Of a stretch of DNA of 64,000 nucleotides, positions 1 through 64,000 are shown one piece after another. The notes below the pieces were generated by a model that saw only the letters and a program-made list of their open reading frames with translations, ran no database searches and was not told where the DNA came from. The stretch's first letter is position 1. The number at the start of each line of letters is the position of its first letter. Both the position numbers and the translations under genes were made by a program. Source of the DNA: a virus; IMG/VR virus record IMGVR_UViG_3300045282_000084, positions 1-64,000 of that record, one strand, 5' to 3'.

Positions 1-2
1 GT

Positions 3-371
3 CGAGTCTGTGGTGGAGCACCGATCAGCGCTCACCACCTCGTTCCCCGATCTCGTGGTGGTGACGATCTCTATCCTGGCAACCTTGTGCCACTATGTGG
101 CGACGGGACGCGTGGCTGCCATTCAGACGTGGAGCATTACAAGAGTAGCGCACGCTATCGCTTGCGTGCGACATTGACCGATCTGGAGATCAACTATGTG
201 GTAAAGAAGCGCGGCCAACCGTGGCTAGATCGACAGTACCCGATTGATGAGCGACAAGTACAAACATCTGAAACCCGATCGTCCGCGCACCTGCTTCAAC
301 GCAGTGGGGCAGCAAAAAACCCGCTTCCTCTCAAGGGCCGAAGCGGAGAAACACGCCGCCTCGCGGGATAG
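3..371 (+). CDS. HNH endonuclease, truncated by the left edge
   Basis: The frame is open from the first base, so the true start lies outside the window. The visible part carries a classic HNH core: a Cys-Gly-Gly turn, the motif HHLVPRSRGGDD, then NLVPLCGDGTRGCHS, which supply the metal-binding and catalytic His/Asn/His residues. HNH enzymes cut or nick DNA, and phages often carry one beside the terminase and portal genes, where some assist packaging. The last 40 or so residues look unlike an HNH tail and overlap the next gene by 125 bases. A one-base frame change would end the protein at a TGA at 245-247 overlapping the next ATG, so a sequencing indel or natural frameshift near 200-240 is possible. 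The HNH call is firm; the C-terminus is not. Confidence 0.8.
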   Translation, partial: RVCGGAPISAHHLVPRSRGGDDLYPGNLVPLCGDGTRGCHSDVEHYKSSARYRLRATLTDLEINYVVKKRGQPWLDRQYPIDERQVQTSETRSSAHLLQRSGAAKNPLPLKGRSGETRRLAG

Positions 372-444
372 CGATCAAGTCGTGGCCTACCGGTGTCGTG
401 CGTGCGCTGGTTTCCATGTGGGAAAGCGCCGGGGTATCGTGTAA
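247..444 (+). CDS. small zinc-finger-like phage protein
   Basis: This 65-residue protein has one Cys in the first third (RPRTCF) and a C-terminal YRCRACAGFHVGKR segment, giving a CxxC-plus-His pattern typical of small phage zinc-binding proteins. A charged helix (SRAEAEKHAASR) joins the two. I chose ATG 247; a TTG one codon earlier is also possible. No strong ribosome binding site is visible, and the start overlaps the HNH gene. Function is unknown; nucleic-acid binding is an inference from the metal-binding pattern. Confidence 0.6.
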   Translation: MSDKYKHLKPDRPRTCFNAVGQQKTRFLSRAEAEKHAASRDSDQVVAYRCRACAGFHVGKRRGIV

Positions 445-469
445 GCCGTAAAGCAGCAAGGAGATTGAT

Positions 470-682
470 ATGGCACGAGGCAAGATCATCGAGATCCAGC
501 GGAACGGAAAGGCGACTGCCGAGTACGACGACGGATCAACGCGAATCGGACATATCGATCTGATTCCCGGTGGAGGAATGAGGTTCGTCCCAGTCGAAGT
601 CTGGAACGAGTCGGTGGAACCGCTCCCTGAGCCCCCAAGCGTGAAGCGCGTGGTGGCCGAAGCGAATCTGCCCGGAGCATGA
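470..682 (+). CDS. hypothetical protein, 70 aa
   Basis: A good AAGGAG site sits about seven bases before the ATG. The protein begins with a short beta-rich stretch (KIIEIQRNGKATAEYDDGST) and ends in a proline-rich then basic tail. It overlaps the next start by four bases (ATGA), which suggests translational coupling. I do not recognise the family. Position just before the portal gene suggests a late gene. Confidence 0.65.
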   Translation: MARGKIIEIQRNGKATAEYDDGSTRIGHIDLIPGGGMRFVPVEVWNESVEPLPEPPSVKRVVAEANLPGA

Positions 683-825
683 ATGTGAGTTGCGCCATCT
701 TGGGCCACACGCCCAAGCAGTCGGCCGATGGCAAAGTGGGCGAGATTCAGTGGGTGTGCTCTCGATGCGGACGGACTCTTGGGCCAGTGAAGGTGCGGTT
801 CCGAGACCGCATCGATACCAAGTGA
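679..825 (+). CDS. small CxxC protein, 48 aa
   Basis: The ATG at 679 overlaps the stop of the preceding gene (ATGA). The protein carries a CSRCG zinc-knuckle-like pair near residues 27-30 and an upstream Cys-His pair at residues 5-10, so it could bind one metal ion. It ends seven bases before the portal gene. No family is recognised. The coupled start and the metal-binding pattern support it being real. Confidence 0.6.
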   Translation: MNVSCAILGHTPKQSADGKVGEIQWVCSRCGRTLGPVKVRFRDRIDTK

Positions 826-832
826 GGACACC

Positions 833-3118
833 ATGGCGATTGCCGAGGTACGCCAGGGAGCCGTAGAGAGGTTCCGTCGAGCCTGGTCGAGCAAGGGCTA
901 TCAGGGGGTTTACCCCGCCACCGAAGTGGGGTGGAGGCAGGGGATGAACTACTCCACCCAGGCCAGCGCCATCTCGAACATCATCGGTGCGCCGGGCACC
1001 CCTCGCAGAGTCCAGGCTCTCTCGGAAATCTACGGCGGCACCGACAACGCCGACTCTTGGGTCTTCTCTTGCATCTCCCTGATCGCAGGGACTGGTGCGT
1101 CCTACGAGTGGTCGATCACGACGCCAGGCGTCGGCAAGCAGCGTCAACCTGTAGAGAGTCCCCCGCCTGAGCTGATCGACCTGCTCGGCTACCCCAACCC
1201 GCAGATCACGTACTTCGACTTCGCCGAGGACGTGTTCACCGACATGGATCTGTTCGGCAACTCGTACTGGCTGATGGACCGTATGAACGGGCTCGGTCAA
1301 CCAGCAGAGCTGCTGAGGCTGGAGCCCGAGTACATCCAGGCCGTCGCCGACATGCGAGACAACCTGATCGGCTGGGTGTACACGGTCGGCTCGGTGCAGA
1401 TTCCCTACCGGTTGGATGAGATCGTCCAGTTCCGCACTCGCAATCCCATGCCGCGCATCGGTCGCTTCTACGGCATGGGGACGGTCGAAGCTCTGATCAG
1501 GTCGGTCGAGTCTGATCTCGCTCAGACCCAGCATGTGGTCAGCTTCTTCACCAACGGTGCCCGCATCTCTGGCGTCCTGACTTCGGCGGAGCCGATGACA
1601 CCGGAGCAGTTCCGAAACGTGCAGCTCCAGTTCCAGGAGGAGTACGGTGGCGCGGGCAACGCCTACAAGATGCTGATCGCCGATGGGTCGAGCCGGTACC
1701 AGCCCATCTCTCAAGGCCCAGCCTCGCTCGGCATCGTGGATCTGCGCAAGCTCCAGAAGGACGAGTTGCTGTCGGGGTTCAACGTGCCTGAGTTCCTGCT
1801 TGGTGGTGCCGCCCAGGCTGGTGTGTACAAGATGGAGGAAGCCCAGAACGTGTTCTACCGAGGCATGCTGCCTCGGGCCATGCGCTTCGAGCAGAAGTTG
1901 CAGCGGATGCTAACAGCGCGGTGGAAGCTTGGTTTCGACGTGGCGACCGGTGTGACCGAGCCGATGAGCATCAAGGTCGCGCGCTCGCGCGAGATGATGG
2001 GCACGGGGGCGAGTCTGAACCAGATCCTTGAGAACCAGTCGCTGCCGAAGATCACCCACCCCGAAGCCGACGTACCGTTGCTCCCAGGCGGAATCACCCC
2101 CTGGTACGCCGCTGCGGGCATGGACCCACCGACACCACCCGCACTACCTGGCGGTGCACAGGGTGACGGTACGCCCACGATCAACGAGTCGTCAGGCGAG
2201 CAGGGTCCAGGCAACCCGAGCACGAACCCGACCCGACAGGATCAGCAGGCAGAGTCGCTTCCCGACCTGGATACGAAGGAGCTTGAGAAGTCGCAGGGGC
2301 TCAAGCCACCGCCGCTCCCTGACGGCTACGAGAAGCTGACCGCGATCAAGGCCATCCGCATCCGCCCCGCCGTGATGCAGACGGCGCTCGACGTGCAGGG
2401 CGAGTTCCTAAACACGGTCACGCCCCAGGTTCGACAGGCGTTTGTGCTGTTCTTCACCGGTCAGCGCAACCGGGTGATGGACAAGCTCTCCGAGTTCAAG
2501 GGCTACCTGCGCCGCTCTGATTCGACGCGCAAGCAGGGCCGGTCGGTCTCAGAGTTGGACATCGATCAGCTCTGGGATCGCCCCACCGAGGACTTGGCGC
2601 TAACGACCATGTACATGCGCCAGATCGACACCTGGGGGCCGCGGGCGCTGGCTCTGGTGTCGGAGATCACCACACCGGGCTTGATCTGGGCGGCTGAGAA
2701 TGAGCACGTGTCTGAGGCTCGACAGCGACTGACCAGGGCCATCCCTCGCGTGAATGAAACGACCCGTTCTGACCTGCGCCAGCAGATCATCGTTGGTCTT
2801 CGTCGTCGGTACACGACGGCTCAGATTGCCAACGGCGTCTCGCAGGAGAACTACACAGGGATCATGGGAATATTCGATGATGCCGTGGCCAAGCGGTCAG
2901 AAGTGATTGCTCGCACCGAGTCGGGAATGATGTTCTCCCGTGCCGCCATCGCCACCTACGAAGCCGGTGGTGTGAAGATGGTCGAGGTCTACGATGGCAC
3001 CGAGTTCGATGCCGAATGCGCAGCGGCAAACGGTCAGCTCTGGTCTCTTGACGAGGCCGACTCAAACCCACAGGAGCACCCCAACTGCGTGCGTTTCTTT
3101 GTGCCCGTGTCAAAGTAA
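833..3118 (+). CDS. portal protein fused to a MuF-type head morphogenesis domain
   Basis: At 761 residues this is far longer than a lone HK97-type portal (about 400-450). Residues of about 60-430 read as an HK97-family portal, the dodecameric ring through which DNA is packaged and to which the neck attaches (DNLIGWVYTVG, FFTNGARISGVL, LGGAAQAGVYKMEEA, FYRGMLPRAMRFEQKL). A proline- and Gln-rich linker follows at about 430-500. The C-terminal part ends in the signature of MuF minor head proteins: IARTESG near residue 695, a single glycine-rich turn, and HPNCVRFFVPV at the very end. MuF proteins are usually separate and enter the capsid with the DNA; fusion fixes the stoichiometry to the portal. 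A metal- or disulfide-linked Cys pair (ECAAANG, HPNC) is preserved. The start has a weak upstream site. Confidence 0.88.
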   Translation: MAIAEVRQGAVERFRRAWSSKGYQGVYPATEVGWRQGMNYSTQASAISNIIGAPGTPRRVQALSEIYGGTDNADSWVFSCISLIAGTGASYEWSITTPGVGKQRQPVESPPPELIDLLGYPNPQITYFDFAEDVFTDMDLFGNSYWLMDRMNGLGQPAELLRLEPEYIQAVADMRDNLIGWVYTVGSVQIPYRLDEIVQFRTRNPMPRIGRFYGMGTVEALIRSVESDLAQTQHVVSFFTNGARISGVLTSAEPMTPEQFRNVQLQFQEEYGGAGNAYKMLIADGSSRYQPISQGPASLGIVDLRKLQKDELLSGFNVPEFLLGGAAQAGVYKMEEAQNVFYRGMLPRAMRFEQKLQRMLTARWKLGFDVATGVTEPMSIKVARSREMMGTGASLNQILENQSLPKITHPEADVPLLPGGITPWYAAAGMDPPTPPALPGGAQGDGTPTINESSGEQGPGNPSTNPTRQDQQAESLPDLDTKELEKSQGLKPPPLPDGYEKLTAIKAIRIRPAVMQTALDVQGEFLNTVTPQVRQAFVLFFTGQRNRVMDKLSEFKGYLRRSDSTRKQGRSVSELDIDQLWDRPTEDLALTTMYMRQIDTWGPRALALVSEITTPGLIWAAENEHVSEARQRLTRAIPRVNETTRSDLRQQIIVGLRRRYTTAQIANGVSQENYTGIMGIFDDAVAKRSEVIARTESGMMFSRAAIATYEAGGVKMVEVYDGTEFDAECAAANGQLWSLDEADSNPQEHPNCVRFFVPVSK

Positions 3119-3176
3119 CTGTGGATGTTGTCCGAGGATATGGCTACAGTCTGCGTACCTAGTCTGAGGAGAGAGC

Positions 3177-4274
3177 ATGCCAACTTCAAGCGCAGGGCGA
3201 TGGTACGAGGACGACGAAGCCGCTCCGCGTGCGGATGTCGCCTCAAACACCCTCGTCGCAGTTCCGGCGACCACGTTCACCACTCCGTTCAACACTGAGG
3301 ACGCCCTCGCGTTCGCAGCCACGCTGAATGTCGGCGCATTCACCGGCACCGGCTCCCCGACGCTCGTCGTCACACTCCAGTCCGCGAACGATCAGCCCAA
3401 CACCGGCACCTACGCGGTGCAGCAGCTCCAGTATTCGGGCACCGTCACCGGCGGAACCTTCACGCTCACTTACGGCGGTCAGACGACGGCTGCGATCCCC
3501 TACAACGCGACTGGCGCCCAGATTCAGGCAGCACTCGCGTTGCTGTCGAGTGTCGGCGTTGGCCCGCAGGGACAGGTCAACATCCAGGTGACTGGTGCTC
3601 CATTCGGCCTTGGCCAGGCACTCGTCGGCCAGGGCGCGATCGCGAACATCATGTTCCAGAACAACCTCGTTGGTCCGCAGTCCACAGTCACCGTGAACAA
3701 CGGTGCCATCACCGGGGGCGGCACCGTGGTGGCCTCCTCGCTGATCACTGGAGTCGCCCCCGGTGGTACCGCTGCGGTGCAGTCGCTGCATGCTTCGGCA
3801 GCGATCTCAGCGGGCACCTACACGATCACCTATGGCGGTCAGGTCACCGCCCCACTCCAGTGGAACGCCACCGCCGCCCAGGTGCAGACTGCGCTCGCAG
3901 CGCTCTCGAACCTTGGCGTTGGCGCTGTCACCGTGACCGGCGGCACCTTCTCAACTCCCACCGACTACACCTGCACGTTCACGCGGGCGAACCCGTTCCA
4001 GGGCCCGGCTCTGCCGTTCACGATTCAGCCGACCGGAATCACTGGTGGCACACTGTCGGTCGTGCAGACGACCGCAGGCGTGGCGGCGATTGAGACCGAC
4101 TGGTTCGACGTGAAGGCGTTCCCCGACACGTTCACCGCTCCGACCGGTGGCCAGTCGCGTGCAGTCTTTGGCCCGCTGGCCGCGTTCTGTCGCTGGAAGG
4201 TCGTGACGGCGGTGGGCTCGGTCATCTCGTGCACCTACGACATTACCGGCACAACCGAGAAGCGGCGTTCCTGA
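3177..4274 (+). CDS. structural beta-sandwich protein with two inserted Ig-like repeats
   Basis: The ATG follows a GAGGAGAG site. Two similar modules of about 90 residues occupy roughly residues 85-175 and 200-290. Each has the pattern GTxTxTYGGQ, a short strand, an AAQVQxAL helix and a glycine-rich VxVTGG strand. Related copies occur inside the tail tube and in the 1315-residue tail protein of this window. The flanking N-terminal part (SPTLVVTLQSAND) and C-terminal part (ETDWFDVKAFPD, VFGPLAAFCRWKV) look like two halves of one small beta-sandwich split by the repeats. Its place between portal and protease suggests a capsid-decorating or neck protein, but this is inference. Confidence 0.65.
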   Translation: MPTSSAGRWYEDDEAAPRADVASNTLVAVPATTFTTPFNTEDALAFAATLNVGAFTGTGSPTLVVTLQSANDQPNTGTYAVQQLQYSGTVTGGTFTLTYGGQTTAAIPYNATGAQIQAALALLSSVGVGPQGQVNIQVTGAPFGLGQALVGQGAIANIMFQNNLVGPQSTVTVNNGAITGGGTVVASSLITGVAPGGTAAVQSLHASAAISAGTYTITYGGQVTAPLQWNATAAQVQTALAALSNLGVGAVTVTGGTFSTPTDYTCTFTRANPFQGPALPFTIQPTGITGGTLSVVQTTAGVAAIETDWFDVKAFPDTFTAPTGGQSRAVFGPLAAFCRWKVVTAVGSVISCTYDITGTTEKRRS

Positions 4275-4285
4275 AAGGGAGGACA

Positions 4286-4708
4286 ATGGACCGCAAGAGC
4301 ATCAACATTCTGCCCCCGCATGAGGGGCCAAGTGTTCAGACGAGCGACATCCAGGGGCCGCAGGGGAACACAAATCCCCCGCTGTCTCCGGTCACGAACT
4401 CTCCAGAGCATCGGGGTGGGTACTTCAACGACGACTCTGTGAACGGCCACGACTACGACGGCCCTCCAACTCATGGGCCGCTGCATTCGACAACGAGCCC
4501 TGTTGGGGCTGATCATCCCTACCTCGATGGCGACACGCAGGATTCCTACGCGGGCCCTCCATACGGACGCACCGCGCGGGGCGCAGCAGACGGCGGCGTC
4601 AGCCGCGATGCCTTTGGCAACTACAACCCGAATGAGCCCGCCACGTCGGGCCGCACCGCTCGCGGCGCTGCTGATGGCGGGATCGGTTACCCCTACAACG
4701 GGCACTGA
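4286..4708 (+). CDS. low-complexity Gly/Pro/Asp-rich protein, 140 aa
   Basis: I chose ATG 4286 because AAAGGGAGG lies just upstream and the reading frame before it belongs to the end of the previous gene. The sequence is rich in Gly, Pro, Asn and Asp with little predicted secondary structure. It contains an exact internal duplication, GRTARGAADGG, at about residues 95 and 119. No enzyme motif is visible. Lying just before the protease it could be a disordered head-assembly accessory, but no function can be assigned. Confidence 0.6.
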   Translation: MDRKSINILPPHEGPSVQTSDIQGPQGNTNPPLSPVTNSPEHRGGYFNDDSVNGHDYDGPPTHGPLHSTTSPVGADHPYLDGDTQDSYAGPPYGRTARGAADGGVSRDAFGNYNPNEPATSGRTARGAADGGIGYPYNGH

Positions 4709-4720
4709 TCGAGGGAGCGC

Positions 4721-5764
4721 ATGGGCGTTCTGGAACAGGAGCGAATCGCAGAGCGAGAGTTCTGCGTCGATGTCCCCTTCGAGGTCAAGTCCGCTGACGG
4801 TTCCAAGTCTGGCGACCTGAGTCTCAAGGGGCTGGCGTCCACGTGGATGGAGGACAGGGACGGCGAGACCGTCGATCGGCACGCCTTTGACGAGGACCTG
4901 CCGACCTACATGAGCACCAACCCGATCCTGCTCTGGCAGCACTCGCAGGAGATGCCGCTGGGTCAGGTCACAACTGCTCAGGTCAGCGACGCTGGGCTGG
5001 CTGTCAAGGCGTTCGTGCCCAAGCCGACCACTGGCATGTCCGCGTGGAAGTTCGACGCCTACAACGACATCAAGCGCGGCGTCGTGCGCACCTTCTCCAT
5101 CGGTGGGCTGATGCAGCGAGAGCTGCGCTGGCCCGCCAACGGTGATGGGACTCCCAACTACGACGTAGACCCGAAAATCTTCATCCCTCGGGTCATGTTG
5201 CTCGAAATCAGTTGCGTGTCCATCCCGGCAAACCCTGGGTCTCTGTACGAGGCTGCGGTCAAGTCGATCAAGGGAGCGGGAGTGGGGCCTGTGCTGACAG
5301 ACAACGTGAAGGAGCAGATGGCACAGCTCCTGGGAATGAAGGCCGTCACCGACGAGGCGCTCAAGGCCATGTCTGATGACGAGCGCGAGCGGCATTTTGC
5401 TGCTCTCTCTCGCCTGTACCAGCGCTGTGGTCTGGTCGCCCCTGAGCGCGATTCATGGAAGCGAGCCGCGGGGGTGATGGAGAAGGCGACGAGCGCGAAC
5501 ACCATCCTGATGGCTACGATTCCCCCACTGATGCTGACCCTGGGGATGGTCAAGACCGGCCGGGGTGGGAACGTCAGTGAGCAGGATCGCGAAGAAGCCC
5601 GTCACGTGAGCATCGATCGCGTGGCTGCTGCACTCAAGGGCGAGAAGTTCGATGACGACTCGGCGACTGATCCATCGGAGAAGATGGCTCAGATCGACGC
5701 AATCAAGCAGTTGGGCCTTGCGATCGCGGGCCTCGGAACCGACACGGGAGGGACGGATGGCTGA
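4721..5764 (+). CDS. HK97-type prohead serine protease
   Basis: The first 185 residues match the Caudovirus prohead protease family, which cleaves the scaffold or delta domain of the capsid during head maturation. The catalytic His is in PILLWQHSQ (His74), the Ser in RTFSIGG (Ser126), and the downstream acidic position in LLEISCVSIPANP (Glu162). Residues 186-347 are an extra helical tail that ends in a Gly-rich segment; this may be a scaffold-like extension, an inference. In most phages the capsid gene follows directly. Here it is 15 kb away, with an adhesion block in between. Confidence 0.88.
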   Translation: MGVLEQERIAEREFCVDVPFEVKSADGSKSGDLSLKGLASTWMEDRDGETVDRHAFDEDLPTYMSTNPILLWQHSQEMPLGQVTTAQVSDAGLAVKAFVPKPTTGMSAWKFDAYNDIKRGVVRTFSIGGLMQRELRWPANGDGTPNYDVDPKIFIPRVMLLEISCVSIPANPGSLYEAAVKSIKGAGVGPVLTDNVKEQMAQLLGMKAVTDEALKAMSDDERERHFAALSRLYQRCGLVAPERDSWKRAAGVMEKATSANTILMATIPPLMLTLGMVKTGRGGNVSEQDREEARHVSIDRVAAALKGEKFDDDSATDPSEKMAQIDAIKQLGLAIAGLGTDTGGTDG

Positions 5765-6131
5765 CAAGGCCAAGGACAATGCTCCCTCGGCTGAGGCGCA
5801 CGCCGCTCTCCAGTCCGAGGTCGCGGCGATGCGGGCGCGGCTCGCGCAGATGGAGCGCGACCACACCAGGCTCCAGCGCGAGGCGAACGTTCAGGGAGTC
5901 AAGGTCACCCAGGGGGTGCCCTCAAAGCTGGTCGTGGTCATGCCCGGCAACACCGTCGTCACGCCCGATGGCGTACAGCACGAGGAAGGCGACGAGTTCG
6001 TGTATCCGTGGGGGCCATCGGCGGACGAGATGGAGGGTCTGGGCCACATTCAGATCCTGAACCACGACGCTTCCGACCATCCCGATTCCGACGCCGCCAA
6101 GGAGCGGTGGGAGGTCAAGGCAAATGCATAG
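5757..6131 (+). CDS. hypothetical protein with N-terminal coiled coil, 124 aa
   Basis: The ATG at 5757 has a GGGAGGGACG site upstream and overlaps the end of the protease gene by eight bases. Residues of about 12-45 form a heptad-like helix (LQSEVAAMRARLAQMERDH). The rest holds a short beta region (SKLVVVMPGNTVVTPDG) and an acidic end. The overlap with both neighbours implies co-expression. Family not recognised; a virion or assembly role is likely from position only. Confidence 0.65.
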   Translation: MADKAKDNAPSAEAHAALQSEVAAMRARLAQMERDHTRLQREANVQGVKVTQGVPSKLVVVMPGNTVVTPDGVQHEEGDEFVYPWGPSADEMEGLGHIQILNHDASDHPDSDAAKERWEVKANA

Positions 6132-6855
6132 CGTCCAGGCACTGCTGAACAAGATGGACCACCGCGAGCTTGTCGATCTGGTCGGCGAGGTCGGAGAGAA
6201 GAACATCGTCCAGGTCAGGGTTGACCGTGCCAGCTACGTTGGCAAGCGGGTCACCTACCTGCGCAAGCACCGCGAGGTGCTCGACGCCAAGGCGGTCATC
6301 ACTCAGGCGATGCTGTTCGAGTACGACCGCCTGCGGGCTTTGTCAGGGAAGGTGCCGCTGTACGTGCCCGAGGCGATCAGGCGCTGCGGTGGAGAGCTGG
6401 TGTCGATCAGGTCCAACCTGCGCACGAACGCTGGCATCAACTACACCAGCGTCCAGCTCGGTGGCGCAGCCTCGGCCACGGTCGCCAAGTGGATCGCGGT
6501 GACCAACAACACCAACGTCGCCAACGTGCTGAACACGTCGGCCAACACCACCACCTCCCAGATTTGCTGGGGTACGGCGACGGCGACCGATGCCGCCCCA
6601 TCCATCTCGCGTGGTGAGTACACCGCCCTGGGTGTCGCCCGAGCGGCTGCGACCTACGCCCACACCACGGCGGTCGCTTCCTATACGCAGACGCTGACCG
6701 ACACGGCGAGCGGTGCCTGCACGTCGCTCCAGGCTGCGGGTATGTTCGACTCGGCCTCACAGGGCGCAGGGACGCTGTTCTTCGAGACCCTGTTCACGGC
6801 CACCACGCTGGCCAACGCGGACCAGCTCACGCTGACCTGGACGGTGAACGCATGA
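6124..6855 (+). CDS. structural protein, tail-fibre-like, 243 aa
   Basis: The start overlaps the previous gene by eight bases. The N-terminal 100 residues are helical (a basic leader with KHREVLDAKAVITQAMLFEYDRL). From about residue 115 the protein is a Thr/Ser/Ala-rich beta domain. It ends in a pattern often seen in phage virion proteins: ALGVARAAATYAHT, then a Cys-containing strand, MFDSASQGAGTLFFE and LANADQLTLTWTV. This C-terminal module resembles small virion decoration or fibre-tip domains. It opens the adhesion block, so tail-fibre or decoration roles are both plausible. Confidence 0.6.
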   Translation: MHSVQALLNKMDHRELVDLVGEVGEKNIVQVRVDRASYVGKRVTYLRKHREVLDAKAVITQAMLFEYDRLRALSGKVPLYVPEAIRRCGGELVSIRSNLRTNAGINYTSVQLGGAASATVAKWIAVTNNTNVANVLNTSANTTTSQICWGTATATDAAPSISRGEYTALGVARAAATYAHTTAVASYTQTLTDTASGACTSLQAAGMFDSASQGAGTLFFETLFTATTLANADQLTLTWTVNA

Positions 6856-6944
6856 TGGTGCTTGTTGCTGGCGGAGGTCTGCTGATCACGGTGCTGGTGA
6901 TCTTGGCAATCATCTGCTTGGTGCTGTACATCGTGCGCAGATGA
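6852..6944 (+). CDS. tiny single-pass membrane protein, 30 aa
   Basis: The ATG overlaps the previous stop (ATGA). Nearly the whole peptide is one hydrophobic segment (LLITVLVILAIICLVLYIV) followed by two arginines, a positive-inside anchor. It ends 14 bases before the start of a secreted protein gene. Because it is so short the call rests on hydrophobicity and coupling alone. A membrane role is plausible, but no function can be assigned. Confidence 0.45.
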   Translation: MMVLVAGGGLLITVLVILAIICLVLYIVRR

Positions 6945-6958
6945 AGGAGTGACCACCG

Positions 6959-7327
6959 ATGAAGATGCGGATCTGGCTGGTACTATCATCGGCCGTCATT
7001 ATTGGGCTGTTCGCAGCACCATCAGCGATGGGTCACCAGGCGGTGCCACAATGGTTGCTGACGACGGTTCACAATCTCGTGGTCTCCGACCAGAATCAGA
7101 CGAGCGAGATCGCCGCCCTGTCGGCGCATCAGGCCGATCAGGATCAGGTGATCTCCACGCTGGTGAGTCGGCTGTCGGCTGATGAGACCAAGCTGGCGTG
7201 CTTTCGTTCGATTGGAGTCACCGTCGCTCACGTGCGCACGCTGAACGGGGAGCATCGGTACGTGCTCAGAGTCCCGAGCCAGGTGGGCCGCACGCCCTTT
7301 GCGCGCCTGGTGAGGACGACCTGCTGA
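6959..7327 (+). CDS. secreted or anchored protein with signal peptide, 122 aa
   Basis: AAGGAG lies nine bases before the ATG. Residues 1-25 are a signal peptide (basic start, hydrophobic core WLVLSSAVIIGLFAA, likely cleavage after SAMG). The mature part has a heptad-like helix (QNQTSEIAALSAHQADQDQVISTLVSRLSADE, residues about 45-76) and a short beta end with two Cys residues. It abuts the glycosidase gene. A phage-encoded exported protein beside an enzyme gene could act at the host surface, for example in superinfection exclusion, but that is speculation. Confidence 0.6.
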   Translation: MKMRIWLVLSSAVIIGLFAAPSAMGHQAVPQWLLTTVHNLVVSDQNQTSEIAALSAHQADQDQVISTLVSRLSADETKLACFRSIGVTVAHVRTLNGEHRYVLRVPSQVGRTPFARLVRTTC

Positions 7328-8209
7328 ATGGCTCGCAGCAAGATGGTCATCGCTGCGTCTCAGCATCTGGTTGACGCCAAACACTGTCTGTTCGGGGCGG
7401 ACGACAACTCGCGTGGGTTCACCGGCCCGCTTGGCATCGAGACGCAGATGGGCAAGGGCATGGGGGTGCGCAACCGCCACTACTCGTGGAACGCACCGGT
7501 AGGCACCATCGGGATCAACTGGGCGGCTGACTACACCAAGGGCCACATCCCCATGATTTCCCTCGGCGGTCAGGGCTACTCAGAGGAGATCGTGAAGGAG
7601 ATCGTCGCGGGCAATCACGACGCCTACTTCACCGCCATGTTCACGGCCATCAAGATGGGCAAGGGTATCTTCCGCCCGTGGATGGAGATGAACGGTGGTC
7701 ACAACACCTACTCGGCCGACACCGTGGCCTACATCGCCATGTGGAAGCGCGTGTATGAGCTGGCCCAGAAGGCGATGGCGACCAACCTGACCTGGGTCTT
7801 CTGTCCGCAGACGTTCGATCGCAAGAGCGTGTGGCCGAGCTACTGGCCGGGCGATGAGTACGTGGACTGGATGGGGCTCGATCTGTACCGCGACATCTTC
7901 GCCGCTGGAGATCCCTGGCGCTTGTGGGCGAACATGCACCACAAGCCCTTCTGCGTGTGCGAGTCGGGATTTCAGCAGGGCGTGCGGGTCAAGGGGTCTG
8001 ACGGCCGCAGCTACGACAAGGATGGAACGCTCACGGGCAACTCGCTGATCGACCAGGCTCGACTGGCGGTGAAGGCTCACCAGAACACGGTCATGTACCT
8101 GGTCTGGAACAACATCGGCCCCATCGGGGACGACTTCATCGACACCAGCCCCGAGTCCTTGCAGCAGTACCGGGCGTTCGCCGCTGACTCCTACTTCAAG
8201 TTCGTCTAG
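7328..8209 (+). CDS. GH26-like glycoside hydrolase
   Basis: This 293-residue protein reads as a (beta/alpha)8 glycosidase of the GH26 type, a family of beta-mannanases and related endoglycanases. The acid/base Glu is in FRPWMEMNGG (Glu120) and the likely nucleophile in CVCESGFQQ (Glu212). Between them lie VFCPQTF, WPSYWPGDEYVDWMGLDLY and, after the nucleophile, the closing strand TVMYLVWNN. Spacing and order match the family. There is no signal peptide, so it is probably a virion component rather than exported. It follows a secreted protein and precedes a tailspike, consistent with a polysaccharide-degrading device. A second, diverged GH26-like domain is in the giant protein downstream. The substrate cannot be read from sequence. 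Confidence 0.75.
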   Translation: MARSKMVIAASQHLVDAKHCLFGADDNSRGFTGPLGIETQMGKGMGVRNRHYSWNAPVGTIGINWAADYTKGHIPMISLGGQGYSEEIVKEIVAGNHDAYFTAMFTAIKMGKGIFRPWMEMNGGHNTYSADTVAYIAMWKRVYELAQKAMATNLTWVFCPQTFDRKSVWPSYWPGDEYVDWMGLDLYRDIFAAGDPWRLWANMHHKPFCVCESGFQQGVRVKGSDGRSYDKDGTLTGNSLIDQARLAVKAHQNTVMYLVWNNIGPIGDDFIDTSPESLQQYRAFAADSYFKFV

Positions 8210-8217
8210 GGGCTGCG

Positions 8218-10029
8218 ATGGGGGCGTACACACCACAGACGTGGCACGACGCTGATCCAACCACGCCGATCAGCGCCGCACGGCTGACGCACATTGAGGC
8301 TGGGCTTACCGACGCGGCCGCCCCTGCGAACCTCGCCATCGTGACACCCAGCGGGAACACCACCGCTGGTCTTACGATCGACACTCAGGACACGGCGACG
8401 GGATCGCAGGGGGTTGGGATCAACTGCGCCACTGGTGGGGGTACTGCTCACGCTCATGCCTTGTCGGCGATCCTGAGCGGCACCGGCAACGCCTTCTCCA
8501 GCGCGGCCAACTTCGTGTCCTCGAACCAGGCGGCAAGCTGCGTGCAGGTCAGCGGCAGCGAGACCGGGCGTGGCACCGTCAAGATCGCCCACACCGGGCC
8601 TGGCACCAACGCTGACGCCAACGCCGCCGCCCTGTCGATCAATCTCATCGGTGCGAGCACAGCCGCGATGGGCGTGTTCGTTGACTCGGTAGCTCAGGGC
8701 ACGACTGGGGACCTTCTGCGGCTCAAGAACAACGGCAACGAGATTTTCCGAGTGCAGACCGATGCTGGGTTCACCACGCCCATCATCAAGATCGGCGCAT
8801 CTCAGACGCAGCTCCTGGTCGGCGCTGGTGCACCATCAGGCGTGGTGTCCGCACCCACCGGATCGCTGTACCTAAACAGCTCTGGTGGCGTTGGCCTCAG
8901 TCTGTGGATCAAGGAGACGGGATCTGGTACGAGTGGGTGGGCGGTGCTGGGTGGCACCCTCAACGCCAAGAGCTACGGGGCCAAGGGCGACGGCTCCACC
9001 GACGACACGACCGCCCTGACGGCGTGGGTCACAGCCATCAACGCAGCCTCTGCTGGCTCCGAGGCCATCCTCCCGGCTGGCCAGTACGTGATCACCGCTC
9101 CGCTGCCTACCATCACCGCCACGGGCGTGACCATCAGGGGTAGCGGCTGGGCTCAGACCGCCAATACCACGGGCTCGGTCATCACCGCTGGCGTTGGCTG
9201 GAGCGGCACGGCCATTCTGACTCTGAACGGCGAGGGGATTGAGCTGCGGGGGCTGACCATCGATGCCGCAAACCGGGCGACTTCGGCCATCGTGATTACG
9301 GCTGCCAACTGCCGCCTGAACGGTATGAGCGCGCGGTCGAGCATCACCAACGGCGTCGTCGTGGACGTGCAGACCGGGGGCAACTCAATCTGGATGGCCG
9401 ACTGTCGCATCAACGGGATCAACTCGGGTGTGGTCGGAATCCAGATCAACGACACCGACGCCATCATCCACGGCTGCAAGCCGGTCAACTGCTTGCATTG
9501 CATCGTGCTGCTAGCGGGGGCTTCGGGTGCCCAGTTGATGGACAACCACATGACGCCGGGAGCTGGTGGCCAATGCTGTGTGTTCGTCAGCGGCAGCCCC
9601 AGCCACGTGCAGATGGACGGCAATCGCTTCGACAACTACGTGCGCTCCGCTGTCCAGATCACGCCCACAGCCTCGACGCCGAACAGCATCTCGATCACCA
9701 ACAACCACTTCCACTCCACGATTCAGACCGACAACACCTACGCCCTGATCGCCCTTGACACCACGGCGTCGGGCGTGCGCGGCCTGCATATCGTCGGCAA
9801 CTCGGGTTACGGCTCGGCCACGAACCGGCCCAAGTGGGCGCTGGCTTCGCAGGTGATCGACGGCACCACTCCCACGAACGTGACCCGCCTGAGCACGCTC
9901 GGGTCGCTGTACAACAGCAACACCATGTGGGCGGCGACGACCTCCTTCGGCAATGCGAGCCCGCTCGTGGCTCGTGGCAATCTGACTACCACGGATGGCA
10001 CCACGTATGCTGCCGTCACCGACATCTAG
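8218..10029 (+). CDS. tailspike with right-handed beta-helix (pectate-lyase fold)
   Basis: The 603-residue protein starts with a short adaptor (WHDADPTTPISAARLTHIEAGL) common at the N-termini of phage fibre proteins, then Ala/Gly/Thr-rich strands. At about residue 245 it has the hallmark entry to a Pectate_lyase_3 domain, AKSYGAKGDGSTDDTTAL, followed by a ladder of short strands and turns up to about residue 545 (LDNHM-, GNRF-, NNHF- and GNSG-type turns). Such trimeric spikes bind and often cut host surface glycans. It lies between the GH26-like enzyme and the giant adhesin. Catalytic residues of depolymerases of this type are not predictable from motif alone. Confidence 0.8.
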   Translation: MGAYTPQTWHDADPTTPISAARLTHIEAGLTDAAAPANLAIVTPSGNTTAGLTIDTQDTATGSQGVGINCATGGGTAHAHALSAILSGTGNAFSSAANFVSSNQAASCVQVSGSETGRGTVKIAHTGPGTNADANAAALSINLIGASTAAMGVFVDSVAQGTTGDLLRLKNNGNEIFRVQTDAGFTTPIIKIGASQTQLLVGAGAPSGVVSAPTGSLYLNSSGGVGLSLWIKETGSGTSGWAVLGGTLNAKSYGAKGDGSTDDTTALTAWVTAINAASAGSEAILPAGQYVITAPLPTITATGVTIRGSGWAQTANTTGSVITAGVGWSGTAILTLNGEGIELRGLTIDAANRATSAIVITAANCRLNGMSARSSITNGVVVDVQTGGNSIWMADCRINGINSGVVGIQINDTDAIIHGCKPVNCLHCIVLLAGASGAQLMDNHMTPGAGGQCCVFVSGSPSHVQMDGNRFDNYVRSAVQITPTASTPNSISITNNHFHSTIQTDNTYALIALDTTASGVRGLHIVGNSGYGSATNRPKWALASQVIDGTTPTNVTRLSTLGSLYNSNTMWAATTSFGNASPLVARGNLTTTDGTTYAAVTDI

Positions 10030-10042
10030 AGGAAGATGAGGA

Positions 10043-10264
10043 ATGGATCGAGTCTTCGACATTACTGATGCAGGTGGGCCTGGCTATCCACATTGGTGGC
10101 TGAATCTGAATCAGGTTGTAGAGCTGTATATCTTGCACGCAGCCCCGGTATGGGAGCTTCACTTGCAGTTCGTCACAACCCAAGAAGCAGTCTTCTCTTA
10201 CGAGACGGAATACGATGCCACAGATGCGCTTGCGACGTGGGTAGGTCGCATCAACGCTGCGTGA
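10043..10264 (+). CDS. hypothetical protein, 73 aa
   Basis: A GAGGAAGATGAGGA stretch gives a good ribosome binding site. The protein is aromatic- and beta-rich (GYPHWWLNLNQVVELYIL, WELHLQFVTTQEAVFSY) with a helical end. No family is recognised. The close spacing to its neighbours suggests a small virion or chaperone protein for the adhesion block. Codon use is less GC-biased than the neighbours, as for the following gene. Confidence 0.6.
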   Translation: MDRVFDITDAGGPGYPHWWLNLNQVVELYILHAAPVWELHLQFVTTQEAVFSYETEYDATDALATWVGRINAA

Positions 10265-10278
10265 AGGGAATGTGAACT

Positions 10279-10719
10279 ATGGCGATCTATGAGGTTGGCT
10301 GGACAAGTACCGCAGCCGCTGGTACTGCTCCATACGCCGAGTTCCGTACTGGATCAGGAAACCCAGCCTTGATCTATGAGATGGGGTTTGCTTGTAGCAC
10401 AGCCGTCGCATCACCCGTTGCAATCTTTCGTCCCGCTGCCATTGGGATCACGCCCGGTACAACAGTCATTCCCATCCCAGTTGACTCTGACTACCCGGCA
10501 TCAACTGTGACTGTGGCAAATACTTGGGGCACTGCTCCAACCATTTCTACGAATGTATCCCCAAGACGTACAAACTTGGCAGCGGCTATTGGTGCCGGAG
10601 TGGTGTGGACGTGGCCGGTTCAGCCATTGAAGATCCCAAAGTCAAGCTCTCTGGTGATCTGGAATGTAAGTGCCACTCTAGCTGCGCCGCTGAACTGTTA
10701 CATCTCATACATGGAGTGA
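10279..10719 (+). CDS. beta-rich structural protein, 146 aa
   Basis: The sequence is rich in Ala, Thr, Val and Pro with alternating hydrophobic strands (AEFRTGSGNPALIYEMGFACSTA, VIPIPVDSDYP, SSLVIWNVSATLAAPLNCYI), fitting a jelly-roll-like virion protein. It ends three bases before the giant gene. Third-position GC appears lower than in the head genes, which may mark a different history. No family recognised; decoration or fibre-associated protein is inferred from context. Confidence 0.6.
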   Translation: MAIYEVGWTSTAAAGTAPYAEFRTGSGNPALIYEMGFACSTAVASPVAIFRPAAIGITPGTTVIPIPVDSDYPASTVTVANTWGTAPTISTNVSPRRTNLAAAIGAGVVWTWPVQPLKIPKSSSLVIWNVSATLAAPLNCYISYME

Positions 10720-10722
10720 CAC

Positions 10723-13700
10723 ATGGGCCTGCAATCCAGGCTCGGTGGTTTTCCATCATCGTCGGGCTTGAGCACGCGGTCGGGGTTCAACCGACCTAGC
10801 TCGCTGACATTCCAGTCGCAGGACTGGATCAAGATGATGCTGGCCACGCCTGCTGGTCAGTTCTCGCAGCAGACGCTGACCGATGACGCGTCGAAGTTCT
10901 TAGGTGGAACAGGGCCGGGATCTGCGACGTTCCCGATCGCCCTGAGCGACACGATCTCCGTGTCCGACACCCTACCCGTTCTCGTCGTCAGGCAGTTGAT
11001 CGATACTGCCATCACTCCTACTGCGGCGACGCCTACGGGTCTGACCAACTCCGCCGAGGGCGGCTCAAACGGCGTGACCGTCACTACTGCGAATAGTGGC
11101 GGCGCCAGCGGAAATGCGTGGACAACTGTGGCGGGTTCGCCGACGTTTCAATCGACACAGGTAGCACACGGTTCTCTTGCCTACAACATCCCAACCAATA
11201 GTGAAACTCTGATTTGGACTCAGGGTTCTGTTTCAGATGGGTATGTCAGGGCGTACTTTTATCTCTCGGCAAGTACGGCAGACTTTCGCATTTTCGGCTT
11301 CTTGGCCGCGTCTATTCAGTGGCGTATTCGTCTAAACACAAGCACATTCATCATTCAGAATGGCGCAGGAACAACAACTGAGGCAACCGGCACCGCGGTG
11401 TCCTCGGGGCAATGGTATCGGCTAGAGCTTCACCACAACTCGGCCGCACAGTTGGAGGCGAAGCTCTGGAACTCAAAGGATTCCAGTGGTGCAGCAGATC
11501 AGGACCTGGTTGCGGCTACTGCTACCAACTCGAACATCGATGAGCTGGAGTTCACATCGGGTGGAGCAGTCTCGTCGGTGTACCTGGACGATCTGAATGG
11601 GTTTGCTACGGCGTGGCCCGGTCCGGCCATTGGTGGGTCGATGGACACGCTGGTCGTGGCAATCACGCACACGCACCCGATTGCGCTCACCGACACGATC
11701 TCCATCACAGACTCCCTGCCGGTCAAGGTCGGGCGGTTCATCAGCGACACGATCTCGATCACAGACCTTCTGCTGCGCATAGCTCGCCCGCACATTGCCG
11801 ACACGATCTCGGTCACGGATGCCCTCGCGCGCAAGTTCGGCCCCTTTTTGGCGGACACGATCTCGATCACTGACGCCCTGATCGCGCTGAGGACACGAGC
11901 CCTGTCTGACACCATCTCGATCACTGACGCGCTCGCTCGCACGGCGCGTCCATCGATGGCCGACACCATTGCGGTCTCCGACCTGCTGCACACCCGCGCA
12001 GGTCCGCTACTCGCGGACACCATCACCGTCACCGACTCGCTCAAGCGGGCCATTGGCGAGATGGGGTTGATCGACACCATCTCCGTCACCGAGTCGTTGG
12101 CAAGGAGGAGCGCAACCGCTCCCACCGACACGATCTCAGTCTCCGATTCACTGGCCACCACCAGGGTCAGGTTCCTCGCCGACACGATCTCCGTGACTGA
12201 TGCATTGGCCAGAGGTGGGTTTGCCCGCTCGCTGACCGACACCATCAGCCTGACAGACGCGATCGTGAAGTTCGCCGTCCACGGCTTGGCTGACACGATC
12301 GCCATCTCCGACGCGCTCCCTACTGGCCGGAATCGGCCGCTGATGGACAGCGCCTACTCGTGGGCGTTCACCGATACGTTCACCCGTAGCTCGTCCACGG
12401 TGTTCGGGGGATCGTGGATTGGCACCAGCAGCCCGCACTTCAACGTGGATGGCTCCGAGGCTCAAGCGGTGTCGGTGATCGCCTCTCGCACCGGTCAGCA
12501 GTATCTCCTCGTCGGTCAAGCTGATGTACAGGTTCAGGTTCGGATGATGTTCGACCAGCTCCCGACGGGAGCAGGGCCGGTCGATTTCGGCGTGTGGGTT
12601 GACTCAGACAGCGCCAATGCCAACGGCTATCGCACCCGTTGGCAGATAGCCGTGGCTGGCACGATCTCGAATGTAACCGCGAGCGATGTGGCTACCACTC
12701 TGGCCACAGTGTCGTCTGGTACCCCATCTCAGGGCACGCCGCTGCCTGGTGAGTGGTGGTGGATGAAGGTCGAGCGGGCAGGGGTGAACCTGCGCGTCAA
12801 GGCTTGGAGGCAGACCAGCGTCGAGCCGTCTGCCTGGGATCACGACACCGTGGATACGGCCGTGCCCCCTGGCCAATACGTCGGTGTTCACTTCCAGACG
12901 CCTGCGGGCGTGACAAACACGCCGACGTTCAACTGGGACGACTTCTCCTGGCGCACGACCGATGTGCTGGTCAAGTCGGTGCCAGTGCTCTCCGACACGA
13001 TCAGTGTGTCCGACACGCTGATCTCTGGTCGGACTCGGCCCATCGCCGACACCATCTCGATCACAGATGCGCTTGTCAAGGGTGGCGCTGTACAGCGAGC
13101 CCTGTCAGACACGATCAGCGTCACGGACGCCATTGCTCGGCGGGCCTTGCCACTTGTGGCTGATTCAATCTCCCTCTCAGATTCGATTGGTAGAGGAAGA
13201 TCGCTAGTCGATGACGGTACGACGATGGGCGACCAGACCCTCGTCAGCGACACCTACACGCGGTCTGTGGGTAGCGGACTGGGCACGGCCGACACCGGTC
13301 AGACCTATGGCAACTTCGGAGCCTCGTCGGTGAATGGCTCTGCCGCTGTGCTTCCGGCCATCGCGAACACGGGCGTGGGCGCCTTCGTCAACGGGATCAC
13401 CAAGATCAACGAGGGCGGTTTGGTCAAGATCGCCTTCTCGGCGACGCCCACCGACACGATCTCGGTCTTCACGTTCCTGCGGCTAAACCCTGGCTTCACC
13501 GCCTACTACAACGTCCACCTGTATCTGTTCTCGGGTACGACGGTCAACCTCTCCAACACCGTCTTCACTCCGAGCACGACCTTTGCGGCTCCCGGTTCGG
13601 ACGTGACCATCGACGCCGCTTGGGTGAACACCCAGTCCTACTGGATGCGCTTCGAGGTGCAGGGCAACCAGCTTCGCTGGCGCGCATGGAAGGACGGCTC

Positions 13701-16700
13701 CGGTGAGCCAACGGCCTGGATGTTCATCACCACCGATTCCTCAGTCTCAACCGGGGGAACCGTTGGCTTCCAGACGTTCGGCGGCGCAGCTCTCACCGCT
13801 GGGATCAACGTCACCTTTGACAATCTGCTCGGCTACAACAACTCCGACAGCCTTCTGCTGAGGCCCACTCGCCCGCTGTCGGACACGATCTCGGTTTCAG
13901 ATTCGCTGCGGTTCAAGTTCGGGCGGCCGATCAGCGACACGATCTCAATCACCGACGCGCTGGTCAAGGGTGGGGTGAGCGCTCGCCCGATCTCGGACAC
14001 GATCAGCGTCTCCGATCTCCTTGCGCGCCGAGAGCAGCCGCTGATTACCGACACCATCAGCGTCTCGGATTCGCTGGTCAAGGCGGCAGTCAAGCTCATC
14101 GCCGACACGATCTCGGTGACCGACGCACTGCTGAGGGCTCCCACCCCGAAGCTCGCCGACACGATCGCGGTCTCGGACGCCCTGGCGTCACTTCGGGTGC
14201 GGCCACTGTCAGACACGATCGCGGTCAGCGATGGTCTGACGCTGCGAGTTGGCCGACCCATAGCCGACACCATCGCCGTCACGGATGGCCTGGCGAGCGT
14301 GGTCTCGGTGGTGCTGCACAACGACTTCGACACCGGCCAGACCTCGGGCACCACGATCACGACGGGCAACTCGGGTGCGACCGGCGACAACGCCTTCAAC
14401 ACCGTCGCTGGCGTCCCCACGTATGACTCGACCATTGCCTTTGCGGGCACGCTGTCGATGGCCTGCATCACCGGGGCAACGCGACAGGTCGGGTGGAGCA
14501 CCTCCCTGGGCACGCAGACTCTGCTGTGGGGACGCGCCTATGGCTCCTTCGCCTCACTCGCGGGCACGGCTATCCGCATCGTGCAGGCAGACGGCAATGT
14601 CACCACCAACCTGCTGCGCATCGCCACGGTGGCTGCCACTGGCGCGCTCCAGATCAGCGTCGCGAGCTTTGGCACGGTCACCACCACCCACACGCTCACC
14701 GCCAACCAGTGGTTCCGCATTGAGTGGAAGTTCCAGGTCACAGGCTCAGTCTCCTCGGTGGAACTCAAGCTGTTCCTCACTCCCACGTCGAGCACACCCG
14801 ACGAGACCATCTCCACATCGTTCGCTGAGACCGACTCCAGCTTTGCAGCCGTCAAGATCGGGGTTGGCTCAACCTCTGGCTCAACGTTCAACTTCGATGA
14901 GCTGAACACCAACAATCTGGGCTATCCAGGCCCGATCGCTGGGGGTGCATCCCGAGCCCTCACCGACACCATCTCTATCACTGACCTACTGCCGGTCAAG
15001 GTTGGACGATTCCTCGCAGAGACGATCACGGTCACCGACACGCTCGCGAGACGAACGCAGGTGGCGCTTGCCGAGACCATCTCAGTCACCGATCTGCTGG
15101 CACGAAGGGTTGGTCGTCCCCTCGCCGACACCATCTCGATCACCGATTTGCTGCCGGTCAGAGTTGGCCGCTTCCTGATCGACACCATCTCGATCACCGA
15201 CCTTCTCGCACGCGCACAGCTTCGCACGCTTGCCGACACCATCACCATCACTGATGCGCTGGCTGCCCTGGCCAAGCGTGGCCTCGTAGACACGATCTCT
15301 GTCACAGACTCGCTGCCGATCAGGGTCGCTCGATTCCTCACCGACACCATCTCCGTCACAGACCTGCTCGCGCGCGCACAGCTTCGCAGCCTGCTCGACA
15401 CGATCTCGATCACCGACGCCCTGGTTGTCCTGGCCAAGCGCGGGCTGACCGACACGATCGCCGTCACTGACGCGCTGGCGCTGAGAGTCGGACGCCCGCT
15501 CACCGACACCATCTCCATCACCGATTCCCTCGCGCGGCGAACGACGAGGCCCATAGCCGACACGATCTCGGTTACCGATGCGCTGGTACCAAGACGGTAC
15601 CGGCTGCTCGCAGACTCGATCACTGGCGGCGGCGCGGGGACGACGCCCACAGTCCGCTCGTCCAACGTGGCCGCATCGAGCGCCACCACGACCCTGAGCT
15701 TCTCCTCGCTGCCAAGTGGGGCCGCGGTGGGCGACATCTTGATGGTGCACGTCTCGGCCGTGCTCGGCTCCTCGGACATCACCTGCACCACCTCCAACCT
15801 TACGCGCTCGGTGATCACGAACGACTCCACCACCCTGCGCAGCGCGGTCTTCTGGCGAACGCTCACCTCCGGCGACATCTCCTCGCCGCCCACCATGAGC
15901 TTCTCGGGACCGAGCGCCACAGGCATGCACCTGAATGCCATGTGCGTGGTCGGGGCTGATCCCACCACGCCGGTAGCCAACACCGCCTCTGGGGCTTCGT
16001 CGGGCACCAGGGCCAGGGACATCACCATCGGTGGCAACACGGGGGAAGCTGCGGGCGAACTCGTGCTGGCTCTGATCGGGTCGAACTCCTCGCCCGTGCC
16101 GTGGGCGACCAACAACATCGTCGGCGCGCCGCTGGCAATGATCACGTCGGAACAGGTGCCTGGCGGCATGGTGGACTCGACTTCACAAGCCCGTGTCGAG
16201 ACGGCGATCGGCTTCAAGACTCCGATTGGGCATAGCTGGTACCAGTGGGACATGTCGGCTTACACCTTCCCGGAGGCTGGGGGTTCGGGGACTGGTGTCA
16301 CCAGCGACTACGAGAACAATCGCCTCAGCAGCATCTCGTGGCCCTCGGAGCAGACCTGGCCTGGTGGGCAGAACGCGACCGTCGTCTCCCCTAACGCGCC
16401 ATCTGGCGACACCAGCCCGAGCTACTGGCTCCAATATCTCGCCCAGGGCAACTACGACGCGCTGATCTACGCCTTCATGGCGAAGCTGCGGACGTGGGGC
16501 CGTGCGGTCGTGTTCCGCCCCTTCTGCGAGATGAATGGTGGTGACCACCCCTGGGAGGTTGCCTGGGAGACACATGTCCACCGTGCGACCGACGCCGAAC
16601 ATGCGACCTACTTGAAGCTGGCGTGGCAGCGCGTGTTCCTGATCGCCAAGGGCACCGACGCGGAGTTGGCATCTGCGGGCATGTTGAGCGCAGGTGGATT

Positions 16701-19700
16701 CACCACCAGCTCGCTTGCCTACACCCAGAACAGCGGTCACTCAGCCGATGCGCAGAACGTGTTCTTTCACTGGAACCCGCAGGCGTTCGAGACCTCGACC
16801 ACGAACCGTTGGGATGACTACTGGCCCGGAACGACGCCGAGCGGTCGGGCGTACGTGGACTTCGCAGGTGTCGAGCTGTACATCTCAACTGGGGGCACGT
16901 GGTCGTCAACGCTGAATCAGCTACTGCATTCCACAACGGTCAACTCTGGGCGAACACATAACTCCCTGTATGACCACTACATCCCATTGACGAATCTCAA
17001 CGGCGGTGGATCGGGCGAGACTGGCTACCGGTACAAGTCGAGTGAGGCTTCGACCGCCGCCGCCATCGCTCGCATCAACAGCATCTTCGACGGCACCAAC
17101 GGTCTGGCGTTCAACCCTCTGTGGCGATTCCTCGGCTACTGGGATGGTGGGTTGGAGACTGGGACAAACGGTGACTCCCACGTCGATAACACCGGCCACT
17201 CGGACATCAGAACCGCGATCACCACTATCCTGGCCACCGGCTACCTGCGGCCGGTGCTGACCGACACGATGCTGTCTGCCCCTTCGGGGTGGACGCTTGG
17301 AAAGCAAGCTCGGCGCTCTCTCGATACCGGGAGTACGAGCGCACACACGAACGGTGGCCCAGGCGAGGTTGGCTCAATCGTGCTGTGGGCGAGCGCTCCG
17401 ATCGCGTCAGCCACAGCGAGCACGGTTGGGTACGGCAACTACACGTCGCTGTCGTTACTGGTTTCTCCGATCTCAGTTGCGGGGATTTCCGACACCATCT
17501 CCTTCACCGTGCGGCCAACGGTTCCGCTGGTGGACACCATCACCATCACGGAGTCGATCCAGCTCCGCACCGCGTACAAGATCGCGGACACGATCTCCAT
17601 CAGCGACTCTCTCGCTCGCGCGCAGCCCCGAGCCCTCGCCGACACGATCTCGATCACCGATGCGATCAAGCGCCGGATCACGCCGCTGCTCACCGACATT
17701 GGTGCCTTCCCGAACCTGCTGCTGCCTGGCGGCACGGTGCTCCCTGGCGGCGGGGTCGTTGCTACCGACTGCGACACGCTGGCCGTCACGGTCAGACGGT
17801 TCCTGGCTGACACGATCTCGGTCTCTGACTCGCTGGTGCGCAAGCCGACTCGCGCGCTCATCGACACCATCGCCGTCAGCGACAGCCTGGTCAAGTACGC
17901 CGCGAAGCTGCTGGCCGACACCATCGCGGTCTCCGACTCTCTGGCGCGACGGGTCACCAGGCCACTCGCCGACACCATCGCGATCTCCGACGCTCTGGCA
18001 AAGGGCACCTTGCTGCACCTGTCCGAGACCATCTCCGTCTCGGACACACTCGCCAGCCTTCGGGTCAGGCCGATCACCGACACGATCTCGATCACCGAGA
18101 ACCTGGCAACGTCGGCTTCGGGTCACAAGAGCGTCACGCTGTCAGACACGATCTCGGTCAGCGACGCGTTGGCACTGCGGACCACCCGTCTGTTCGCCGA
18201 CTCCATCTCAATCACCGACAACCTGACGGCCGTAGCCGGTCACAGGCAGGTCGCCCTTGCCGACACGATCGCCGTCTCTGATTTGCTCGCCCGCAAGGGT
18301 GCGCCTCAACTGACCGACACGATTGCTGTCGGCACCGATCAGACCCTTGGCGCCGACACATTCTCTCGCACCGTACCCGTAGGTCTCGGCATAGCGGACT
18401 CTGGTCAGAGCTACGGCACCTTCGGTTCAGGAATCAGTGTCGGCTCTGGGGTGGCCTCGATCCCATTCGCTGCGAACACCGGCATCGGCGGCTACATGGT
18501 CGGGCCAAACTCGAAGAACACTGGCGCGCTGATGAAGATGGGCTTCACGGCGCTGCCGGACGATATCGCAAGCTCCTTCCTGCTTCTGCGCCTCGACTCA
18601 GGATTCACCCACTACTACAACGCTCACCTGTACCTGACGCCAGGTGGCCAGGTCGTCCTGAGTCGCACCATCTTCACGCCGTCTGGCTCTTTTGACGCAG
18701 GCACGAGCGACATCACCATCGATGCCTCGTGGGTGAACACGCAGGCGTACTGGCTGAGGTTCGAGGCTTTGGGCACAACCCTGCGCTGGAAGGCGTGGAA
18801 GGACGGGTCGAGTGAGCCGCACGCTTGGTCGTTCGTGACGGTGGATGGCAGCGTGTCCGCATCAGGCACGGTTGGCTTCCAGACCTTCGCGAATGCGGGC
18901 CTGACGGCGAGCGTTCAGGGCACCTTCGATCAGCTCAGTTTCTACAGCCCCGGCGATTGGATCACCACCGCTCTGCCCAGCCGCCATCTGCCGCTCGTTG
19001 ACACCATCTCGATCAGCGACCGGCTCCAGCACCACGTTCTGGGCACGAGCATCACAGCGGCACAGACGACCGATCCTCACTACGCGCCGATCGTCCTGCG
19101 CTCGTTCCAGTCGGTGACCCCGGAGTACGAGATGCAGTGGGGGCAGGTGGAGCCTTCGCAGGGCACGTTCTTCTGGACGAACGTTGACACGATCACCGCC
19201 TGGGCGGTGGCCAATCGCAAGCAAGTGAGGGGCCACACACTGATCTGGGACGGCGGTGGCGACCCGGCGATGATGCCGCCCTGGGTCACGGGCGGATCAT
19301 GGACATCGACCACGCTCAAGGCTGCCCTCCAGGCTCACATCAACGCTGTCGTCGGCCGCTACAAGGGCGTGGTTCGGGTCTGGCATGTGGTCAACGAGGC
19401 ATTCGAGGACGACGGTTCACGCACGAACTGGATCTTCCAGAACGTCATCGGAGACTCGTGGATCGAGCTTGCATTCCAGTACGCCTATGCCGCTGACCCG
19501 ACCGCAAAGCTGCTCTACAACGACTATGGCGACGACTGGGGCTACTACAGCCTGAATCCGAAATACAACGCCATCCTGGCGATGGCGACTGACTTTGTGA
19601 ATCGTGGCATTCCGATTCACGGCATCGGCTTCCAGGGCCATTACGACCTCCAGTACACCGATTATCCCGACCCAGCCGATCTGACGGGGGTTCTTTCAAC

Positions 19701-20613
19701 CTACGCCGCCCTCGGTCTTGAAGTTCATCTGACCGAGCTGGATTGTCGCATCGACAACGTGGCTGACCCGATGGCGACCAGACTCACTAACCAGGCCACC
19801 GTGTACAGAAACGCCAGGAACGGCTTGGTTGGTGCGCAGGGCGATTACATCAACATCTGGGGCATCTCCGACGCGACCAACTGGCTTGGTCCCACGGCCG
19901 CGTCAGCCCCACTCGACACCCGCTACATCGAGAAGCCAGCGTGGAGGCAGATCAACGACTTCGTTGAGCCCGCCACCTTCTACCCAGGGTTGACCGACAC
20001 GATCTCGGTGTCAGACGCGCTGACGACGAAGCGCACGCACGCTTTGGCCGATGCGATCTCGATCAGCGATGCGCTGTCGGTCAGGCACCCGCGCACCCTG
20101 GCTGACTCGATCTCTGTCACTGACTCCTTGCGCCGCACTCCTGGGCCGCGGTTGGCCGACACGATCGTGATCTCCGACAGCCTGCGCGCGCAGGTCGGCA
20201 AACGGAATCTTGCCGACGCGATCAGCGTCTCTGACGCGCTCAATGTCGGCCCAGCGCGCCGTCTGAACGACAGCCTCAGCGTCACGGACAGCCTCAAGTC
20301 GCTCCGCATCCGTCGCCTTGACGACACCATCGCCATCAGCGATCGGATCAAGGGTCAGCAGATCCTTCACGACGGCTTCCAGGTCAGTGACCTGCTCACG
20401 TTCGTAGGCACGTTCCTCGAACTCCAGGCGTTCTTCACTCTGCGCGATTTTGCTGCCGTGCGCTTCCTGACCGCCGATTTCGCAGCCGTGGGCTTCACAT
20501 CGATCACCCGCCGCTTCGCCCGTTCGACCACAGCGGAGAAGCTGGTCGGCTTCACCAGTCGGGACTTCCGGGCGACCGACACCGTGCTGACCGAGGAACC
20601 GGATACAGTTTGA
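10723..20613 (+). CDS. giant modular adhesin with GH26-like and GH10 domains, 3296 aa
   Basis: This single gene encodes about 3300 residues built from alternating blocks. Repeats of 18-20 residues (DTISVTDAL plus a basic linker) occupy roughly residues 76-90, 324-540, 758-830, 1053-1194, 1413-1635, 2256-2541 and 3091-3226. Between them sit lectin-like beta-sandwich modules at about 117-303, 547-746, 840-1044, 1196-1403, 1643-1848 and 2542-2746; the third and last are clear paralogues. A GH26-like domain at about 1843-2184 has FRPFCEMNGGD (Glu1936) and YKSSEAST (Glu2108). A GH10 domain at about 2776-3086 has HTLIW (His2838), WHVVNEAFED (acid/base Glu2892) and VHLTELD (nucleophile Glu3005). GH10 enzymes cut beta-1,4-xylan and related glycans. 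The location in a tail-fibre block and the absence of a signal peptide suggest a long virion-attached fibre carrying two enzymes. Substrate and attachment are inferred. Confidence 0.85.
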   Translation: MGLQSRLGGFPSSSGLSTRSGFNRPSSLTFQSQDWIKMMLATPAGQFSQQTLTDDASKFLGGTGPGSATFPIALSDTISVSDTLPVLVVRQLIDTAITPTAATPTGLTNSAEGGSNGVTVTTANSGGASGNAWTTVAGSPTFQSTQVAHGSLAYNIPTNSETLIWTQGSVSDGYVRAYFYLSASTADFRIFGFLAASIQWRIRLNTSTFIIQNGAGTTTEATGTAVSSGQWYRLELHHNSAAQLEAKLWNSKDSSGAADQDLVAATATNSNIDELEFTSGGAVSSVYLDDLNGFATAWPGPAIGGSMDTLVVAITHTHPIALTDTISITDSLPVKVGRFISDTISITDLLLRIARPHIADTISVTDALARKFGPFLADTISITDALIALRTRALSDTISITDALARTARPSMADTIAVSDLLHTRAGPLLADTITVTDSLKRAIGEMGLIDTISVTESLARRSATAPTDTISVSDSLATTRVRFLADTISVTDALARGGFARSLTDTISLTDAIVKFAVHGLADTIAISDALPTGRNRPLMDSAYSWAFTDTFTRSSSTVFGGSWIGTSSPHFNVDGSEAQAVSVIASRTGQQYLLVGQADVQVQVRMMFDQLPTGAGPVDFGVWVDSDSANANGYRTRWQIAVAGTISNVTASDVATTLATVSSGTPSQGTPLPGEWWWMKVERAGVNLRVKAWRQTSVEPSAWDHDTVDTAVPPGQYVGVHFQTPAGVTNTPTFNWDDFSWRTTDVLVKSVPVLSDTISVSDTLISGRTRPIADTISITDALVKGGAVQRALSDTISVTDAIARRALPLVADSISLSDSIGRGRSLVDDGTTMGDQTLVSDTYTRSVGSGLGTADTGQTYGNFGASSVNGSAAVLPAIANTGVGAFVNGITKINEGGLVKIAFSATPTDTISVFTFLRLNPGFTAYYNVHLYLFSGTTVNLSNTVFTPSTTFAAPGSDVTIDAAWVNTQSYWMRFEVQGNQLRWRAWKDGSGEPTAWMFITTDSSVSTGGTVGFQTFGGAALTAGINVTFDNLLGYNNSDSLLLRPTRPLSDTISVSDSLRFKFGRPISDTISITDALVKGGVSARPISDTISVSDLLARREQPLITDTISVSDSLVKAAVKLIADTISVTDALLRAPTPKLADTIAVSDALASLRVRPLSDTIAVSDGLTLRVGRPIADTIAVTDGLASVVSVVLHNDFDTGQTSGTTITTGNSGATGDNAFNTVAGVPTYDSTIAFAGTLSMACITGATRQVGWSTSLGTQTLLWGRAYGSFASLAGTAIRIVQADGNVTTNLLRIATVAATGALQISVASFGTVTTTHTLTANQWFRIEWKFQVTGSVSSVELKLFLTPTSSTPDETISTSFAETDSSFAAVKIGVGSTSGSTFNFDELNTNNLGYPGPIAGGASRALTDTISITDLLPVKVGRFLAETITVTDTLARRTQVALAETISVTDLLARRVGRPLADTISITDLLPVRVGRFLIDTISITDLLARAQLRTLADTITITDALAALAKRGLVDTISVTDSLPIRVARFLTDTISVTDLLARAQLRSLLDTISITDALVVLAKRGLTDTIAVTDALALRVGRPLTDTISITDSLARRTTRPIADTISVTDALVPRRYRLLADSITGGGAGTTPTVRSSNVAASSATTTLSFSSLPSGAAVGDILMVHVSAVLGSSDITCTTSNLTRSVITNDSTTLRSAVFWRTLTSGDISSPPTMSFSGPSATGMHLNAMCVVGADPTTPVANTASGASSGTRARDITIGGNTGEAAGELVLALIGSNSSPVPWATNNIVGAPLAMITSEQVPGGMVDSTSQARVETAIGFKTPIGHSWYQWDMSAYTFPEAGGSGTGVTSDYENNRLSSISWPSEQTWPGGQNATVVSPNAPSGDTSPSYWLQYLAQGNYDALIYAFMAKLRTWGRAVVFRPFCEMNGGDHPWEVAWETHVHRATDAEHATYLKLAWQRVFLIAKGTDAELASAGMLSAGGFTTSSLAYTQNSGHSADAQNVFFHWNPQAFETSTTNRWDDYWPGTTPSGRAYVDFAGVELYISTGGTWSSTLNQLLHSTTVNSGRTHNSLYDHYIPLTNLNGGGSGETGYRYKSSEASTAAAIARINSIFDGTNGLAFNPLWRFLGYWDGGLETGTNGDSHVDNTGHSDIRTAITTILATGYLRPVLTDTMLSAPSGWTLGKQARRSLDTGSTSAHTNGGPGEVGSIVLWASAPIASATASTVGYGNYTSLSLLVSPISVAGISDTISFTVRPTVPLVDTITITESIQLRTAYKIADTISISDSLARAQPRALADTISITDAIKRRITPLLTDIGAFPNLLLPGGTVLPGGGVVATDCDTLAVTVRRFLADTISVSDSLVRKPTRALIDTIAVSDSLVKYAAKLLADTIAVSDSLARRVTRPLADTIAISDALAKGTLLHLSETISVSDTLASLRVRPITDTISITENLATSASGHKSVTLSDTISVSDALALRTTRLFADSISITDNLTAVAGHRQVALADTIAVSDLLARKGAPQLTDTIAVGTDQTLGADTFSRTVPVGLGIADSGQSYGTFGSGISVGSGVASIPFAANTGIGGYMVGPNSKNTGALMKMGFTALPDDIASSFLLLRLDSGFTHYYNAHLYLTPGGQVVLSRTIFTPSGSFDAGTSDITIDASWVNTQAYWLRFEALGTTLRWKAWKDGSSEPHAWSFVTVDGSVSASGTVGFQTFANAGLTASVQGTFDQLSFYSPGDWITTALPSRHLPLVDTISISDRLQHHVLGTSITAAQTTDPHYAPIVLRSFQSVTPEYEMQWGQVEPSQGTFFWTNVDTITAWAVANRKQVRGHTLIWDGGGDPAMMPPWVTGGSWTSTTLKAALQAHINAVVGRYKGVVRVWHVVNEAFEDDGSRTNWIFQNVIGDSWIELAFQYAYAADPTAKLLYNDYGDDWGYYSLNPKYNAILAMATDFVNRGIPIHGIGFQGHYDLQYTDYPDPADLTGVLSTYAALGLEVHLTELDCRIDNVADPMATRLTNQATVYRNARNGLVGAQGDYINIWGISDATNWLGPTAASAPLDTRYIEKPAWRQINDFVEPATFYPGLTDTISVSDALTTKRTHALADAISISDALSVRHPRTLADSISVTDSLRRTPGPRLADTIVISDSLRAQVGKRNLADAISVSDALNVGPARRLNDSLSVTDSLKSLRIRRLDDTIAISDRIKGQQILHDGFQVSDLLTFVGTFLELQAFFTLRDFAAVRFLTADFAAVGFTSITRRFARSTTAEKLVGFTSRDFRATDTVLTEEPDTV
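10948..20394 (+). repeat. about 60 in-frame DTISVTD-type coding repeats
   Basis: By hand count I find roughly 60 copies of a 54-60 base unit coding for D-T-I-S/A-V/I-T/S-D-x-L followed by 8-11 variable, usually basic residues and a Leu-Ala or Leu-Ser. Main arrays lie at 11692-12345 (12 copies), 12985-13205 (4), 13879-14310 (8), 14960-15625 (12), 17488-18345 (about 14) and 19995-20400 (7-8), with single copies at 10948 and 19000. The core is conserved in protein and partly in DNA (GACACGATCTCG), while linkers vary. This suggests growth by unequal recombination, then divergence. Confidence 0.9.
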
Positions 20614-20616
20614 CCC

Positions 20617-20898
20617 ATGTCTGAGAACGTGTACGACAAGGGCGATGAAGTGATTTTCCAGACGACGATCAAGGATCGCAACGGCATACTGATCGATCCT
20701 AGTGGCGTGCAGTTCTCGATCATCTTCCCCGACAAGACCTCGCAGAGCCCCACGCCCAGTCGCGATTCTCTCGGTATCTATGAGACCAAGGCCGTCTGCA
20801 CGCAGGTCGGGCGGTACTTCTACAGATGGACGACCACGGGTGGGGATTACATTGGCGCTGACGAGCGGAGTTTCTCAGTTCGTCCCAGCGCCTTCTGA
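20617..20898 (+). CDS. Ig-like virion protein, 93 aa
   Basis: The start is four bases after the giant gene's stop, so the two are probably co-translated. The sequence follows an Ig-like beta-sandwich: VYDKGDEVIFQTTIKD, then a DPSGVQFSIIFPD strand, then GIYETKAVC, VGRYFYRWTTTG and a closing FSVRPSAF. Small proteins of this form often follow tail-fibre genes in actinobacterial phages. It may cap or anchor the giant protein; that is inference from adjacency. Confidence 0.6.
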   Translation: MSENVYDKGDEVIFQTTIKDRNGILIDPSGVQFSIIFPDKTSQSPTPSRDSLGIYETKAVCTQVGRYFYRWTTTGGDYIGADERSFSVRPSAF

Positions 20899-20906
20899 TC
20901 TTCACC

Positions 20907-20935
20907 TTGCGATTCTTCCTGCTTAGAGGTACTAT
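20907..20935 (+). promoter_or_regulatory. sigma70-like promoter upstream of capsid gene
   Basis: TTGCGA at 20907-20912 and TACTAT at 20930-20935 are separated by exactly 17 bases in the only sizeable gap of the head region (20899-21083). It would let the capsid gene be expressed independently of the giant gene upstream. Match to consensus is moderate. Confidence 0.45.
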
Positions 20936-21037
20936 CGCGCCCAGCTAGACAAGCTCACTCCCGCCGTGCGTTCAGGTGCCTGGTCCAACCGGAACCCTTA
21001 GCAAGCGGCCCATCGGGTGAAGCGGTCGGAGATGTTG

Positions 21038-21054
21038 CGCACCCATTGTGCGCC
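21038..21054 (+). other. 6-bp hairpin in capsid gene leader
   Basis: GCGCAC and GTGCGC are perfectly complementary around a CCATT loop, 17 bases before the AGGAGG ribosome binding site of the capsid gene. It lacks a T-tract, so it is not a typical terminator. It may stabilise the abundant capsid transcript or be a processing site. Confidence 0.35.
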
Positions 21055-21083
21055 GCCGTGGCACCCGAATAGGAGGATGAGCA

Positions 21084-22670
21084 GTGGATCTTGAGGCCGT
21101 TCTCAAGCGCCTGACTGAGCTGGCAGAGAAGGCTGCTGCCGGTGAAAACGTGGATGAGGAGCGAAAGAAGCTGGAGGCAGAAAAGGCACGTCTCCAGCGT
21201 GAGGAGGACGAGCGCGCCGCCAAGGCCGCTGACGCAGAGGACACCAAGGGCCAGAAGGCCGACGACAACTCGAACGAGTCCGAGCTTGACCGGCTTCGTC
21301 GTGAGAAGCGCGAGCGCGATGAGCGCGAGTTCGTTCAGAGCGTCGTAGGCAAGGCGCTCGAAGTTGCTCGTGGAAATCAGGACGAGCAGCGCAAGCGGAT
21401 GCAGTCTCTGGCCGAGGAGGAGCTTGCCAAGGCTCTCGGCGGTGGTGCACTTGACGAGACCGTGCGCGGTCTCCTCGCCTCGACCCGCACCGAGTCCCGC
21501 TTCATTGGCGCAGGTGGCGACGAGGATGTCGCCAAGGCCATCGCAGCGGGAGGCACAGTGGATCGAAACTACGCCGGGGGTACCCAGGTCGCCATCTCCA
21601 AGGGAGCAGAGGCGATCTTCAAGCGCAAGTCCCTGGCTGAGTTCATGTCGATCGTCGCCCGCGCCTCGCGGCCAGCGATGGGCATCCTCAAGCCCGAGGA
21701 GAAGGAGTTCCTGGAGTGGTCGCAGAAGGCAGCCCTCGCAGAGGGCACGACCACAGCCGGTGGGTTCCTGATCCACCCCGAGTGGATGCCTGACATCCTC
21801 GGCCTGCTCCGTGGCTGGGCGATCGTGCGTCAGGCCAATCCGCGTATCGTGCCGTTCTCCAGGCTCATGAACCAGACGAGCATCTCGTCAGGCGCAACGG
21901 CCTTCTACACGGCAGAGAACGCGGTCATCTCGCCAAGCGGGATGACGTTCAACGAGGCTCCGCTGCTGACGCCGCACAACCTGACGGCGCTGGTGCCAGT
22001 CTCCAACTACCTGCTCAACGACGCGGCTGCTGCCGAGGGCATCGTCCGCGACGACCTCGCCGTGGTCATGGGGCTGCGCGAGGATCTCGCGTTCATCCAG
22101 GGCGTCGGTACCGGCGGCGAGCCTCTGGGCCTGCGCAACATCTCCGGTATCACGCTGAACCCGCTGACGGTCGCCACCAACGGCATCGCCGTCAACCTCG
22201 TCAACATGCGCCAGATCAAGAACACCGTCCGCTCGATGAACGCGGTCGGCGCTCGCTGGGCCTGGTTCTTCAACCCGGCGCTGGTCTCGCATCTGGAGAC
22301 TCTGACCGACTCGTTCGGCCGCTTCCTGGCGGACACGTCGATCCTCTCCTACGACGAGCCGAACCACAGCGGCACCCTCGACGGCGTACCGTTCTTCACC
22401 TCCAACCAGATCCCCATCAACCTGACGACCGGCACGTCTACGAACACCACGTATCTGATGCTGGTGAACATGTCCGAGACGATCGTCGGAGCGAGCCAGG
22501 ATCTGACCCTGGACGTGTCGAGCGAGGCGTCGTACACCACAGACGGTGGCACCACCTGGGTGTCCACTTTCCAGAACAACCAGACGCTGTTCCGGGCCGT
22601 GATGCGGCATGACATCAATCACCGCCGCCCGAACCAGATCATCGTGCAGACCGGGGTGATTGTCCCGTAA
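21084..22670 (+). CDS. major capsid protein, HK97 fold, with delta domain
   Basis: The GTG start at 21084 is set by a perfect AGGAGG seven bases upstream. Residues 1 to about 130 are a charged coiled coil (the delta or scaffold domain removed by the prohead protease). From about residue 165 the HK97 capsid fold appears: LAEGTTTAGGFLIHPEW, SRLMNQTSISSGATAFYTAENA, LVPVSNYLLNDAAA, LAFIQGVGTGGEPLGLRN, WAWFFNPALVSHLETL, TLDGVPFFTSNQIPI, and the final TLFRAVMRHDINHRRPNQIIV. Total length (528) fits a capsid with an uncleaved scaffold domain. Its separation from the protease by 15 kb is unusual. Confidence 0.92.
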   Translation: MDLEAVLKRLTELAEKAAAGENVDEERKKLEAEKARLQREEDERAAKAADAEDTKGQKADDNSNESELDRLRREKRERDEREFVQSVVGKALEVARGNQDEQRKRMQSLAEEELAKALGGGALDETVRGLLASTRTESRFIGAGGDEDVAKAIAAGGTVDRNYAGGTQVAISKGAEAIFKRKSLAEFMSIVARASRPAMGILKPEEKEFLEWSQKAALAEGTTTAGGFLIHPEWMPDILGLLRGWAIVRQANPRIVPFSRLMNQTSISSGATAFYTAENAVISPSGMTFNEAPLLTPHNLTALVPVSNYLLNDAAAAEGIVRDDLAVVMGLREDLAFIQGVGTGGEPLGLRNISGITLNPLTVATNGIAVNLVNMRQIKNTVRSMNAVGARWAWFFNPALVSHLETLTDSFGRFLADTSILSYDEPNHSGTLDGVPFFTSNQIPINLTTGTSTNTTYLMLVNMSETIVGASQDLTLDVSSEASYTTDGGTTWVSTFQNNQTLFRAVMRHDINHRRPNQIIVQTGVIVP

Positions 22671-22789
22671 TGTCCGACGTACCGGAAGGGGCCGTCCCAT
22701 TCCTATGGGCGCGAGCCTATGACAGCCTGGGACGCCCCCTACCGGCAACACGTGCAGAACTTGAACTCACCCGAGGAGGAACAGGAACC

Positions 22790-23260
22790 ATGAGGCTGAT
22801 TGGAACTGGGAAGGACCCCCGTTACCCAAAGGGTCTGGTCTTCGACTCTGCCGAGGACACCCGCGAGTGCAAGTCGCTCGTGGACGCGGGCTGGGCGACC
22901 GTTGGTGAGCACGACGGTGAGGCTCCTGGCTACTTCGGCGATCAGCGCACAGTCGAGATCGCACAGGCAGCAGTTCGCGGTGACACCCTTTCGCTTCCGC
23001 ACGAGGCTGAGGTCGCCGAGAAGATCGCGGGCAACGAGCATGCGATCGTTCACACCGACAACGCCAGCGCCACGGTCGGCGACGACGTGGCCGAGGCAGA
23101 GAAGGCACGCAAGGTGGGCCACCTGGGTGCAGAGGGCGGGCCGCAGAAGACGCACAAGCGGCAGTCCGAGCCGATCGAGACCGACACGCCGGTCGAGCGG
23201 ACGACGCACCATCGCTCGGCGAAGGAGACCGCGCGCGGAGCGGCACCTGCGGGGGAGTGA
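22790..23260 (+). CDS. hypothetical head-region protein, 156 aa
   Basis: The frame is open back to an ATG at 22670 overlapping the capsid stop. I prefer ATG 22790 because it has GGAGGAACAGGA upstream and because codons 22670-22789 have poor GC bias at the third position while those after 22790 are strongly GC-biased. The protein has a small N-terminal domain (LIGTGKDPRYPKGLVFDS, TRECKSLVDAGWATVGE), then a long charged, probably disordered tail. It lies between capsid and connector genes. No family recognised; a head accessory protein is likely. Confidence 0.55.
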   Translation: MRLIGTGKDPRYPKGLVFDSAEDTRECKSLVDAGWATVGEHDGEAPGYFGDQRTVEIAQAAVRGDTLSLPHEAEVAEKIAGNEHAIVHTDNASATVGDDVAEAEKARKVGHLGAEGGPQKTHKRQSEPIETDTPVERTTHHRSAKETARGAAPAGE

Positions 23261-23848
23261 GTGGCGGCGCTCTACACGGATACGCCGACCCTCAAGTCCT
23301 ACTTGTCGAAGGACTCACGGACGGTGGACGACGCATGGTTGGGCATCCTGCTCGACTGTGCGGAGTCCACCGTCCGCAGGATGACGGGGCACAACTTCGG
23401 CCTCATTGAGACCGGAGTATCGAAGGTCTACTCGACCCTGGGCAAGAATCGCGTCCGAGTGGTGGACGCGCAGAACGTGACACAGGTGATCTTGGCTGGG
23501 TCGAACATCCTCCCCAACTATTGGATGCTCGACACCGGCATGATGGGAGAACCCGCACAGTGGATCTATATCTTCGCTCCAATCTCGGTCACCTACTCAG
23601 CCCTGGGGTTCTTCGCCAACGGGCTAAACGACCTGACCGTGAAGGGCGACTTCGGCTGGAGCCCTCCGCCAGCCGACATCACCGACGCCACCTACGTGCT
23701 GGCGGCTCGGTACCACAAGGAGCGCGGTCATGAGTACAGCGATGCGGTGCAGACCGAGGCTGGGCTCATGACCTACTACAAGCAGTTGCCGGGTCGCGTT
23801 CAGGCAGCCCTGAGCGCGGTCAAGGTTCCGAACATCGTGCTGGTGTGA
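23261..23848 (+). CDS. head-tail connector (adaptor) protein
   Basis: The GTG start directly follows the previous stop. Length (195) and layout fit adaptor proteins of the HK97 gp6 / SPP1 gp15 type, which form the ring under the portal. Features are a helical start TDTPTLKSYLSKDSRTVDDAWLGILLDCAESTVRRMTG, a central beta region, then VKGDFGWSPPPADITDATYVLAARYHKERG and a helix ending near the C-terminus. The pattern GxFGW-PP-DI-A is typical of this group. Position after the capsid gene agrees. Confidence 0.7.
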   Translation: MAALYTDTPTLKSYLSKDSRTVDDAWLGILLDCAESTVRRMTGHNFGLIETGVSKVYSTLGKNRVRVVDAQNVTQVILAGSNILPNYWMLDTGMMGEPAQWIYIFAPISVTYSALGFFANGLNDLTVKGDFGWSPPPADITDATYVLAARYHKERGHEYSDAVQTEAGLMTYYKQLPGRVQAALSAVKVPNIVLV

Positions 23849-24453
23849 TGGACATTGTTCCTGATGGATACCGGGTAACCGCCCGCGTCTTCGGGCCTCG
23901 GATGCTGACCCCCGAGGAGACGAACGCGATCTTCATGGGAGAGGCCGAGGACATGCTGTACACCGAGGCACATGTTGGCGCGGAGGCGTGGCGCAGGATG
24001 GCCCGCCGCCGCAAGCGCACGGGCCACTACGCCGACAGCATCGACATTGTGAACGTGCACCCGGCTGCCCGCTCGATCGGGATCGACTTTGGCTCCACCC
24101 TCTCCTACGCGCACCTGCTCGAAGAAGGTCACGCAGGCAGCGAGGCCAGCGGAAGGGCGCTGGGCAACTCCAAGCGACCCTGGCCCGACAAGAGGGGGCT
24201 GACTCAGGGCTTGAACACGAGTTCCCGCCGTATCAGTCGGCGTAGTGTAGGCAGAGTCACGCCCGGCAGCTCTCGCATGGATGCGGGCAGGGTGTTCCGA
24301 AAGACCTCTGGCCCTGCGAAGCCAGCCCGGTTTATGGATCGCGTGCAGGCTGAGGTTGAGCCCCAACTACGTCTGGCTGTCAGAGCCTCGGGCCGCGAGA
24401 TCCGCAACAGAATCGTGGCCGACCTGAACGCTCACTCGGAGTTCACGGTATGA
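23848..24453 (+). CDS. neck protein, HK97 gp10-like
   Basis: The ATG overlaps the previous stop (TGATG); a GTG one codon earlier is possible. The 201-residue protein is basic, with an RRMARRRKRTGHYADSI segment and YAHLLEEGHAG near residue 90, the turn seen in gp10-type tail completion proteins. The C-terminal helix (RFMDRVQAEVEPQLRLAVRASG) also fits. Its place third after the capsid gene is standard for a neck or head-tail joining protein. Confidence 0.6.
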   Translation: MDIVPDGYRVTARVFGPRMLTPEETNAIFMGEAEDMLYTEAHVGAEAWRRMARRRKRTGHYADSIDIVNVHPAARSIGIDFGSTLSYAHLLEEGHAGSEASGRALGNSKRPWPDKRGLTQGLNTSSRRISRRSVGRVTPGSSRMDAGRVFRKTSGPAKPARFMDRVQAEVEPQLRLAVRASGREIRNRIVADLNAHSEFTV

Positions 24454-24926
24454 GTGCGCCAGCGACGATCGCGACCCCTGGGAGCTTGGTGTCGCTGATG
24501 AGCGGCTACCTTAGCCTGCTGGGCACGGTCAACGACAGCCTGCCCGAAGATTACACTCCTCTGAGCATTTACCGGTGGCGACCGAGGAACCCCGATTGGC
24601 CCGGAATCTACAACTGGATTTTCACCCCAGGCACCTTTCAGCAGACGGACCTTGCGCGCTGGGTGGACTTCCTGGATGTGGCCACGAGGATCATGGTCTA
24701 CCCCACCGACGAGTACGAGGAGTCGGACGCCCTGGAGGTGTACGCCGACGCCTTCCGCAACGTCGTGGACTTCGGCTTCCGCTCGAACAACGGAATGCCC
24801 TTGGGCGGCGTAGCCACCGAGGCTCACCGCACGGGCATGCGGATCATCACCGACACGTGGGACAGAGAGTATCTGGGGATCGAGTTTCCGATCCGCTTCA
24901 AGCTGGCCCGAATCGTGCATGACTAG
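24450..24926 (+). CDS. probable tail terminator protein
   Basis: It overlaps the neck gene by four bases. The 158-residue protein has the alternating alpha/beta layout of small tail terminators, with strands RIMVYPTDEYEES, RTGMRIITDT and a last strand YLGIEFPIRFKLARI. Tail terminators cap the growing tail tube and bind the neck. No sharp motif exists for this family, so the call rests mainly on length and position between the neck and tail tube genes. Confidence 0.5.
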   Translation: MSAPATIATPGSLVSLMSGYLSLLGTVNDSLPEDYTPLSIYRWRPRNPDWPGIYNWIFTPGTFQQTDLARWVDFLDVATRIMVYPTDEYEESDALEVYADAFRNVVDFGFRSNNGMPLGGVATEAHRTGMRIITDTWDREYLGIEFPIRFKLARIVHD

Positions 24927-24935
24927 GAGGAGCTG

Positions 24936-25322
24936 ATGGAACGGATCTTCAAGACCCCGGAGGACTCGCACGATGCGGTCGAGATCGTGGGCGTCGGGGT
25001 TGTCCCTGCCTATGGCAAGGGGGGCATCCTCGTCTCCCGCGTCGAGCTTCCAGAACTCGGTAAGGTCGAGGGCAAGGAGCGCGACGAGGCGGTCAAGGTG
25101 TGGGCCGAGAGTCGCGGCCTGGTCGTCATGGACGCCAAGAAGGCCGAGATGGACGCACTCGAACCACCCGAAAACGAACTCTACTCAGTGGGGCGCGAAG
25201 CCTACATGAAGCTGTTCCCCAACGATCAGACCACCGTCGCTACGGTGGTAGAGGAGGTTCAGCCCGCGCCGCCTCAGAAGGCTGATCTCACGTCGAGTGA
25301 GGCGAAGGGAGGCTCCAAGTGA
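24936..25322 (+). CDS. hypothetical protein before tail tube, 128 aa
   Basis: AGGAGGAG precedes the ATG. The N-terminal 80 residues form a compact alpha/beta unit (DAVEIVGVGVVPAYGKGGILVSRVELPEL, then a DEAVKVWAESRGLVVMD helix-strand). The C-terminus is Pro/Glu-rich. It ends on the GTG of the tail tube gene (GTGA overlap). Unknown function; possibly a tail completion accessory protein. Confidence 0.6.
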   Translation: MERIFKTPEDSHDAVEIVGVGVVPAYGKGGILVSRVELPELGKVEGKERDEAVKVWAESRGLVVMDAKKAEMDALEPPENELYSVGREAYMKLFPNDQTTVATVVEEVQPAPPQKADLTSSEAKGGSK

Positions 25323-26785
25323 GCACCTACCGTATCTTCGGCCTGATCGCGGACGCCACTCCTGGTGGTGCGGGGTATGACGATCTTGGCCCGACCTTCG
25401 CCATCCCTGACTCGACCCTGTTCTGGCCGGTCACGGGCGGCAACTTCAACCGCAACATCGAGCGCATCGACCGAAACACAGAGGCCAGGGGCCGTCGTGC
25501 CGCCTCGCCTCCGCTGTCGTTCCGTGGTCGCCCTGAGATGACGATCCCTGTGCCTGCGTACCGCACCGTTCTGGAGAAGGCGATGTACGCCGCGATGGGG
25601 CCGTCGATCACAGGTGGCTCGCCCACCTATCCAACTCCGACCGGTTCGGCAGGTGTCGGCTACACCCACACCTGGACGGCCCAGAAGAACCCGAGCTTCC
25701 TGCCTGCCTACCACGCCCAGCTCGTCAGGGACAACCTGAACAGCAAGATGTCGGGCAGCTACTTCAATCAGGTCACGATGACCTTCCCGCTCGACGGCGA
25801 GGCCACGCTTGAGTGCGACCTGATGGGCCTGTACTGGAAGCACTTCGACTCGGATCTCAACCAGGTTGGGCCAGCCGTAAACGCACAGCAGACGATCACC
25901 GTGACCGGCACGCCGACTGGTGGCTCGTTCACGCTCACCTACGGCGGGCAGACGGCCACGATCGCCTTTGGCTCGACTGCGGCGCAGGTCGTTACCGCGC
26001 TCACCGCTCTGTCCACCATCGGAGCTGGCGGCGTAACTGCAACTGGCGGCCCGCTTCCGGCGACTCCGGTTGTGGTGACCTTCGTCGCCCAGCTTGCAGG
26101 TACGGCCATTCCGCTCCCGATCGTCAACAACACTGGGTTCACAGGCGGCGCATCACCGGCTGCCGCGGTCACACAGACCGTCGTTGGCGTGCCCATCGAT
26201 ACCAACTATCTGGTGCCCCCGACCACCACGTTCACTGGCCTGTCCCCGAACGTGCTGATCCTGCGCGATGCGAAGATGGTGGTCAACGGCACGTTGGTCC
26301 CGATCCCTGACTTCCAGGGGTTCAGCCTCGTCTGGAACAACAACCTGAATCCGAAGTGGTTCGCTGGCCAGAACGTGCAGGCGACCACCTTCGTTCAGCC
26401 GGGGCTATGGGCTGAGACGCCACCATCGCAGGTGAAGAAGCTGTGGTACCCGAACGAGAACCGTCTGACCGGTATGCAGGATGTGACCGGCACGCTCGAC
26501 TTCGGCAACGCGAACACGGCTCAGGAGATCGCGGCTGACTTCGCACAGATCGAGCGCCTGATCTTCACCGTCACAGGCGACCCCATCACGGGCACCTCAC
26601 CGCTGGTGAACGAGGCGGTTGTGATCACGATGGCCGACGTGGTGGTCACGGGCGGCGGCGCTGGCGACCTGACGGCTCGCGACGACATTGTTTCGTCCTT
26701 CCAGTTCCAGTGTGGCTGGGATGAGACTCTTGGGTACGATCTCCAGTTCCAGGTCCTGAACGGGATCTCGACACGTATCTCGTAA
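25319..26785 (+). CDS. major tail tube protein with inserted Ig-like domain
   Basis: The GTG start overlaps the previous stop and follows GGGAGG. The 488-residue product is longer than typical tube proteins because an Ig-like insert of about 95 residues (roughly 192-290) interrupts it, starting at VTGTPTGGSFTLTYGGQTATI. The insert matches the repeats in the 3177 and 35014 genes. Tube features around it are FWPVTGGNFNRNIERIDRNTEARG near the start, a middle VTMTFPLDGEATLECDLMG strand pair, and FQGFSLVWNNNLNP and TLDFGNANTAQEIAADFAQ after the insert. It precedes the tail chaperones and tape measure, as expected. The insert would decorate the tail surface. Confidence 0.75.
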   Translation: MSTYRIFGLIADATPGGAGYDDLGPTFAIPDSTLFWPVTGGNFNRNIERIDRNTEARGRRAASPPLSFRGRPEMTIPVPAYRTVLEKAMYAAMGPSITGGSPTYPTPTGSAGVGYTHTWTAQKNPSFLPAYHAQLVRDNLNSKMSGSYFNQVTMTFPLDGEATLECDLMGLYWKHFDSDLNQVGPAVNAQQTITVTGTPTGGSFTLTYGGQTATIAFGSTAAQVVTALTALSTIGAGGVTATGGPLPATPVVVTFVAQLAGTAIPLPIVNNTGFTGGASPAAAVTQTVVGVPIDTNYLVPPTTTFTGLSPNVLILRDAKMVVNGTLVPIPDFQGFSLVWNNNLNPKWFAGQNVQATTFVQPGLWAETPPSQVKKLWYPNENRLTGMQDVTGTLDFGNANTAQEIAADFAQIERLIFTVTGDPITGTSPLVNEAVVITMADVVVTGGGAGDLTARDDIVSSFQFQCGWDETLGYDLQFQVLNGISTRIS

Positions 26786-26826
26786 GTGCTCGCATGGGGC
26801 AATAGCCCGTAGCGAAAGGAGCATGG

Positions 26827-27096
26827 GTGAAACAAGCAGTCCTGATTCGGTCAGGGCAGCGATTCAAGCAGCTTGAGCGGGCAGCGAAGGCTGCAACTCA
26901 CGCTGCGCTTGAACTCGCAAACGCGAGCGATGTTGACGCCGTTGGGCGTTACACTCTCACTTCCGATGAATCAGTTGATTCAGCGGGGCTCTTGGCCTTC
27001 TTGCAGTCGGCCGAGGAACAGTGTCAGGGCATGTGTCTGACAGTAATCGTGATAGCCAAAGAGGCAAACACGGGAGGAAGTAATGGCACCGACTAA
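26827..27096 (+). CDS. hypothetical protein, 89 aa
   Basis: The GTG start is set by AAAGGAG five bases upstream; the nearby ATG at 26823 is in a frame that closes quickly. The protein is helical and Ala-rich (RFKQLERAAKAATHAALELANAS) with a C-terminal strand MCLTVIVIAKE. It overlaps the next gene by 14 bases. It lies between the tail tube and the tail chaperone. Family not recognised. Confidence 0.55.
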   Translation: MKQAVLIRSGQRFKQLERAAKAATHAALELANASDVDAVGRYTLTSDESVDSAGLLAFLQSAEEQCQGMCLTVIVIAKEANTGGSNGTD

Positions 27097-27532
27097 GGAA
27101 GACAAGAACACCTTCAACGCCGACAAGATGATGCTGGAGAACACCAGCCGTCAGATCGTAATCGGTGGAAAGACCTGGCATCCCGCCAAACGAAATGGGA
27201 ACGTCGCCAAGCGCATCGCTGAACTCGGCGACCCGCCCGATGGCGACGGCACCACCGCCGCTCTCACCGCCTCGATGGACTACCTGTACAAGAACATCGC
27301 CATCATGATTCAGAGCGAGGAAGGGGACCACCCTGACTTCGAGTGGCTGATGGAGGAGCTTGAGTGGAACGTCGCGCAGGACATGCTCGGGTTCTTGAAC
27401 CCTGACGCAGCCGAGGCGATCGCAGCGGCGACTGGCCCTCCTACCCCCCCGGTTCCAAGTCAGTCGCAACTCAGCGCGACCTTCAATACAGAATCCGCCA
27501 CAACAAGTCTCTCGCCGGGTTCTTCGAGCTGA
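27083..27532 (+). CDS. tail assembly chaperone (G-type)
   Basis: This 149-residue protein lies just before the tape measure, the fixed place of tail assembly chaperones. It is acidic, with a compact N-terminal half (SRQIVIGGKTWHPAKRNGNVAKRIAELGD, DYLYKNIAIMIQ) and a disordered Pro/Ser-rich end. The poor-quality C-terminus follows the slippery run at 27444-27450, which fits a chaperone whose useful extension is made by frameshifting into the next frame. Its role is to coat the tape measure protein during tail assembly. Confidence 0.7.
   Translation: MAPTKEDKNTFNADKMMLENTSRQIVIGGKTWHPAKRNGNVAKRIAELGDPPDGDGTTAALTASMDYLYKNIAIMIQSEEGDHPDFEWLMEELEWNVAQDMLGFLNPDAAEAIAAATGPPTPPVPSQSQLSATFNTESATTSLSPGSSS
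27445..27451 (+). promoter_or_regulatory. -1 ribosomal frameshift site CCCCCCG
   Basis: In the chaperone frame the codons are CCC at 27446 and CCG at 27449, preceded by C, so the heptamer C-CCC-CCG lets both tRNAs re-pair one base back. The -1 frame then stays open without a stop through to 27741 and gives a sensible protein. The fused product would be about 219 residues. This mirrors the gpG/gpGT arrangement of lambda-like tails. Confidence 0.65.
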
Positions 27533-27741
27533 TGGCGATAGCTGCTCGCTATGGGCATATCTCACCGTTGGACTTCGAGCAGATGGACTTCGAGGAAGGA
27601 AAGCATGTAGCGGAGCGGTGTTTGGAAATGTTCCATGACGAGTGGGAAGCCGAGGCTGAACTTCTCAAAGAGTTGACCAAGGCTGAGATGAAGTCGCACT
27701 CTGACACGGTGCAGGCGATTGCAAGGGGGATGGCTCACTAA
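27448..27741 (+). CDS. tail assembly chaperone extension (T-type), made by -1 frameshift
   Basis: The -1 frame reads from the slippery run through QRDLQYRIRHNKSLAGFFELMAI and on to LDFEQMDFEEGKHVAERCLEMFHDEWEAEAELL, typical of the C-terminal part of chaperone fusion proteins in siphoviruses. An ATG at 27532 could start a separate 69-residue protein. However, coding character clearly extends upstream of it to the slippery site, and there is no ribosome binding site at that ATG. The GTG of the tape measure gene follows directly. The fusion is thought to recruit the tail tube protein to the tape measure. Confidence 0.7.
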   Translation, partial: PGSKSVATQRDLQYRIRHNKSLAGFFELMAIAARYGHISPLDFEQMDFEEGKHVAERCLEMFHDEWEAEAELLKELTKAEMKSHSDTVQAIARGMAH

Positions 27742-30700
27742 GTGGCATTCTCAGATTATGTCCTGATTCGCTACCTGGCGACGTTCACCGACAACGCCTC
27801 TCGCCAGGCTGCCATTACGAACAAGCGCATCAGGGACGGTGCCACCGCTACGTCGGCCGCTCAGTTGTCGGCGTCACGGCAGACGGTGACGGGCCTGAAC
27901 AACGTCGCTCGCGCAGCCACCGCGTCAGGCAAGGCCCTCTCGACCTACGTGACCCTGCCAGTCCTGGCGGTCGGGGCTGCGTCGGTGAAGATGGCCGTGG
28001 ACTTCAACACGGCCATGACTCGCGTGCACGCCCTGACCGGGGCGAACGCCGCTCAGATCGACAAGTGGAGCAAGTCGATTCAGACCCTGGCCGTGCAGAC
28101 TGGCCAGGGTCCCAAGGCGCTGGCTGACTCGCTGTACTACGTCGCCTCCGCTGGCCTTGCGACCTCGCAGGTCATGCCGGTGGTCAGGGACTCCGCGAAG
28201 GCAGCGGCGACCGGCATGGGCGACGCCGCCGTCGTCGCTGACGTGCTTACCTCAGCCCTGAACGCCTACCGTGGTTCGGGACTGACAGCGAAGACGGCAA
28301 CGGACAATCTCGTCGCCGCGATCAAATACGGCAAGGGCGAGCCGACCGACTTCGCCACCTCGCTCGGTCGCATCATCGGCCCCGCCGCCCAGCTCAACGT
28401 GTCGTTTGGGCAGACCACGGGAGCGATCGCAGCCCTGACCAACCAGGGCCTGGACGCATCAGAGGCGGTCACTGGTCTGCGCCAGGTGTTCGTGGAGTTC
28501 CTCAAGCCCTCGGCGAATGCCACCAAGGTCTTGAAGTCGATGGGCTTCACCGCCGATGAGCTTCGCCTTGACCTGGCCAAGCCGAACGGGCTCATGAAAA
28601 CCCTGGCCCTGCTGCGCGTGCACATGGGCGGCCTCGGGATCGACACCAAGAAGCTGGGTGAGATCACCAAGACGAGCGGTACGGCTGCGGGTCTGGCCTA
28701 CATCTCGAAGAACTCGAAGTCGCTGTCTGACTCGATCGCTGGGGTGTTCCCCAACGTGCGTGCCCTGAACGCCTTCCTGCTCTTGACGGGTAAGGGTGCC
28801 GCCAAGGCTGGACAGACGATCAGACAGGTCGCCCACGACAACACCGCGCTCAACAAGGCATTCTCGACCACGGTGCAACAGTCGGCATCGTTCCGCCTGC
28901 ACCAGCTCTGGGCAACTGTGCAGGTTGATCTGATCTCGTTTGGGAATGTCGTGCTTCCAATCCTCGACAAGGTGGCGATCAAGCTGACGGGCTGGTTCAA
29001 GGCGCTCGCACATCTTTCACCAGGAACGCGCACCTTGATCGTGGAGGCGGGGCTACTCGTCGCGGCGCTTGGTCCGATGTTGTACATCTTCGGCTCGATA
29101 CTTCTCGTCGGAACAGCCGTTGGGTCGTTGTTCCTCGACATCCCCATCGCAATGGCGATAGCGACGGCAGCGTTCCTCGCTGCGGGGTTGACTGCAAAGA
29201 ACGGCCTTGCGCATCCGCTCAACCTCGTCCATCAGATCATCGGCACCTTGAAGAAGGATTGGCCGACGATCAAGAAAGATGCGACCTCAGCGTTCACGAT
29301 CATCGGGCGAGTTGCGGCGGACACCGGGCATATCGTCATCGACTTCTTCAAGATGATCCACGACTTCTACACGGGCGACTGGAGCGGACTGTGGCAGAAC
29401 GCCGAGGGTGTGCTCAACCACTTCGGCGACATCGCGAGCATTGTGTTCAAGGGTCTTGAGCGCCTCGTCCCCGATGCGATCAAAGCTATGACCGCGAGCT
29501 GGCAGAACGCAGCCACAGCGCTGGGACTTCTAGCCGTTGCCATGATCAGAATCAAGACCGTCAGCATCGGCTCCTTCCTGGGTGGCGGTGGTGGTGGAGC
29601 AGCGGTCGCAGGTGAAAGCGGCATAGCTGCCCAGTTTGGTGCAGGCTTCGGAGCTTCGCGATTGGGCGGTGGGATCGCACGGCTTCGTCGTGGAGGATTG
29701 ATCCCTGGATTGACGAGGAGCATCTACCAGGATGCGATCGAAGCTCAGTCCGCTCGCAACCTCGCAAGCAGCGGGGTTGTAGCCAGCGGGCTCACCAAGG
29801 GCGCACCGCGACTGTTCGCTGGTGGTGGGGCTGTCGCAGGGGCTGCGGTCACGGCGGAAAGTGCGGCGGCGTTCGGGGCTGTCTCGAACTTTCAGAAGCT
29901 CCAGGCAGTAGGCAAGACAGTGCTCCCCACTCTGGGAGCGATCGGCACAACTCTGGGCACGGCAGGGATTGCCGGTGCGGCGATCGCCGCTGGGGTCGGG
30001 ATCTACTTCCTGGTCAAGGCGCTCACTGGTGGAGAGTCAGCTACGCAGAAGATGCACGACCAGCTCATGAAGCTGACCGACACGCAGGGGTCTCTTAGAC
30101 GATTAGCTGGGTCGGTGGGGCCGATGGCGCTCCAGCTCCAGAGCAGCCGTCTCAACTTGAAGGATCTCACCAATCAGCTTTCTGAGTATCGACAGGAGCT
30201 TGCAAAGGCGAAGCCTCACACCCAGGAATACCAGCAACTCCAGCTCCAGATTTCTGAGACCACCAATGCGCGCGCCCAGGCGATGGCGTCCCTACGAACG
30301 CAGACCTCCCAGTACAACAAGGAGCTGTCGGCTGAGATTTCCCGTGGTGACGCACTCCTGCGACAAGAGCGCACCACGACGGTGGGCCAGGTCGTGGGTC
30401 AGATTGGCGGGAGCAATGGTGCCACCCGCGGTCTCGTGCAACAGATCCTCCGTCGAATCCAGAGTGGCAGTCAGAACGCTGGTGCGCTATTCGGCCGATT
30501 CTTCGGAGGCCCACTCGGCGCGAAGCAGTCTCAAACGCTTGGTATCTCGAAGGATGACATCCGCAACCTGATCATCGCCGTTCAGCAGAACGCTAAACTC
30601 AAGGGCACCATCGACGCAATGAGCAGGGCGTACCAGCAGATGCGCATTGCTGGTATCGATCCCGCCTCAAGAGCGATGGGTCGGCTGCGCAGGGAGATCA

Positions 30701-33408
30701 CTCTGGCAGCCGCGCAGCACTTCAACCTGTCTGTACCCGGAGCGCTCGCGTTGTCGAAGGCGTCGGGTCAGCCCGTCACTGCTGAGTCTGCGGCTGCGTT
30801 GCAGAGCGTGGGGGGAATCTCCTCTGGCGTGATCCAGCTCGGCCGAATGCTCCAGGCGATCCCCACGGTGAAGCAGATCAGGTTCGTCTCGAACCTGCCC
30901 CAAAGTGAGCTGCCAGCCCTACGCGAGTTCGCCCACATTACGCACACGCTGCCTACTCGCCAGGTGCTGACGATGGCCGTCAACGCTGGCCCCGCGTCCC
31001 TGGCTGTGACGGCGTTCATCGCCAAGAATGAGAAGCGCCTTGAAGGCTTCAAGGCCAAGAAGGTAGACAAGATCGTCGGCGATGTGGTCAACCGGTTGAA
31101 GGACGTGCCCAAGCAGGCTATGGCCGAGATCACCCGCATCATCGAGAAGACGGGCAAGCTGCCTGCGAGCATCGACAAGATCGTCGCTCGCGTCAGGGCT
31201 GCGAACAAGAGGTTGGCGACGGATCAGGCCACGTTTGTGCGCGACCAGGCCATCGTCGCTGCTCACCCTGGGGCTGCTGGTGATAAGGCTCTCGGGCTTG
31301 GAGCCTTGAAGGCTCGCATCGCGCGGGAGACGGCAGCTCAGAATCAGGAGACAGCCAAACCGAAGAATCGGATCAAGTTCCACATCTCCTTCACGGGTGC
31401 GGGTACCAGCGGTGCGGCCGACAAGTCCCTGGCTGCCAGCCTGACCGCCACGCTCAATCACGTGAGCACCCAGGTCTCCAATCGAGTTATCAGTCAGCGC
31501 CTGTTCAAGCCGGTAGGAGAGTCGATCCCGCAGGGCGTGGCCGTAGAGATCGACACCTCCAAGTCGATCACGTTCATGGGCCACCACATGATGAACGCTC
31601 TGGGCACCGACGCCAACAGCGGTCTGTTGGGACGGACGATGAAGGGCATCAAGGCCGGGTCGCCCTCACAGCTCTGGGCGAGTACGGTGGGTCAGGCGAT
31701 CACCGCTGGGATCGCCGTTGGTCTCAGTTCCGCCCAGGCCGCTGCGGGCCTGAACAGCGCCTTGAACGCGGTGCTCCAGGGTGCGCTGTCATTCGCTAAG
31801 GCCCACCTCAAGATCAGCAGTCCATCCAAGGTGGCTGATGAGCGGATCGGCTATCCGATCGCCCAGGGGATCGCGCAGGGGATTCGACGCGGCAAGGGCA
31901 TCATCGGCAAGGCTGTTGAGCAGGTGGTGCAGCATGCGGTGTCGCAGTCACGGGGAGCGATGGGCGGTAGTGGTGGCGGTGGTGGGTTTGCCGGGTCAGC
32001 CGCCGCAGGTGCAGCCCAGCAGTACGCGCGCAGCAAGATGAAGCAGTTTGGTTGGGGGCCAAGTGAGTGGGGGCCATTGCAGGCGCTGTGGGAGCGCGAG
32101 TCGGGATGGAACTATCTGGCGAAGAACTCGTCGTCGGGCGCATACGGCATCCCTCAGTCCTTGCCCGCGAGCAAGATGGCCAGCGCCGGTAGCGATTACC
32201 TCACCAACTTCCGCACTCAGATCAACTGGGGTCTGGGTTACATCCACGGTCGCTATGGCTCACCCTCAGCGGCATGGGCGCATGAAGGCCAGTTCAACTG
32301 GTACGACATGGGTGGAGTGGTTCCGGGTCGAGGGCCGCAGATGGCCGTGGTGCACGGTGGGGAGACCATCCTGCCTACCCACAGGCAGGATGCCAACGTC
32401 GTTCACCACATCAAGAACGCCGTCATCCACGCACACAACCTGACCATCCCCAAGCAGTCAGCGATCTGGATCGAGAAGATCCTGCGCGCGTTCGGGTTCT
32501 ACGTCGCCAACCCAACTCAGACGGTCGCTCGCATCAAGGGCGACATTGCCAACATCATGACCCACACCAAGCTGGATGCTCGACAGAAGCAGGAGATCGC
32601 ACACTTCCAGTCAGAGTACAACGCCGAGCTGTTGAAGAAGGCGACCACACCCGATCAGAAGTTAGCCAAGCAGGGTCGGCTTGCCAGCATCCAGTATTCG
32701 ATCTCACGGGTCGAGGGCCAGACTCAGCTCACTCAGATTCAGCAGAACGAGCTGACCAAGTACCAGGCCGAGTTGAAGAAGGTGCTGCGACAGGAGCGGA
32801 TTACCGAGATGCTGCGCCGCTTCATCGCCGCTCTCCAGAAGCACACACTCGCTCACATGGAGGCCGTGCGGCACACGATCGAGGACAACATCGCGCGGCT
32901 GCGTAAGGGCGGTGTCACGCCGAGGGAGAAGGCTGAGATCAAGATCCTGGAGGCGCGGCTGGCTGCTGTTGATGGCGTCATAGTTCAGCGCCTGCGTAAG
33001 CAGACCAACACGCTCAACTACCTGCTGACTCAGGCCGACCAGGGGCTGACGAACCTCCAGCTTCGACAGCAGCTCCAGGGCATCGACCAAACCCAGGCTG
33101 GGCAGGCTGCGCAGGCGGCATACATCAAGAAGAACATCATCCCCAACCTGGAGAAGCAGCTCAACGTGCTGAAACAGCAGGAGAAGGCTGCACGCGACAT
33201 TCACAACAAGGCACTGGCACGCAAGATCGCCGAGGAGATCAAGGCCAAACTGGGCGACATTCTCCAGGCCCAGCTCGACGCGCAGAACGCAATCAAGGCC
33301 GCCACGCAGGCCACGCAGGATGCGCTTGGAGGTGGAACGACGATCACCTTCGGCTACCAGAATCAGCAGTGGACAACGGGCCAGGTTGCCCTCGGGACAG
33401 GCGCATAG
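27742..33408 (+). CDS. tape measure protein with lytic transglycosylase domain
   Basis: This is the longest tail gene (1888 aa). Residues of about 70-270 match the phage tape measure core (FNTAMTRVHALTGAN, LADSLYYVASAGLATSQV, KYGKGEPTDFATSLGRI). Hydrophobic segments lie near 430-490 (LLVAALGPMLYIFGSILLVG) and 735-760. Central and C-terminal parts are long helices with Gln/Ala-rich coiled coils. A transglycosylase-like domain sits at about 1430-1530: LWERESGWNY with likely catalytic Glu1453, then SSSGAYGIPQSLP and QINWGLGYIHGRYG. It would open the peptidoglycan during DNA entry. The length sets tail length; at about 0.15 nm per residue a tail of roughly 280 nm is inferred. The GTG start directly abuts the chaperone stop. 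Confidence 0.9.
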   Translation: MAFSDYVLIRYLATFTDNASRQAAITNKRIRDGATATSAAQLSASRQTVTGLNNVARAATASGKALSTYVTLPVLAVGAASVKMAVDFNTAMTRVHALTGANAAQIDKWSKSIQTLAVQTGQGPKALADSLYYVASAGLATSQVMPVVRDSAKAAATGMGDAAVVADVLTSALNAYRGSGLTAKTATDNLVAAIKYGKGEPTDFATSLGRIIGPAAQLNVSFGQTTGAIAALTNQGLDASEAVTGLRQVFVEFLKPSANATKVLKSMGFTADELRLDLAKPNGLMKTLALLRVHMGGLGIDTKKLGEITKTSGTAAGLAYISKNSKSLSDSIAGVFPNVRALNAFLLLTGKGAAKAGQTIRQVAHDNTALNKAFSTTVQQSASFRLHQLWATVQVDLISFGNVVLPILDKVAIKLTGWFKALAHLSPGTRTLIVEAGLLVAALGPMLYIFGSILLVGTAVGSLFLDIPIAMAIATAAFLAAGLTAKNGLAHPLNLVHQIIGTLKKDWPTIKKDATSAFTIIGRVAADTGHIVIDFFKMIHDFYTGDWSGLWQNAEGVLNHFGDIASIVFKGLERLVPDAIKAMTASWQNAATALGLLAVAMIRIKTVSIGSFLGGGGGGAAVAGESGIAAQFGAGFGASRLGGGIARLRRGGLIPGLTRSIYQDAIEAQSARNLASSGVVASGLTKGAPRLFAGGGAVAGAAVTAESAAAFGAVSNFQKLQAVGKTVLPTLGAIGTTLGTAGIAGAAIAAGVGIYFLVKALTGGESATQKMHDQLMKLTDTQGSLRRLAGSVGPMALQLQSSRLNLKDLTNQLSEYRQELAKAKPHTQEYQQLQLQISETTNARAQAMASLRTQTSQYNKELSAEISRGDALLRQERTTTVGQVVGQIGGSNGATRGLVQQILRRIQSGSQNAGALFGRFFGGPLGAKQSQTLGISKDDIRNLIIAVQQNAKLKGTIDAMSRAYQQMRIAGIDPASRAMGRLRREITLAAAQHFNLSVPGALALSKASGQPVTAESAAALQSVGGISSGVIQLGRMLQAIPTVKQIRFVSNLPQSELPALREFAHITHTLPTRQVLTMAVNAGPASLAVTAFIAKNEKRLEGFKAKKVDKIVGDVVNRLKDVPKQAMAEITRIIEKTGKLPASIDKIVARVRAANKRLATDQATFVRDQAIVAAHPGAAGDKALGLGALKARIARETAAQNQETAKPKNRIKFHISFTGAGTSGAADKSLAASLTATLNHVSTQVSNRVISQRLFKPVGESIPQGVAVEIDTSKSITFMGHHMMNALGTDANSGLLGRTMKGIKAGSPSQLWASTVGQAITAGIAVGLSSAQAAAGLNSALNAVLQGALSFAKAHLKISSPSKVADERIGYPIAQGIAQGIRRGKGIIGKAVEQVVQHAVSQSRGAMGGSGGGGGFAGSAAAGAAQQYARSKMKQFGWGPSEWGPLQALWERESGWNYLAKNSSSGAYGIPQSLPASKMASAGSDYLTNFRTQINWGLGYIHGRYGSPSAAWAHEGQFNWYDMGGVVPGRGPQMAVVHGGETILPTHRQDANVVHHIKNAVIHAHNLTIPKQSAIWIEKILRAFGFYVANPTQTVARIKGDIANIMTHTKLDARQKQEIAHFQSEYNAELLKKATTPDQKLAKQGRLASIQYSISRVEGQTQLTQIQQNELTKYQAELKKVLRQERITEMLRRFIAALQKHTLAHMEAVRHTIEDNIARLRKGGVTPREKAEIKILEARLAAVDGVIVQRLRKQTNTLNYLLTQADQGLTNLQLRQQLQGIDQTQAGQAAQAAYIKKNIIPNLEKQLNVLKQQEKAARDIHNKALARKIAEEIKAKLGDILQAQLDAQNAIKAATQATQDALGGGTTITFGYQNQQWTTGQVALGTGA

Positions 33409-33455
33409 GCACCATGCCACGTGGGTCGGAATGGGAGACTCCCAGATGAGCGAAG

Positions 33456-35024
33456 ATGACGTATAGCCCAGCAGGAAGCGGTCAGCTCCTCATTTACCGG
33501 CTGCGGTTGCCCACTATCGACAGCAACGTGTCTGAGTCGCTGGGCGATGAACTTGAGAGCGTTGGTGGTGGGCTGACGCGCATTGGCCGCGCCTTCCCCG
33601 TGACCGTCACCGTGCGCGGTATATCTTCTGATCTCCCCGATCCCTACACCGCTGGGCAGAGACTTCGCCGCCAGCTTCGTTCGCTGATGGAGAACACCGC
33701 GTTCAAGAACGGCGGGATGTATCTCAACTATCTGATCGACACCGAACTCTCCGGCTTCTTCCTGATCGGCGGTGTTGATCTGCTGTACTCGGACGGGGGC
33801 TTCACCCTGGCTGACTATCAGTTGACGCTGCGTGATGCCCTGCGCATCGGCGGAAAGGCCACACACCGGTCGGGCCGCAGGTTCACCGTGCTCGACCGTC
33901 GCCTACTCGCGACACCGCTCGACTACCGCTGCCTGGTCTACACGGTCTCCTACGCGCTCTACCCTGGCGTGCCGATTGTGTGGCTGCCCTACAACGTGTC
34001 CGACATTCGCGCTACCACCAGACAGCGCTTGGTCCCCTCACCAACCGGCACCTACACGCCCATCGATGGGTCAAGCAGTATGCAGACCGTCCAGCCCATC
34101 GACACGTTGGCGGTATCGTTTGACCACGCTGATGCCGACCAGCTCACGGGCCAGGTCGTCGCCTACGACCGCAAGGGCATCACAGCCCCCACCCTCACCG
34201 CTGCTGGTGATGCCGACTCTCAGGGCGTGTACGGGTGGGAGGAAGTTTACGGGTCGATCTACCCCTACACGGCTGGCGATGTGCCGGTGCTGGCGAACGG
34301 CATCTGCCGGGTCAGATACCTGTCCTCGGTCTCGGGTCTCGTGGTCGAGTGGAACAAGAACACCACCGCGGTCGCCTACACGGAGATGTGCAGAGTGCTG
34401 TTCTACGAGGAGCTGGTGGGTGGCCCTGCGCAGGTAACCACTCTGCTGTCGGCGGAGGTGTGCGAGTACAGCGACGATCGAGCGGTTGTGAAGATGAGCC
34501 TGGGAGTAACCAACACCCAGGACATCTACATTAGCTTGCAGCGAGGATGGTCGGGGCCGAGGATTCAGCAGTACACCACCACGGCCAGTGAGGGTGCGAG
34601 CCTGTATCTGATCCCGTTCAACTCGGGTGCAACCACGATCTCTTACCGCCACAATGGTTCCACCACCACGATTGCCACGACTGCGACGCTGCTCGATTAC
34701 CAGACTGCCTCGGTTGGCGACGAGCCGTGGGTGAACCTGGCCCCGGTCAACACCTCCGTGAACATGGTGGCCACCGTCAACCAGACCGGCATGGTGATGA
34801 CGGCGGTGGCCGACACGATTGCCTACGGCGCGACCCGGAACGGCGTGATCGTCAAGACGCCCTACAACGCAGGCACGAACCCGCAGCCGGTGCCATACTG
34901 GAATGCGGCCAAGTTGGAGTTCTACCCTTCGGCTTCGGCTCTGCTTGCGACCTCGCAGGGATTCGCGGGCAACGCCATGTTCGATGCTCGCGCCTATCGC
35001 ACGGTGATGTCTCGTGTCCCCTGA
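33456..35024 (+). CDS. distal tail (Dit-like) protein
   Basis: This gene follows the tape measure, where the distal tail protein is normally found. The N-terminal 200 residues are beta-rich with one helix (AGQRLRRQLRSLMENTAFKNGG), like the Dit ring-forming domain. The rest (to 522) is a set of Thr/Val-rich beta-sandwich strands (AVSFDHADADQLTGQVVAYDRKG, YISLQRGWSGPRIQQYTTTASEG), probably a carbohydrate-binding or galectin-like extension. It overlaps the next gene by 11 bases. Dit proteins form the hub between tube and baseplate; the call is positional with modest sequence support. Confidence 0.6.
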   Translation: MTYSPAGSGQLLIYRLRLPTIDSNVSESLGDELESVGGGLTRIGRAFPVTVTVRGISSDLPDPYTAGQRLRRQLRSLMENTAFKNGGMYLNYLIDTELSGFFLIGGVDLLYSDGGFTLADYQLTLRDALRIGGKATHRSGRRFTVLDRRLLATPLDYRCLVYTVSYALYPGVPIVWLPYNVSDIRATTRQRLVPSPTGTYTPIDGSSSMQTVQPIDTLAVSFDHADADQLTGQVVAYDRKGITAPTLTAAGDADSQGVYGWEEVYGSIYPYTAGDVPVLANGICRVRYLSSVSGLVVEWNKNTTAVAYTEMCRVLFYEELVGGPAQVTTLLSAEVCEYSDDRAVVKMSLGVTNTQDIYISLQRGWSGPRIQQYTTTASEGASLYLIPFNSGATTISYRHNGSTTTIATTATLLDYQTASVGDEPWVNLAPVNTSVNMVATVNQTGMVMTAVADTIAYGATRNGVIVKTPYNAGTNPQPVPYWNAAKLEFYPSASALLATSQGFAGNAMFDARAYRTVMSRVP

Positions 35025-38000
35025 TGTGGTCGGATCTCGGCTCGACCTCACTCTGGTCTCGCCGCAACTGTGTCGCCTTCGGCTGGTGCAGCGGATGGTC
35101 GCTACTCCATCGCCAGGATTCCCTGTCTACCAGGTCCTGAACAGCGCATACCAGCAGCAGGATTCGCTGGGTGTGAACGGGCCGCGCGGATTTTCTTCAG
35201 GGTCATACACCGATCAGCTTCAGCTTGAGGGCAGCTTCACGCTCAACTTCCCCAACAGTGAAGGGGAAGATGGAGTCTTGCACCGCCACCGCTTCATGAT
35301 TCTCACCTATCCCGACTATCACGTTGGCGATGAATGGTTCGAGATTTGGCAGGAGGAAAACCTACTGTTCGTTGGCACTCCCACTGGATGCCAGATTGAC
35401 GATCAGAACATTCAGATCACAGGCGTCGATGGTTGGTGGCTGCTGAACAAGGTCAGGGAGACTGCCGCTGGTGTATGGTGGCATGCCCCCAGGGATGTCA
35501 TGGCTCGGTACTCGCAGGCGTGGGTGGGCCTTGTCGCCGACAACATGATGGGACATCCGTGGGTGTTCAGCTCTGGTGCTGCACAGAACGACGGCAACTG
35601 GCGGTACACACGCGCCGAGCAGTATGGAGAGGGCGTCAGGCTGCGTCCGAATCTGCCCAACACCGTCGCAGAGGTGTGTTACACGCCGCAGGTCCTGAAC
35701 GCGGGCACCGGGCCAACGCAGAAGGACTGGTCGGTCGAGTGGGACTTCACGCGCTCCGATCTTTACACGCCAGCCACCGTGCCGACTTCTGATGGGGCGA
35801 CGACCGCCAGCTACATCCGCATTGGGTTCTACCTGAACTCAGTCGCTTCTATCACCAATGAGATTTTCGAGCTGACGATCTCTGAGGGAACGATCTTTGC
35901 TCGCTCCGGTCAGCCGAACACTCCTAACGCTTCGTGGAAGATCAACACGAAGATCAACACTCAGGCCACTGGCTTGCAAACGGTCAAGTTCGAGCAGAGA
36001 GACTACTGGATGTACATCTATACCAACACAAACTTGATCGCCTGCCTACCGATGCACGCTGCGAACGGTCAGACACTGCTTCCGTATCAGACCAGCTTTC
36101 TTCTCCCGTTCTTTCGATTGTATGCAGCCAACCTGAATGGTGGCGACGAGTGGGCGGTGGTGCAGAACTTCACCGTTCGTCAGTCGATGCCACTTCTCCA
36201 GCGCCACGGTGATGTGTCGGCAGTTCAGAACATCACGATCACGGGTGCTACCGGTGGTACATACACCATCTCGTACAAGGGCGCAACATCAGGAGCGATC
36301 GGCTTTGCCACCAACCCCTCGGCTCTCGTGAACGCCATGTCCACCATCACCGCCGATGGCGGGGTGACTGTGAGTGGAACGAGTGCGAACTGGGTCCTGA
36401 CATGGACGAACCCAGGGCAACGATCAGCCTTGATCGCCACGTCTTCGTTGACCGGCGTCACTCCCACGATTGCGATCTCCTATGGCGCAAGCGCAGTGGG
36501 ATCGAGCGCGTTTGGCTCCGCTTCCACCGATACCGGAGACCTGGTACTGCCGGGCAGTTACCCACCAGATGGCATCACCGGTTACTACGAGGACTGCTCA
36601 GACATCGTGAATCTCGCTGGCGACGATGCCACCGATCAGACGCACATGCAGACCCTGAATCCGCTACGCCAGCCGTACGCGGAGCGGGTTGACAGAAGCA
36701 TCTTCTTCGGTCAGTCAGACCATCTGATCGGGGGAGGTTGGCAGCCTGATGGCCCTGTGGGAGACCAGGATTTCGCGGTGCGCTGGGTCGGTTCGATCTA
36801 TCTTGACACCAGCAACGCCGACTATGTGCTGCGCTTCTCGGGTGGCCGCTATCGAGTGTGGGTGGGCAGCACCCGTTTCCAGGATGCTCTACTTGATCAG
36901 TGGCTCGGAGGGATTCCTGCCACCAATCAGGTCAGCCAAACAGGATGGTTGGTAGGCACGAGCATCAACAAAGGACCATTGTACGGCCAAAAGTCTGGCT
37001 TCTTCCCAGTGGTGATCGAGTGGTTCGAGTCCGACTATCCGCCTCAGCTCACATACCAGTTTGGGTCTTTCGGAGGCCCGACCTTCTACAGTTCCTCGGC
37101 CTGGTTCATTCCCGGCTCAGTCCTGTATGGCCCGTTGCAGTTGACGCGAGCCAACCTCGTTGGCTACTGGCCAATCAATAGCGGCATGATCGGCACAGGT
37201 GGTGGGCTCAACGACGAATCCGGGAATGGAAACGGCTTTGGGTTCGTTGGCAGCACCGCGGTTCACACACGGTGGGATAAAGGCCCATTTGTCGGCACTA
37301 TCGCTCAGAACTTCAACATTGACGGCGCCCAGTCACAGTATTTCTCGACTACCTTCAATGCCAATCTGAACCCCGTCAATAGCAAGTTCACCATCACGGC
37401 GTGGATCAGGCTCAACGGTCCCGCTCTTGGCAACACCAACATCATCATGCAGAGTGCGAGAGCGACATCTGGCTACTCGCTTTCGATCAATACGTCTAAT
37501 CAGCTCCAGTGTGTCACCAACAACGCATCGACTCTTGCTGGCACGACCACGTTCGTCGCCAATGTCTGGTACCACGTGGCGGTCACCTACGATGGTTCCG
37601 TAGCCCGGCTGTACGTCAACGGCATCCTTGAGGCTGGCCCTACCGCCATGACCTACACGGCGAACACCCTGGGAGACACCAGAGTCGGCGCTGGTGGCCT
37701 GTTCGGCTCGACCCCCTGGACGCCGAGCGGAGCCTTCGAGGGCCGAATCTCCAACCTGGTCTTCTACAACACGATGGTCTCCGCGGCCAACATCCTTGCC
37801 GACTACCAGCAGCGGTTCACCGTTGACCCCGTAGCACTGTCGCCACTTGGGGTCTACAAGGCCAACATCCGCCTGGATAGCCACTACAACCAGGTGCAGA
37901 CCCTCTTGCAAGCGTTCGGGCATCAGATGACGTGTGCGCCTCGGGCATTGGAAAGTGGGGAGTTCCCTGGCGTTCTCGCCCCCCATGTTCGGGTAGGCCG

Positions 38001-38961
38001 CGACACCGAGTACGTGCTGAGAGCATCTGAGGCATCGGGCTACTCAAAGACTGTGGATGCGACCGAGGTTGTGGACGCGCTGTACGGCGACGCTCAGGGG
38101 CTGGCCGACAATGTGACCGGCGCGCAGATCACCTTCGAGCAGGTGTCGGGGCCAGACGTGCAGCCTGGGGCGCACATGTTCATCAACCAGGACTACGACC
38201 AGCAGAGCCAGGTCAACGAGGTCTCTGTGTTCCAGGCGTATCTGGAGAACCTTCTTGCTTTGCGGTTGTCACCCTGGGAGCAGCTTGAGGCCCAGTCTCT
38301 CGGTTTCACCCAGGCGATCGACACGTTCCCCTTGACCGGGGCGCTTGCAGCCTTTCGGTGGCAGCCGGGCGACGGCGTACGGATCGACATGCCCAAGATC
38401 AGCCAGGTGGACGTGAACCCGCGTCAGATCATGGGAGTTCAGTGGCAGCTCTCCGCCGATGGGGCAACTCAGCCCGTGGTCACCTTCCGCCAACGGCCTC
38501 GCGACCTGTACCGATCGCTGAGATCCTTGCAGCAGCAAATCTTCAACGCCAAGCGCAACTACCAGCTCCAGCTCTACGTCATGACCGGATCGATCGCGGG
38601 CTTTGGAAACCAGCAGCCCACGTCGGGCGGCTCGGGGTTCGCCGGGAATGCGATGAACGCGAGTCGGTGCGGACTTCCGCTTGATCTCGGCAGAGTCGTC
38701 AGGATGGAAGTCGTTGTCCAGTCTCTCTCTGGGAGCGTGGGTACTCCTCACATTTGGATCAACAGCAACGCTGGCGGAGCAACAGACACTGGGATAGTTG
38801 TAACCCGCCGTGGTCGCTATGATGTGACCGGGTTTCTTGGTCGGTCGAATGGGACAGATCAGTTCGTGTCCTGCTTCTTCCGGGACACGATGGGTACGGC
38901 GATCCCAGCGTCCGCAGCCTACGGTGGCAACTTTCACCTGGAGCTGCTCGTGAAGGGATAG
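35014..38961 (+). CDS. large baseplate/tail-tip protein with Ig-like, PA14-like and LamG domains
   Basis: The GTG start overlaps the preceding stop. The 1315-residue protein begins and ends like a tail-associated (Tal-type) hub: an N-terminal YTDQLQLEGSFTLNFP part and a C-terminal stretch near 985-1170 (YNQVQTLLQAFGHQMTCAPR, VSVFQAYLENLLALRLSPWEQLEAQSLGF). Inserted between are an Ig-like repeat at about 400-490 (GTYTISYKGAT), a PA14-like beta domain at about 585-690 (VGSIYLDTSNADYVLRFSGG, FFPVVIEWFESDYPPQL), and a LamG lectin domain at about 720-930 (LVGYWPINSG, FTITAWIRLNG, WYHVAVTYDGSVARLYVNG). These modules are typical glycan-binding folds, so host surface recognition at the tail tip is likely. 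Confidence 0.75.
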   Translation: MSPDVVGSRLDLTLVSPQLCRLRLVQRMVATPSPGFPVYQVLNSAYQQQDSLGVNGPRGFSSGSYTDQLQLEGSFTLNFPNSEGEDGVLHRHRFMILTYPDYHVGDEWFEIWQEENLLFVGTPTGCQIDDQNIQITGVDGWWLLNKVRETAAGVWWHAPRDVMARYSQAWVGLVADNMMGHPWVFSSGAAQNDGNWRYTRAEQYGEGVRLRPNLPNTVAEVCYTPQVLNAGTGPTQKDWSVEWDFTRSDLYTPATVPTSDGATTASYIRIGFYLNSVASITNEIFELTISEGTIFARSGQPNTPNASWKINTKINTQATGLQTVKFEQRDYWMYIYTNTNLIACLPMHAANGQTLLPYQTSFLLPFFRLYAANLNGGDEWAVVQNFTVRQSMPLLQRHGDVSAVQNITITGATGGTYTISYKGATSGAIGFATNPSALVNAMSTITADGGVTVSGTSANWVLTWTNPGQRSALIATSSLTGVTPTIAISYGASAVGSSAFGSASTDTGDLVLPGSYPPDGITGYYEDCSDIVNLAGDDATDQTHMQTLNPLRQPYAERVDRSIFFGQSDHLIGGGWQPDGPVGDQDFAVRWVGSIYLDTSNADYVLRFSGGRYRVWVGSTRFQDALLDQWLGGIPATNQVSQTGWLVGTSINKGPLYGQKSGFFPVVIEWFESDYPPQLTYQFGSFGGPTFYSSSAWFIPGSVLYGPLQLTRANLVGYWPINSGMIGTGGGLNDESGNGNGFGFVGSTAVHTRWDKGPFVGTIAQNFNIDGAQSQYFSTTFNANLNPVNSKFTITAWIRLNGPALGNTNIIMQSARATSGYSLSINTSNQLQCVTNNASTLAGTTTFVANVWYHVAVTYDGSVARLYVNGILEAGPTAMTYTANTLGDTRVGAGGLFGSTPWTPSGAFEGRISNLVFYNTMVSAANILADYQQRFTVDPVALSPLGVYKANIRLDSHYNQVQTLLQAFGHQMTCAPRALESGEFPGVLAPHVRVGRDTEYVLRASEASGYSKTVDATEVVDALYGDAQGLADNVTGAQITFEQVSGPDVQPGAHMFINQDYDQQSQVNEVSVFQAYLENLLALRLSPWEQLEAQSLGFTQAIDTFPLTGALAAFRWQPGDGVRIDMPKISQVDVNPRQIMGVQWQLSADGATQPVVTFRQRPRDLYRSLRSLQQQIFNAKRNYQLQLYVMTGSIAGFGNQQPTSGGSGFAGNAMNASRCGLPLDLGRVVRMEVVVQSLSGSVGTPHIWINSNAGGATDTGIVVTRRGRYDVTGFLGRSNGTDQFVSCFFRDTMGTAIPASAAYGGNFHLELLVKG

Positions 38962-39023
38962 CCTGCGATCTAACTTTCCAAGTTATAGTTTCACGTGGCA
39001 CGTTGACCGAGGGAGCCGAAAGT

Positions 39024-39662
39024 ATGGGAGCCTGGAGCCAGTATTACGCCAAGGGCATGACGGGGTTCAATGACCCACAGGGATTGGGAATCCTCGCCCT
39101 CAAGACGCTGCTGTCGAAGCAGAAGTGTGGGCGCGGTTTGGACATGACCACACAGCATTTCGGGTCAACCATGGAACAGCGAGTGAGGGACTTTCAGGAG
39201 AAGGAAGGTCGCCTCCAAGTCGATGGCGTGGTGGGGCCGAAGACTGCGGCGGCACTTCTGCTTGCACCCAAGACACGTGCAGAGGCGATCGCCAAGATCC
39301 CCAACCGACTCGTGGCGAGAGTGATCGACGTTGAATCCGCCAACGACCCCGGAGCGTTCGTCATCCACGCTGACTCGGTAGATCGAGGGCTAGGGCAGAT
39401 CAACAGCAAACAGCGGCCCGACGTGACCGATGAACAGGCGTATGATCCCTACTTCGTCGTCGGTTATCTCGCCCGCGACTTGTCGGAGGCCGAGGCCATC
39501 TTGAGCGACTGGGACGCAGCCGTGGTGTCGTGGAACGTCGGTGTCGGCGGCGCGCGCAAGTGGCTCAAGGAGGGCAAGCCCATGCATCTGATGGAAGGCG
39601 ACTTCGACCTGGGAGCGACAGCTTCGCAGTACCTACTGCTCGTCCAAGAGCAGATCGCATGA
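39024..39662 (+). CDS. endolysin: peptidoglycan-binding plus lytic transglycosylase domains
   Basis: I chose ATG 39024, preceded by GAGGGAG; a TTG at 39003 is in frame. Residues of about 22-80 are a PG_binding_1-like domain (TMEQRVRDFQEKEGRLQVDGVVGPKTAAAL). Residues of about 95-200 are a transglycosylase core with RVIDVESANDPGAF (Glu104), DRGLGQINS and AVVSWNVGVGGARKWL. Such enzymes cleave the glycan strands of the cell wall at lysis. It opens the lysis cassette; the AT-rich gap before it (38962-39023, with TATAGT at about 38984) may hold a weak promoter. Confidence 0.8.
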   Translation: MGAWSQYYAKGMTGFNDPQGLGILALKTLLSKQKCGRGLDMTTQHFGSTMEQRVRDFQEKEGRLQVDGVVGPKTAAALLLAPKTRAEAIAKIPNRLVARVIDVESANDPGAFVIHADSVDRGLGQINSKQRPDVTDEQAYDPYFVVGYLARDLSEAEAILSDWDAAVVSWNVGVGGARKWLKEGKPMHLMEGDFDLGATASQYLLLVQEQIA

Positions 39663-40471
39663 GCGTCCCCGAACAGCACTCGACGGCCTATGAGGCTGTC
39701 GCGGTCGATGACAACTACCCGCTGCATCTGACCACGCCGTACAAGCGTGGGCCGAGGGTCGAGGTTCTCCAGCAGCACCTTGCCCGCAACCGTTTCAACC
39801 ATCCCTTCTACGCCCTCCCCGATGGACAGAGGGCGGGCGACGTGTACGGGCCTGGGATGGCGTCGGCTGTGCACCACGCCAAGTGGTGGCTGGGCTATCC
39901 CGGCTCCCACATAAACGGAATCGTGCGCACCGGAGCGCTGCTGTCGTTCCTAGTCTCTCCGACGAACCCACTGTATGAGCCGCTGCCTGCCTCCTACAGT
40001 GACCGACACCGCAAGCGCGTGGCTCCACCTCTGACGCTGGGTGAGAAGGCACTGATCAAGGCCGAGAGCCAGGTCGGGTACTCGCCGGGTCACTGCTCAT
40101 CGTATGCGCGCTGGTACGGGCTGCCATGCGACGCCTGGTGTGCGATGTTCCTGTCATGGTGTTTCGCCCAGGTCGGTGGCCACTTCCGGTACTCCTATGT
40201 GCCCAACGTCCTTTTCGACGCGGAGATGGGTCGCAACCACCTGGCTCTCACGCACCTACCGGCCGCAGGCGACCTGGCCATCTACGTGTGGGGTGGGTTC
40301 GGATCGGATCGCAACGGCGACCACATCGGGATCGTGCGGGCAACAACGGCCACCTCGGTGGAGTCGGTCGATGGGAACACCGGAGACGCCAGCCCTGGTG
40401 GTGGGGGACAGGTGTTGCAGCGAGTGAGGCCCCGCAGCTTGGTGCGGGCGTTCGTGCGAGTCTACGAGTAG
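39659..40471 (+). CDS. CHAP-domain endolysin with peptidoglycan-binding module
   Basis: The ATG overlaps the previous stop by four bases. Residues of about 25-100 resemble a peptidoglycan-binding module (KRGPRVEVLQQHL, YGPGMASAVHHAKWWLGYP). Residues of about 130-265 are a CHAP amidase/endopeptidase: the catalytic Cys in DAWCAMFLSWCF (Cys161), and the His in NGDHIGIV (His222), with AAGDLAIYVWG between. CHAP enzymes cut peptide cross-links or the amide bond to the glycan, complementing the upstream transglycosylase. The gene sits directly before the holin. Confidence 0.85.
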   Translation: MSVPEQHSTAYEAVAVDDNYPLHLTTPYKRGPRVEVLQQHLARNRFNHPFYALPDGQRAGDVYGPGMASAVHHAKWWLGYPGSHINGIVRTGALLSFLVSPTNPLYEPLPASYSDRHRKRVAPPLTLGEKALIKAESQVGYSPGHCSSYARWYGLPCDAWCAMFLSWCFAQVGGHFRYSYVPNVLFDAEMGRNHLALTHLPAAGDLAIYVWGGFGSDRNGDHIGIVRATTATSVESVDGNTGDASPGGGGQVLQRVRPRSLVRAFVRVYE

Positions 40472-40480
40472 GAGGAGAGC

Positions 40481-40783
40481 ATGTCGGGTTTGGCAGAAAT
40501 CGCGGGCCTCGTGGGCTTGATACTGCCCATGATCATCGCGGTCATCCAGCAGGTGCAGTTCAGCCAGGCCGTGCGCAGCCTGGTTGCCGTCGCCGCCTGC
40601 GTGGTCGCAGCAATCATCGTTGCAGCGGCACAGACCAACTTCAACGCCCACAACTTCGCCGTCGCCTTCATGACGGTGTTCGTCTCGACTGTCGTCTCCT
40701 ACGAGCACTTCTGGAAGCCCACCGGGATTGCACCGCTGGTGGAGGGCTTCACCAACATCAATCGGGGAGCAGGTATCAAGTGA
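40481..40783 (+). CDS. holin-like membrane protein
   Basis: GGAGGAG gives a strong ribosome binding site. The 100-residue product has three hydrophobic stretches at about residues 5-24 (GLVGLILPMIIAVI), 33-52 (VAVAACVVAAIIVAAA) and 60-76 (AVAFMTVFVSTVVS), with a short polar C-terminal tail. Position between two cell-wall or protein hydrolases supports a holin that releases lysins across the membrane. Topology and pore formation are inferred. Confidence 0.7.
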   Translation: MSGLAEIAGLVGLILPMIIAVIQQVQFSQAVRSLVAVAACVVAAIIVAAAQTNFNAHNFAVAFMTVFVSTVVSYEHFWKPTGIAPLVEGFTNINRGAGIK

Positions 40784-41619
40784 GCGGAAAGGCCACGGAC
40801 AATCTTGGTCCTCATCTGTTGGGGCGAAAGCCAATGCCCCCGGACGATCGGGACTACGAACTGCGCGACTTCCTCGACTCCCACGAGGAGGCCACCGACG
40901 TGCTAACTGCGGATACCACGTTGGGGGAACTGGTGGAGAGCGGCTGGCTCTCCTCCTGGCACGACGTGTACGCCGTGTGGGCGTGGATCAAGGCAAACCT
41001 GCTCGGCAAGAAGCCGACGCCGACGCCCGCACCACCCCAGCCACCGGTGACTGATGTCTCCTGGGGCGACCCCGAGGCTGTTCTTGACCAGGGTCAGACC
41101 GGCCACTGTGTCGGCTTCTGCGGCGCTCAGTGGGGCAACACGCTGCCGGTGGACGACAAGTTCACCAACGCTGACGGGGACGCGATCTACTACGCCTGCA
41201 AGGTGGTGGACGGTGAACCGAAGGCCGAGGACGGATCGGACTCGCGCTCTCTGTGCAAGGTGCTCAAGGCCAAGGGTCGCCTCGGTGCCTACGCCTTTGC
41301 CTCACACGTACAGGACGTGGTTGACTTCGTGAGCCTGCACGGCCCCGTGGGCACCGGCACGGACTGGATGAACGACATGTTCACGCCTGACGCCAATGGC
41401 TACCTCAACCCCACGGGAGGTGTGGCTGGTGGGCATGAGTGGCTGATCGTGGGCTACTCGGCGGCTGGCTATGGCACCGTCAAGGAGCCGTCGTTCGAGA
41501 TGCAGAACTCATGGGGCAAGTCCTGGGCCAAGGACGGTCGAGCCTACATCACCGTCTCCAACTACGAAACGCTGCTGGGCAACGGAGACGCCTGGGCGGC
41601 ACTGGAGCTGCCAGCATGA
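40780..41619 (+). CDS. papain-like (C1-type) cysteine protease
   Basis: The GTG start overlaps the holin stop (GTGA). The C-terminal 190 residues show the papain order: an oxyanion-hole Gln and catalytic Cys in DQGQTGHCVGFCGAQWG (Gln104, Cys110), the His in GGHEWLIVGY (His219), and the Asn in MQNSWGKSWAKDGRAYI (Asn243). The first 90 residues are a charged segment with a Pro-rich linker (KKPTPTPAPPQPP), perhaps a pro-region or targeting module; a true pro-peptide is not obvious. Papain-fold peptidases are rare in phage lysis cassettes. The substrate may be a surface or cell-wall-linked protein, but this is an inference from position. Confidence 0.78.
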   Translation: MSGKATDNLGPHLLGRKPMPPDDRDYELRDFLDSHEEATDVLTADTTLGELVESGWLSSWHDVYAVWAWIKANLLGKKPTPTPAPPQPPVTDVSWGDPEAVLDQGQTGHCVGFCGAQWGNTLPVDDKFTNADGDAIYYACKVVDGEPKAEDGSDSRSLCKVLKAKGRLGAYAFASHVQDVVDFVSLHGPVGTGTDWMNDMFTPDANGYLNPTGGVAGGHEWLIVGYSAAGYGTVKEPSFEMQNSWGKSWAKDGRAYITVSNYETLLGNGDAWAALELPA

Positions 41620-42293
41620 GCGATACCGCTGAACTTCTGCCCAACGAGAAGGCAATCGTCGTTCCCATCGCCCAGATCACCGAGAATCCGTGGAACCCGA
41701 ACGTTGTGCCTGACCACATCATGCGCGCTCTCGCCATCAACATGAAGCGGGCTGGCTTCAACCAGCCTCTACTGGTGCGACCGATGGCGGAGAACACCTA
41801 CCAGATCGTGGATGGTCAGCATCGGTGGGAGGTGGCCAAGGAGGCTGGGTTCGAGGAGCTACCGGTGATCGTGCGCGAGATGACCGAGAGCGAGGCCAAA
41901 GCCCAGACGATCGCCATGAACAAGCTGCGCGGCGAAATGGAGCCTGCCGACGTGGCCGCTCTGGTCAAGGACATCATGGGCGACATCAACCTGGACGAGC
42001 TTGCCACATTCTCGGGCTTCCAACTTGAGGAGCTTGAGGCATATGTCTCACTCGCCGACTTCGATTTCTCCGAGTACGACGAGACAGGTGAGGACGACGA
42101 CGAGGGACCCAGCGAGGAAGCCTGGGTGACCATGACGTTCCGAGTGCCGTCCGACGTGGAGCCGATCATCCGGTCAGAGATAGAGCGTGTGAAGGCCGCG
42201 TTGCGGACGGAGCACGACTCAGTTGCCCTGGAGGCTATCTGTGTCAACTCGGCCAACTCGCCCATCGAAGATTTCATCGGTGGGGAAGCGTGA
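41616..42293 (+). CDS. ParB-like nuclease-domain protein
   Basis: The ATG overlaps the previous stop. Residues of about 12-100 form the ParB/Srx fold (VVPIAQITENPWNPN, NQPLLVRPMAENTYQIVDGQHRWEVAKEAGF, LPVIVREMTESEAKAQTIAMNKL), with the signature DGQHR at 66-70. An acidic segment (DFSEYDETGEDDDEG) and a C-terminal alpha/beta unit follow. Free-standing ParB-like proteins are found close to terminase genes in many actinobacterial phages and may act in DNA processing; partner ParA is absent here. Confidence 0.8.
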   Translation: MSDTAELLPNEKAIVVPIAQITENPWNPNVVPDHIMRALAINMKRAGFNQPLLVRPMAENTYQIVDGQHRWEVAKEAGFEELPVIVREMTESEAKAQTIAMNKLRGEMEPADVAALVKDIMGDINLDELATFSGFQLEELEAYVSLADFDFSEYDETGEDDDEGPSEEAWVTMTFRVPSDVEPIIRSEIERVKAALRTEHDSVALEAICVNSANSPIEDFIGGEA

Positions 42294-42474
42294 CGGGCCA
42301 TTCGTGCAGGACGACGATGGTCGCCTTTGGCTCGACCCCGCGATTCTCGATCGCGACCGCCTGGGAGACTTCGACGTGATCGAGTGGAAGGGTCGGTACT
42401 TCGAGCTGCAAGGTCGCCGACCGTCAGACGGTTGGTGGTGGATCGAGGAGGTCGCAGGGTCACCAATCGACTGA
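42280..42474 (+). CDS. small protein, 64 aa
   Basis: The start is uncertain: GTG 42280 overlaps the ParB gene by 14 bases, and GTG 42304 is an alternative. The body is compact and Trp/Tyr-rich (DDDGRLWLDPAILDRDRLGDFDVIEWKGRYFELQ, GWWWIEE), suggesting a small beta barrel. A nine-pair hairpin follows three bases after the stop. No family recognised. Confidence 0.5.
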   Translation: MGKRDGPFVQDDDGRLWLDPAILDRDRLGDFDVIEWKGRYFELQGRRPSDGWWWIEEVAGSPID

Positions 42475-42476
42475 CC

Positions 42477-42498
42477 AGGGCATACGGTCGTGTGCCCT
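42477..42498 (+). terminator. hairpin after the lysis/ParB operon
   Basis: AGGGCATAC and GTGTGCCCT pair over nine bases with one G-T wobble around a GGTC loop, starting right after the preceding stop. There is no T-tract downstream, so termination may be weak or the structure may protect the transcript end. Confidence 0.45.
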
Positions 42499-42593
42499 AA
42501 GCCACTGCGAGCCTCACGGTCAGCGAGGGTTTGGGGGTACCTGACCATCACCCGACACTCTGACGACCGCAAAACGCGATACACGAGGGCAAG

Positions 42594-42782
42594 ATGACCG
42601 ACGAGCTGAACGAAGATCCAATCGCCGCGATGGATCAAGGAATCAAGGGCTTACACGACTTCGCCCAGGCGACCCGTGCCTGCTACGACGGCCACATCGA
42701 GGCGGGGTTCACCGAGGAGCAGGCGTTTGCGATTGCCAAGGCGTGGTTCCTGCAAACGGCGAAGGTGGCGAACGATGGGTAG
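42594..42782 (+). CDS. small helical protein, 62 aa
   Basis: The start follows GAGGG. The whole protein is two or three helices (DEDPIAAMDQGIKGLHDFAQATRACYDGHIEAG, FTEEQAFAIAKAWFLQTAK). The C-terminal FTEEQAFxxAxxWF pattern recurs in small phage proteins beside terminase genes. Its last 74 bases overlap the end of the reverse-strand HNH gene. Function unknown. Confidence 0.6.
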   Translation: MTDELNEDPIAAMDQGIKGLHDFAQATRACYDGHIEAGFTEEQAFAIAKAWFLQTAKVANDG

Positions 42783-43209
42783 CACGCCGCTTGCGCATGT
42801 ACCGTCGCCCCTGCTCAAGCACGCAGGTTCGACAGCGACGGTGGCCGTTGGAATCGACGCTCAGGTTGTCACCACTCAGAGGGTGACCCTGTGGGCAGTG
42901 GGTCTTCTGCATTTGGTGCCAGCCTGGTGGGCGCTCACATCGAAGAAGGTTCTCGCGGTGCGAGACTGGTCTGACGTGGGCCGGGTTGCAGCATGCCTTG
43001 GTGCTGCACACGAAGTGATCAAGCTCCTTGCCCTTGGGCACAGGCCCCACCAGCGTCGTGTAGGCCACACGATGGGCGCGCTTGATGACGCCCTTACTGA
43101 CGCCGTAGACTCCGTACCCGTTGGTGCGTGCTGCAATCCAGATCCAACAGTCATCCACTATCTGAATCTTGTTCCAGAATCGTTCTGGAAGGCGACTGTC
43201 ACCGAACAT
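42709..43209 (-). CDS. HNH endonuclease, reverse strand
   Basis: The protein matches HNH_3-type free-standing phage nucleases: RFWNKIQIVDDCWIWIAA at the start, RAHRVAYTTLVGPVPKGKELDHFVC with the first catalytic His, CCNPAHVRPVSHRENLLR with the Asn/His pair, and a second THCPQGHPLSGDNL zinc module with NGHRRCRTCVLEQ. These enzymes cut DNA at a specific site and often spread as homing elements. It lies opposite to all neighbours, between a small gene and the small terminase subunit. I chose ATG 43209; an in-frame start at 43248 would overlap the terminase gene. No ribosome binding site is visible for either. Confidence 0.82.
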   Translation of the reverse strand: MFGDSRLPERFWNKIQIVDDCWIWIAARTNGYGVYGVSKGVIKRAHRVAYTTLVGPVPKGKELDHFVCSTKACCNPAHVRPVSHRENLLRCERPPGWHQMQKTHCPQGHPLSGDNLSVDSNGHRRCRTCVLEQGRRYMRKRRATHRSPPSPFAGTTPWQSQTPAPR

Positions 43210-43222
43210 AGAGGGTATTGTA

Positions 43223-43750
43223 ATGGGTAGACCGGCGAAACTCGACAAAGAGGCTGCGTTCGAGCTGTACTATAATGAACTCGGCAAGCGTCGCCCATTC
43301 AAGGAGATTGCCGAACAGTTTGGAGTTGCGCCCTCGACTGTCGCCAAGGTTGCTTCTGATCAGGGTTGGTCTCGCAGAGCGTTTGAGCGAGATACTGAGA
43401 TCCGCTCGGCGGTCGATAGGAAGCTTGTCAAGACCCACGCCCAGCGCGTTGTCGAGAACTTGAAGCTGCTGGACGCACTCAAGGCCATCTTCGCCAAGCA
43501 GCTCATGCCTGGGCAGAACGGTCGCCCCAACCCGAACCAACTTCGGGAGGTGTCGGTGCGAGAGTTCATCGACATGATCAAGACCGAGATGCTGCTCACG
43601 GGCAACCCGACCGAGATTCCAGGAGAGTCCGCGCAGGCACGCACGTTGCAGGAGATCGAGGAGGAACTGATGGATCTCCCCGACGAGGACTTGGACTACG
43701 AGATGCGGGTGCTGCTGGGCGGACGAGGCAATGGCGACAGTCCAGGCTGA
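43223..43750 (+). CDS. terminase small subunit
   Basis: I chose ATG 43223 with GAGGG nearby. Residues of about 22-48 form a helix-turn-helix (FKEIAEQFGVAPSTVAKVASDQGWS), used to recognise the packaging site. A central helical oligomerisation region follows (VVENLKLLDALKAIFAKQL) and an acidic C-terminus (EIEEELMDLPDEDLDYE). It overlaps the large subunit by 20 bases. Size (175) and location agree. Confidence 0.75.
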   Translation: MGRPAKLDKEAAFELYYNELGKRRPFKEIAEQFGVAPSTVAKVASDQGWSRRAFERDTEIRSAVDRKLVKTHAQRVVENLKLLDALKAIFAKQLMPGQNGRPNPNQLREVSVREFIDMIKTEMLLTGNPTEIPGESAQARTLQEIEEELMDLPDEDLDYEMRVLLGGRGNGDSPG

Positions 43751-45221
43751 CCCGCGCGTCGTCCGCCGTCGCATGGCGCTTGAGCTTGAGCGCCTGCGCT
43801 GGATCGCGATGAAGGGACCACCTGCCCACCCAGACTTCGCCTGGGCGTTCATGCGCTACTACCTGCCCCACTACATGCGGGACAAGGACGGTCGCATCAT
43901 CCCCCCCGCCCAGTGGCACAAGGAGTTCTGCCAGTTGGTGTTCGGCACCATCGGCAGTCAACACGCCGGGTCGTACCTCGCCCCTCGTGGCTACGCCAAG
44001 TCCACCATCGTCAGCCTGGTGTTGCCGCTGGCGATGATGTGTCGCAGGCTCAAGCACTACATCTGGCTGATCGAGGACACGGGCGGTCAGGCCAAGCAGG
44101 CGATGCAGTCGATCACGGGCGAGCTGGACTCAAACCACCGCCTGCGGCGCGACTTCCCACACCTGCGTCCCACCCTCGACCACCGCTCGCGCCCGATCGC
44201 AGACCGCGACGACGACATGGTGCTCGGCTACGACAACGACAGCTCCCTGCGCATCCAGGCGCTTGGTGCTGGACAGAAGCTGCGTGGCCGTCGTCACCGC
44301 CAAGATCGTCCAGACCTGATCCTGATCGATGATCTTGAGAACGACGAGTCGGTGCAGACCAAGTATCAGCGCGACAAGATGGACATGTGGCTGTCCTCAG
44401 CGGTCATGGGCGCTCGTGGGCCGGTCACGGACACCTACCTGGTCGGCACGATGCTGCACTTTGACTGCGTGCTGGCGCGGCTATTGAAGCGCGAGGGTTG
44501 GGCGCATGGGCGCTTCGAGGCCATGACCGACCCTGGCGACTTCACCACTACCACCTGGCCCGAGTTCTGGCCAGCGGAACGGTTGGAGTCAGCCCGCTCG
44601 GCGATGGGTCCGCGGGCTTTCTCGCGCGAGGTGCTGCACCAGGCTGTGAACGAAGAAGAACAGATGTTCCGGCCGGAATACTTCAAGTGGCGCGCGCCTC
44701 CCATTGACCCGCTCCACACGACAATCCGTATCGCGGTCGATCCCGCCACGACGACCAAAACCTCCTCCGACTACTCCTCCATCGTGTGCGTGGCTCGCAC
44801 CGAGGACAAGGGCATCGTCACCTATGACGTGCTCGATGTGTGGCGTGGGCGCGTTCGTGGCGAGGACTTGCAGGGCATGGTGCGCAGGAAGTACGAGCAC
44901 TGGCGTGGCGCTGAGTACCGGCCGGTGGTCATCTTCGAGGCGACCCAGGCCCAGGTGTGGGCGGCTGATGCACTCCAGGCGCGCGGCATACCGGTGCGAC
45001 CGGTGAAGCCGAACAAGGACAAGATCCTGCGCGCCGAGGCCCCCGCCGTGCTGTACGAGACTGGCCTTGTGTGGCACCACCCCGACTTGAAGCACTCCTT
45101 CTTCGAGATCGAAATGGAGCAGTTTCCGTCCTCGGATTACGATGACTGCGTAGATGCGGTGGTGTACGCCCTCGGGGACCTGGCATCAGCACGAGTCATG
45201 CGCTTGCGCGCTGTCGGCTAG
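43731..45221 (+). CDS. terminase large subunit
   Basis: This 496-residue ATP-driven DNA packaging motor has a Walker A-like loop APRGYAKST (residues 84-92; Ala replaces the usual Gly before Lys), Walker B DLILIDDLEND (195-205), and a motif III-like VGTMLHFD. The C-terminal RNase H-like nuclease has IAVDPATTTKTSSDYSSIV (Asp337), VVIFEATQ (Glu403) and DYDDCVDAVVYAL (Asp471, Asp475). It cuts concatemeric DNA and pumps it through the portal. Gene position after lysis rather than before the portal is unusual in a linear map but may simply reflect where the map is opened. Confidence 0.9.
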   Translation: MATVQADPRVVRRRMALELERLRWIAMKGPPAHPDFAWAFMRYYLPHYMRDKDGRIIPPAQWHKEFCQLVFGTIGSQHAGSYLAPRGYAKSTIVSLVLPLAMMCRRLKHYIWLIEDTGGQAKQAMQSITGELDSNHRLRRDFPHLRPTLDHRSRPIADRDDDMVLGYDNDSSLRIQALGAGQKLRGRRHRQDRPDLILIDDLENDESVQTKYQRDKMDMWLSSAVMGARGPVTDTYLVGTMLHFDCVLARLLKREGWAHGRFEAMTDPGDFTTTTWPEFWPAERLESARSAMGPRAFSREVLHQAVNEEEQMFRPEYFKWRAPPIDPLHTTIRIAVDPATTTKTSSDYSSIVCVARTEDKGIVTYDVLDVWRGRVRGEDLQGMVRRKYEHWRGAEYRPVVIFEATQAQVWAADALQARGIPVRPVKPNKDKILRAEAPAVLYETGLVWHHPDLKHSFFEIEMEQFPSSDYDDCVDAVVYALGDLASARVMRLRAVG

Positions 45222-45898
45222 TGGTGGACGACGATCAGGGCGATGATGGCCACGATCACTGACAGCGTGGACAGCACGGCCGTGATGTTGGCGCGAGTGG
45301 CGGCGGCGGCAGCCACGGTTGCAGCGGTGTTGTCGGTCTCCTGAGTCCTACTACCCGAGTCACGACCTTCCCCGCTGTCGAGCCGGGATTTGAGATCAGC
45401 GATCTGGGCGCTGAGGCCGTTGGAGATCGTGGTCGTCAGATCCTGGAGCTTGGAGATGGTCTCCGCAGTCGCGCGCTCTGACTTGTCGATCGCTTTGGCA
45501 TTGGACTCGTCCTGTTTTGCTGCGGCCTCTTTCTGCGCTGCGAATGCTGCATCTACTGCGACTTTGTTATCCCGCGCCTCGCGCTCCTGGCGCGTGTCGC
45601 GCTCTGCAAACTGCGTGGCGATCGACTGGAACTTCACGTCCATCAGATTGTCGATGCTGGTGAAGCGTTCCGCCATCAAGCCGGTGATGTGGGCGACCTC
45701 CGTCTGCACGACGGTAGGCACCCGGTTCACGGTGTCGCTGAGGAGCGCGGTGGCCTTGTCCATCGCAGCCAGCCGCTCCTCGATCACGTCCCTGATGCCA
45801 TCCACGTAGTCGCGCTCTGCGCGCACCGTGCGCAGTAGTTGCTCCGTTGTGAGGATGGTCGGATCTGGAACCGGGGGAGTCCCATCGTTCGTAGCCAT
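45218..45898 (-). CDS. coiled-coil protein with C-terminal membrane anchor
   Basis: The 226-residue protein has a Pro/Thr-rich start (MATNDGTPPVPDPTILTTEQLL), a long amphipathic coiled coil (about residues 25-175) and a single C-terminal membrane segment (TAVLSTLSVIVAIIALIVV, 204-222). Proteins of this layout are found in actinobacterial phages near lysis genes and may act as a holin-like or spanin-like accessory. Here it is on the minus strand, its end meeting the terminase stop by four bases. No enzymatic motif. Function is inference only. Confidence 0.65.
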   Translation of the reverse strand: MATNDGTPPVPDPTILTTEQLLRTVRAERDYVDGIRDVIEERLAAMDKATALLSDTVNRVPTVVQTEVAHITGLMAERFTSIDNLMDVKFQSIATQFAERDTRQEREARDNKVAVDAAFAAQKEAAAKQDESNAKAIDKSERATAETISKLQDLTTTISNGLSAQIADLKSRLDSGEGRDSGSRTQETDNTAATVAAAAATRANITAVLSTLSVIVAIIALIVVHH

Positions 45899-45934
45899 AG
45901 TTGCAGGCTATCGGCACGATCGGATGTATGCTTA

Positions 45935-45953
45935 CTCCCTCCGTGGCAGGGAG
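45935..45953 (-). other. 6-bp hairpin in leader of minus-strand gene
   Basis: CTCCCT and AGGGAG pair around a CCGTGGC loop 36 bases upstream of the coiled-coil gene's ATG. The gap (45899-46013) otherwise holds a G/C-rich tract and the terminator at 45993. No convincing promoter for the minus-strand gene was seen. Confidence 0.3.
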
Positions 45954-45992
45954 AAATGGAGGGGGGCCGACCCCACCGGGCCGACCCCCCTT

Positions 45993-46015
45993 CCCACCCT
46001 GACGAGTGGGCTTTT
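45993..46015 (+). terminator. Rho-independent terminator, plus strand
   Basis: CCCAC and GTGGG pair around CCTGACGA and are followed by CTTTT on the plus strand. It would stop transcripts that read through from the terminase genes before they run antisense into the AAA+ ATPase gene. It begins inside the 3' side of that gene's end. Confidence 0.5.
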
Positions 46016-47549
46016 ACTCCTCGCCATCCTCCTCGGGATGGTTGAGGAGATCCTCGCGGATGTTCCCGCGCACGGCCTCGACCACATGCCGGTCGATGAC
46101 CATCCCGAGCGTGTCGGGCTGTCGGGTCTCCAGAGCGTCGTTCATCAGCTTGAGCTGGTAGTCCAAGCCGTGGGCGGCGCTTACGAAGTCGTCCGTCGTC
46201 AGGGTGATGGCGTCGGCGTCGCCGTCAACGCGCGGCAGGGCGTACCTGACCGTGCGGTCGATGGCCTCCTTGGCGAAGGCCGGGTGGAAGTCCTTCATCG
46301 CCTCAAACACGACAGCGTAGTCGATGTCCTCGTCCAACATCTCGGCCTGGATCAAGGACTTGACGAGGTCCTCGATGCCGGTTGCGTCGAGCTTGCCGAA
46401 GGGGATGACGGAATCCAGACGACCTGCACGCAGCATCCCCTTGTGGATGCGATCCACGTGGTTGGTCGTCAGCACCACCATGATCTCGGTGCCCTTCGAC
46501 GGAATCCCGTCGAAGATTTCGAGCATCCGGGTGGTTGCGTCAGCCGTCTGGTCTGCCGAGGCCACGGTGTCCATGTCCTCGTAAAAGACCACGCACGGCT
46601 GGTACAGGCGGGCGGTCTGCATGACCTGAACGAGATCGTCCTCGCCGGGCCGTGCCATGATGAACGTCCACCCGTGATTCGTCGCGACCTGGCCGGTGAG
46701 GTAGGCCGCGAGCGTCTTGCCCGTGCCGTAGTCACCTGCGAGCAGCGTTGCCCGCTTGAGCGGCAACCGCAGATCACGATGTTCCTCCGCGAACCGCAGC
46801 GGAGAGAACAGGTTCGCGTCGAGCTGCCGCCAGATGTCCTGGTGGTAGATGACGCGAGCCGGGTCAACTCCCGACAGGTCGATGTAGCCGGGGGTTGCGC
46901 CACCGTCGATGGCCTTGCCCCGGTAGATCGATTCCGTCGCGAGCTTCTCGGCGATCATCTTGAAGATCCCCTGCATCTGGTGCTGGTACTTGCGGGGGCC
47001 ACTAGCTGTCACCGCGAACACGATGCCGTACTTGGGGTCGCGAGCCTCACCGAGACTCAACTCGACACCCGGCAGGAACGGCACCGTGAAGTTCCCCCAC
47101 GGAACCTGTTCCTCCTTTTTCGGGCCAACCGCGATGGTGCGAACCTCGGGCTTGACTTTCATCGGCCCGAAGAACGTCTGCACCGTGCGGCTGTCGTGGC
47201 CGACCGCGCCGAACGCCTCCTTGAGCGCCCGCCACGTGCACCACGCACCGTCCATCGGTCGATAGGGGAACGTCTTGGAGAACTGTGTCTGCTCCTCCAT
47301 CCGCTCCACCGCATCGACAATCGCTCGCGCCGCCTGCATATAGGCCATGCCCTCGGGGATGATGAGCTGATCACCTTCGTGCTTGATCTGCTCATCCGCG
47401 AACGACGAGCCGCCCAACTCACCGAGGAGATCGAGGATGCGCTCCTCGTTCTCCAAGCGGGCGATCTCCGAGGGGTCAAGCTCTCCGCTTGCATCCCCCC
47501 GTGAAACACGGCGAGCCAGTTCGCCGCCTTTGGCCTTGGATGTGGCCAC
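46014..47549 (-). CDS. AAA+ ATPase (FtsH/Cdc48-like module)
   Basis: I chose GTG 47549 because GAGAGGAG sits seven bases upstream; GTG 47576 is also in frame. Counting from the longer start, residues of about 275-430 are an AAA+ domain: Walker A GDYGTGKT (281-288), Walker B VVFYEDMD (329-336), sensor-1 Asn in LTTNHVDRI, and arginine finger in HKGMLRAGRLD. The 270-residue N-terminal part is a unique alpha/beta region; the C-terminal 90 residues are helical (AAA lid). No protease motif (HExxH) is present, so it is likely a remodelling ATPase. It is divergently oriented to a SLOG gene. The target is unknown. Confidence 0.82.
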   Translation of the reverse strand: MATSKAKGGELARRVSRGDASGELDPSEIARLENEERILDLLGELGGSSFADEQIKHEGDQLIIPEGMAYMQAARAIVDAVERMEEQTQFSKTFPYRPMDGAWCTWRALKEAFGAVGHDSRTVQTFFGPMKVKPEVRTIAVGPKKEEQVPWGNFTVPFLPGVELSLGEARDPKYGIVFAVTASGPRKYQHQMQGIFKMIAEKLATESIYRGKAIDGGATPGYIDLSGVDPARVIYHQDIWRQLDANLFSPLRFAEEHRDLRLPLKRATLLAGDYGTGKTLAAYLTGQVATNHGWTFIMARPGEDDLVQVMQTARLYQPCVVFYEDMDTVASADQTADATTRMLEIFDGIPSKGTEIMVVLTTNHVDRIHKGMLRAGRLDSVIPFGKLDATGIEDLVKSLIQAEMLDEDIDYAVVFEAMKDFHPAFAKEAIDRTVRYALPRVDGDADAITLTTDDFVSAAHGLDYQLKLMNDALETRQPDTLGMVIDRHVVEAVRGNIREDLLNHPEEDGEE

Positions 47550-47609
47550 TACCACGCTCCTCTCATTGCGCCGCACAACGCGGCATGGTCGAGCGACATG
47601 ACGCCGCTC

Positions 47610-47630
47610 GTTCGCCCATCGGGGGCGAAC
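47610..47630. other. 8-bp perfect hairpin in divergent control region
   Basis: GTTCGCCC and GGGCGAAC pair perfectly around ATCGG in the leader of the minus-strand AAA+ gene. It may be an operator or an RNA structure in that leader. The rest of the 47550-47842 gap holds the promoter at 47666 and short palindromes (GGGTACCC at 47686-47693, GTCACGTGTGAC at 47784-47795). Confidence 0.4.
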
Positions 47631-47665
47631 TTCGACGGGGTGCTACTGGCTTGCCACCCCTGCGA

Positions 47666-47694
47666 TTGACTACAGTTACTCACACGGGTACCCT
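47666..47694 (+). promoter_or_regulatory. sigma70-like promoter in divergent control region
   Basis: TTGACT (47666-47671) and TACCCT (47689-47694) are 17 bases apart. The -10 overlaps a perfect 8-bp palindrome, GGGTACCC (47686-47693), a candidate repressor site. It points to the SLOG gene and the early operon. A second inverted repeat, GTCAC-GT-GTGAC, lies at 47784-47795 just after a TATAAA. Confidence 0.5.
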
Positions 47695-47842
47695 AACACG
47701 ACCCATAGAGGGCAACCGAAACTCCCCAGACTTACAAGAAATGGGGGAAAGTGACGCATCCCATCTCGGTGAACCTATAAACTGTCACGTGTGACCGGTA
47801 CCACAACCCCGACCCAGCGAGCACCATGCCAGGTATGTCGGA

Positions 47843-48328
47843 ATGAGTGATTCTGGGCACGCACAGTTGCATCGGGTACTTGTAACCGGTGACCGAGAGT
47901 GGAGTGACCCACACCCCATTTACGAGGCGCTCGATGAGCTGCGGCGCAAGTACGGGCCGCTGCTGATCATCCAGGGTGATGCCAGGGGAGTGGACACCCA
48001 CGCAAAGCATTGGGCGATCAGCCGACGCGAAGCGTATGCGTCGTTCCCCGCCCAGTGGGATCGGCTCCACAAGGCTGCTGGGCCGATCCGCAACTCGCAG
48101 ATGCTGACCGAGATGCGACCGTCGCTCTGTGTCGCGTTCCACCCGAATCTGGACGAATCGAGGGGAACGGCAGACATGGTAAAGAAGGCTCGGAAGGTGT
48201 GCGAGGTTCTTGTCAATCCACACGTCAGGGAGGACGATGGAGACAGAGCCCCAGGAACAGGGTTACTTCATGAACGAGGAAGACGGCGCGACGAAGTACG
48301 AACTTCCCCGTCTGAAACAGCAACTTGA
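47843..48328 (+). CDS. SLOG-family (YspA/DUF2493-like) nucleotide-binding protein
   Basis: The N-terminal 120 residues match the SLOG Rossmann-like family: HRVLVTGDREWSDPHPIYEALDEL with the first strand and glycine turn, LLIIQGDARGVDTHAKHWA, FPAQWDRLHKAAGPIRNSQML, and LCVAFHPNLDESRGTADMVKKA. Such proteins bind or process nucleotide-derived ligands, and several appear in defence or stress systems. After residue 130 the frame runs into the next gene and is probably a non-conserved tail. Being first after the divergent promoter, it may be an early gene. The precise ligand is unknown. Confidence 0.75.
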   Translation: MSDSGHAQLHRVLVTGDREWSDPHPIYEALDELRRKYGPLLIIQGDARGVDTHAKHWAISRREAYASFPAQWDRLHKAAGPIRNSQMLTEMRPSLCVAFHPNLDESRGTADMVKKARKVCEVLVNPHVREDDGDRAPGTGLLHERGRRRDEVRTSPSETAT

Positions 48329-48491
48329 CCAAGTTCGCGGGACGGTCGCCGATCTTTGTCAAGAATGGGATGGAACGAAAATCGAACCAGAAGTATGGCC
48401 GGTTGTTCTAGCTCTATTCGATGCAGTCAAGAAGGTCGAAGATGAAATGACGCGGCTTGGAATCACGCTGCGCTCGGCAGGACTCGGCTGA
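48237..48491 (+). CDS. small helical protein, 84 aa
   Basis: ATG 48237 has AGGGAGG upstream; a TTG at 48210 is less likely. The protein has a long amphipathic helix (YELPRLKQQLDQVRGTVADLCQEWDG) and a second (VVLALFDAVKKVEDEMTRLG), so coiled-coil pairing is likely. It overlaps the SLOG reading frame by 92 bases, a large overlap, which implies the SLOG tail is not under strong constraint. No family recognised. Confidence 0.55.
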   Translation: METEPQEQGYFMNEEDGATKYELPRLKQQLDQVRGTVADLCQEWDGTKIEPEVWPVVLALFDAVKKVEDEMTRLGITLRSAGLG

Positions 48492-48498
48492 CAGTTGT

Positions 48499-48527
48499 CT
48501 GACACCGCTATCTAAGCGTTGTAGTAA
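48499..48527 (+). promoter_or_regulatory. promoter-like site before structured RNA
   Basis: CTGACA (48499-48504) matches five of six -35 consensus bases and is 17 bases from TAGTAA (48522-48527). Transcription would begin near 48534, just ahead of the stem-loops. Confidence 0.4.
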
Positions 48528-48571
48528 ACTGCATGAATCGCACAGTCAACGTGCGAACAGGGGGACAGGGA

Positions 48572-48676
48572 ATCGGTTGGACTGGGTGAAAGCCCCTTTC
48601 GGAGTTCGACCGATGGGGGGGCGAGGTGTTGGTTGACTGGCCAAGCGCGGTTCGACCGCGCAGCACCTCGTCCCCC
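48572..48676 (+). ncRNA. candidate structured RNA: 12-bp stem-loop plus three-way junction
   Basis: Stem A pairs 48572-48583 with 48603-48614 over 12 bases with two G-T wobbles. Next, GGGGGCGAGGTG at 48617-48628 pairs with CACCTCG-T-CCCCC at 48664-48676 (12 pairs, one bulge). It encloses two abutting hairpins: TTGGT/GCCAA (48629-48633 with 48640-48644) and GCGCGG/CCGCGC (48645-48650 with 48656-48661, loop TTCGA). Only two bases (48662-48663) are unpaired at the junction. Pairing is by eye; energy, covariation and transcription are untested. The TTCGA hairpin recalls a tRNA T-arm, but the rest of a tRNA is absent. Confidence 0.5.
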
Positions 48677-48775
48677 ACCTCCATCGGCTGGGGTCGCGAC
48701 GGGACCCTCCTCCTTCGAGTGGAGTAGCCCAACCCGTTGCGGCCCCGGCCGGTGACCCTGGGATCTTCTAGATCA

Positions 48776-48817
48776 CATCTATGTGGTAAACCTGCTAAAT
48801 CCCATCTATGTGGTAAA
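48776..48817 (+). repeat. two direct repeats CATCTATGTGGTAAA
   Basis: Exact 15-base copies lie at 48776-48790 and 48803-48817, 27 bases apart start to start, 38 bases upstream of the Rad52-like gene. A TTTACC (reverse complement of GGTAAA) follows at about 48830. TGTGGTAAA recurs at about 59926 before another gene. Likely binding sites for a regulator. Confidence 0.5.
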
Positions 48818-48854
48818 ATGGGGTCAACCATTTACCGCATGGAGGGGGTTCTGA

Positions 48855-49784
48855 ATGTCTACGTCCGTCGGGCCGGAGAGTGCGACCGAAAACGTCGGTA
48901 TGTCCCACTACAACTGGCTGTCTGAGGAGATCGAGCGCGAGTTTCGCCGCCCCTTCACGGTCGAAGCGGTGCGGTTCAAGCCGCAGTCGGTCAGCAAGGA
49001 CAAGACCCGAGCCCTAGCGACGTTCTACATCGACGCGCGCCTGGCTGCCGAACGCCTGAACGCCGCCGCTGGAGCCGCCAACTGGGCCGACGAGTATCGG
49101 GTGCTGTTCGAGTCATCACCCACCGCTCACTCCGACAACTTCTTCCCCGTCGAGTGCCGCTTGACCGTCTATCAGGTGACCAAGACCGACGTGGGTATCT
49201 ACCAGAAGGCGACCGCCGACGACAAGGCGGTCAAGTCTGCCTACTCTGACGCCTTCAAGCGGGCGGCGGTCAAGTTCGGCATCGGTGCCTACCTGTACGC
49301 GATCCCCGGCATCTGGGCTCCGGTTGAGGTGGGGGAGAACGGCAAGGTCAAGGGCTTCACCAAGGCGGGCATCGCCCAGCTCAAGCGCGATTACCTGACC
49401 AAGCTCAAGGCGATCGAGGGCCGGTTCGGTACCGCCCTTGACCACGGCGATGTGGGCGATGACCCCGAGGTAGGAGATCAGACCGAGTACGCGCCGCCAC
49501 GGGTGGCCACGATCCCCTACTCGCAGCAGAAGACCGTGTGGGCGAGAGCCAGAGACGTGGGCCTAGTCATGATCGACAAGCCGACCGACGTGGACAAGGA
49601 CAAGCTGGAGACGATCGTGGAGATGGTCACCGGCCACCGCAAGGTGTCTGAGATCGCGGTCACGGACTTCAACCACGTGCTCAAGGTGCTCGACGCCTAC
49701 AAGGAGCGGCCTGCTGACGCCGAGGCCAAGATCCTCGACTTCATCCGAACGAAAGAGAATACTGCGGCTGAAACCGCCTTGTAG
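48855..49784 (+). CDS. Rad52-like single-strand annealing protein
   Basis: Residues of about 20-175 match Rad52/Rad22-type annealing proteins: an N-terminal NWLSEEIEREFRRPFTVEAVRFKPQS, a conserved central ANWADEYRVL strand, and the helix KAVKSAYSDAFKRAAVKFGIGAYLY (residues about 122-146), the family hallmark. The C-terminal third is a helical, charged region probably contacting a partner (SSB or a nuclease). These proteins anneal complementary single strands in phage recombination and replication. It is first after the structured noncoding region, so it may be early-expressed. A phage exonuclease partner was not recognised in the window. Confidence 0.75.
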   Translation: MSTSVGPESATENVGMSHYNWLSEEIEREFRRPFTVEAVRFKPQSVSKDKTRALATFYIDARLAAERLNAAAGAANWADEYRVLFESSPTAHSDNFFPVECRLTVYQVTKTDVGIYQKATADDKAVKSAYSDAFKRAAVKFGIGAYLYAIPGIWAPVEVGENGKVKGFTKAGIAQLKRDYLTKLKAIEGRFGTALDHGDVGDDPEVGDQTEYAPPRVATIPYSQQKTVWARARDVGLVMIDKPTDVDKDKLETIVEMVTGHRKVSEIAVTDFNHVLKVLDAYKERPADAEAKILDFIRTKENTAAETAL

Positions 49785-49793
49785 GAGGGCTGC

Positions 49794-50111
49794 ATGAATG
49801 AGATGAATCGCGGGGAAATGATCCGCCAGCTTGACGACGCATCGAAGGAGGTGCTGCACAGGCTGACCAACGGGCCGTTGGAGGACACAGAGCGTCACGC
49901 CTTGGCCCGGAGCCTGATCAGGCTTCTTCCTGTTGTGGCTGACAGCCTGCAAACTCAAGAGGATCGTCAGGCCGCAGAGAAGCTGATGGAGCACCTTGAG
50001 CGATGGGAGATCGAAGCCAGAGCATCCAAGCAGCTCGCCGAGTCAGAGCAAAGGGATGCCACCGATGCCACCCCGCACCACGTCCAGGTCGATGAGGAGA
50101 AGTGGTTCTGA
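49794..50111 (+). CDS. helical protein, 105 aa
   Basis: The start has GTAGGAGGG upstream. The protein is helical throughout (MIRQLDDASKEVLHRLTNGPLEDTERHALARSLIRLLPVVADSLQ) and acidic at the end. It shares ten bases with the next gene. It lies in the recombination operon. No family recognised; a small DNA-metabolism accessory is possible. Confidence 0.6.
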   Translation: MNEMNRGEMIRQLDDASKEVLHRLTNGPLEDTERHALARSLIRLLPVVADSLQTQEDRQAAEKLMEHLERWEIEARASKQLAESEQRDATDATPHHVQVDEEKWF

Positions 50112-50473
50112 GACGAGCTGACTTCCTCAAGCGCATCGCCGCTGGTGCGGCCATCATCCTCCTGCCGGTGCCGAAGTGGCTACCACGGCTGATCGAGGAG
50201 GAACCGTTCCTCCGGGTCACCTGCTTCGCCCGCATCACCTGCGCTGACGGTTCGGTGCTGGTGTGCCCAGTGGTCGAGCACATCGCTATGGAGCAGGGAG
50301 CCGAGCGCCACTTCGAGCTGGTAGCCACAGATGCGATCAACCCGGTCAAGACCGAGTTCTTCCTCGATGACCGCCAGGTAGGTAGGACCCACGACATTGG
50401 CTTGTCCCCTGGTGGGATCATCCTCGCACCGGGGGACACCCTAAGTCTGACCTGGGTGCTCCACGTCGAGTGA
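50102..50473 (+). CDS. membrane-anchored or exported beta-rich protein, 123 aa
   Basis: The GTG overlaps the previous gene by ten bases. Residues 1-24 contain an Arg/Lys cluster (RRADFLKR) before a hydrophobic segment (IAAGAAIILLPVP), resembling an uncleaved signal or anchor; it is not a canonical twin-arginine motif. The rest is beta-rich (TCFARITCADGSVLVCPVVEHI, ERHFELVATDAIN, KTEFFLDDRQVGRTHDIG, GDTLSLTWVLHVE), like a small beta-sandwich. Family unknown. It may be a phage-encoded surface protein, for example for superinfection exclusion. Confidence 0.5.
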   Translation: MVLRRADFLKRIAAGAAIILLPVPKWLPRLIEEEPFLRVTCFARITCADGSVLVCPVVEHIAMEQGAERHFELVATDAINPVKTEFFLDDRQVGRTHDIGLSPGGIILAPGDTLSLTWVLHVE

Positions 50474-50859
50474 ACCCCTCCCTTACCCAGCCGGGGTATG
50501 CGATCCGTACTACCAGTCACGCCGCTTCGCGGACTCCTTGAAGGCAAAGTTCGGCTTATGCGTGGGAGAGTCAACCATAGAGCTGAACATGTCCGAGCCT
50601 GCCGCTGACTTCTGCCTATCGCCGTGTTAGGGCGTCCGCCTGCCCGCACTCACATGCGGTGCTCGGCCCCGGTGCCACCGGGAGAGGACGACTCTGGATG
50701 CTGTCACAGGTGAACATGCTGCATTGTCGATGGTAGTCGCCGAACTGATAGAATGCAATCGGACGACTCTCCGGCCTCGCCAGTTGGAGAACATGCTGCG
50801 ATAGAGGCTCGGCCAGGCTGCACTTCCTGACCGGGCCTCTGTCTCTTAGGTTGACCCGG

Positions 50860-50888
50860 TTGACCTTCTCGGTGTGAGCCTGTAGTAT
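50860..50888 (+). promoter_or_regulatory. sigma70-like promoter TTGACC-17-TAGTAT
   Basis: TTGACC at 50860-50865 and TAGTAT at 50883-50888 are 17 bases apart. A second TTGACC lies nine bases upstream. Transcription would start near 50895, ten bases before the leader hairpin. Confidence 0.55.
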
Positions 50889-50903
50889 TGGGCGGTACAC
50901 CGT

Positions 50904-50967
50904 TTCGCGGCCCCCTGGCTCCTCAACCCCCTCCTGTCGGGGGGCCGCGAACTTGATCCGAGGGGGG
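50904..50967 (+). promoter_or_regulatory. leader hairpin whose loop can mask the ribosome binding site
   Basis: TTCGCGGCCCCC (50904-50915) and GGGGGCCGCGAA (50940-50951) form a perfect 12-bp stem. The 24-base loop contains ACCCCCTC, which can pair with the GAGGGGGG at 50960-50967, the likely ribosome binding site of the gene starting at 50973. The result would be a pseudoknot able to block translation. Pairing was found by eye only. Confidence 0.45.
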
Positions 50968-50972
50968 TCAGA

Positions 50973-51422
50973 GTGTCAGAGCAAGTCGTTCCCCAGGAGA
51001 CCATGCTGCAACGAGTGCCGTGGTCGGGGGAGATCATCGACGTGAGCGACCCTGCCGTCGTGGCCACCGCCCTGTACGAGTTGCGGGAGATGAGGCGGCG
51101 CATGGCTGAGTTTGAGGAAGCCGCGCAGCAGATGCTGCTCGACCAGATGGACACGCGCGGCCAGTGGACGATGCGGTTCGGGGACAGAGAGGTCGAGGGT
51201 TCGACTCCGGGCGACGACTACTACTACGACGTGGAGCAGTTCCGCAAGGTGTTGGAGGCGGGGCTGCCCGAGGACAGGTTCAACGAGATCGTGACCGTAA
51301 AAGTCACGGAGTCCGTGAATCGAACCAAGGCAAAGGCGCTCCTCAAGGTGCCTCAGTACGAGCAAATCGTCAAAGACGCTCGCGTCGATACCGCCAAGCG
51401 GCGACGGGTGATCGTCCGATGA
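50973..51422 (+). CDS. hypothetical protein in replication operon, 149 aa
   Basis: The GTG start follows GAGGGGGG. The N-terminal half is helical with ALYELREMRRRMAEFEEAAQQMLLDQMD, and the C-terminal half is basic (VNRTKAKALLKVPQYEQIVKDARVDTAKRRRVIV) with YYYDVEQFRKVLEAGLPEDRFNEIVTVKV between. This organisation is common in conserved actinobacterial-phage proteins next to recombination genes. I cannot name a function. It begins a chain of overlapping genes through 54 kb. Confidence 0.65.
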   Translation: MSEQVVPQETMLQRVPWSGEIIDVSDPAVVATALYELREMRRRMAEFEEAAQQMLLDQMDTRGQWTMRFGDREVEGSTPGDDYYYDVEQFRKVLEAGLPEDRFNEIVTVKVTESVNRTKAKALLKVPQYEQIVKDARVDTAKRRRVIVR

Positions 51423-51751
51423 TCGCCCCCGAATCTGTCGCCGAGGTATGGGTGGCCTACTCGCGCCACCACCCACGATCGGTGCCCAGCGACGAACGCA
51501 TGGCGCTGATCGAGCGCAGGCTCAAAGACCACTCGGTCGAGGACTTGATCGATGCGATCGAGGGCAACCATCTGGACTCTCATTGCAACGGACAAAACGT
51601 GCGACACAGGGAGTACCACGACCTGGGACTGATCCTGCGCAACGCCGATCACATCGAACGGTACGGCGCGATAGCCCGCAACGGGGTGCCCCAGACCACC
51701 GCGCGCAAGGCGTGGGAGACGGCGCAGCAGTTGAGGGCGGTGGGCGAATGA
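51419..51751 (+). CDS. replication-associated protein, 110 aa
   Basis: The start overlaps the previous gene by four bases. The sequence VWVAYSRHHPRSVPSDERMALIERRLKDHSVEDLIDAIEGNHLD, then HREYHDLGLILRNADHIERY, resembles the C-terminal domain seen in some phage replication-initiation (replisome organiser) proteins, here as a stand-alone protein. The next gene looks like the loader part. Likely binds DNA or helicase; the call is moderate. Confidence 0.5.
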   Translation: MIAPESVAEVWVAYSRHHPRSVPSDERMALIERRLKDHSVEDLIDAIEGNHLDSHCNGQNVRHREYHDLGLILRNADHIERYGAIARNGVPQTTARKAWETAQQLRAVGE

Positions 51752-52500
51752 AGAAGTCAGACGCTTTCGAGTGCGTGACCGCCCTGGTCGCAGCCTGGCC
51801 GACCCCTGACTGGCCAGATGAGACGATCGAGTTGTACGCCAACCGGATTCAGCCCTTCGACCTGGACATAGGTTCGGCTGCGATCATGTCGCTGGTGGAC
51901 GATGGCGGGTCGTACCGCCCCAGCATCGGCCAGGTGCGCGACCGCTGCCTTGAACTCCAACTCGGAGACCTACCCAGCCCCAACATCGCGTGGGCTGAGG
52001 TGATGGAGCAGATGAAGGAGCCGTACCGCCCCGACGATGCGGGCGAGAAGCTCGACCCGCATCCGCCCCTGTTCTCACACGACCTGATCGCCTACGCGGT
52101 CGCCACCTACCCTGGCAGCGTGCAGTCCATCATCGCCGTGGCCGATGGCAAGTCCACCGACTGGTCGATCGGCACGACGTTCAAGGATCACTACGTCGAG
52201 GTCTGCAAGCGGGTCAAGCGCGACGGGTCGCTTCCGGGCGGCATCATGCCCCGTCGCAGGGACGTGAAGGCCGAGATCGCAGCGCACCAACGCACTCAGG
52301 TGGCACCTGCGCCGACGCCATCGATGGCCCTGACCGAAACCATCGGGCCACCTACGGACGCCCCTGACGATGGCGGTGAGTGGGAGTACGACCCGGACAT
52401 CGACCTGAACACCGGCCGTGTGGTGGGCTGGTACCGCAAGGTGCCACCGACACCAGCGTTTCTGGCGATGTGGGAGAAGCTGTCGGAGAAGACGGTGTGA
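51748..52500 (+). CDS. possible helicase loader / replisome organiser
   Basis: ATG 51748 overlaps the previous gene by four bases. The N-terminal 75 residues (CVTALVAAWPTPDWPDETIELYANRIQPFDLDIGSAAIMSLVDDGGSYRPSIGQVRDRC) have the helical pattern of phage loader/inhibitor proteins of the G39P type. The middle (AWAEVMEQMKE, LIAYAVATYPGSVQ, IGTTFKDHYVEVCKR) is also helical. A Pro-rich hinge and a small C-terminal tail follow. Such proteins bring the replicative helicase to the origin. The helicase itself is not in the window. Confidence 0.45.
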   Translation: MKKSDAFECVTALVAAWPTPDWPDETIELYANRIQPFDLDIGSAAIMSLVDDGGSYRPSIGQVRDRCLELQLGDLPSPNIAWAEVMEQMKEPYRPDDAGEKLDPHPPLFSHDLIAYAVATYPGSVQSIIAVADGKSTDWSIGTTFKDHYVEVCKRVKRDGSLPGGIMPRRRDVKAEIAAHQRTQVAPAPTPSMALTETIGPPTDAPDDGGEWEYDPDIDLNTGRVVGWYRKVPPTPAFLAMWEKLSEKTV

Positions 52501-52724
52501 AGACCTACGCCATGATCGTGGCGGGCACGCTCACGTTCGTCCCCGTCCACTCTCCTGAATATGGGGTGTGGGACTACCCGCTACCGATCAGCCTGGACGA
52601 CCCCTATGTGCTGACCGAGATCGCGGCGGCATGTGAAACCTTCGGAGTGTCAATCTCGCAGGTGAAGGCGGTGTTGGCTCAGGCCGACAAGGATATGGAA
52701 GCTGCTATGAGGAGGGAGGAATGA
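52497..52724 (+). CDS. hypothetical protein, 75 aa
   Basis: I chose GTG 52497, which overlaps the previous stop; ATG 52512 is an alternative. It has a short beta part (MIVAGTLTFVPVHSPEYGVWDYPL) and a helical end (YVLTEIAAACETFGVSISQVKAVLAQADKDME). No family recognised; it lies in the replication operon and is translationally coupled on both sides. Confidence 0.55.
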   Translation: MKTYAMIVAGTLTFVPVHSPEYGVWDYPLPISLDDPYVLTEIAAACETFGVSISQVKAVLAQADKDMEAAMRREE

Positions 52725-52915
52725 TGTTGTGCACCTGCATGAGCGGTAGGAAGCCCTGCGGCGTCAAAGGCACACAGTTGATCAGGATCGAGACTCAGAT
52801 TCGTGAGGGCTACGCGGTGCACTCGGAGCGAGTGATGTGCGATGAGCACGCAGAACAGACTCTAGAAGGAAGCCGCCGATCGGGCAGCAAAATCTCTGCG
52901 CAGGCAATCGTATGA
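52721..52915 (+). CDS. Cys-rich small protein, 64 aa
   Basis: The start overlaps the previous gene (ATGATG). It opens with a CTCMSGRKPCG cluster and has VMCDEHAEQ further on, giving a C-x-C...C...CxxH pattern for one zinc ion. A Ser/Arg-rich tail follows. Its role is unknown; nucleic-acid binding is plausible for phage zinc ribbons of this size. Confidence 0.55.
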   Translation: MMLCTCMSGRKPCGVKGTQLIRIETQIREGYAVHSERVMCDEHAEQTLEGSRRSGSKISAQAIV

Positions 52916-53145
52916 AGGGCAAAGGTGAGAACGAACTGCATGACGGCGAGCCGTATTTCAGGATCAGAGCGCAAGATGCACTCGCTCCACTTGCGGTCGA
53001 AGCATGGGCAAGTTTCTGCGAACTAGCAGCCACAGCGACCGGGGTTGACAATCTCTATAGACAAGCGCGCGAAGCTCGGGAGATCGCAGAGGATATGAGA
53101 AAGTGGCAGACCAACAACCCTGAGAAGACAAAATGGCCTGACTGA
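52912..53145 (+). CDS. hypothetical protein, 77 aa
   Basis: The ATG overlaps the previous stop. It contains a helical region (DALAPLAVEAWASFCELAATATGVDNLYRQAREAREIAEDMRKW) and a polar tail. Codon use is a little more AT-rich than its neighbours. No family is recognised. It is coupled to the J-domain gene downstream by a one-base overlap. Confidence 0.55.
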   Translation: MKGKGENELHDGEPYFRIRAQDALAPLAVEAWASFCELAATATGVDNLYRQAREAREIAEDMRKWQTNNPEKTKWPD

Positions 53146-53774
53146 TGGCCTTCATCGATCTTGACATGACATTCCGGCCGATCGACAAGTGGCCGAGCAA
53201 GTTGACCCCCGATTGGGAGCGTCGTCGTGCGCCCTTCAAGGCCAAATGGATGGACACCGTGGGTCTGTTGGAGCGTGAGCTACGCATGCTCGACGCCGAG
53301 CACACTGTCGTGCAGGTGGCCCTGGATGAGTCACAGATAAGACTCGATGGACGGCCGCGTGCTGCCGCAGTAGCCTCCCATCCGGGGGTCATCATCGCTT
53401 TCGATTCCAAGCACGGTCCCTTGCAGTACAGCACCGACAAGTACGAGAGCTGGCAAGAGAACATCAGGGCTATCGCCCTGGCGCTTGAGTCGCTGCGTCG
53501 AGTCGATCGCTACGGCGTCTCGAAGCAAGGTGAGCAGTACAAGGGCTGGCGTCAGTTGACACAGACCACCGGCCCCCACTTTGCGGGCAAGGGTGAGGCG
53601 GCTGAGTGGCTGGCGGACATCATCGGCTACTACGACGCAAGCGACATCCTCGACTTCGATGATCGGGCGCGTGACGCATATATCTCTGCGGCCAAGAAGC
53701 TGCACCCTGATGCTGGTGGATCTGAGGGTGAGTTTCGCAAGCTGGTGTTGGCGAAGGAGGTGCTCGGCGTATGA
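53145..53774 (+). CDS. J-domain protein
   Basis: The last 40 residues hold a J-domain core (ARDAYISAAKKLHPDAGGSEGEFRKLVLAKEVL) with the HPD motif at residues 187-189, which stimulates the ATPase of DnaK/Hsp70. The N-terminal 150 residues are unique: a helical WERRRAPFKAKWMDTVGLLERELRML followed by beta strands (HTVVQVALDESQIRLDGRPRA, GVIIAFDSKHGPLQYSTD). Actinobacterial phages commonly carry such proteins. It may borrow the host chaperone for replication or assembly; the unique part presumably binds the client. Confidence 0.78.
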   Translation: MAFIDLDMTFRPIDKWPSKLTPDWERRRAPFKAKWMDTVGLLERELRMLDAEHTVVQVALDESQIRLDGRPRAAAVASHPGVIIAFDSKHGPLQYSTDKYESWQENIRAIALALESLRRVDRYGVSKQGEQYKGWRQLTQTTGPHFAGKGEAAEWLADIIGYYDASDILDFDDRARDAYISAAKKLHPDAGGSEGEFRKLVLAKEVLGV

Positions 53775-54001
53775 CCAAGCTGGAGGCGTTCTGCCTCGCT
53801 CAGTTGGAGAAGAAGGTGATGAGTACGCGGGCGCTGACTGTGGCTGCTCGCCGTACACTCGGGGCCAAAGTCTCAAACACGATGCACGCGATGCCCACGC
53901 CCGTCAACTACGCCGCCATCGAGGTTGCCCTGCGCTCCCTCGAACGCGATGGGCTTGTGCTGCGCCGTGGGCACCCACCCGAATGGAAGGCCCGTGGGTA
54001 A
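53771..54001 (+). CDS. small winged-helix-like protein, 76 aa
   Basis: It overlaps the J-domain gene by four bases. The sequence TKLEAFCLAQLEKKVMSTRALTVAARRTLG, then YAAIEVALRSLERDGLVLRRGHPPEW, follows a winged-helix layout, with the recognition helix and a wing. It is probably a DNA-binding regulator. Eight bases overlap with the next gene. Confidence 0.55.
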   Translation: MTKLEAFCLAQLEKKVMSTRALTVAARRTLGAKVSNTMHAMPTPVNYAAIEVALRSLERDGLVLRRGHPPEWKARG

Positions 54002-54575
54002 GGCTGGTCGTCCCAGGCTGTACGACCACGACGAGATCAAGCGGTTGTATGCAGAGGGTAAGACGCCCTGGCAGATCCACAAGATCATCGGCTGTGACGG
54101 AAAGACCCCCTACATCGTGCTTGGCCTACAGCGTCCCCGAACGCCTGAGTCGCTCGCCCGTACCAAGGCCCAGAAACGGCTGCGAACGCAACGCCGACAG
54201 GAGCGCCGTCGCCTGGCCCGCGAGGCCCGCATCACCGCCGCCCTGGAAGCGATCAGGGAGTTCAGCGCGTGGAATGGTGGCCCACCTCACTTTCGGGACT
54301 GGGGCACGAATGATCTGCCCTCGGCGAACACCATCCACACGCTGTTTGGCGGTGCAGGGGCAGCGGTACGAGCGGCTGGGTTCGAGTTCGAGCCGGACAA
54401 ATCAGGGGGCCGTCACCCGACCGTTGAACGCAAGACACAGGCGGATGTGACACCGTGCCAGCGGGCGGGGTGTCATCGCAAGGGATTGTATCTGTACAGC
54501 GATTTCCTGCTCAACTTGAGCGAAAAACTCTGCCTTGAGCACTATCAGGAACGAATGAATGCCCTCTCACGGTGA
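53994..54575 (+). CDS. DNA-binding protein with HTH and homing-endonuclease-associated repeat
   Basis: I chose GTG 53994. Residues of about 5-32 form a resolvase-like helix-turn-helix (GRPRLYDHDEIKRLYAEGKTPWQIHKIIG). A basic helix follows (KAQKRLRTQRRQERRRLAREARI). Residues of about 90-125 match a homing-endonuclease-associated repeat (FSAWNGGPPHFRDWGTNDLPSANTIHTLFGG). The C-terminus has a zinc-ribbon-like CQRAGCHRKG and CLEHY. This mix is common in phage-encoded homing-type or regulatory proteins. No nuclease core is obvious, so it may be a regulator. Confidence 0.65.
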   Translation: MGKAGRPRLYDHDEIKRLYAEGKTPWQIHKIIGCDGKTPYIVLGLQRPRTPESLARTKAQKRLRTQRRQERRRLAREARITAALEAIREFSAWNGGPPHFRDWGTNDLPSANTIHTLFGGAGAAVRAAGFEFEPDKSGGRHPTVERKTQADVTPCQRAGCHRKGLYLYSDFLLNLSEKLCLEHYQERMNALSR

Positions 54576-54578
54576 TGG

Positions 54579-54608
54579 TACACTTCGCGCACAGTCAGGT
54601 AAACCACC
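54579..54608 (+). promoter_or_regulatory. TACACT promoter-like element with GGTAAACCACC leader motif
   Basis: TACACT at 54579-54584 and GGTAAACCACC at 54598-54608 precede the gene at 54622. The same two elements with near-identical spacing occur at 60974-61002. The -35 region is weak (ATGAAT with an 18-base spacer). The shared leader suggests co-regulation. Confidence 0.45.
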
Positions 54609-54621
54609 GAAAGGGGCAAGC

Positions 54622-54912
54622 ATGCACTCCTACCACGCGAGAACAGACCCGAGCATTGATCCCATGTACTTCGACGGCTGCGCCGAGTGTCTCCACCACG
54701 CGCAGAGGCCAGAGGTGTACCTGGACACCGAGCGCTTGGCGGCCATGTGGGACGAGATGGTGCGCGTTGAGCGAGATTACAGCGAGAGCTATCGCTCCGT
54801 CGCCGATGGCGTTGCGGGCCGAAACCTCTATCGGTTCGCGGTGTTCATGGAGCGGATCGGGATCAACCCATGGCAACCGTTGGGGGAGATGGTAGTACGG
54901 CCACCGTTCTAG
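54622..54912 (+). CDS. small Cys-containing phage protein, 96 aa
   Basis: The ATG follows AAAGGGGC. The protein opens SYHARTDPSIDPMYFDGCAECLHHAQRP, with a CxxC and a neighbouring His-His, then a long helical part (LDTERLAAMWDEMVRVERDYSESYRS) and ends MERIGINPWQPLGEM. This overall form is recurrent in actinobacterial-phage early regions. Function unknown; metal binding is likely. Confidence 0.6.
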   Translation: MHSYHARTDPSIDPMYFDGCAECLHHAQRPEVYLDTERLAAMWDEMVRVERDYSESYRSVADGVAGRNLYRFAVFMERIGINPWQPLGEMVVRPPF

Positions 54913-55022
54913 CCATAGTCGTCATGTGCATGCTGTTCGCGGCCTTCAAGGGTGCGGCTCGCAAGCGCAAGTACCTGCCCGAGAAGCGACGGCGATCGAT
55001 TCGCCTGTGGTGGTTCTGGTGA
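54870..55022 (+). CDS. single-pass membrane protein, 50 aa
   Basis: The ATG lies within the previous gene (43-base overlap in another frame). It has one hydrophobic segment (TVLAIVVMCMLFAAF, residues about 12-26) followed by a very basic tail (GAARKRKYLPEKRRRSIRLWWFW), placing the tail in the cytoplasm. The last four bases overlap the next gene. The large overlap lowers confidence, but the topology is clear. Confidence 0.45.
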   Translation: MATVGGDGSTATVLAIVVMCMLFAAFKGAARKRKYLPEKRRRSIRLWWFW

Positions 55023-55216
55023 GCGACCCTCAGAACATGTACGTGTGCGACCTGTGCCACGAGGAGTTCGAGGGTGCATCCTCCCATGAGGATGCTCTAG
55101 CCGAGGCCGTTGCGATGTTCGGAGATGCAGTTGCGAAGCCAGAGGATCGGGGTGTCGTGTGCGACGATTGCTGGCCGGAAGTGCGAAGGTGGCTAACAAA
55201 CCAAGGCTTGATATGA
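55019..55216 (+). CDS. zinc-ribbon protein, 65 aa
   Basis: GTG 55019 overlaps the previous stop. The protein has two CxxC pairs, YVCDLCHEEF and VVCDDCWPEV, separated by a helix (SSHEDALAEAVAMFGDA), fitting one zinc ion. Such small ribbons often bind nucleic acids or act as regulators. It is coupled to the next gene. Confidence 0.6.
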   Translation: MSDPQNMYVCDLCHEEFEGASSHEDALAEAVAMFGDAVAKPEDRGVVCDDCWPEVRRWLTNQGLI

Positions 55217-55629
55217 GGGTGACCAACATTCCACCCGGTCTGCTTTGCACCCGCCACCTTCTGCGAGAGCACCTGGCGATCCATCAGTTCTCCGACTATG
55301 CGCGCTCGAATCGCATCCAGCCCTACGCCGATGCTGGACTGGTCGAGGTTCACAATCTCCGCCGTCGCCACGATGAAATCGCCAACGAGATGAAGACGCG
55401 CACACTGTTTCACTGGGACAAAGCCGAGGAACGCAAGTGGCAGGGCATAGAACTACGTGAGACAGGGAGGGTCGATCCAGGCATGAATCTGGACATCCTT
55501 CGCTACGAGTGTCCCGACTGCTCCTCGCTGATCAAACACGCCGCAGAGAACGGCGAGGTGTCAGCCGCACCGAGATTGCGAGGGCGTACAGTACGCGCTC
55601 ACCAGCGCGAGCAGAAAGGGTGGTCGTGA
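55213..55629 (+). CDS. possible pyrimidine-dimer DNA glycosylase-like protein
   Basis: ATG 55213 overlaps the previous stop. The N-terminal 75 residues (MRVTNIPPGLLCTRHLLREHLAIHQFSDYARSNRIQ, then GLVEVHNLRRRHDEIANEMKTR) have the pattern of pyrimidine-dimer glycosylase-related proteins, in which a short N-terminal strand, the CxxHLLxEH helix and a second HDEIAxEM helix are conserved. T4 DenV is the classic member that removes UV damage, but overall identity to it would be low. The C-terminal part has a CPDC zinc-like pair and a basic end and may be a separate feature. Moderate confidence only. Confidence 0.45.
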   Translation: MRVTNIPPGLLCTRHLLREHLAIHQFSDYARSNRIQPYADAGLVEVHNLRRRHDEIANEMKTRTLFHWDKAEERKWQGIELRETGRVDPGMNLDILRYECPDCSSLIKHAAENGEVSAAPRLRGRTVRAHQREQKGWS

Positions 55630-55775
55630 GCTTTTTTCAGATCGACAAGGAGATCCCATGCCCCGATTGCGAGTCATCGATGGACCCCGACGAGCAGCTC
55701 TCCTGCCCCACCTGTGGGGGAGCTGGCGTGGTGCCTGAGTCGTGGGTAAGCCCCGAAAGGGAGCGCGAGACCTGA
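55626..55775 (+). CDS. DnaJ-type zinc-finger protein, 49 aa
   Basis: GTG 55626 overlaps the previous stop. The sequence IPCPDCESSMDPDEQLSCPTCGGAGVV shows two CxxC pairs with a CxxCGGAG ending, as in the Cys-rich domain of DnaJ. It overlaps the next gene by 34 bases. Whether it works with the J-domain protein 2 kb upstream is unknown. Confidence 0.55.
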   Translation: MSFFQIDKEIPCPDCESSMDPDEQLSCPTCGGAGVVPESWVSPERERET

Positions 55776-56071
55776 CCCTGTGGGACGACGCTGTGAGGCA
55801 GATCGCCATCGACGGAGGCACCTTCAACCCAGAGCGTGACGGAGACCGGCTTCGCCGCCAGTTGGTGCGCGTGCGCTCACTGATGCTCGACGGTCGCTGG
55901 CGCACACTGGCTGAAATCAGCCTGGTCACCGGCTACCCCGAGGCGTCGGTGTCTGCCCGTCTGCGTGATCTGCGCAAGGCGCGCTTCGGCTCGCACTTGG
56001 TGGAGCGAGAGTACGTGTCGAAGGGACTTTGGAAATACCGTGTCGAACGCCCCAGCCCACCACCGGAGTGA
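55742..56071 (+). CDS. winged-helix DNA-binding protein, 109 aa
   Basis: GTG 55742 is the start; it overlaps the preceding gene by 34 bases. Residues of about 50-105 are a winged helix: RWRTLAEISLVTGYPEASVSARLRDLRKARFGSHLVERE, then YVSKGLWKYRV as the wing. This form is common in phage regulators and replication accessory proteins. The first 45 residues are a helical, basic leader. A regulator of the early operon is plausible. Confidence 0.65.
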   Translation: MGKPRKGARDLTLWDDAVRQIAIDGGTFNPERDGDRLRRQLVRVRSLMLDGRWRTLAEISLVTGYPEASVSARLRDLRKARFGSHLVEREYVSKGLWKYRVERPSPPPE

Positions 56072-56210
56072 TGGAAGCTGCGACTGGGATGGCTGCGGAG
56101 ACAAAGCCACTCAGACGCTGTACGTCAGCTCTGGATTCGACGGTAAGAAAGTAGAGATCAGAGTGTGCGACAAACACCACCGGAGCTTGACCAAGCCATG
56201 GACGGCCTGA
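56040..56210 (+). CDS. small zinc-binding protein, 56 aa
   Basis: GTG 56040 lies inside the previous gene (32-base overlap). The core is SCDWDGCGDKATQTLYVSSG and VEIRVCDKHHRSLT, a C-x5-C...C-x2-H pattern for one zinc ion, found in many short phage proteins. No enzymatic motif. It is followed directly by another coupled gene. Confidence 0.5.
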   Translation: MSNAPAHHRSDGSCDWDGCGDKATQTLYVSSGFDGKKVEIRVCDKHHRSLTKPWTA

Positions 56211-56359
56211 CCAACAGCGAGAAAGCCATACTGAACGTGGTGCTCGAAGTGTCGCAGGAGTACGACATGGCCTTCGATGCAGCCGCCGAACGGATAGGGA
56301 TTGACAAGGATTATGCCTTCCGACTATTCCTCAAAGCGCACGGGTTGCAAAGACCGTAA
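56198..56359 (+). CDS. helix-turn-helix-like protein, 53 aa
   Basis: The ATG overlaps the previous gene by 13 bases. The sequence LTNSEKAILNVVLEVSQEYDMAFDAAAERIGIDKDYAFRLFLKAHGL has a helix-turn-helix layout, with AAERIGIDKDYAFRLF as the second and third helices. It is probably a DNA-binding protein, though shorter than most. Confidence 0.45.
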   Translation: MDGLTNSEKAILNVVLEVSQEYDMAFDAAAERIGIDKDYAFRLFLKAHGLQRP

Positions 56360-56498
56360 GATCGGCGAGATCAAGTGGGTAACTCTGAAAGGGCCGATCA
56401 AGATCGAAGTGAAGGGCCGAGTGCATCAGATGTTCGAGGGCGATGTCGTAGGATGGGATTCAGAAGGAGACATCTTGATAGGGTTTCGGACGGTCTAA
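56313..56498 (+). CDS. small beta-barrel-like protein, 61 aa
   Basis: ATG 56313 lies in the previous gene (47-base overlap); TTG 56301 is in frame too. After a basic start (RTGCKDRKIG) it forms alternating strands (EIKWVTLKGPIKIEVKGRVHQMFEGDVVGWDSEGDILIGF), like an SH3- or OB-type barrel. The overlap reduces certainty. It ends just before a promoter-like TATAAT. Confidence 0.45.
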   Translation: MPSDYSSKRTGCKDRKIGEIKWVTLKGPIKIEVKGRVHQMFEGDVVGWDSEGDILIGFRTV

Positions 56499-56507
56499 GT
56501 GACCCCG

Positions 56508-56513
56508 TATAAT
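56508..56513 (+). promoter_or_regulatory. -10 element TATAAT before zinc-finger gene
   Basis: A perfect TATAAT lies 30 bases upstream of the ATG at 56544, between closely packed genes. The -35 17 bases upstream is weak (TTCGGA). AAAGGGGAG provides the ribosome binding site. Confidence 0.45.
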
Positions 56514-56543
56514 GACATGCGAACGACAAACAAAGGGGAGACG

Positions 56544-56678
56544 ATGGCAACATGCAAGCGGTGCGGCACAATGGGCGCAACCGCTGAGTTTCGCAAGTCG
56601 CCCACGGCCGGGTACCTGTGCAAGGACCACGTGGCCTGTAAGCGCCGTGAGCGCAAGATCCGCGAGGCACGCAGATGA
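56544..56678 (+). CDS. small zinc-finger protein, 44 aa
   Basis: AAAGGGGAG sets the ATG. The protein contains CKRCGTMGATAEF and LCKDHVACKRRERK, a C-x2-C...C-x2-H/C zinc site with a basic helical tail suited to nucleic-acid binding. It overlaps the methyltransferase-like gene by four bases and has its own TATAAT upstream, so it may begin an operon. Confidence 0.6.
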   Translation: MATCKRCGTMGATAEFRKSPTAGYLCKDHVACKRRERKIREARR

Positions 56679-57448
56679 AGCCAGAGCCGTGGTGTTGCAA
56701 GGATGTGGCTGACCCTTGCTGCATCGACATCGCAGAGGTGGTGGATTACAGCCTGATCGGTCGCAGCAGCAAGCCCGCCGTGACCCGCCTGCTCCACCGC
56801 GACTGGTGGCGGCAGTATCAGGTGCCGTGGCCAGTGGCCGAGGTTGGAGATTGGGCGGTGCGTAGGTATGAGATCAAGCCCGCCTGGGCTGCGCTGCACA
56901 ACTTGAATCACCCAGATGTGGGCCTGCACGTGACCCCCGGCGAGTACACCAAGCTGATGTTCAAGAACCGGGATGTGGTCATGTCCGACACACAGGCGGA
57001 AATCCAGGATCACCTGGAGTTCATCGACCGCGCCCATGGCCGGGTGCTGATCAACGGTCTTGGACTCGGCGTGTCCCTCAGAGCCATCCTCATGAAGCAT
57101 CAGGGTGGGTGCGTCGAGCACGTCGATGTGGTGGAGATCGAACAGGACGTGATCGACCTGATCGGCCCCCACTTCGCGGATGACTCTCGCGTCACCATCC
57201 ACCAGGCGGACGCCTACACGGTCACATGGCCGCGCAACACGAGATGGCACGTAGCCTGGCATGACATCTGGCCCTCGATTGACCCGGACGAACTCGCGCA
57301 GCACACCAGGCTGCTGCGAAAGTACAGCCAGCGCGTCAACTGGCAGGGATGCTGGAAGCACGACTGGATGGTGAAGTTCGCTCGATGGGAGAAAGAGCAC
57401 AGTCGCAGGCGCGATGAAGATGTCGTTGGAGCATACGTCGCCTCGTAA
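56675..57448 (+). CDS. SAM-dependent methyltransferase-like protein
   Basis: The 257-residue protein contains a class I Rossmann methyltransferase core: motif I GRVLINGLGLGVSLRAIL (residues about 122-139), an acidic end of beta-2 in HVDVVEIEQDVIDLI (Glu155), an acidic turn in VTIHQADAYTV (Asp179), then WHVAWHDIWPSI. The usual GxGxG loop reads NGLGLGV. The N-terminus has a Cys-rich stretch (CCKD, PCCID) suggesting metal binding. The substrate could be protein, RNA or a small molecule; catalytic NPPY-type motifs for DNA N-methylation are absent. Position in an early operon hints at anti-defence or nucleic-acid modification, but this is unproven. Confidence 0.6.
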   Translation: MKPEPWCCKDVADPCCIDIAEVVDYSLIGRSSKPAVTRLLHRDWWRQYQVPWPVAEVGDWAVRRYEIKPAWAALHNLNHPDVGLHVTPGEYTKLMFKNRDVVMSDTQAEIQDHLEFIDRAHGRVLINGLGLGVSLRAILMKHQGGCVEHVDVVEIEQDVIDLIGPHFADDSRVTIHQADAYTVTWPRNTRWHVAWHDIWPSIDPDELAQHTRLLRKYSQRVNWQGCWKHDWMVKFARWEKEHSRRRDEDVVGAYVAS

Positions 57449-57496
57449 ACCCTGGTAGAATATGCAGCATCATTCAGGGGGAAGGGAGGTGAACGT

Positions 57497-57700
57497 ATGG
57501 CGAGCGAACTGGCAGTCAAGGCAGCGACACTGGTCGATGTGAAGAACAGGCTGGAGGCGGAGGTCGCGAGCAAGTCCAAGCGCATCGGTTTCCAGCGTGC
57601 GATCGACGTTGTGACCAGCATGCACCTGGAGCTTCTGAACGAGGTTCTGGCGCGTGAGAACGAGACGGACAGTGACAAGGTTCGGAAGGTGAGCGCGTAG
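57497..57700 (+). CDS. helical protein, 67 aa
   Basis: GGGAGGTGAACGT gives a good ribosome binding site, and TAGAAT at 57456 may be its own -10. It is helical (LAVKAATLVDVKNRLEAEVASKSKRIGFQRAIDVVTSMHLELLNEVL) with an acidic end. A strong terminator follows. It seems to be a small autonomous gene. Family not recognised. Confidence 0.6.
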   Translation: MASELAVKAATLVDVKNRLEAEVASKSKRIGFQRAIDVVTSMHLELLNEVLARENETDSDKVRKVSA

Positions 57701-57729
57701 AACTGTGCGCTTCGGAGTGGGGATGGCTT

Positions 57730-57755
57730 AGAGGGGACTTCGGTCCCCTCTTTGC
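57730..57755 (+). terminator. Rho-independent terminator with UUCG loop
   Basis: AGAGGGGAC and GTCCCCTCT form a perfect nine-pair stem capped by TTCG, followed by TTGCGTT. It ends the transcript of the 57497 gene and separates it from the next operon. Confidence 0.75.
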
Positions 57756-57825
57756 GTTCCTATGCAGACCCTCTACCGTAGGTGATATTGTGTACGCACA
57801 TGGTAGTCAACCGAAAGGGTGGAAG

Positions 57826-58302
57826 GTGTCTGAAACTGCTGACCTGGCGCTCGCGGCGTTGGGGCCTGTGTTCGCGCGCCGCGATGCGCTCATCGCGGAG
57901 CAGGAGCAGGTCGTGGCCCGCGCGCTTGAGATCGCGGTTGAACTGCGAGTGATGGAGATGCTCGCAGCCGCGGTCAAGGACGTACAGGATGTCGAGGCAA
58001 CCAAGGAGGATCAGCCCGAGCCCGAGCCGAACGACGACAACGGCAACGGGCGCAAGCCCAAGAGTCGCGGCCACAAGTCCAAGGGCGTGTCCGAGTACAT
58101 GATCGCACGCGTGCTCCACTACTTGCGCGACCACGACACCGAGGATGTCGGCAGCACGGAACTCATGGAGGCGTTGCACACGAGCCGTGAGACCGTCAAC
58201 CGGTCACTGGAGATCCTGCGCGTCCGTCACATGGCGCGCAAGGTTGGACGTGCGGACGGAAAGGGCAGAGCGATGTTGTGGTCGGTGATGGATGCCGAGT
58301 AA
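57826..58302 (+). CDS. winged-helix DNA-binding protein, 158 aa
   Basis: I prefer GTG 57826, preceded by AAAGGGTGGAAG; GTG 57790 is in frame. The first 70 residues form a coiled coil (DALIAEQEQVVARALEIAVELRVMEMLAAAV). A charged linker follows (EDQPEPEPNDDNGNGRKPKSRGHK). The last 70 residues are a winged helix (EYMIARVLHYLRDHDTEDVGSTELMEALHTSRETVNRSLEILRVRHM). The layout suggests a dimeric regulator. A GATATT at about 57783 may be its -10. Confidence 0.65.
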   Translation: MSETADLALAALGPVFARRDALIAEQEQVVARALEIAVELRVMEMLAAAVKDVQDVEATKEDQPEPEPNDDNGNGRKPKSRGHKSKGVSEYMIARVLHYLRDHDTEDVGSTELMEALHTSRETVNRSLEILRVRHMARKVGRADGKGRAMLWSVMDAE

Positions 58303-58723
58303 GCCCTACAGTCTCGCACTCAGAGAGTTCAACGACATAGAGCTGCTGAACATCGTCAGGGACTTGACCGACACCGACTCAGGATGGGCGAGCGCAGAGC
58401 TGATCGCCAGTCGGTGCGGCTTGCAGCACGATAACCCCATCCGCTGCGTGTGCGTGCGCATGGCCTGGATGAGCCGGTACGGTGCGGTTGAGCGGAACCC
58501 CGACGAGGCGTACCATTACCGCCTCACGGACGAGGGCGAGGCTCTAATCGGCACCAAGGGCTGGCTCAACGCGACCCAACAGAAGGCTCTCGACAGCATC
58601 CGTGACGAGCAGCTCCTGAGTCTGATGACCAGGGTATCCGGGTCGTTCCTGCAAGCGGATATGACCCCAGCCACCATGATGCGCAGACACTGGCAGTGGA
58701 CGATGGCGAACCGGCCACGATGA
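58292..58723 (+). CDS. winged-helix-like protein, 143 aa
   Basis: It overlaps the previous gene by 11 bases. The middle has a winged-helix pattern (GWASAELIASRCGL, CVRMAWMSRYGAVERNPDEAYHYRLTDEGEALIG). The C-terminal 50 residues are helical (LNATQQKALDSIRDEQLLSLMTRV). It resembles restriction-system-type or plasmid regulators with a wing sequence YHYRLT. Likely a second regulator in the operon. Confidence 0.6.
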   Translation: MPSKPYSLALREFNDIELLNIVRDLTDTDSGWASAELIASRCGLQHDNPIRCVCVRMAWMSRYGAVERNPDEAYHYRLTDEGEALIGTKGWLNATQQKALDSIRDEQLLSLMTRVSGSFLQADMTPATMMRRHWQWTMANRPR

Positions 58724-58938
58724 AGCACCCGCTTGGTCACGGCCCTGCACCGCTACGGCCACCACGGCTTCGGCGGGGGATGCGAATCAAGTTTTGGGAG
58801 CTGACCATGCTCGATAACGATGGGTTCGTCGCCGAGAAGACGACTCACGAAGACCGCGCGACCGCAGAGCGCAGGCGCGACGCGCAGATGAACACCGGCA
58901 GATTCGGCGGCTACGTCGTGCAGGCGGTATGGGAGTAA
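58720..58938 (+). CDS. hypothetical protein, 72 aa
   Basis: The ATG overlaps the previous stop (ATGA). The N-terminal 22 residues are Pro/Arg-rich, then MRIKFWELTMLDNDGFVAEKTTHEDRATAERRRDAQMNTG and a final strand GGYVVQAVW. A start at the internal Met (58804) is also possible. No family recognised. Confidence 0.5.
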   Translation: MKHPLGHGPAPLRPPRLRRGMRIKFWELTMLDNDGFVAEKTTHEDRATAERRRDAQMNTGRFGGYVVQAVWE

Positions 58939-58978
58939 GAGTCGCTGCATTTCTGGAAACGATTTACGAGAGGATCAC

Positions 58979-59158
58979 ATGGCCATCAGCCACTTCACCC
59001 TTCATCAGTGCCCAAACCCGGAGTGTCCCGCGAACACGCTCGTGCCCCCCGAACGGGAAACTGCCATCGGAGACCCGGTGACGATGCGGTGGCACTGCTT
59101 CCGCTGCCTCCGGTCAGGCAGCATCTTCTTCGTCATCGACGGCGAGCCCATGCCGTGA
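58979..59158 (+). CDS. zinc-ribbon protein, 59 aa
   Basis: The protein has HQCPNPECPANTL and RWHCFRCLRSGSIFF, two Cys pairs of a zinc ribbon with a following strand. AGAGGA provides a ribosome binding site. It is the last gene before a bidirectional terminator and thus ends this operon. Likely nucleic-acid binding. Confidence 0.6.
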   Translation: MAISHFTLHQCPNPECPANTLVPPERETAIGDPVTMRWHCFRCLRSGSIFFVIDGEPMP

Positions 59159-59165
59159 CAAGGTT

Positions 59166-59200
59166 GGGGGGCCGGTGTCGCGTCGGATCACCGGCCCCCC
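59166..59200. terminator. bidirectional terminator between convergent genes
   Basis: GGGGGGCCGGTG (59166-59177) and CACCGGCCCCCC (59189-59200) form a perfect 12-bp stem around an 11-base loop. It separates the plus-strand zinc-ribbon gene from the minus-strand transglycosylase gene. A short T-tract is missing, so strength depends on the stem. Confidence 0.65.
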
Positions 59201-59208
59201 TGCTGCGG

Positions 59209-59871
59209 CTAATACCAGCCATAGCTTTCGCTGTGCGCCCAGGCGTTGAGCGGATCGCCATAACGAGCGGCGATGTACCCGAAGCCCCACTCGATCTGAC
59301 CCTGAACCGAATGGTCAGGGATCTTCGAGCAAGGGAGCGCCTGCGGGATTCCGCACGCGCCCGAGGAGCTGTTCATGGCATTCGGGTTCCAGCCCGACTC
59401 GCGGTTCCAAAGGTTGTACAGGGCGATGAACTCACTCCCTGTCCAGCCTCGGTGTGCAGCCAGGATGCGGCCGATCTGCACCGGGGTGCCGGTCGGGTTC
59501 TCCTGGAGCCACGCGAGATAGTGCATATGCGCCCGATGCGAGCGGAAGTGCCAGAGATTCAGCGCCCATGTTCCGTAGGCGACCGAGCACGACTGTTCGA
59601 CCACACCGCCGTAGCGGTAGTGGATGGGCTTGCTCATCAGCTTGCGCCAATGGACGTACTTTCCGTGGTAGAAGTGCACGGCCCAGACGAGGCCGGGGTG
59701 AGATACAGGGAGCTTGATGCAGGAATCCGAGGAGACCTCGGAGACCCTGATGCGCTCCGGCGTAATCGTGGCCGAGTGACTTCCCACTGCTGGCATGGCA
59801 ACGAGGAACGCAAGCGCCCCTGTTGCTGCCAGGATCTTGATGCGGGTATGGATGGTCACGTATTGGGTCAT
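59209..59871 (-). CDS. secreted lytic transglycosylase-like protein
   Basis: This 220-residue protein has an N-terminal signal or anchor (IKILAATGALAFLVAMPAVG) and a C-terminal lysozyme-like core: LYNLWNRESGWNPNAMNSSSGACGIPQALP with catalytic Glu158, then GQIEWGFGYIAARYGDPLNAWAH. The core is close to that in the tape measure of this phage (both share SSSGA-GIPQ-LP and GYI-RYG). It is the only gene of its type on the minus strand here. An exported cell-wall enzyme outside the lysis cassette might act in entry, superinfection exclusion or lysis; these are alternatives. Confidence 0.78.
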   Translation of the reverse strand: MTQYVTIHTRIKILAATGALAFLVAMPAVGSHSATITPERIRVSEVSSDSCIKLPVSHPGLVWAVHFYHGKYVHWRKLMSKPIHYRYGGVVEQSCSVAYGTWALNLWHFRSHRAHMHYLAWLQENPTGTPVQIGRILAAHRGWTGSEFIALYNLWNRESGWNPNAMNSSSGACGIPQALPCSKIPDHSVQGQIEWGFGYIAARYGDPLNAWAHSESYGWY

Positions 59872-59936
59872 CGACGCACACCGTTGCGACCGCCATACCG
59901 CAATCCGTTGAAAATCATGTAAGGATGTGGTAAATC

Positions 59937-60620
59937 ATGTCAGACATTAGGCAACGATCAGTGAAGATCGAGCGTGATTGGAGATACAAGGGCTACGACT
60001 GCCAGGTTCTGATGACGCCGATGGGGCACCGCTGCGGGTACGTCCGGGTTCCTCCCGGCCATCCCTGGTGGCTCAAGGACTACGACGACCCGAGCACGGT
60101 TGCAGAGCAGATCGAGGAGCGAGAGATCAACTACGATCGCATCTCGCTCCTGGGGGCTCTGGCTGGGGTCAACCGCGAGGGGCCGGAGCCGTGGCTGCGC
60201 ACGATCGAGGCTCAGGTTGAGGTCCACGGCGGGCTCACCTACGCGGGCGAGCTGGTGGACGGCCAGTGGTGGCTTGGCTTCGACTGCGCACACGCGGGCG
60301 ACTTGCGCTCGCCCTCGGTCGAGGCCGAATATGCCGCCCGGTTTGGACGCGAGCCGTGGGGCACTGAGATGGGCCACTACTGGACGAACAGGGAAGTCAT
60401 CGCCGAGGTGCTGTTCCTTGCCGATCAGGTGTTCAAGGCCACGCTGCGCAACGTCGCCATGTGGGGCGGAAGGGAGTCAGACATCGAGAATGAGCCACGA
60501 CGGGTAGCAATGCGCTCGCATGAGCAGGACGAGGAGCGTGAGGCCCGATCGCGCGAGATGGCCAAAATGGCCGAACAGTTGATGAAGGAGGGAGTCCTTG
60601 ACACAGCCATCCCTAGGTGA
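59937..60620 (+). CDS. conserved phage protein, 227 aa
   Basis: The start follows GTAAGGATGTGGTAAATC. The protein has HRCGYVRVPPGHPWW, VHGGLTYAGELVDGQWWLGFDCAHAGD and a charged helical C-terminus. The block HGGLTY...WWxGFDCAHxGD recurs in many actinobacterial-phage hypothetical proteins, suggesting a conserved but unnamed family with possible metal-binding Cys and His. It shares an intergenic region with the minus-strand transglycosylase. Function unknown. Confidence 0.65.
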   Translation: MSDIRQRSVKIERDWRYKGYDCQVLMTPMGHRCGYVRVPPGHPWWLKDYDDPSTVAEQIEEREINYDRISLLGALAGVNREGPEPWLRTIEAQVEVHGGLTYAGELVDGQWWLGFDCAHAGDLRSPSVEAEYAARFGREPWGTEMGHYWTNREVIAEVLFLADQVFKATLRNVAMWGGRESDIENEPRRVAMRSHEQDEEREARSREMAKMAEQLMKEGVLDTAIPR

Positions 60621-60954
60621 ACCCCTGCCGCTGCGGCGGATGCCCGACGATGTGCGCATCACGCAGATGTACGCCGAACAGGGTGCAATGCTTGTCGGCC
60701 TGTGGAAGCTGGGCGAGTGCCCGATCATTGTCAGCCGGGAACCAGACTCAGGCAGCCTTCGTAGCTGGTGGCACATGTCGATCAGTCACGCCGACCGCTA
60801 CCCGACTTGGAATGAGATCGGGCAGGCCCGGTACAAGCTTCTGCCTAGCGAGCTGACGTTCGGCATCCTGCTGCCACCGGTTGAGCAGTACGTGAACCTG
60901 CATCCCAACTGTTTTCATCTACATGAAATCGACCCCTGTGGGATGGCGACCTGA
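60598..60954 (+). CDS. conserved phage protein, 118 aa
   Basis: TTG 60598 is the start because AAGGAGGGAG lies just upstream. The protein contains SWWHMSISHADRYPTWNEIGQARYKLLPSELTFGILLPP and VNLHPNCFHLHEI, a pattern shared by a widespread family of small actinobacterial-phage proteins. A single HPNC and several aromatic residues suggest a compact domain. It overlaps the previous gene by 23 bases. Function unknown. Confidence 0.65.
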   Translation: MTQPSLGEPLPLRRMPDDVRITQMYAEQGAMLVGLWKLGECPIIVSREPDSGSLRSWWHMSISHADRYPTWNEIGQARYKLLPSELTFGILLPPVEQYVNLHPNCFHLHEIDPCGMAT

Positions 60955-61002
60955 GCCCCTCTCAGACAACAGGTACACTTATAGGTGACAGGGTAAACCA
61001 CC
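60951..61002 (+). promoter_or_regulatory. promoter-like site with GGTAAACCACC leader motif
   Basis: CTGAGC (60951-60956) and TACACT (60974-60979) are 17 bases apart, and GGTAAACCACC (60992-61002) follows 12 bases later. The same arrangement precedes the 54622 gene. The element lies just downstream of the likely start of transcription, in the leader. Confidence 0.5.
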
Positions 61003-61016
61003 ACGCGAGGGGCTTC

Positions 61017-61097
61017 ATGATGACTTCCATCGTCGCTGTGCTGTTCTTCTGGTGGGGCTGGGTCGCCGGGTATCACTACAGAGGTTCTCGATGGTGA
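61017..61097 (+). CDS. tiny membrane protein, 26 aa
   Basis: AGGGGC lies before the ATG. The peptide (MMTSIVAVLFFWWGWVAGYH and a short basic end) is one hydrophobic helix with aromatic residues. It sits directly behind the conserved leader motif. Very short, so confidence is modest; no function can be given. Confidence 0.45.
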   Translation: MMTSIVAVLFFWWGWVAGYHYRGSRW

Positions 61098-61101
61098 GAA
61101 G

Positions 61102-61230
61102 ATGACCATTAGCGAGCTGCTCGACTACCTCGACGGACGCGGCCTGGTCGTCACCGACTCAGACTTGATCGCGGAGGAACTGGTCGATGTGGGGCTGACT
61201 CCCGACACCGAGATCACCGAAAGGAAGTGA
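61102..61230 (+). CDS. hypothetical protein, 42 aa
   Basis: The ATG at 61102 follows the previous stop by four bases. The acidic product (TISELLDYLDGRGLVVTDSDLIAEELVDVGL) has helix-strand-helix character. It ends with GAAAGGAAG, the ribosome binding site of the next gene. No family recognised. Confidence 0.5.
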   Translation: MTISELLDYLDGRGLVVTDSDLIAEELVDVGLTPDTEITERK

Positions 61231-61234
61231 GACG

Positions 61235-61507
61235 ATGACCACCATGACCAAAGATCAGGCGACGATCCAGGCGGAGACGACCAATGCCTCGCGCGACTTA
61301 CGCCTGAACGACGACCAGCTCCAGATGCTGGCCGAGTACATCAGGGGCAACGGGTACAACTGGACCCACTACGCACACCGGCTGAACCCGTGGCGGAAGT
61401 GGTGTCCCTGCTCACGGGGAGAGTGTGTGGCGGTGCGCAAGCTGGCCCGCAAGCTCCCAAAGGAGACCCACCCCATTCTTCGCAAGTACGCGGAGACGTT
61501 GCGGTAG
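61235..61507 (+). CDS. Cys-containing protein, 90 aa
   Basis: AAAGGAAG precedes the ATG. It has a long helical start (ASRDLRLNDDQLQMLAEYIRGNG) and a WCPCSRGECVAVRKLARKL cluster with three closely spaced Cys residues, a probable metal site. Its C-terminal helix is basic. Unrecognised family. Confidence 0.55.
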   Translation: MTTMTKDQATIQAETTNASRDLRLNDDQLQMLAEYIRGNGYNWTHYAHRLNPWRKWCPCSRGECVAVRKLARKLPKETHPILRKYAETLR

Positions 61508-61508
61508 C

Positions 61509-61537
61509 TTGACCGGAGTGTCAGTCAGACTTATACT
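61509..61537 (+). promoter_or_regulatory. strong sigma70-like promoter TTGACC-17-TATACT
   Basis: TTGACC (61509-61514) and TATACT (61532-61537) are exactly 17 bases apart, with good matches to consensus. The ribosome binding site AAAAGGAGG lies just before the ATG at 61558, so the leader would be about 14 bases. Confidence 0.65.
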
Positions 61538-61557
61538 TGAGGGGAAAAGGAGGTGAG

Positions 61558-61722
61558 ATGTGCCAGATCAAGCATTGTCCCCTGACGGCGACGATGACGC
61601 TGCGATTCGGGGGACGGGATCGGAAGCTGTGCGAGGGCCATGGAGTGGCGCTGAGGCGGCTGACCGAGCCGTTCATACTGGTGGCCCCGGCAACGGAGTC
61701 ATCGACGTGGATCAAGCCGTAG
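61558..61722 (+). CDS. small Cys/His protein, 54 aa
   Basis: AAAAGGAGG sets the ATG. The protein opens MCQIKHCPLTATMTLRFGGRDRKLCEGHG, a C-x4-C...C-x2-H pattern for one zinc ion, as in other small proteins in this region. It overlaps the next gene by 16 bases. It is directly behind the strongest promoter of the region. Confidence 0.55.
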   Translation: MCQIKHCPLTATMTLRFGGRDRKLCEGHGVALRRLTEPFILVAPATESSTWIKP

Positions 61723-62207
61723 CCTGGTACACCCAGGATCGACGGACCATGCCTGAGATCGCGATGCGATTCGGCGTGTCGAAGCAGGCGGTCCACAAGG
61801 CTCTGTCCGACGCTGGGGTCGAAGCCAGGCCACGCGAGGAAGCTCGCGCGATGGTGCTCGAACGCCAGTATCCACAGTCGTTCCGAGAGCAGGCACTCAA
61901 GCGCTGCGAGCAGATCGGGATCACGGCTGCGGCTGCCGAACTGCACGTCTCCCGTCAGACGCTCAAGTCGTGGGGCGCGAAGGGCCGACCGCGCCGTAGG
62001 CCGCTGATCAGTTGGGTGGACATCAAGAAGATGTACCTCGATGGCCAGAGCCCCTACGAGATCGCGCCCGTCGCGGGCATCCACCCGAACGTGATCGCAG
62101 CCAAGCTGCGTGCGGGCGGCGTGAAGATGCGGTCGCGGTCTGAGGCCACCAAGCTGGCCGCTGCGAAGCGCCGGGTCGAGAGCGCCGAAGAAGTCCAAGC
62201 CTCGTAG
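61707..62207 (+). CDS. triple helix-turn-helix protein
   Basis: GTG 61707 has CGGAG upstream and lies where coding character begins. Three consecutive helix-turn-helix units are visible: TMPEIAMRFGVSKQAVHKALSDAG (about residues 12-35), GITAAAAELHVSRQTLKSWGAKG (about 71-93) and SPYEIAPVAGIHPNVIAAKLRAGG (about 113-136), with basic linkers. No recombinase catalytic domain is attached. Proteins of this form may be regulators or remnants of recombinases. It is followed by a homing-endonuclease-associated repeat gene. Confidence 0.7.
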   Translation: MDQAVAWYTQDRRTMPEIAMRFGVSKQAVHKALSDAGVEARPREEARAMVLERQYPQSFREQALKRCEQIGITAAAAELHVSRQTLKSWGAKGRPRRRPLISWVDIKKMYLDGQSPYEIAPVAGIHPNVIAAKLRAGGVKMRSRSEATKLAAAKRRVESAEEVQAS

Positions 62208-62209
62208 AC

Positions 62210-62440
62210 GTGCCCAGGCGCTACCAGCAGGCTGAGATCCTCCTCGCCGCTCGTCGCCACTACTCCAGACATGGGCAGTGGCCGACTGCGAGCGAGTGGC
62301 GACATGCGACCGATCTGCACCCATCGAATCAGACGGTGCTCGATCGGTTCGGGGCGTGGGACAACATGATCCGCATGGCTGGTGGCATCCCGCGTGGGCC
62401 TGGACGACCGAAGATTCGCGGGGCCGACACCTCTACTTGA
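62210..62440 (+). CDS. homing-endonuclease-associated repeat protein, 76 aa
   Basis: GTG 62210 follows the previous stop by two bases. The core AEILLAARRHYSRHGQWPTASEWRHATDLHPSNQTVLDRFGAWDNMIRMAGG matches a homing-endonuclease-associated repeat (PSxxTVxxRFGxWxxxxxxAG), a DNA-binding module. There is no nuclease domain next to it, so it may act as a stand-alone DNA-binding protein. Confidence 0.65.
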   Translation: MPRRYQQAEILLAARRHYSRHGQWPTASEWRHATDLHPSNQTVLDRFGAWDNMIRMAGGIPRGPGRPKIRGADTST

Positions 62441-62443
62441 TTG

Positions 62444-62479
62444 CCCTCTAGGGGGTGCGATACCATCACCCTATAGGGT
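62444..62479. promoter_or_regulatory. pair of palindromic operator-like sites
   Basis: CCCTCTAGGG (62444-62453) and the perfect palindrome ACCCTATAGGGT (62468-62479) share CCCTxTAGGG and lie about 25 bases apart centre to centre. They fill the short gap before the 62506 gene. Two turns of DNA apart, they suit a cooperatively binding repressor. No -35 is obvious. Confidence 0.4.
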
Positions 62480-62505
62480 CAGTCAACGACCACAGGGAGG
62501 TTGGT

Positions 62506-63117
62506 GTGGACGAGGATCTTAGACGCGCGCTTGACGAAGCCTTCGACAGCAGCGGTATTGGGGTCATTCCCGCGCTGATGATCATGGAGGCGGGCAGCGA
62601 GTTCATGTCGTGCGAGGAGTTCGGCGAACTGATCGAGGGCCACCAGGGCGATCTGGCGGAGAGGTTCGACGCCCCCGATGATGACTGGAGTCAGTTCATG
62701 GCCATCCAGTGCGTCGATGGCTCCGTACACGTGTTCTACATCGATGTGCTCATGGACCCGCGGATCAAGGATTTCCTGGCCACCTGGATCGTGCCGCGCG
62801 TGATCAGGGAGACGAACGCTCGCACATTCGGGTTTGCGTTCAACGCCTGGGCGATTGACATGAAACAGCACTCGGAAAGGCCCAACACCATGCCAAGCGA
62901 TCATCCCGATCGGTTCGAGGTGCTGGAGGTAATCGTGGCTGACTGGTCGGGGCACATGTACACGGCTTCTGCCAAGATCAACCGCACCAACACCGCCCCT
63001 CCGATCTTGAGCGATTGGGATGCGCGACCGTTCGATGGCATGAAAGGTCGCTTTGTCGATCCGATGCTGGCTGCGATGAAGGAGCAGGCCAAGGTGGCGA
63101 GGGCCGAGCAGAACTGA
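62506..63117 (+). CDS. hypothetical acidic protein, 203 aa
   Basis: GTG 62506 has ACAGGGAGG upstream; longer starts lack this. The protein has a helical start (RRALDEAFDSSGIGVIPALMIMEAGSEFMSCEEFGELIEGH), a central alpha/beta region (WSQFMAIQCVDGSVHVFYIDVLMDPR, NARTFGFAFNAWAIDM) and an RFEVLEVIVADWSGHMYTASAKI strand pair. No family recognised. It is controlled by the palindromic sites upstream and coupled to a membrane protein. Confidence 0.6.
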   Translation: MDEDLRRALDEAFDSSGIGVIPALMIMEAGSEFMSCEEFGELIEGHQGDLAERFDAPDDDWSQFMAIQCVDGSVHVFYIDVLMDPRIKDFLATWIVPRVIRETNARTFGFAFNAWAIDMKQHSERPNTMPSDHPDRFEVLEVIVADWSGHMYTASAKINRTNTAPPILSDWDARPFDGMKGRFVDPMLAAMKEQAKVARAEQN

Positions 63118-63509
63118 TGAACGGTCTGTGGTGGCAAATACCCGCCGCCGTGGCGGTGACGGTGCTGCCGGTCGTGCTGGTCAAGCTGGAGAAGAAGTAC
63201 AAGCATCAGATCGAGTCGGCGGTTGGCCTGGTCGTGCCCACCGTCATCCTGACCTACGCGACGGTCAAGCTGTTCCAGGTGTACGGCTGGATGACCCCGG
63301 TGTGGATCATGGTCTTTGTTGCCGGAGTGGTCGCCGTCTACCTGTTCGCAGCGATGCTGTATGGGGTGTACCGGGCGACCAGGGTCGGACGCAGGCAGGG
63401 ATCGCCGTGGTGGGTGTGGCTGACGCTGCCCTTCTGGCTACTGCGCGAGCTTTCGCTGGGGCTTGGGGTGGTGATCTGGCGTGCAGGAAGGCGAGCTGTT
63501 CATCGCTGA
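63117..63509 (+). CDS. multi-pass membrane protein, 130 aa
   Basis: The ATG overlaps the previous stop (TGATG). Hydrophobic segments lie at about residues 8-23 (PAAVAVTVLPVVLVKL), 34-52 (SAVGLVVPTVILTYATVKL), 60-85 (VWIMVFVAGVVAVYLFAAML) and 100-122 (WVWLTLPFWLLRELSLGLGVVIW), with basic loops between. It overlaps the final gene by 29 bases. It may act in lysis control or superinfection exclusion; this is not supported by motif. Confidence 0.6.
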   Translation: MNGLWWQIPAAVAVTVLPVVLVKLEKKYKHQIESAVGLVVPTVILTYATVKLFQVYGWMTPVWIMVFVAGVVAVYLFAAMLYGVYRATRVGRRQGSPWWVWLTLPFWLLRELSLGLGVVIWRAGRRAVHR

Positions 63510-64000
63510 GGCCGTCGCTCACATGATGCGCCCCCTGGTGCAGTCCCAGGTGCGCGAGACTTCGACCTGCGTTCTCTCAACTAGGATCGCGATCGAGGTG
63601 CTCGGCTACTTCGAAATCGCGGCCACGCCACAGCCGGTGGAGATTCACGTGATCAACCAGGCGATGGCTGACTGGATCGAGGCTGGGTATCCAGGTGGCG
63701 TCGAGCACGGCAAGGAGCTTGGAGCGTGGGGCGTATCCACCATTGCAGACCAACCGGCCGAGTCGGGCAAGTGGGCCGGTCACCTGATCGTGCGCCTGGA
63801 CGATGCGTTTATCGACTCAGACCTAGGGGCGTACTCGCGCCCGCACCGCTCACTCGTGGTCCCTGATGGCATTGTGCTTGGCGCTGACGCTGATCCGCCC
63901 TGGGGCTATGACTTGGGCGGGGTGCATCTGGTCTACACGCCCACGACGGATGTGAGCTGGAAGGAGAGCATCGATTGGAACAGCAAGGGAGTCAAGAAGT
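63481..64000 (+). CDS. hypothetical protein, truncated by the right edge
   Basis: The frame opens at GTG 63481 and runs without a stop to the last base (173 codons). It begins QEGELFIAEAVAHMMRPLVQSQVRETSTCVL and continues with strands WAGHLIVRLDDAFIDSDLG, RPHRSLVVPDGIVLGAD and YDLGGVHLVYTPT. Codons are strongly GC-biased, supporting a real gene. The family is not recognised from the visible part. The right boundary is beyond the window. Confidence 0.6.
   Translation, partial: MQEGELFIAEAVAHMMRPLVQSQVRETSTCVLSTRIAIEVLGYFEIAATPQPVEIHVINQAMADWIEAGYPGGVEHGKELGAWGVSTIADQPAESGKWAGHLIVRLDDAFIDSDLGAYSRPHRSLVVPDGIVLGADADPPWGYDLGGVHLVYTPTTDVSWKESIDWNSKGVKK

What the first reader, a model, noticed from the sequence alone, without database searches (positions are those of the whole stretch)
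19048..19980. GH10 (xylanase-family) domain inside a giant phage adhesin
The order of motifs is that of GH10: HTLIW, WHVVNEAFED (acid/base Glu2892), VHLTELD (nucleophile Glu3005) and the final WGISDATNW. GH10 enzymes cut beta-1,4-xylan-type glycans and are normally bacterial or fungal secreted enzymes. Here the domain is internal to a 3296-residue protein with DTISVTD repeats on both sides, no signal peptide, in a tail-fibre block. A virion-borne GH10 would point to an unusual host surface glycan or environmental polymer.
Basis: partly seen in the sequence, partly recalled or inferred. Interest (0 to 1): 0.85.

Follow-up and report, generated by a model that had tools for sequence, protein, structure and literature searches.

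The report
Xylanase-family enzyme inside giant phage fibre
A soil-type bacterial virus carries, inside one giant repeat-built protein encoded among its particle genes, a sugar-polymer-cutting enzyme domain of the xylanase family (GH10), with further glycan-cutting domains beside it, which suggests the virus digests a polysaccharide coat or matrix to reach its host.

Summary
Window ORF 10723-20613 (3296 aa) contains one full GH10 domain (Pfam E=3e-72; AlphaFold pLDDT 88; Foldseek top hits are all GH10 xylanases). Both catalytic glutamates (E2892, E3005) are present. The domain starts slightly earlier than stated (about 19021).

(1) The glycone (-2) pocket is rebuilt: Lys47, invariant in 90 of 90 comparators, is Gln; Asn44 is Tyr; the Gln87 loop carries an insertion. 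Ordinary xylan specificity should not be assumed. (2) GH10 is not alone. The same protein has a probable GH26-like domain, ORF 7328-8209 is a GH26, ORF 8218-10029 is HylP plus pectate-lyase-like, and a secreted GH16 lies outside the window. (3) The giant gene lies between head protease and major capsid genes, not in a classical tail-fibre block.

GH10 in phage DNA is not new (Caulobacter phage Cr30; soil viromes). GH10 occurs in virion operons of two other uncultivated phages, and GH26 in many tail-like phage proteins. What I found nowhere else is a GH10 embedded in a lectin/repeat fibre. Best reading: a virion depolymerase fibre, probably of a phage of Thermoleophilia or related Actinomycetota. 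Virion location and activity are untested.

The parts
10723..20613 (+). giant 3296-aa ORF: repeats, beta-sandwich inserts, GH26-like domain, GH10 domain
   Evidence: ORF listing, translation, Pfam, repeat map
19021..19980 (+). GH10 domain, residues about 2767-3086 (Pfam match 19036-19956)
19396..19398 (+). Glu2892, general acid/base (WHVVNEAF)
   Evidence: alignment with 91 GH10 proteins, E in 91/91; numbering
19735..19737 (+). Glu3005, nucleophile (HLTELD)
   Evidence: E in 91/91 comparators; numbering
19126..19137 (+). Tyr2802 ... Gln2805 in EYEMQW: replace Asn44 and Lys47 (Cex numbering) of the -2 subsite
   Evidence: Asn in 86/91 and Lys in 90/90 non-gap comparators
16264..17217 (+). probable GH26-like second glycosidase domain, residues about 1848-2165; acid/base Glu1936 (FRPFCEMNGG); candidate nucleophile Glu2108 (KSSEAST)
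   Evidence: hhalign against five GH26 proteins 96.9%, E=1.8e-10, control 0.2%; BLASTP to P0003 E=3e-9; six of six weak tblastn hits are glycosyl hydrolases. No Pfam hit and no good model
11692..12312 (+). DTISVTD repeat array 1, 18-aa period (12 units)
12994..13185 (+). DTISVTD repeat array 2
13882..14292 (+). DTISVTD repeat array 3
14965..15600 (+). DTISVTD repeat array 4 (12 units)
17533..18285 (+). DTISVTD repeat arrays 5 and 6, with a short gap
19996..20343 (+). DTISVTD repeat array after GH10 (7 units)
10969..11691 (+). beta-sandwich (lectin-like) insert 1
   Evidence: alignment of five inserts; no Pfam hit
12313..12993 (+). beta-sandwich insert 2
13186..13881 (+). beta-sandwich insert 3; 31.6% identical over a stretch to a hypothetical protein of Streptomyces phage Dubu
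14290..14964 (+). beta-sandwich insert 4
18286..18999 (+). beta-sandwich insert 5, close to insert 3
7328..8209 (+). separate 293-aa GH26 protein (FRPWMEMNGG; VCESGF), no obvious signal peptide
   Evidence: PF02156 E=3.7e-8, 33.5 bits against cut-off 20.2;
8218..10029 (+). HylP hyaluronidase plus pectate-lyase-like beta-helix fibre protein
   Evidence: PF07212 E=5.8e-29, PF12708 E=5.1e-9; phrog_2332
833..3118 (+). portal protein
   Evidence: phrog_12 E=2.6e-52
4721..5764 (+). head maturation protease
   Evidence: phrog_80 E=1.6e-22
21084..22670 (+). major capsid protein
   Evidence: PF05065 E=1.7e-33; phrog_617
27742..33408 (+). tail tape-measure protein
   Evidence: phrog_1533 E=2e-56
35014..38961 (+). 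1315-aa protein with a Laminin_G_3 domain (second large adhesin candidate)
   Evidence: PF13385 E=3.7e-21

Best explanation
The giant protein is a virion-displayed adhesin/depolymerase fibre. DTISVTD repeats form a long stalk or string (inferred). The lectin-like inserts bind glycans (inferred from their type). The GH10 barrel, and probably the GH26-like barrel, cut beta-1,4-linked polysaccharide of the host's surface or surrounding matrix by the retaining two-glutamate mechanism, so that the particle reaches its receptor. The separate GH26 protein and the HylP/pectate-lyase-like fibre encoded just upstream would act on the same or neighbouring polymers. Shown: fold and catalytic residues of the GH10, domain order, gene context. 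Inferred: presence on the particle, catalytic activity, host (probably Thermoleophilia or related Actinomycetota), target polymer. The altered -2 pocket argues that the target is not plain unbranched xylan.
For: GH10 fold and catalytic pair. Gene order portal-protease-GH26-HylP-giant-capsid in one run on one strand. Lectin-like inserts and repeats. Similar repeats in ORFs of 18 other viral contigs, and another repeat protein with a GH26 (L049). GH10 in virion operons of two other phages: L019 directly after an S49 head protease, L015 in a tail module. GH26 domains in many multi-domain phage proteins without an evident signal peptide, two of them beside Laminin_G_3 and one fused to an SU10-type adaptor. 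Codon usage of the GH10 part matches the virion genes (r=0.957; 320-codon windows average 0.93), so it is long resident and not an assembly join.
Against: No proof that the protein is in the particle. Three -2 subsite positions conserved in most or all GH10 compared are changed, so activity could be lost or altered. A capsid relative (L022, 40% identical) has no such gene between protease and capsid, so the module is dispensable. The GH26-like domain appears to lack the first strands of the barrel.
Confidence: 0.55

Rival explanations
1. The GH10 domain has become mainly a glycan-binding or slow-cutting receptor-binding module: the barrel is kept but the sugar pocket has drifted.
For: Lys47 to Gln, Asn44 to Tyr, a loop insertion at Gln87 and Asp to His in WDVVNE, at positions highly conserved in 91 comparators; long branch of 1.8 in the tree.
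Against: Both catalytic glutamates, the Asn before the acid/base, the GHTL and QxH histidines and the WGxxD...W motif are kept, which selection on binding alone would not require.
Confidence: 0.2
2. The giant protein anchors virions to an environmental polymer (plant xylan, mannan or a soil matrix) where hosts live, rather than opening the host's own coat.
For: The set GH10, GH26, pectate-lyase-like and GH16 resembles a plant-cell-wall toolkit; many lectin-like inserts.
Against: GH10, GH26 and HylP also fit bacterial exopolysaccharides; HylP-type proteins are known as phage tools against host capsule (established knowledge). No sampling-site data are available here.
Confidence: 0.13
3. It is a soluble enzyme or auxiliary metabolic gene product, released at lysis to feed carbon metabolism, not a particle part.
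For: GH10, GH26 and GH16 are reported as auxiliary CAZymes of soil viruses (PMC6460857); most other viral-contig GH10s are short single-domain enzymes, several with a secretion signal.
Against: No evident signal peptide, a 3296-aa repeat/lectin scaffold, location between head protease and capsid genes, and repeated association of GH10/GH26 with virion genes in other phages.
Confidence: 0.1
4. Assembly chimera: a bacterial xylanase joined to a phage gene.
For: Only one contig carries this arrangement; no near relative was found.
Against: One uninterrupted frame with repeats on both sides and codon usage equal to the rest of the genome.
Confidence: 0.02

Closest known systems
Glycoside hydrolase family 10 (CAZy GH10 / PF00331), e.g. 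Cellulomonas fimi Cex, Streptomyces xylanases
   Same: Fold, catalytic glutamates and most active-site motifs
   Different: No secretion signal of its own, embedded in a giant phage protein; -2 subsite residues Asn44, Lys47 and Gln87 replaced; Asp of WDVVNE is His
Caulobacter phage Cr30 gp072, annotated beta-1,4 xylanase
   Same: GH10 match in an isolated phage; cited as a xylanase depolymerase in PMC5380687
   Different: Stand-alone gene of about 394 aa, weak GH10 match (22.9 bits over profile positions 42-129), not among annotated structural genes; no repeat or lectin domain is annotated
Virion-associated polysaccharide depolymerases (tailspikes; PMC5380687)
   Same: Presumed role: cutting host surface or matrix glycan during adsorption; encoded with virion genes
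   Different: Classical ones are mostly beta-helix trimers (established knowledge); here TIM-barrel glycosidases sit inside a long repeat/lectin protein
Phage proteins with GH5-type barrels (e.g. Pseudomonas phage POR1, 873 aa; Erwinia phage phiEaP8; Klebsiella phage SopranoGao)
   Same: Clan GH-A type barrels in large phage proteins; among the best hits of the GH10 model in the viral structure library
   Different: Mostly family GH5, TM only about 0.5-0.6 and 10-15% identity; no entry named GH10 among the hits
Uncultivated phages L019 and L015 (IMG/VR)
   Same: GH10 without evident signal peptide in a virion operon
   Different: 406-450 aa single-domain genes; their GH10s group together and apart from the window's, so probably a separate acquisition
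L049 protein of 610 aa (IMG/VR contig of 91.9 kb)
   Same: DTISVTD-like repeats plus a clan GH-A glycosidase
   Different: GH26 instead of GH10, much shorter

Membership tests
GH10 | significant match to the family profile over the whole domain | tested here: met
   PF00331 E=3e-72, positions 12-309 of 311
GH10 | (beta/alpha)8 barrel like solved GH10 xylanases | tested here: met
   pLDDT 87.9; top Foldseek hits are GH10 xylanases
GH10 | acid/base Glu (NE) and nucleophile Glu (TELD) | tested here: met
   E2892 and E3005 aligned with 91/91 comparators
GH10 | conserved xylose pocket (Asn44, Lys47, Gln87); typical of xylanases, not required for family membership | tested here: not met
   Tyr, Gln and an insertion in the window
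GH10 | endo-beta-1,4-xylanase (or related) activity | not testable with these tools
   needs assay
GH26 (residues about 1848-2165 of the giant) | significant profile match | tested here: inconclusive
   hhalign 96.9% to a five-member GH26 alignment; no Pfam hit
GH26 (residues about 1848-2165 of the giant) | complete barrel with both catalytic Glu | tested here: inconclusive
   acid/base Glu1936 clear, nucleophile Glu2108 only proposed, N-terminal strands seem missing, model pLDDT 45.6
GH26 (ORF 7328-8209) | significant Pfam match with EMNG and CESG motifs | tested here: met
   PF02156 33.5 bits against cut-off 20.2; sequence
virion-associated depolymerase | encoded among virion structural genes | tested here: met
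   between head protease and capsid genes
virion-associated depolymerase | present in the particle | not testable with these tools
   needs virion proteomics or cryo-EM
virion-associated depolymerase | degrades a host surface polysaccharide | not testable with these tools
   needs assay; host uncertain
auxiliary metabolic gene | secreted or cytoplasmic stand-alone metabolic enzyme outside the virion modules | tested here: not met
   embedded in a 3296-aa repeat protein in the structural module

The most novel reading that the evidence does not exclude
The phage builds a particle-borne, multi-enzyme glycan-degrading fibre: lectin-like domains plus two different clan GH-A glycosidases strung on one repeat scaffold, with a GH26 and a HylP/pectate-lyase-like fibre beside it, aimed at a heteropolysaccharide whose repeat unit needs a retuned GH10. 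It would be a virion counterpart of multi-domain plant-polymer enzymes.
Probability: 0.3. Interest if true: 0.75.

Novelty: new variant of a known kind. Interest (0 to 1): 0.58.

Why it matters
Phage depolymerases are known mainly as beta-helix tailspikes of phages of human pathogens. This case, with the GH10/GH26 survey around it, indicates that soil-type phages, probably of Actinomycetota, use clan GH-A barrels (GH26 often, GH10 rarely) as modules in virion-type proteins. Catalogues that count such genes as carbon-cycling auxiliary genes may be counting particle tools instead. It also gives a testable lead to the surface glycans of Thermoleophilia, for which few phages are known (my own knowledge).

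Tried and rejected
(1) Near relatives of the GH10 in IMG/VR: none by exact 8-residue patterns. A degenerate scan found 11 loci, no embedded GH10 among them. (2) INPHARED phages: only eight weak matches, all in unannotated fecal contigs. (3) GH26-like domain: no Pfam or NCBIfam hit, no useful PDB sequence match, AlphaFold model too poor to use. (4) Scans with tape measure and with residues 1620-2270 gave no relatives. (5) A first codon-usage comparison (r=0.75) suggested foreign origin; with rare amino acids left out and matched windows, GH10 is ordinary (0.957), so I dropped it. (6) Chimera rejected for the same reason. (7) A literature check of the -2 subsite roles found nothing usable: Asn44 in PMC5811086 belongs to a GH11 enzyme. 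(8) Capsid relatives in Thermoleophilia genomes (L138-L140) are not beside recognisable GH or repeat proteins. (9) No paper in the library on GH26 depolymerases of phages.

Full report
What was checked. The stated stretch 19048-19980 lies in one 3296-residue ORF, 10723-20613 (+). Its translation matches Pfam GH10 with E=3.2e-73, and the whole ORF gives 3.1e-72 over profile positions 12-309 of 311. A search of the whole 79,346-base virus record finds this one GH10 only. By sequence it matches 142 distinct PDB sequences, the first being a Streptomyces/Cellulomonas GH10 chimera. A model built with 26 GH10 relatives has pLDDT 87.9, and Foldseek returns GH10 xylanases at TM about 0.83. The catalytic residue numbers in the finding are right. 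Strand beta-1 (HVLGTSI) lies just before the stated start, so the domain is about 2767-3086, window 19021-19980.

Active site. In an alignment with 91 GH10 proteins (80 from bacterial and archaeal genomes, 11 from viral contigs) both catalytic glutamates, the preceding Asn, the GHTL histidine and the QxH histidine are kept in the window protein. Four positions differ. Lys47 (Cex numbering) is Lys in 90 of 90 and Gln here. Asn44 is Asn in 86 of 91 and Tyr here. The Asp of WDVVNE is Asp in 90 of 91 and His here. The loop holding Gln87 (79 of 91) has a five-residue insertion here. From general knowledge of GH10, Asn44, Lys47 and Gln87 line the -2 subsite. I could not find an open paper to cite for this in the library. 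I read this as a retuned glycone pocket on an intact catalytic core. Loss of activity is possible.

The rest of the giant. There are 57 repeats of the DTISVTD type, mostly with an 18-residue period. Five inserts of about 230 residues align with each other, some only weakly, and look like lectin-type beta-sandwiches (LRWKAWKDGSSEPxAW); inserts 3 and 5 are closest. Insert 3 has 31.6% identity over 161 residues to a hypothetical protein of Streptomyces phage Dubu. Residues about 1848-2165 are a probable second glycosidase. The motifs FRPFCEMNGG and YVDFAGVELY match GH26. Weak tblastn hits in plasmids are six of six glycosyl hydrolases, and the five fetched are Pfam GH26 proteins. hhalign gives 96.9%, E=1.8e-10, while the GH10 domain as control gives 0.2%. 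Pfam itself does not call it, the first strands seem missing and the model failed, so I hold this at 'probable'.

Neighbours. The order is portal 833-3118, protease 4721-5764, GH26 protein 7328-8209 (Pfam 3.7e-8), HylP plus pectate-lyase-like 8218-10029, a small unknown 10279-10719, the giant, major capsid 21084-22670, connectors, and tape measure 27742-33408. BLASTP links the GH26 protein and the GH26-like domain of the giant (E=3e-9). Outside the window, at 77973-78596 (-), the record encodes a GH16 protein with a signal-like N-terminus (Pfam 1.6e-10; sequence). A capsid relative (L022, 40% identity) has nothing comparable between protease and capsid, so this is an accessory block in the head module.

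How general. A scan of IMG/VR with conserved GH10 patterns found 11 loci, all single genes of 289-797 residues, several with evident signal peptides. Two matter here. L019 has GH10 directly after an S49 head protease, behind terminase and portal. L015 has GH10 in the tail module of a phage with a tail sheath, apparently in an isolate genome. Their GH10s group together (96/90), while the window GH10 lies in the Actinomycetota clade (90/91) next to a Solirubrobacterales protein (95/79; both branches long, flagged as unsure). This suggests independent captures. Repeats of the DTISVTD kind occur in 18 other viral contigs, in ORFs up to 2706 aa, with no GH10 in those records. L049 carries similar repeats plus GH26. 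A GH26 scan returned 24 loci, many of them multi-domain proteins of 470-1644 aa without an evident signal peptide. All eight tested are Pfam GH26, two with Laminin_G_3. L047 fuses GH26 to an SU10-type adaptor. GH26 is thus a recurrent module in virion-type proteins and GH10 a rare one. These scans need exact short patterns, so absence is weak evidence.

Known precedents. Caulobacter phage Cr30 gp072 is annotated beta-1,4 xylanase and passes the GH10 cut-off weakly; a review lists it as a xylanase depolymerase (PMC5380687). Mangrove soil viromes list GH10, GH26 and GH16 as auxiliary CAZymes (PMC6460857). In the viral structure library the GH10 model finds GH5-type phage proteins at best. GH10 in a phage is therefore not new. 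I found no other case of GH10 embedded in a repeat/lectin fibre.

Host. The capsid core is 42-49% identical (best E=2.7e-83) to proteins in Thermoleophilia genomes (class of a Solirubrobacterales genome, 299 sampled). The best in other samples is 2.8e-11 (class of Actinoplanes, 297), 7.5e-31 (class of a Terriglobia genome, 299) and 7e-13 (Chloroflexota, 301). This favours a Thermoleophilia host but rests on a capsid gene and on samples of each group.

Origin. The GH10 codon usage equals that of the virion genes, so the domain is not a recent arrival and the contig is not chimeric there.

Most likely mechanism. A long virion fibre binds glycans with lectin-like inserts, while the GH10 barrel (and probably the GH26-like one) hydrolyses beta-1,4 linkages in host exopolysaccharide or the surrounding matrix with retention, opening the way to the receptor. 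Shown: domains, residues, context. Inferred: particle location, activity, target, host.

Noticed in passing
outside the window, same record 77973-78596 (-); L002:17973-18596: Secreted GH16-family protein (DEIDFTE; Pfam E=1.6e-10) with a signal-like N-terminus: a third glycosidase family in this phage.
   Followed up: partly
   Followed up: yes
L019:9869-11221: GH10 gene directly after an S49 head protease; its barrel is interrupted by a stretch resembling the beta-rich modules of phage tail proteins. The upstream ORF 2-709 looks like another sugar-active barrel but has no Pfam hit.
   Followed up: partly
L047:3-2003: GH26 domain fused to an SU10-type adaptor protein: a glycosidase attached to a connector component.
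   Followed up: partly
L049:6885-8717 and record G023 55641-55967: Repeat protein with GH26; a second GH26 gene lies elsewhere in the same 91.9 kb phage record.
   Followed up: no
L002:8054-8896 (record about 68054-68896): von Willebrand factor A domain protein with weak matches.
   Followed up: no
40126-41619: 497-aa ORF with a weak papain-family cysteine protease match (E=1e-4) near the lysis genes.
   Followed up: no
48855-49784: Rad52/22-type recombination protein (E=8e-13).
   Followed up: no
3177-4274: Short stretch resembling major tail protein/tail sheath families (phrog_10909, phrog_2839), shared with the tail gene at 25319-26785; probably a common small domain between portal and protease.
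   Followed up: no
L132-L134, L138-L140: Capsid genes 42-49% identical in Thermoleophilia genomes, without obvious tail or GH genes within the stretches read; could be satellites or remnants.
   Followed up: partly
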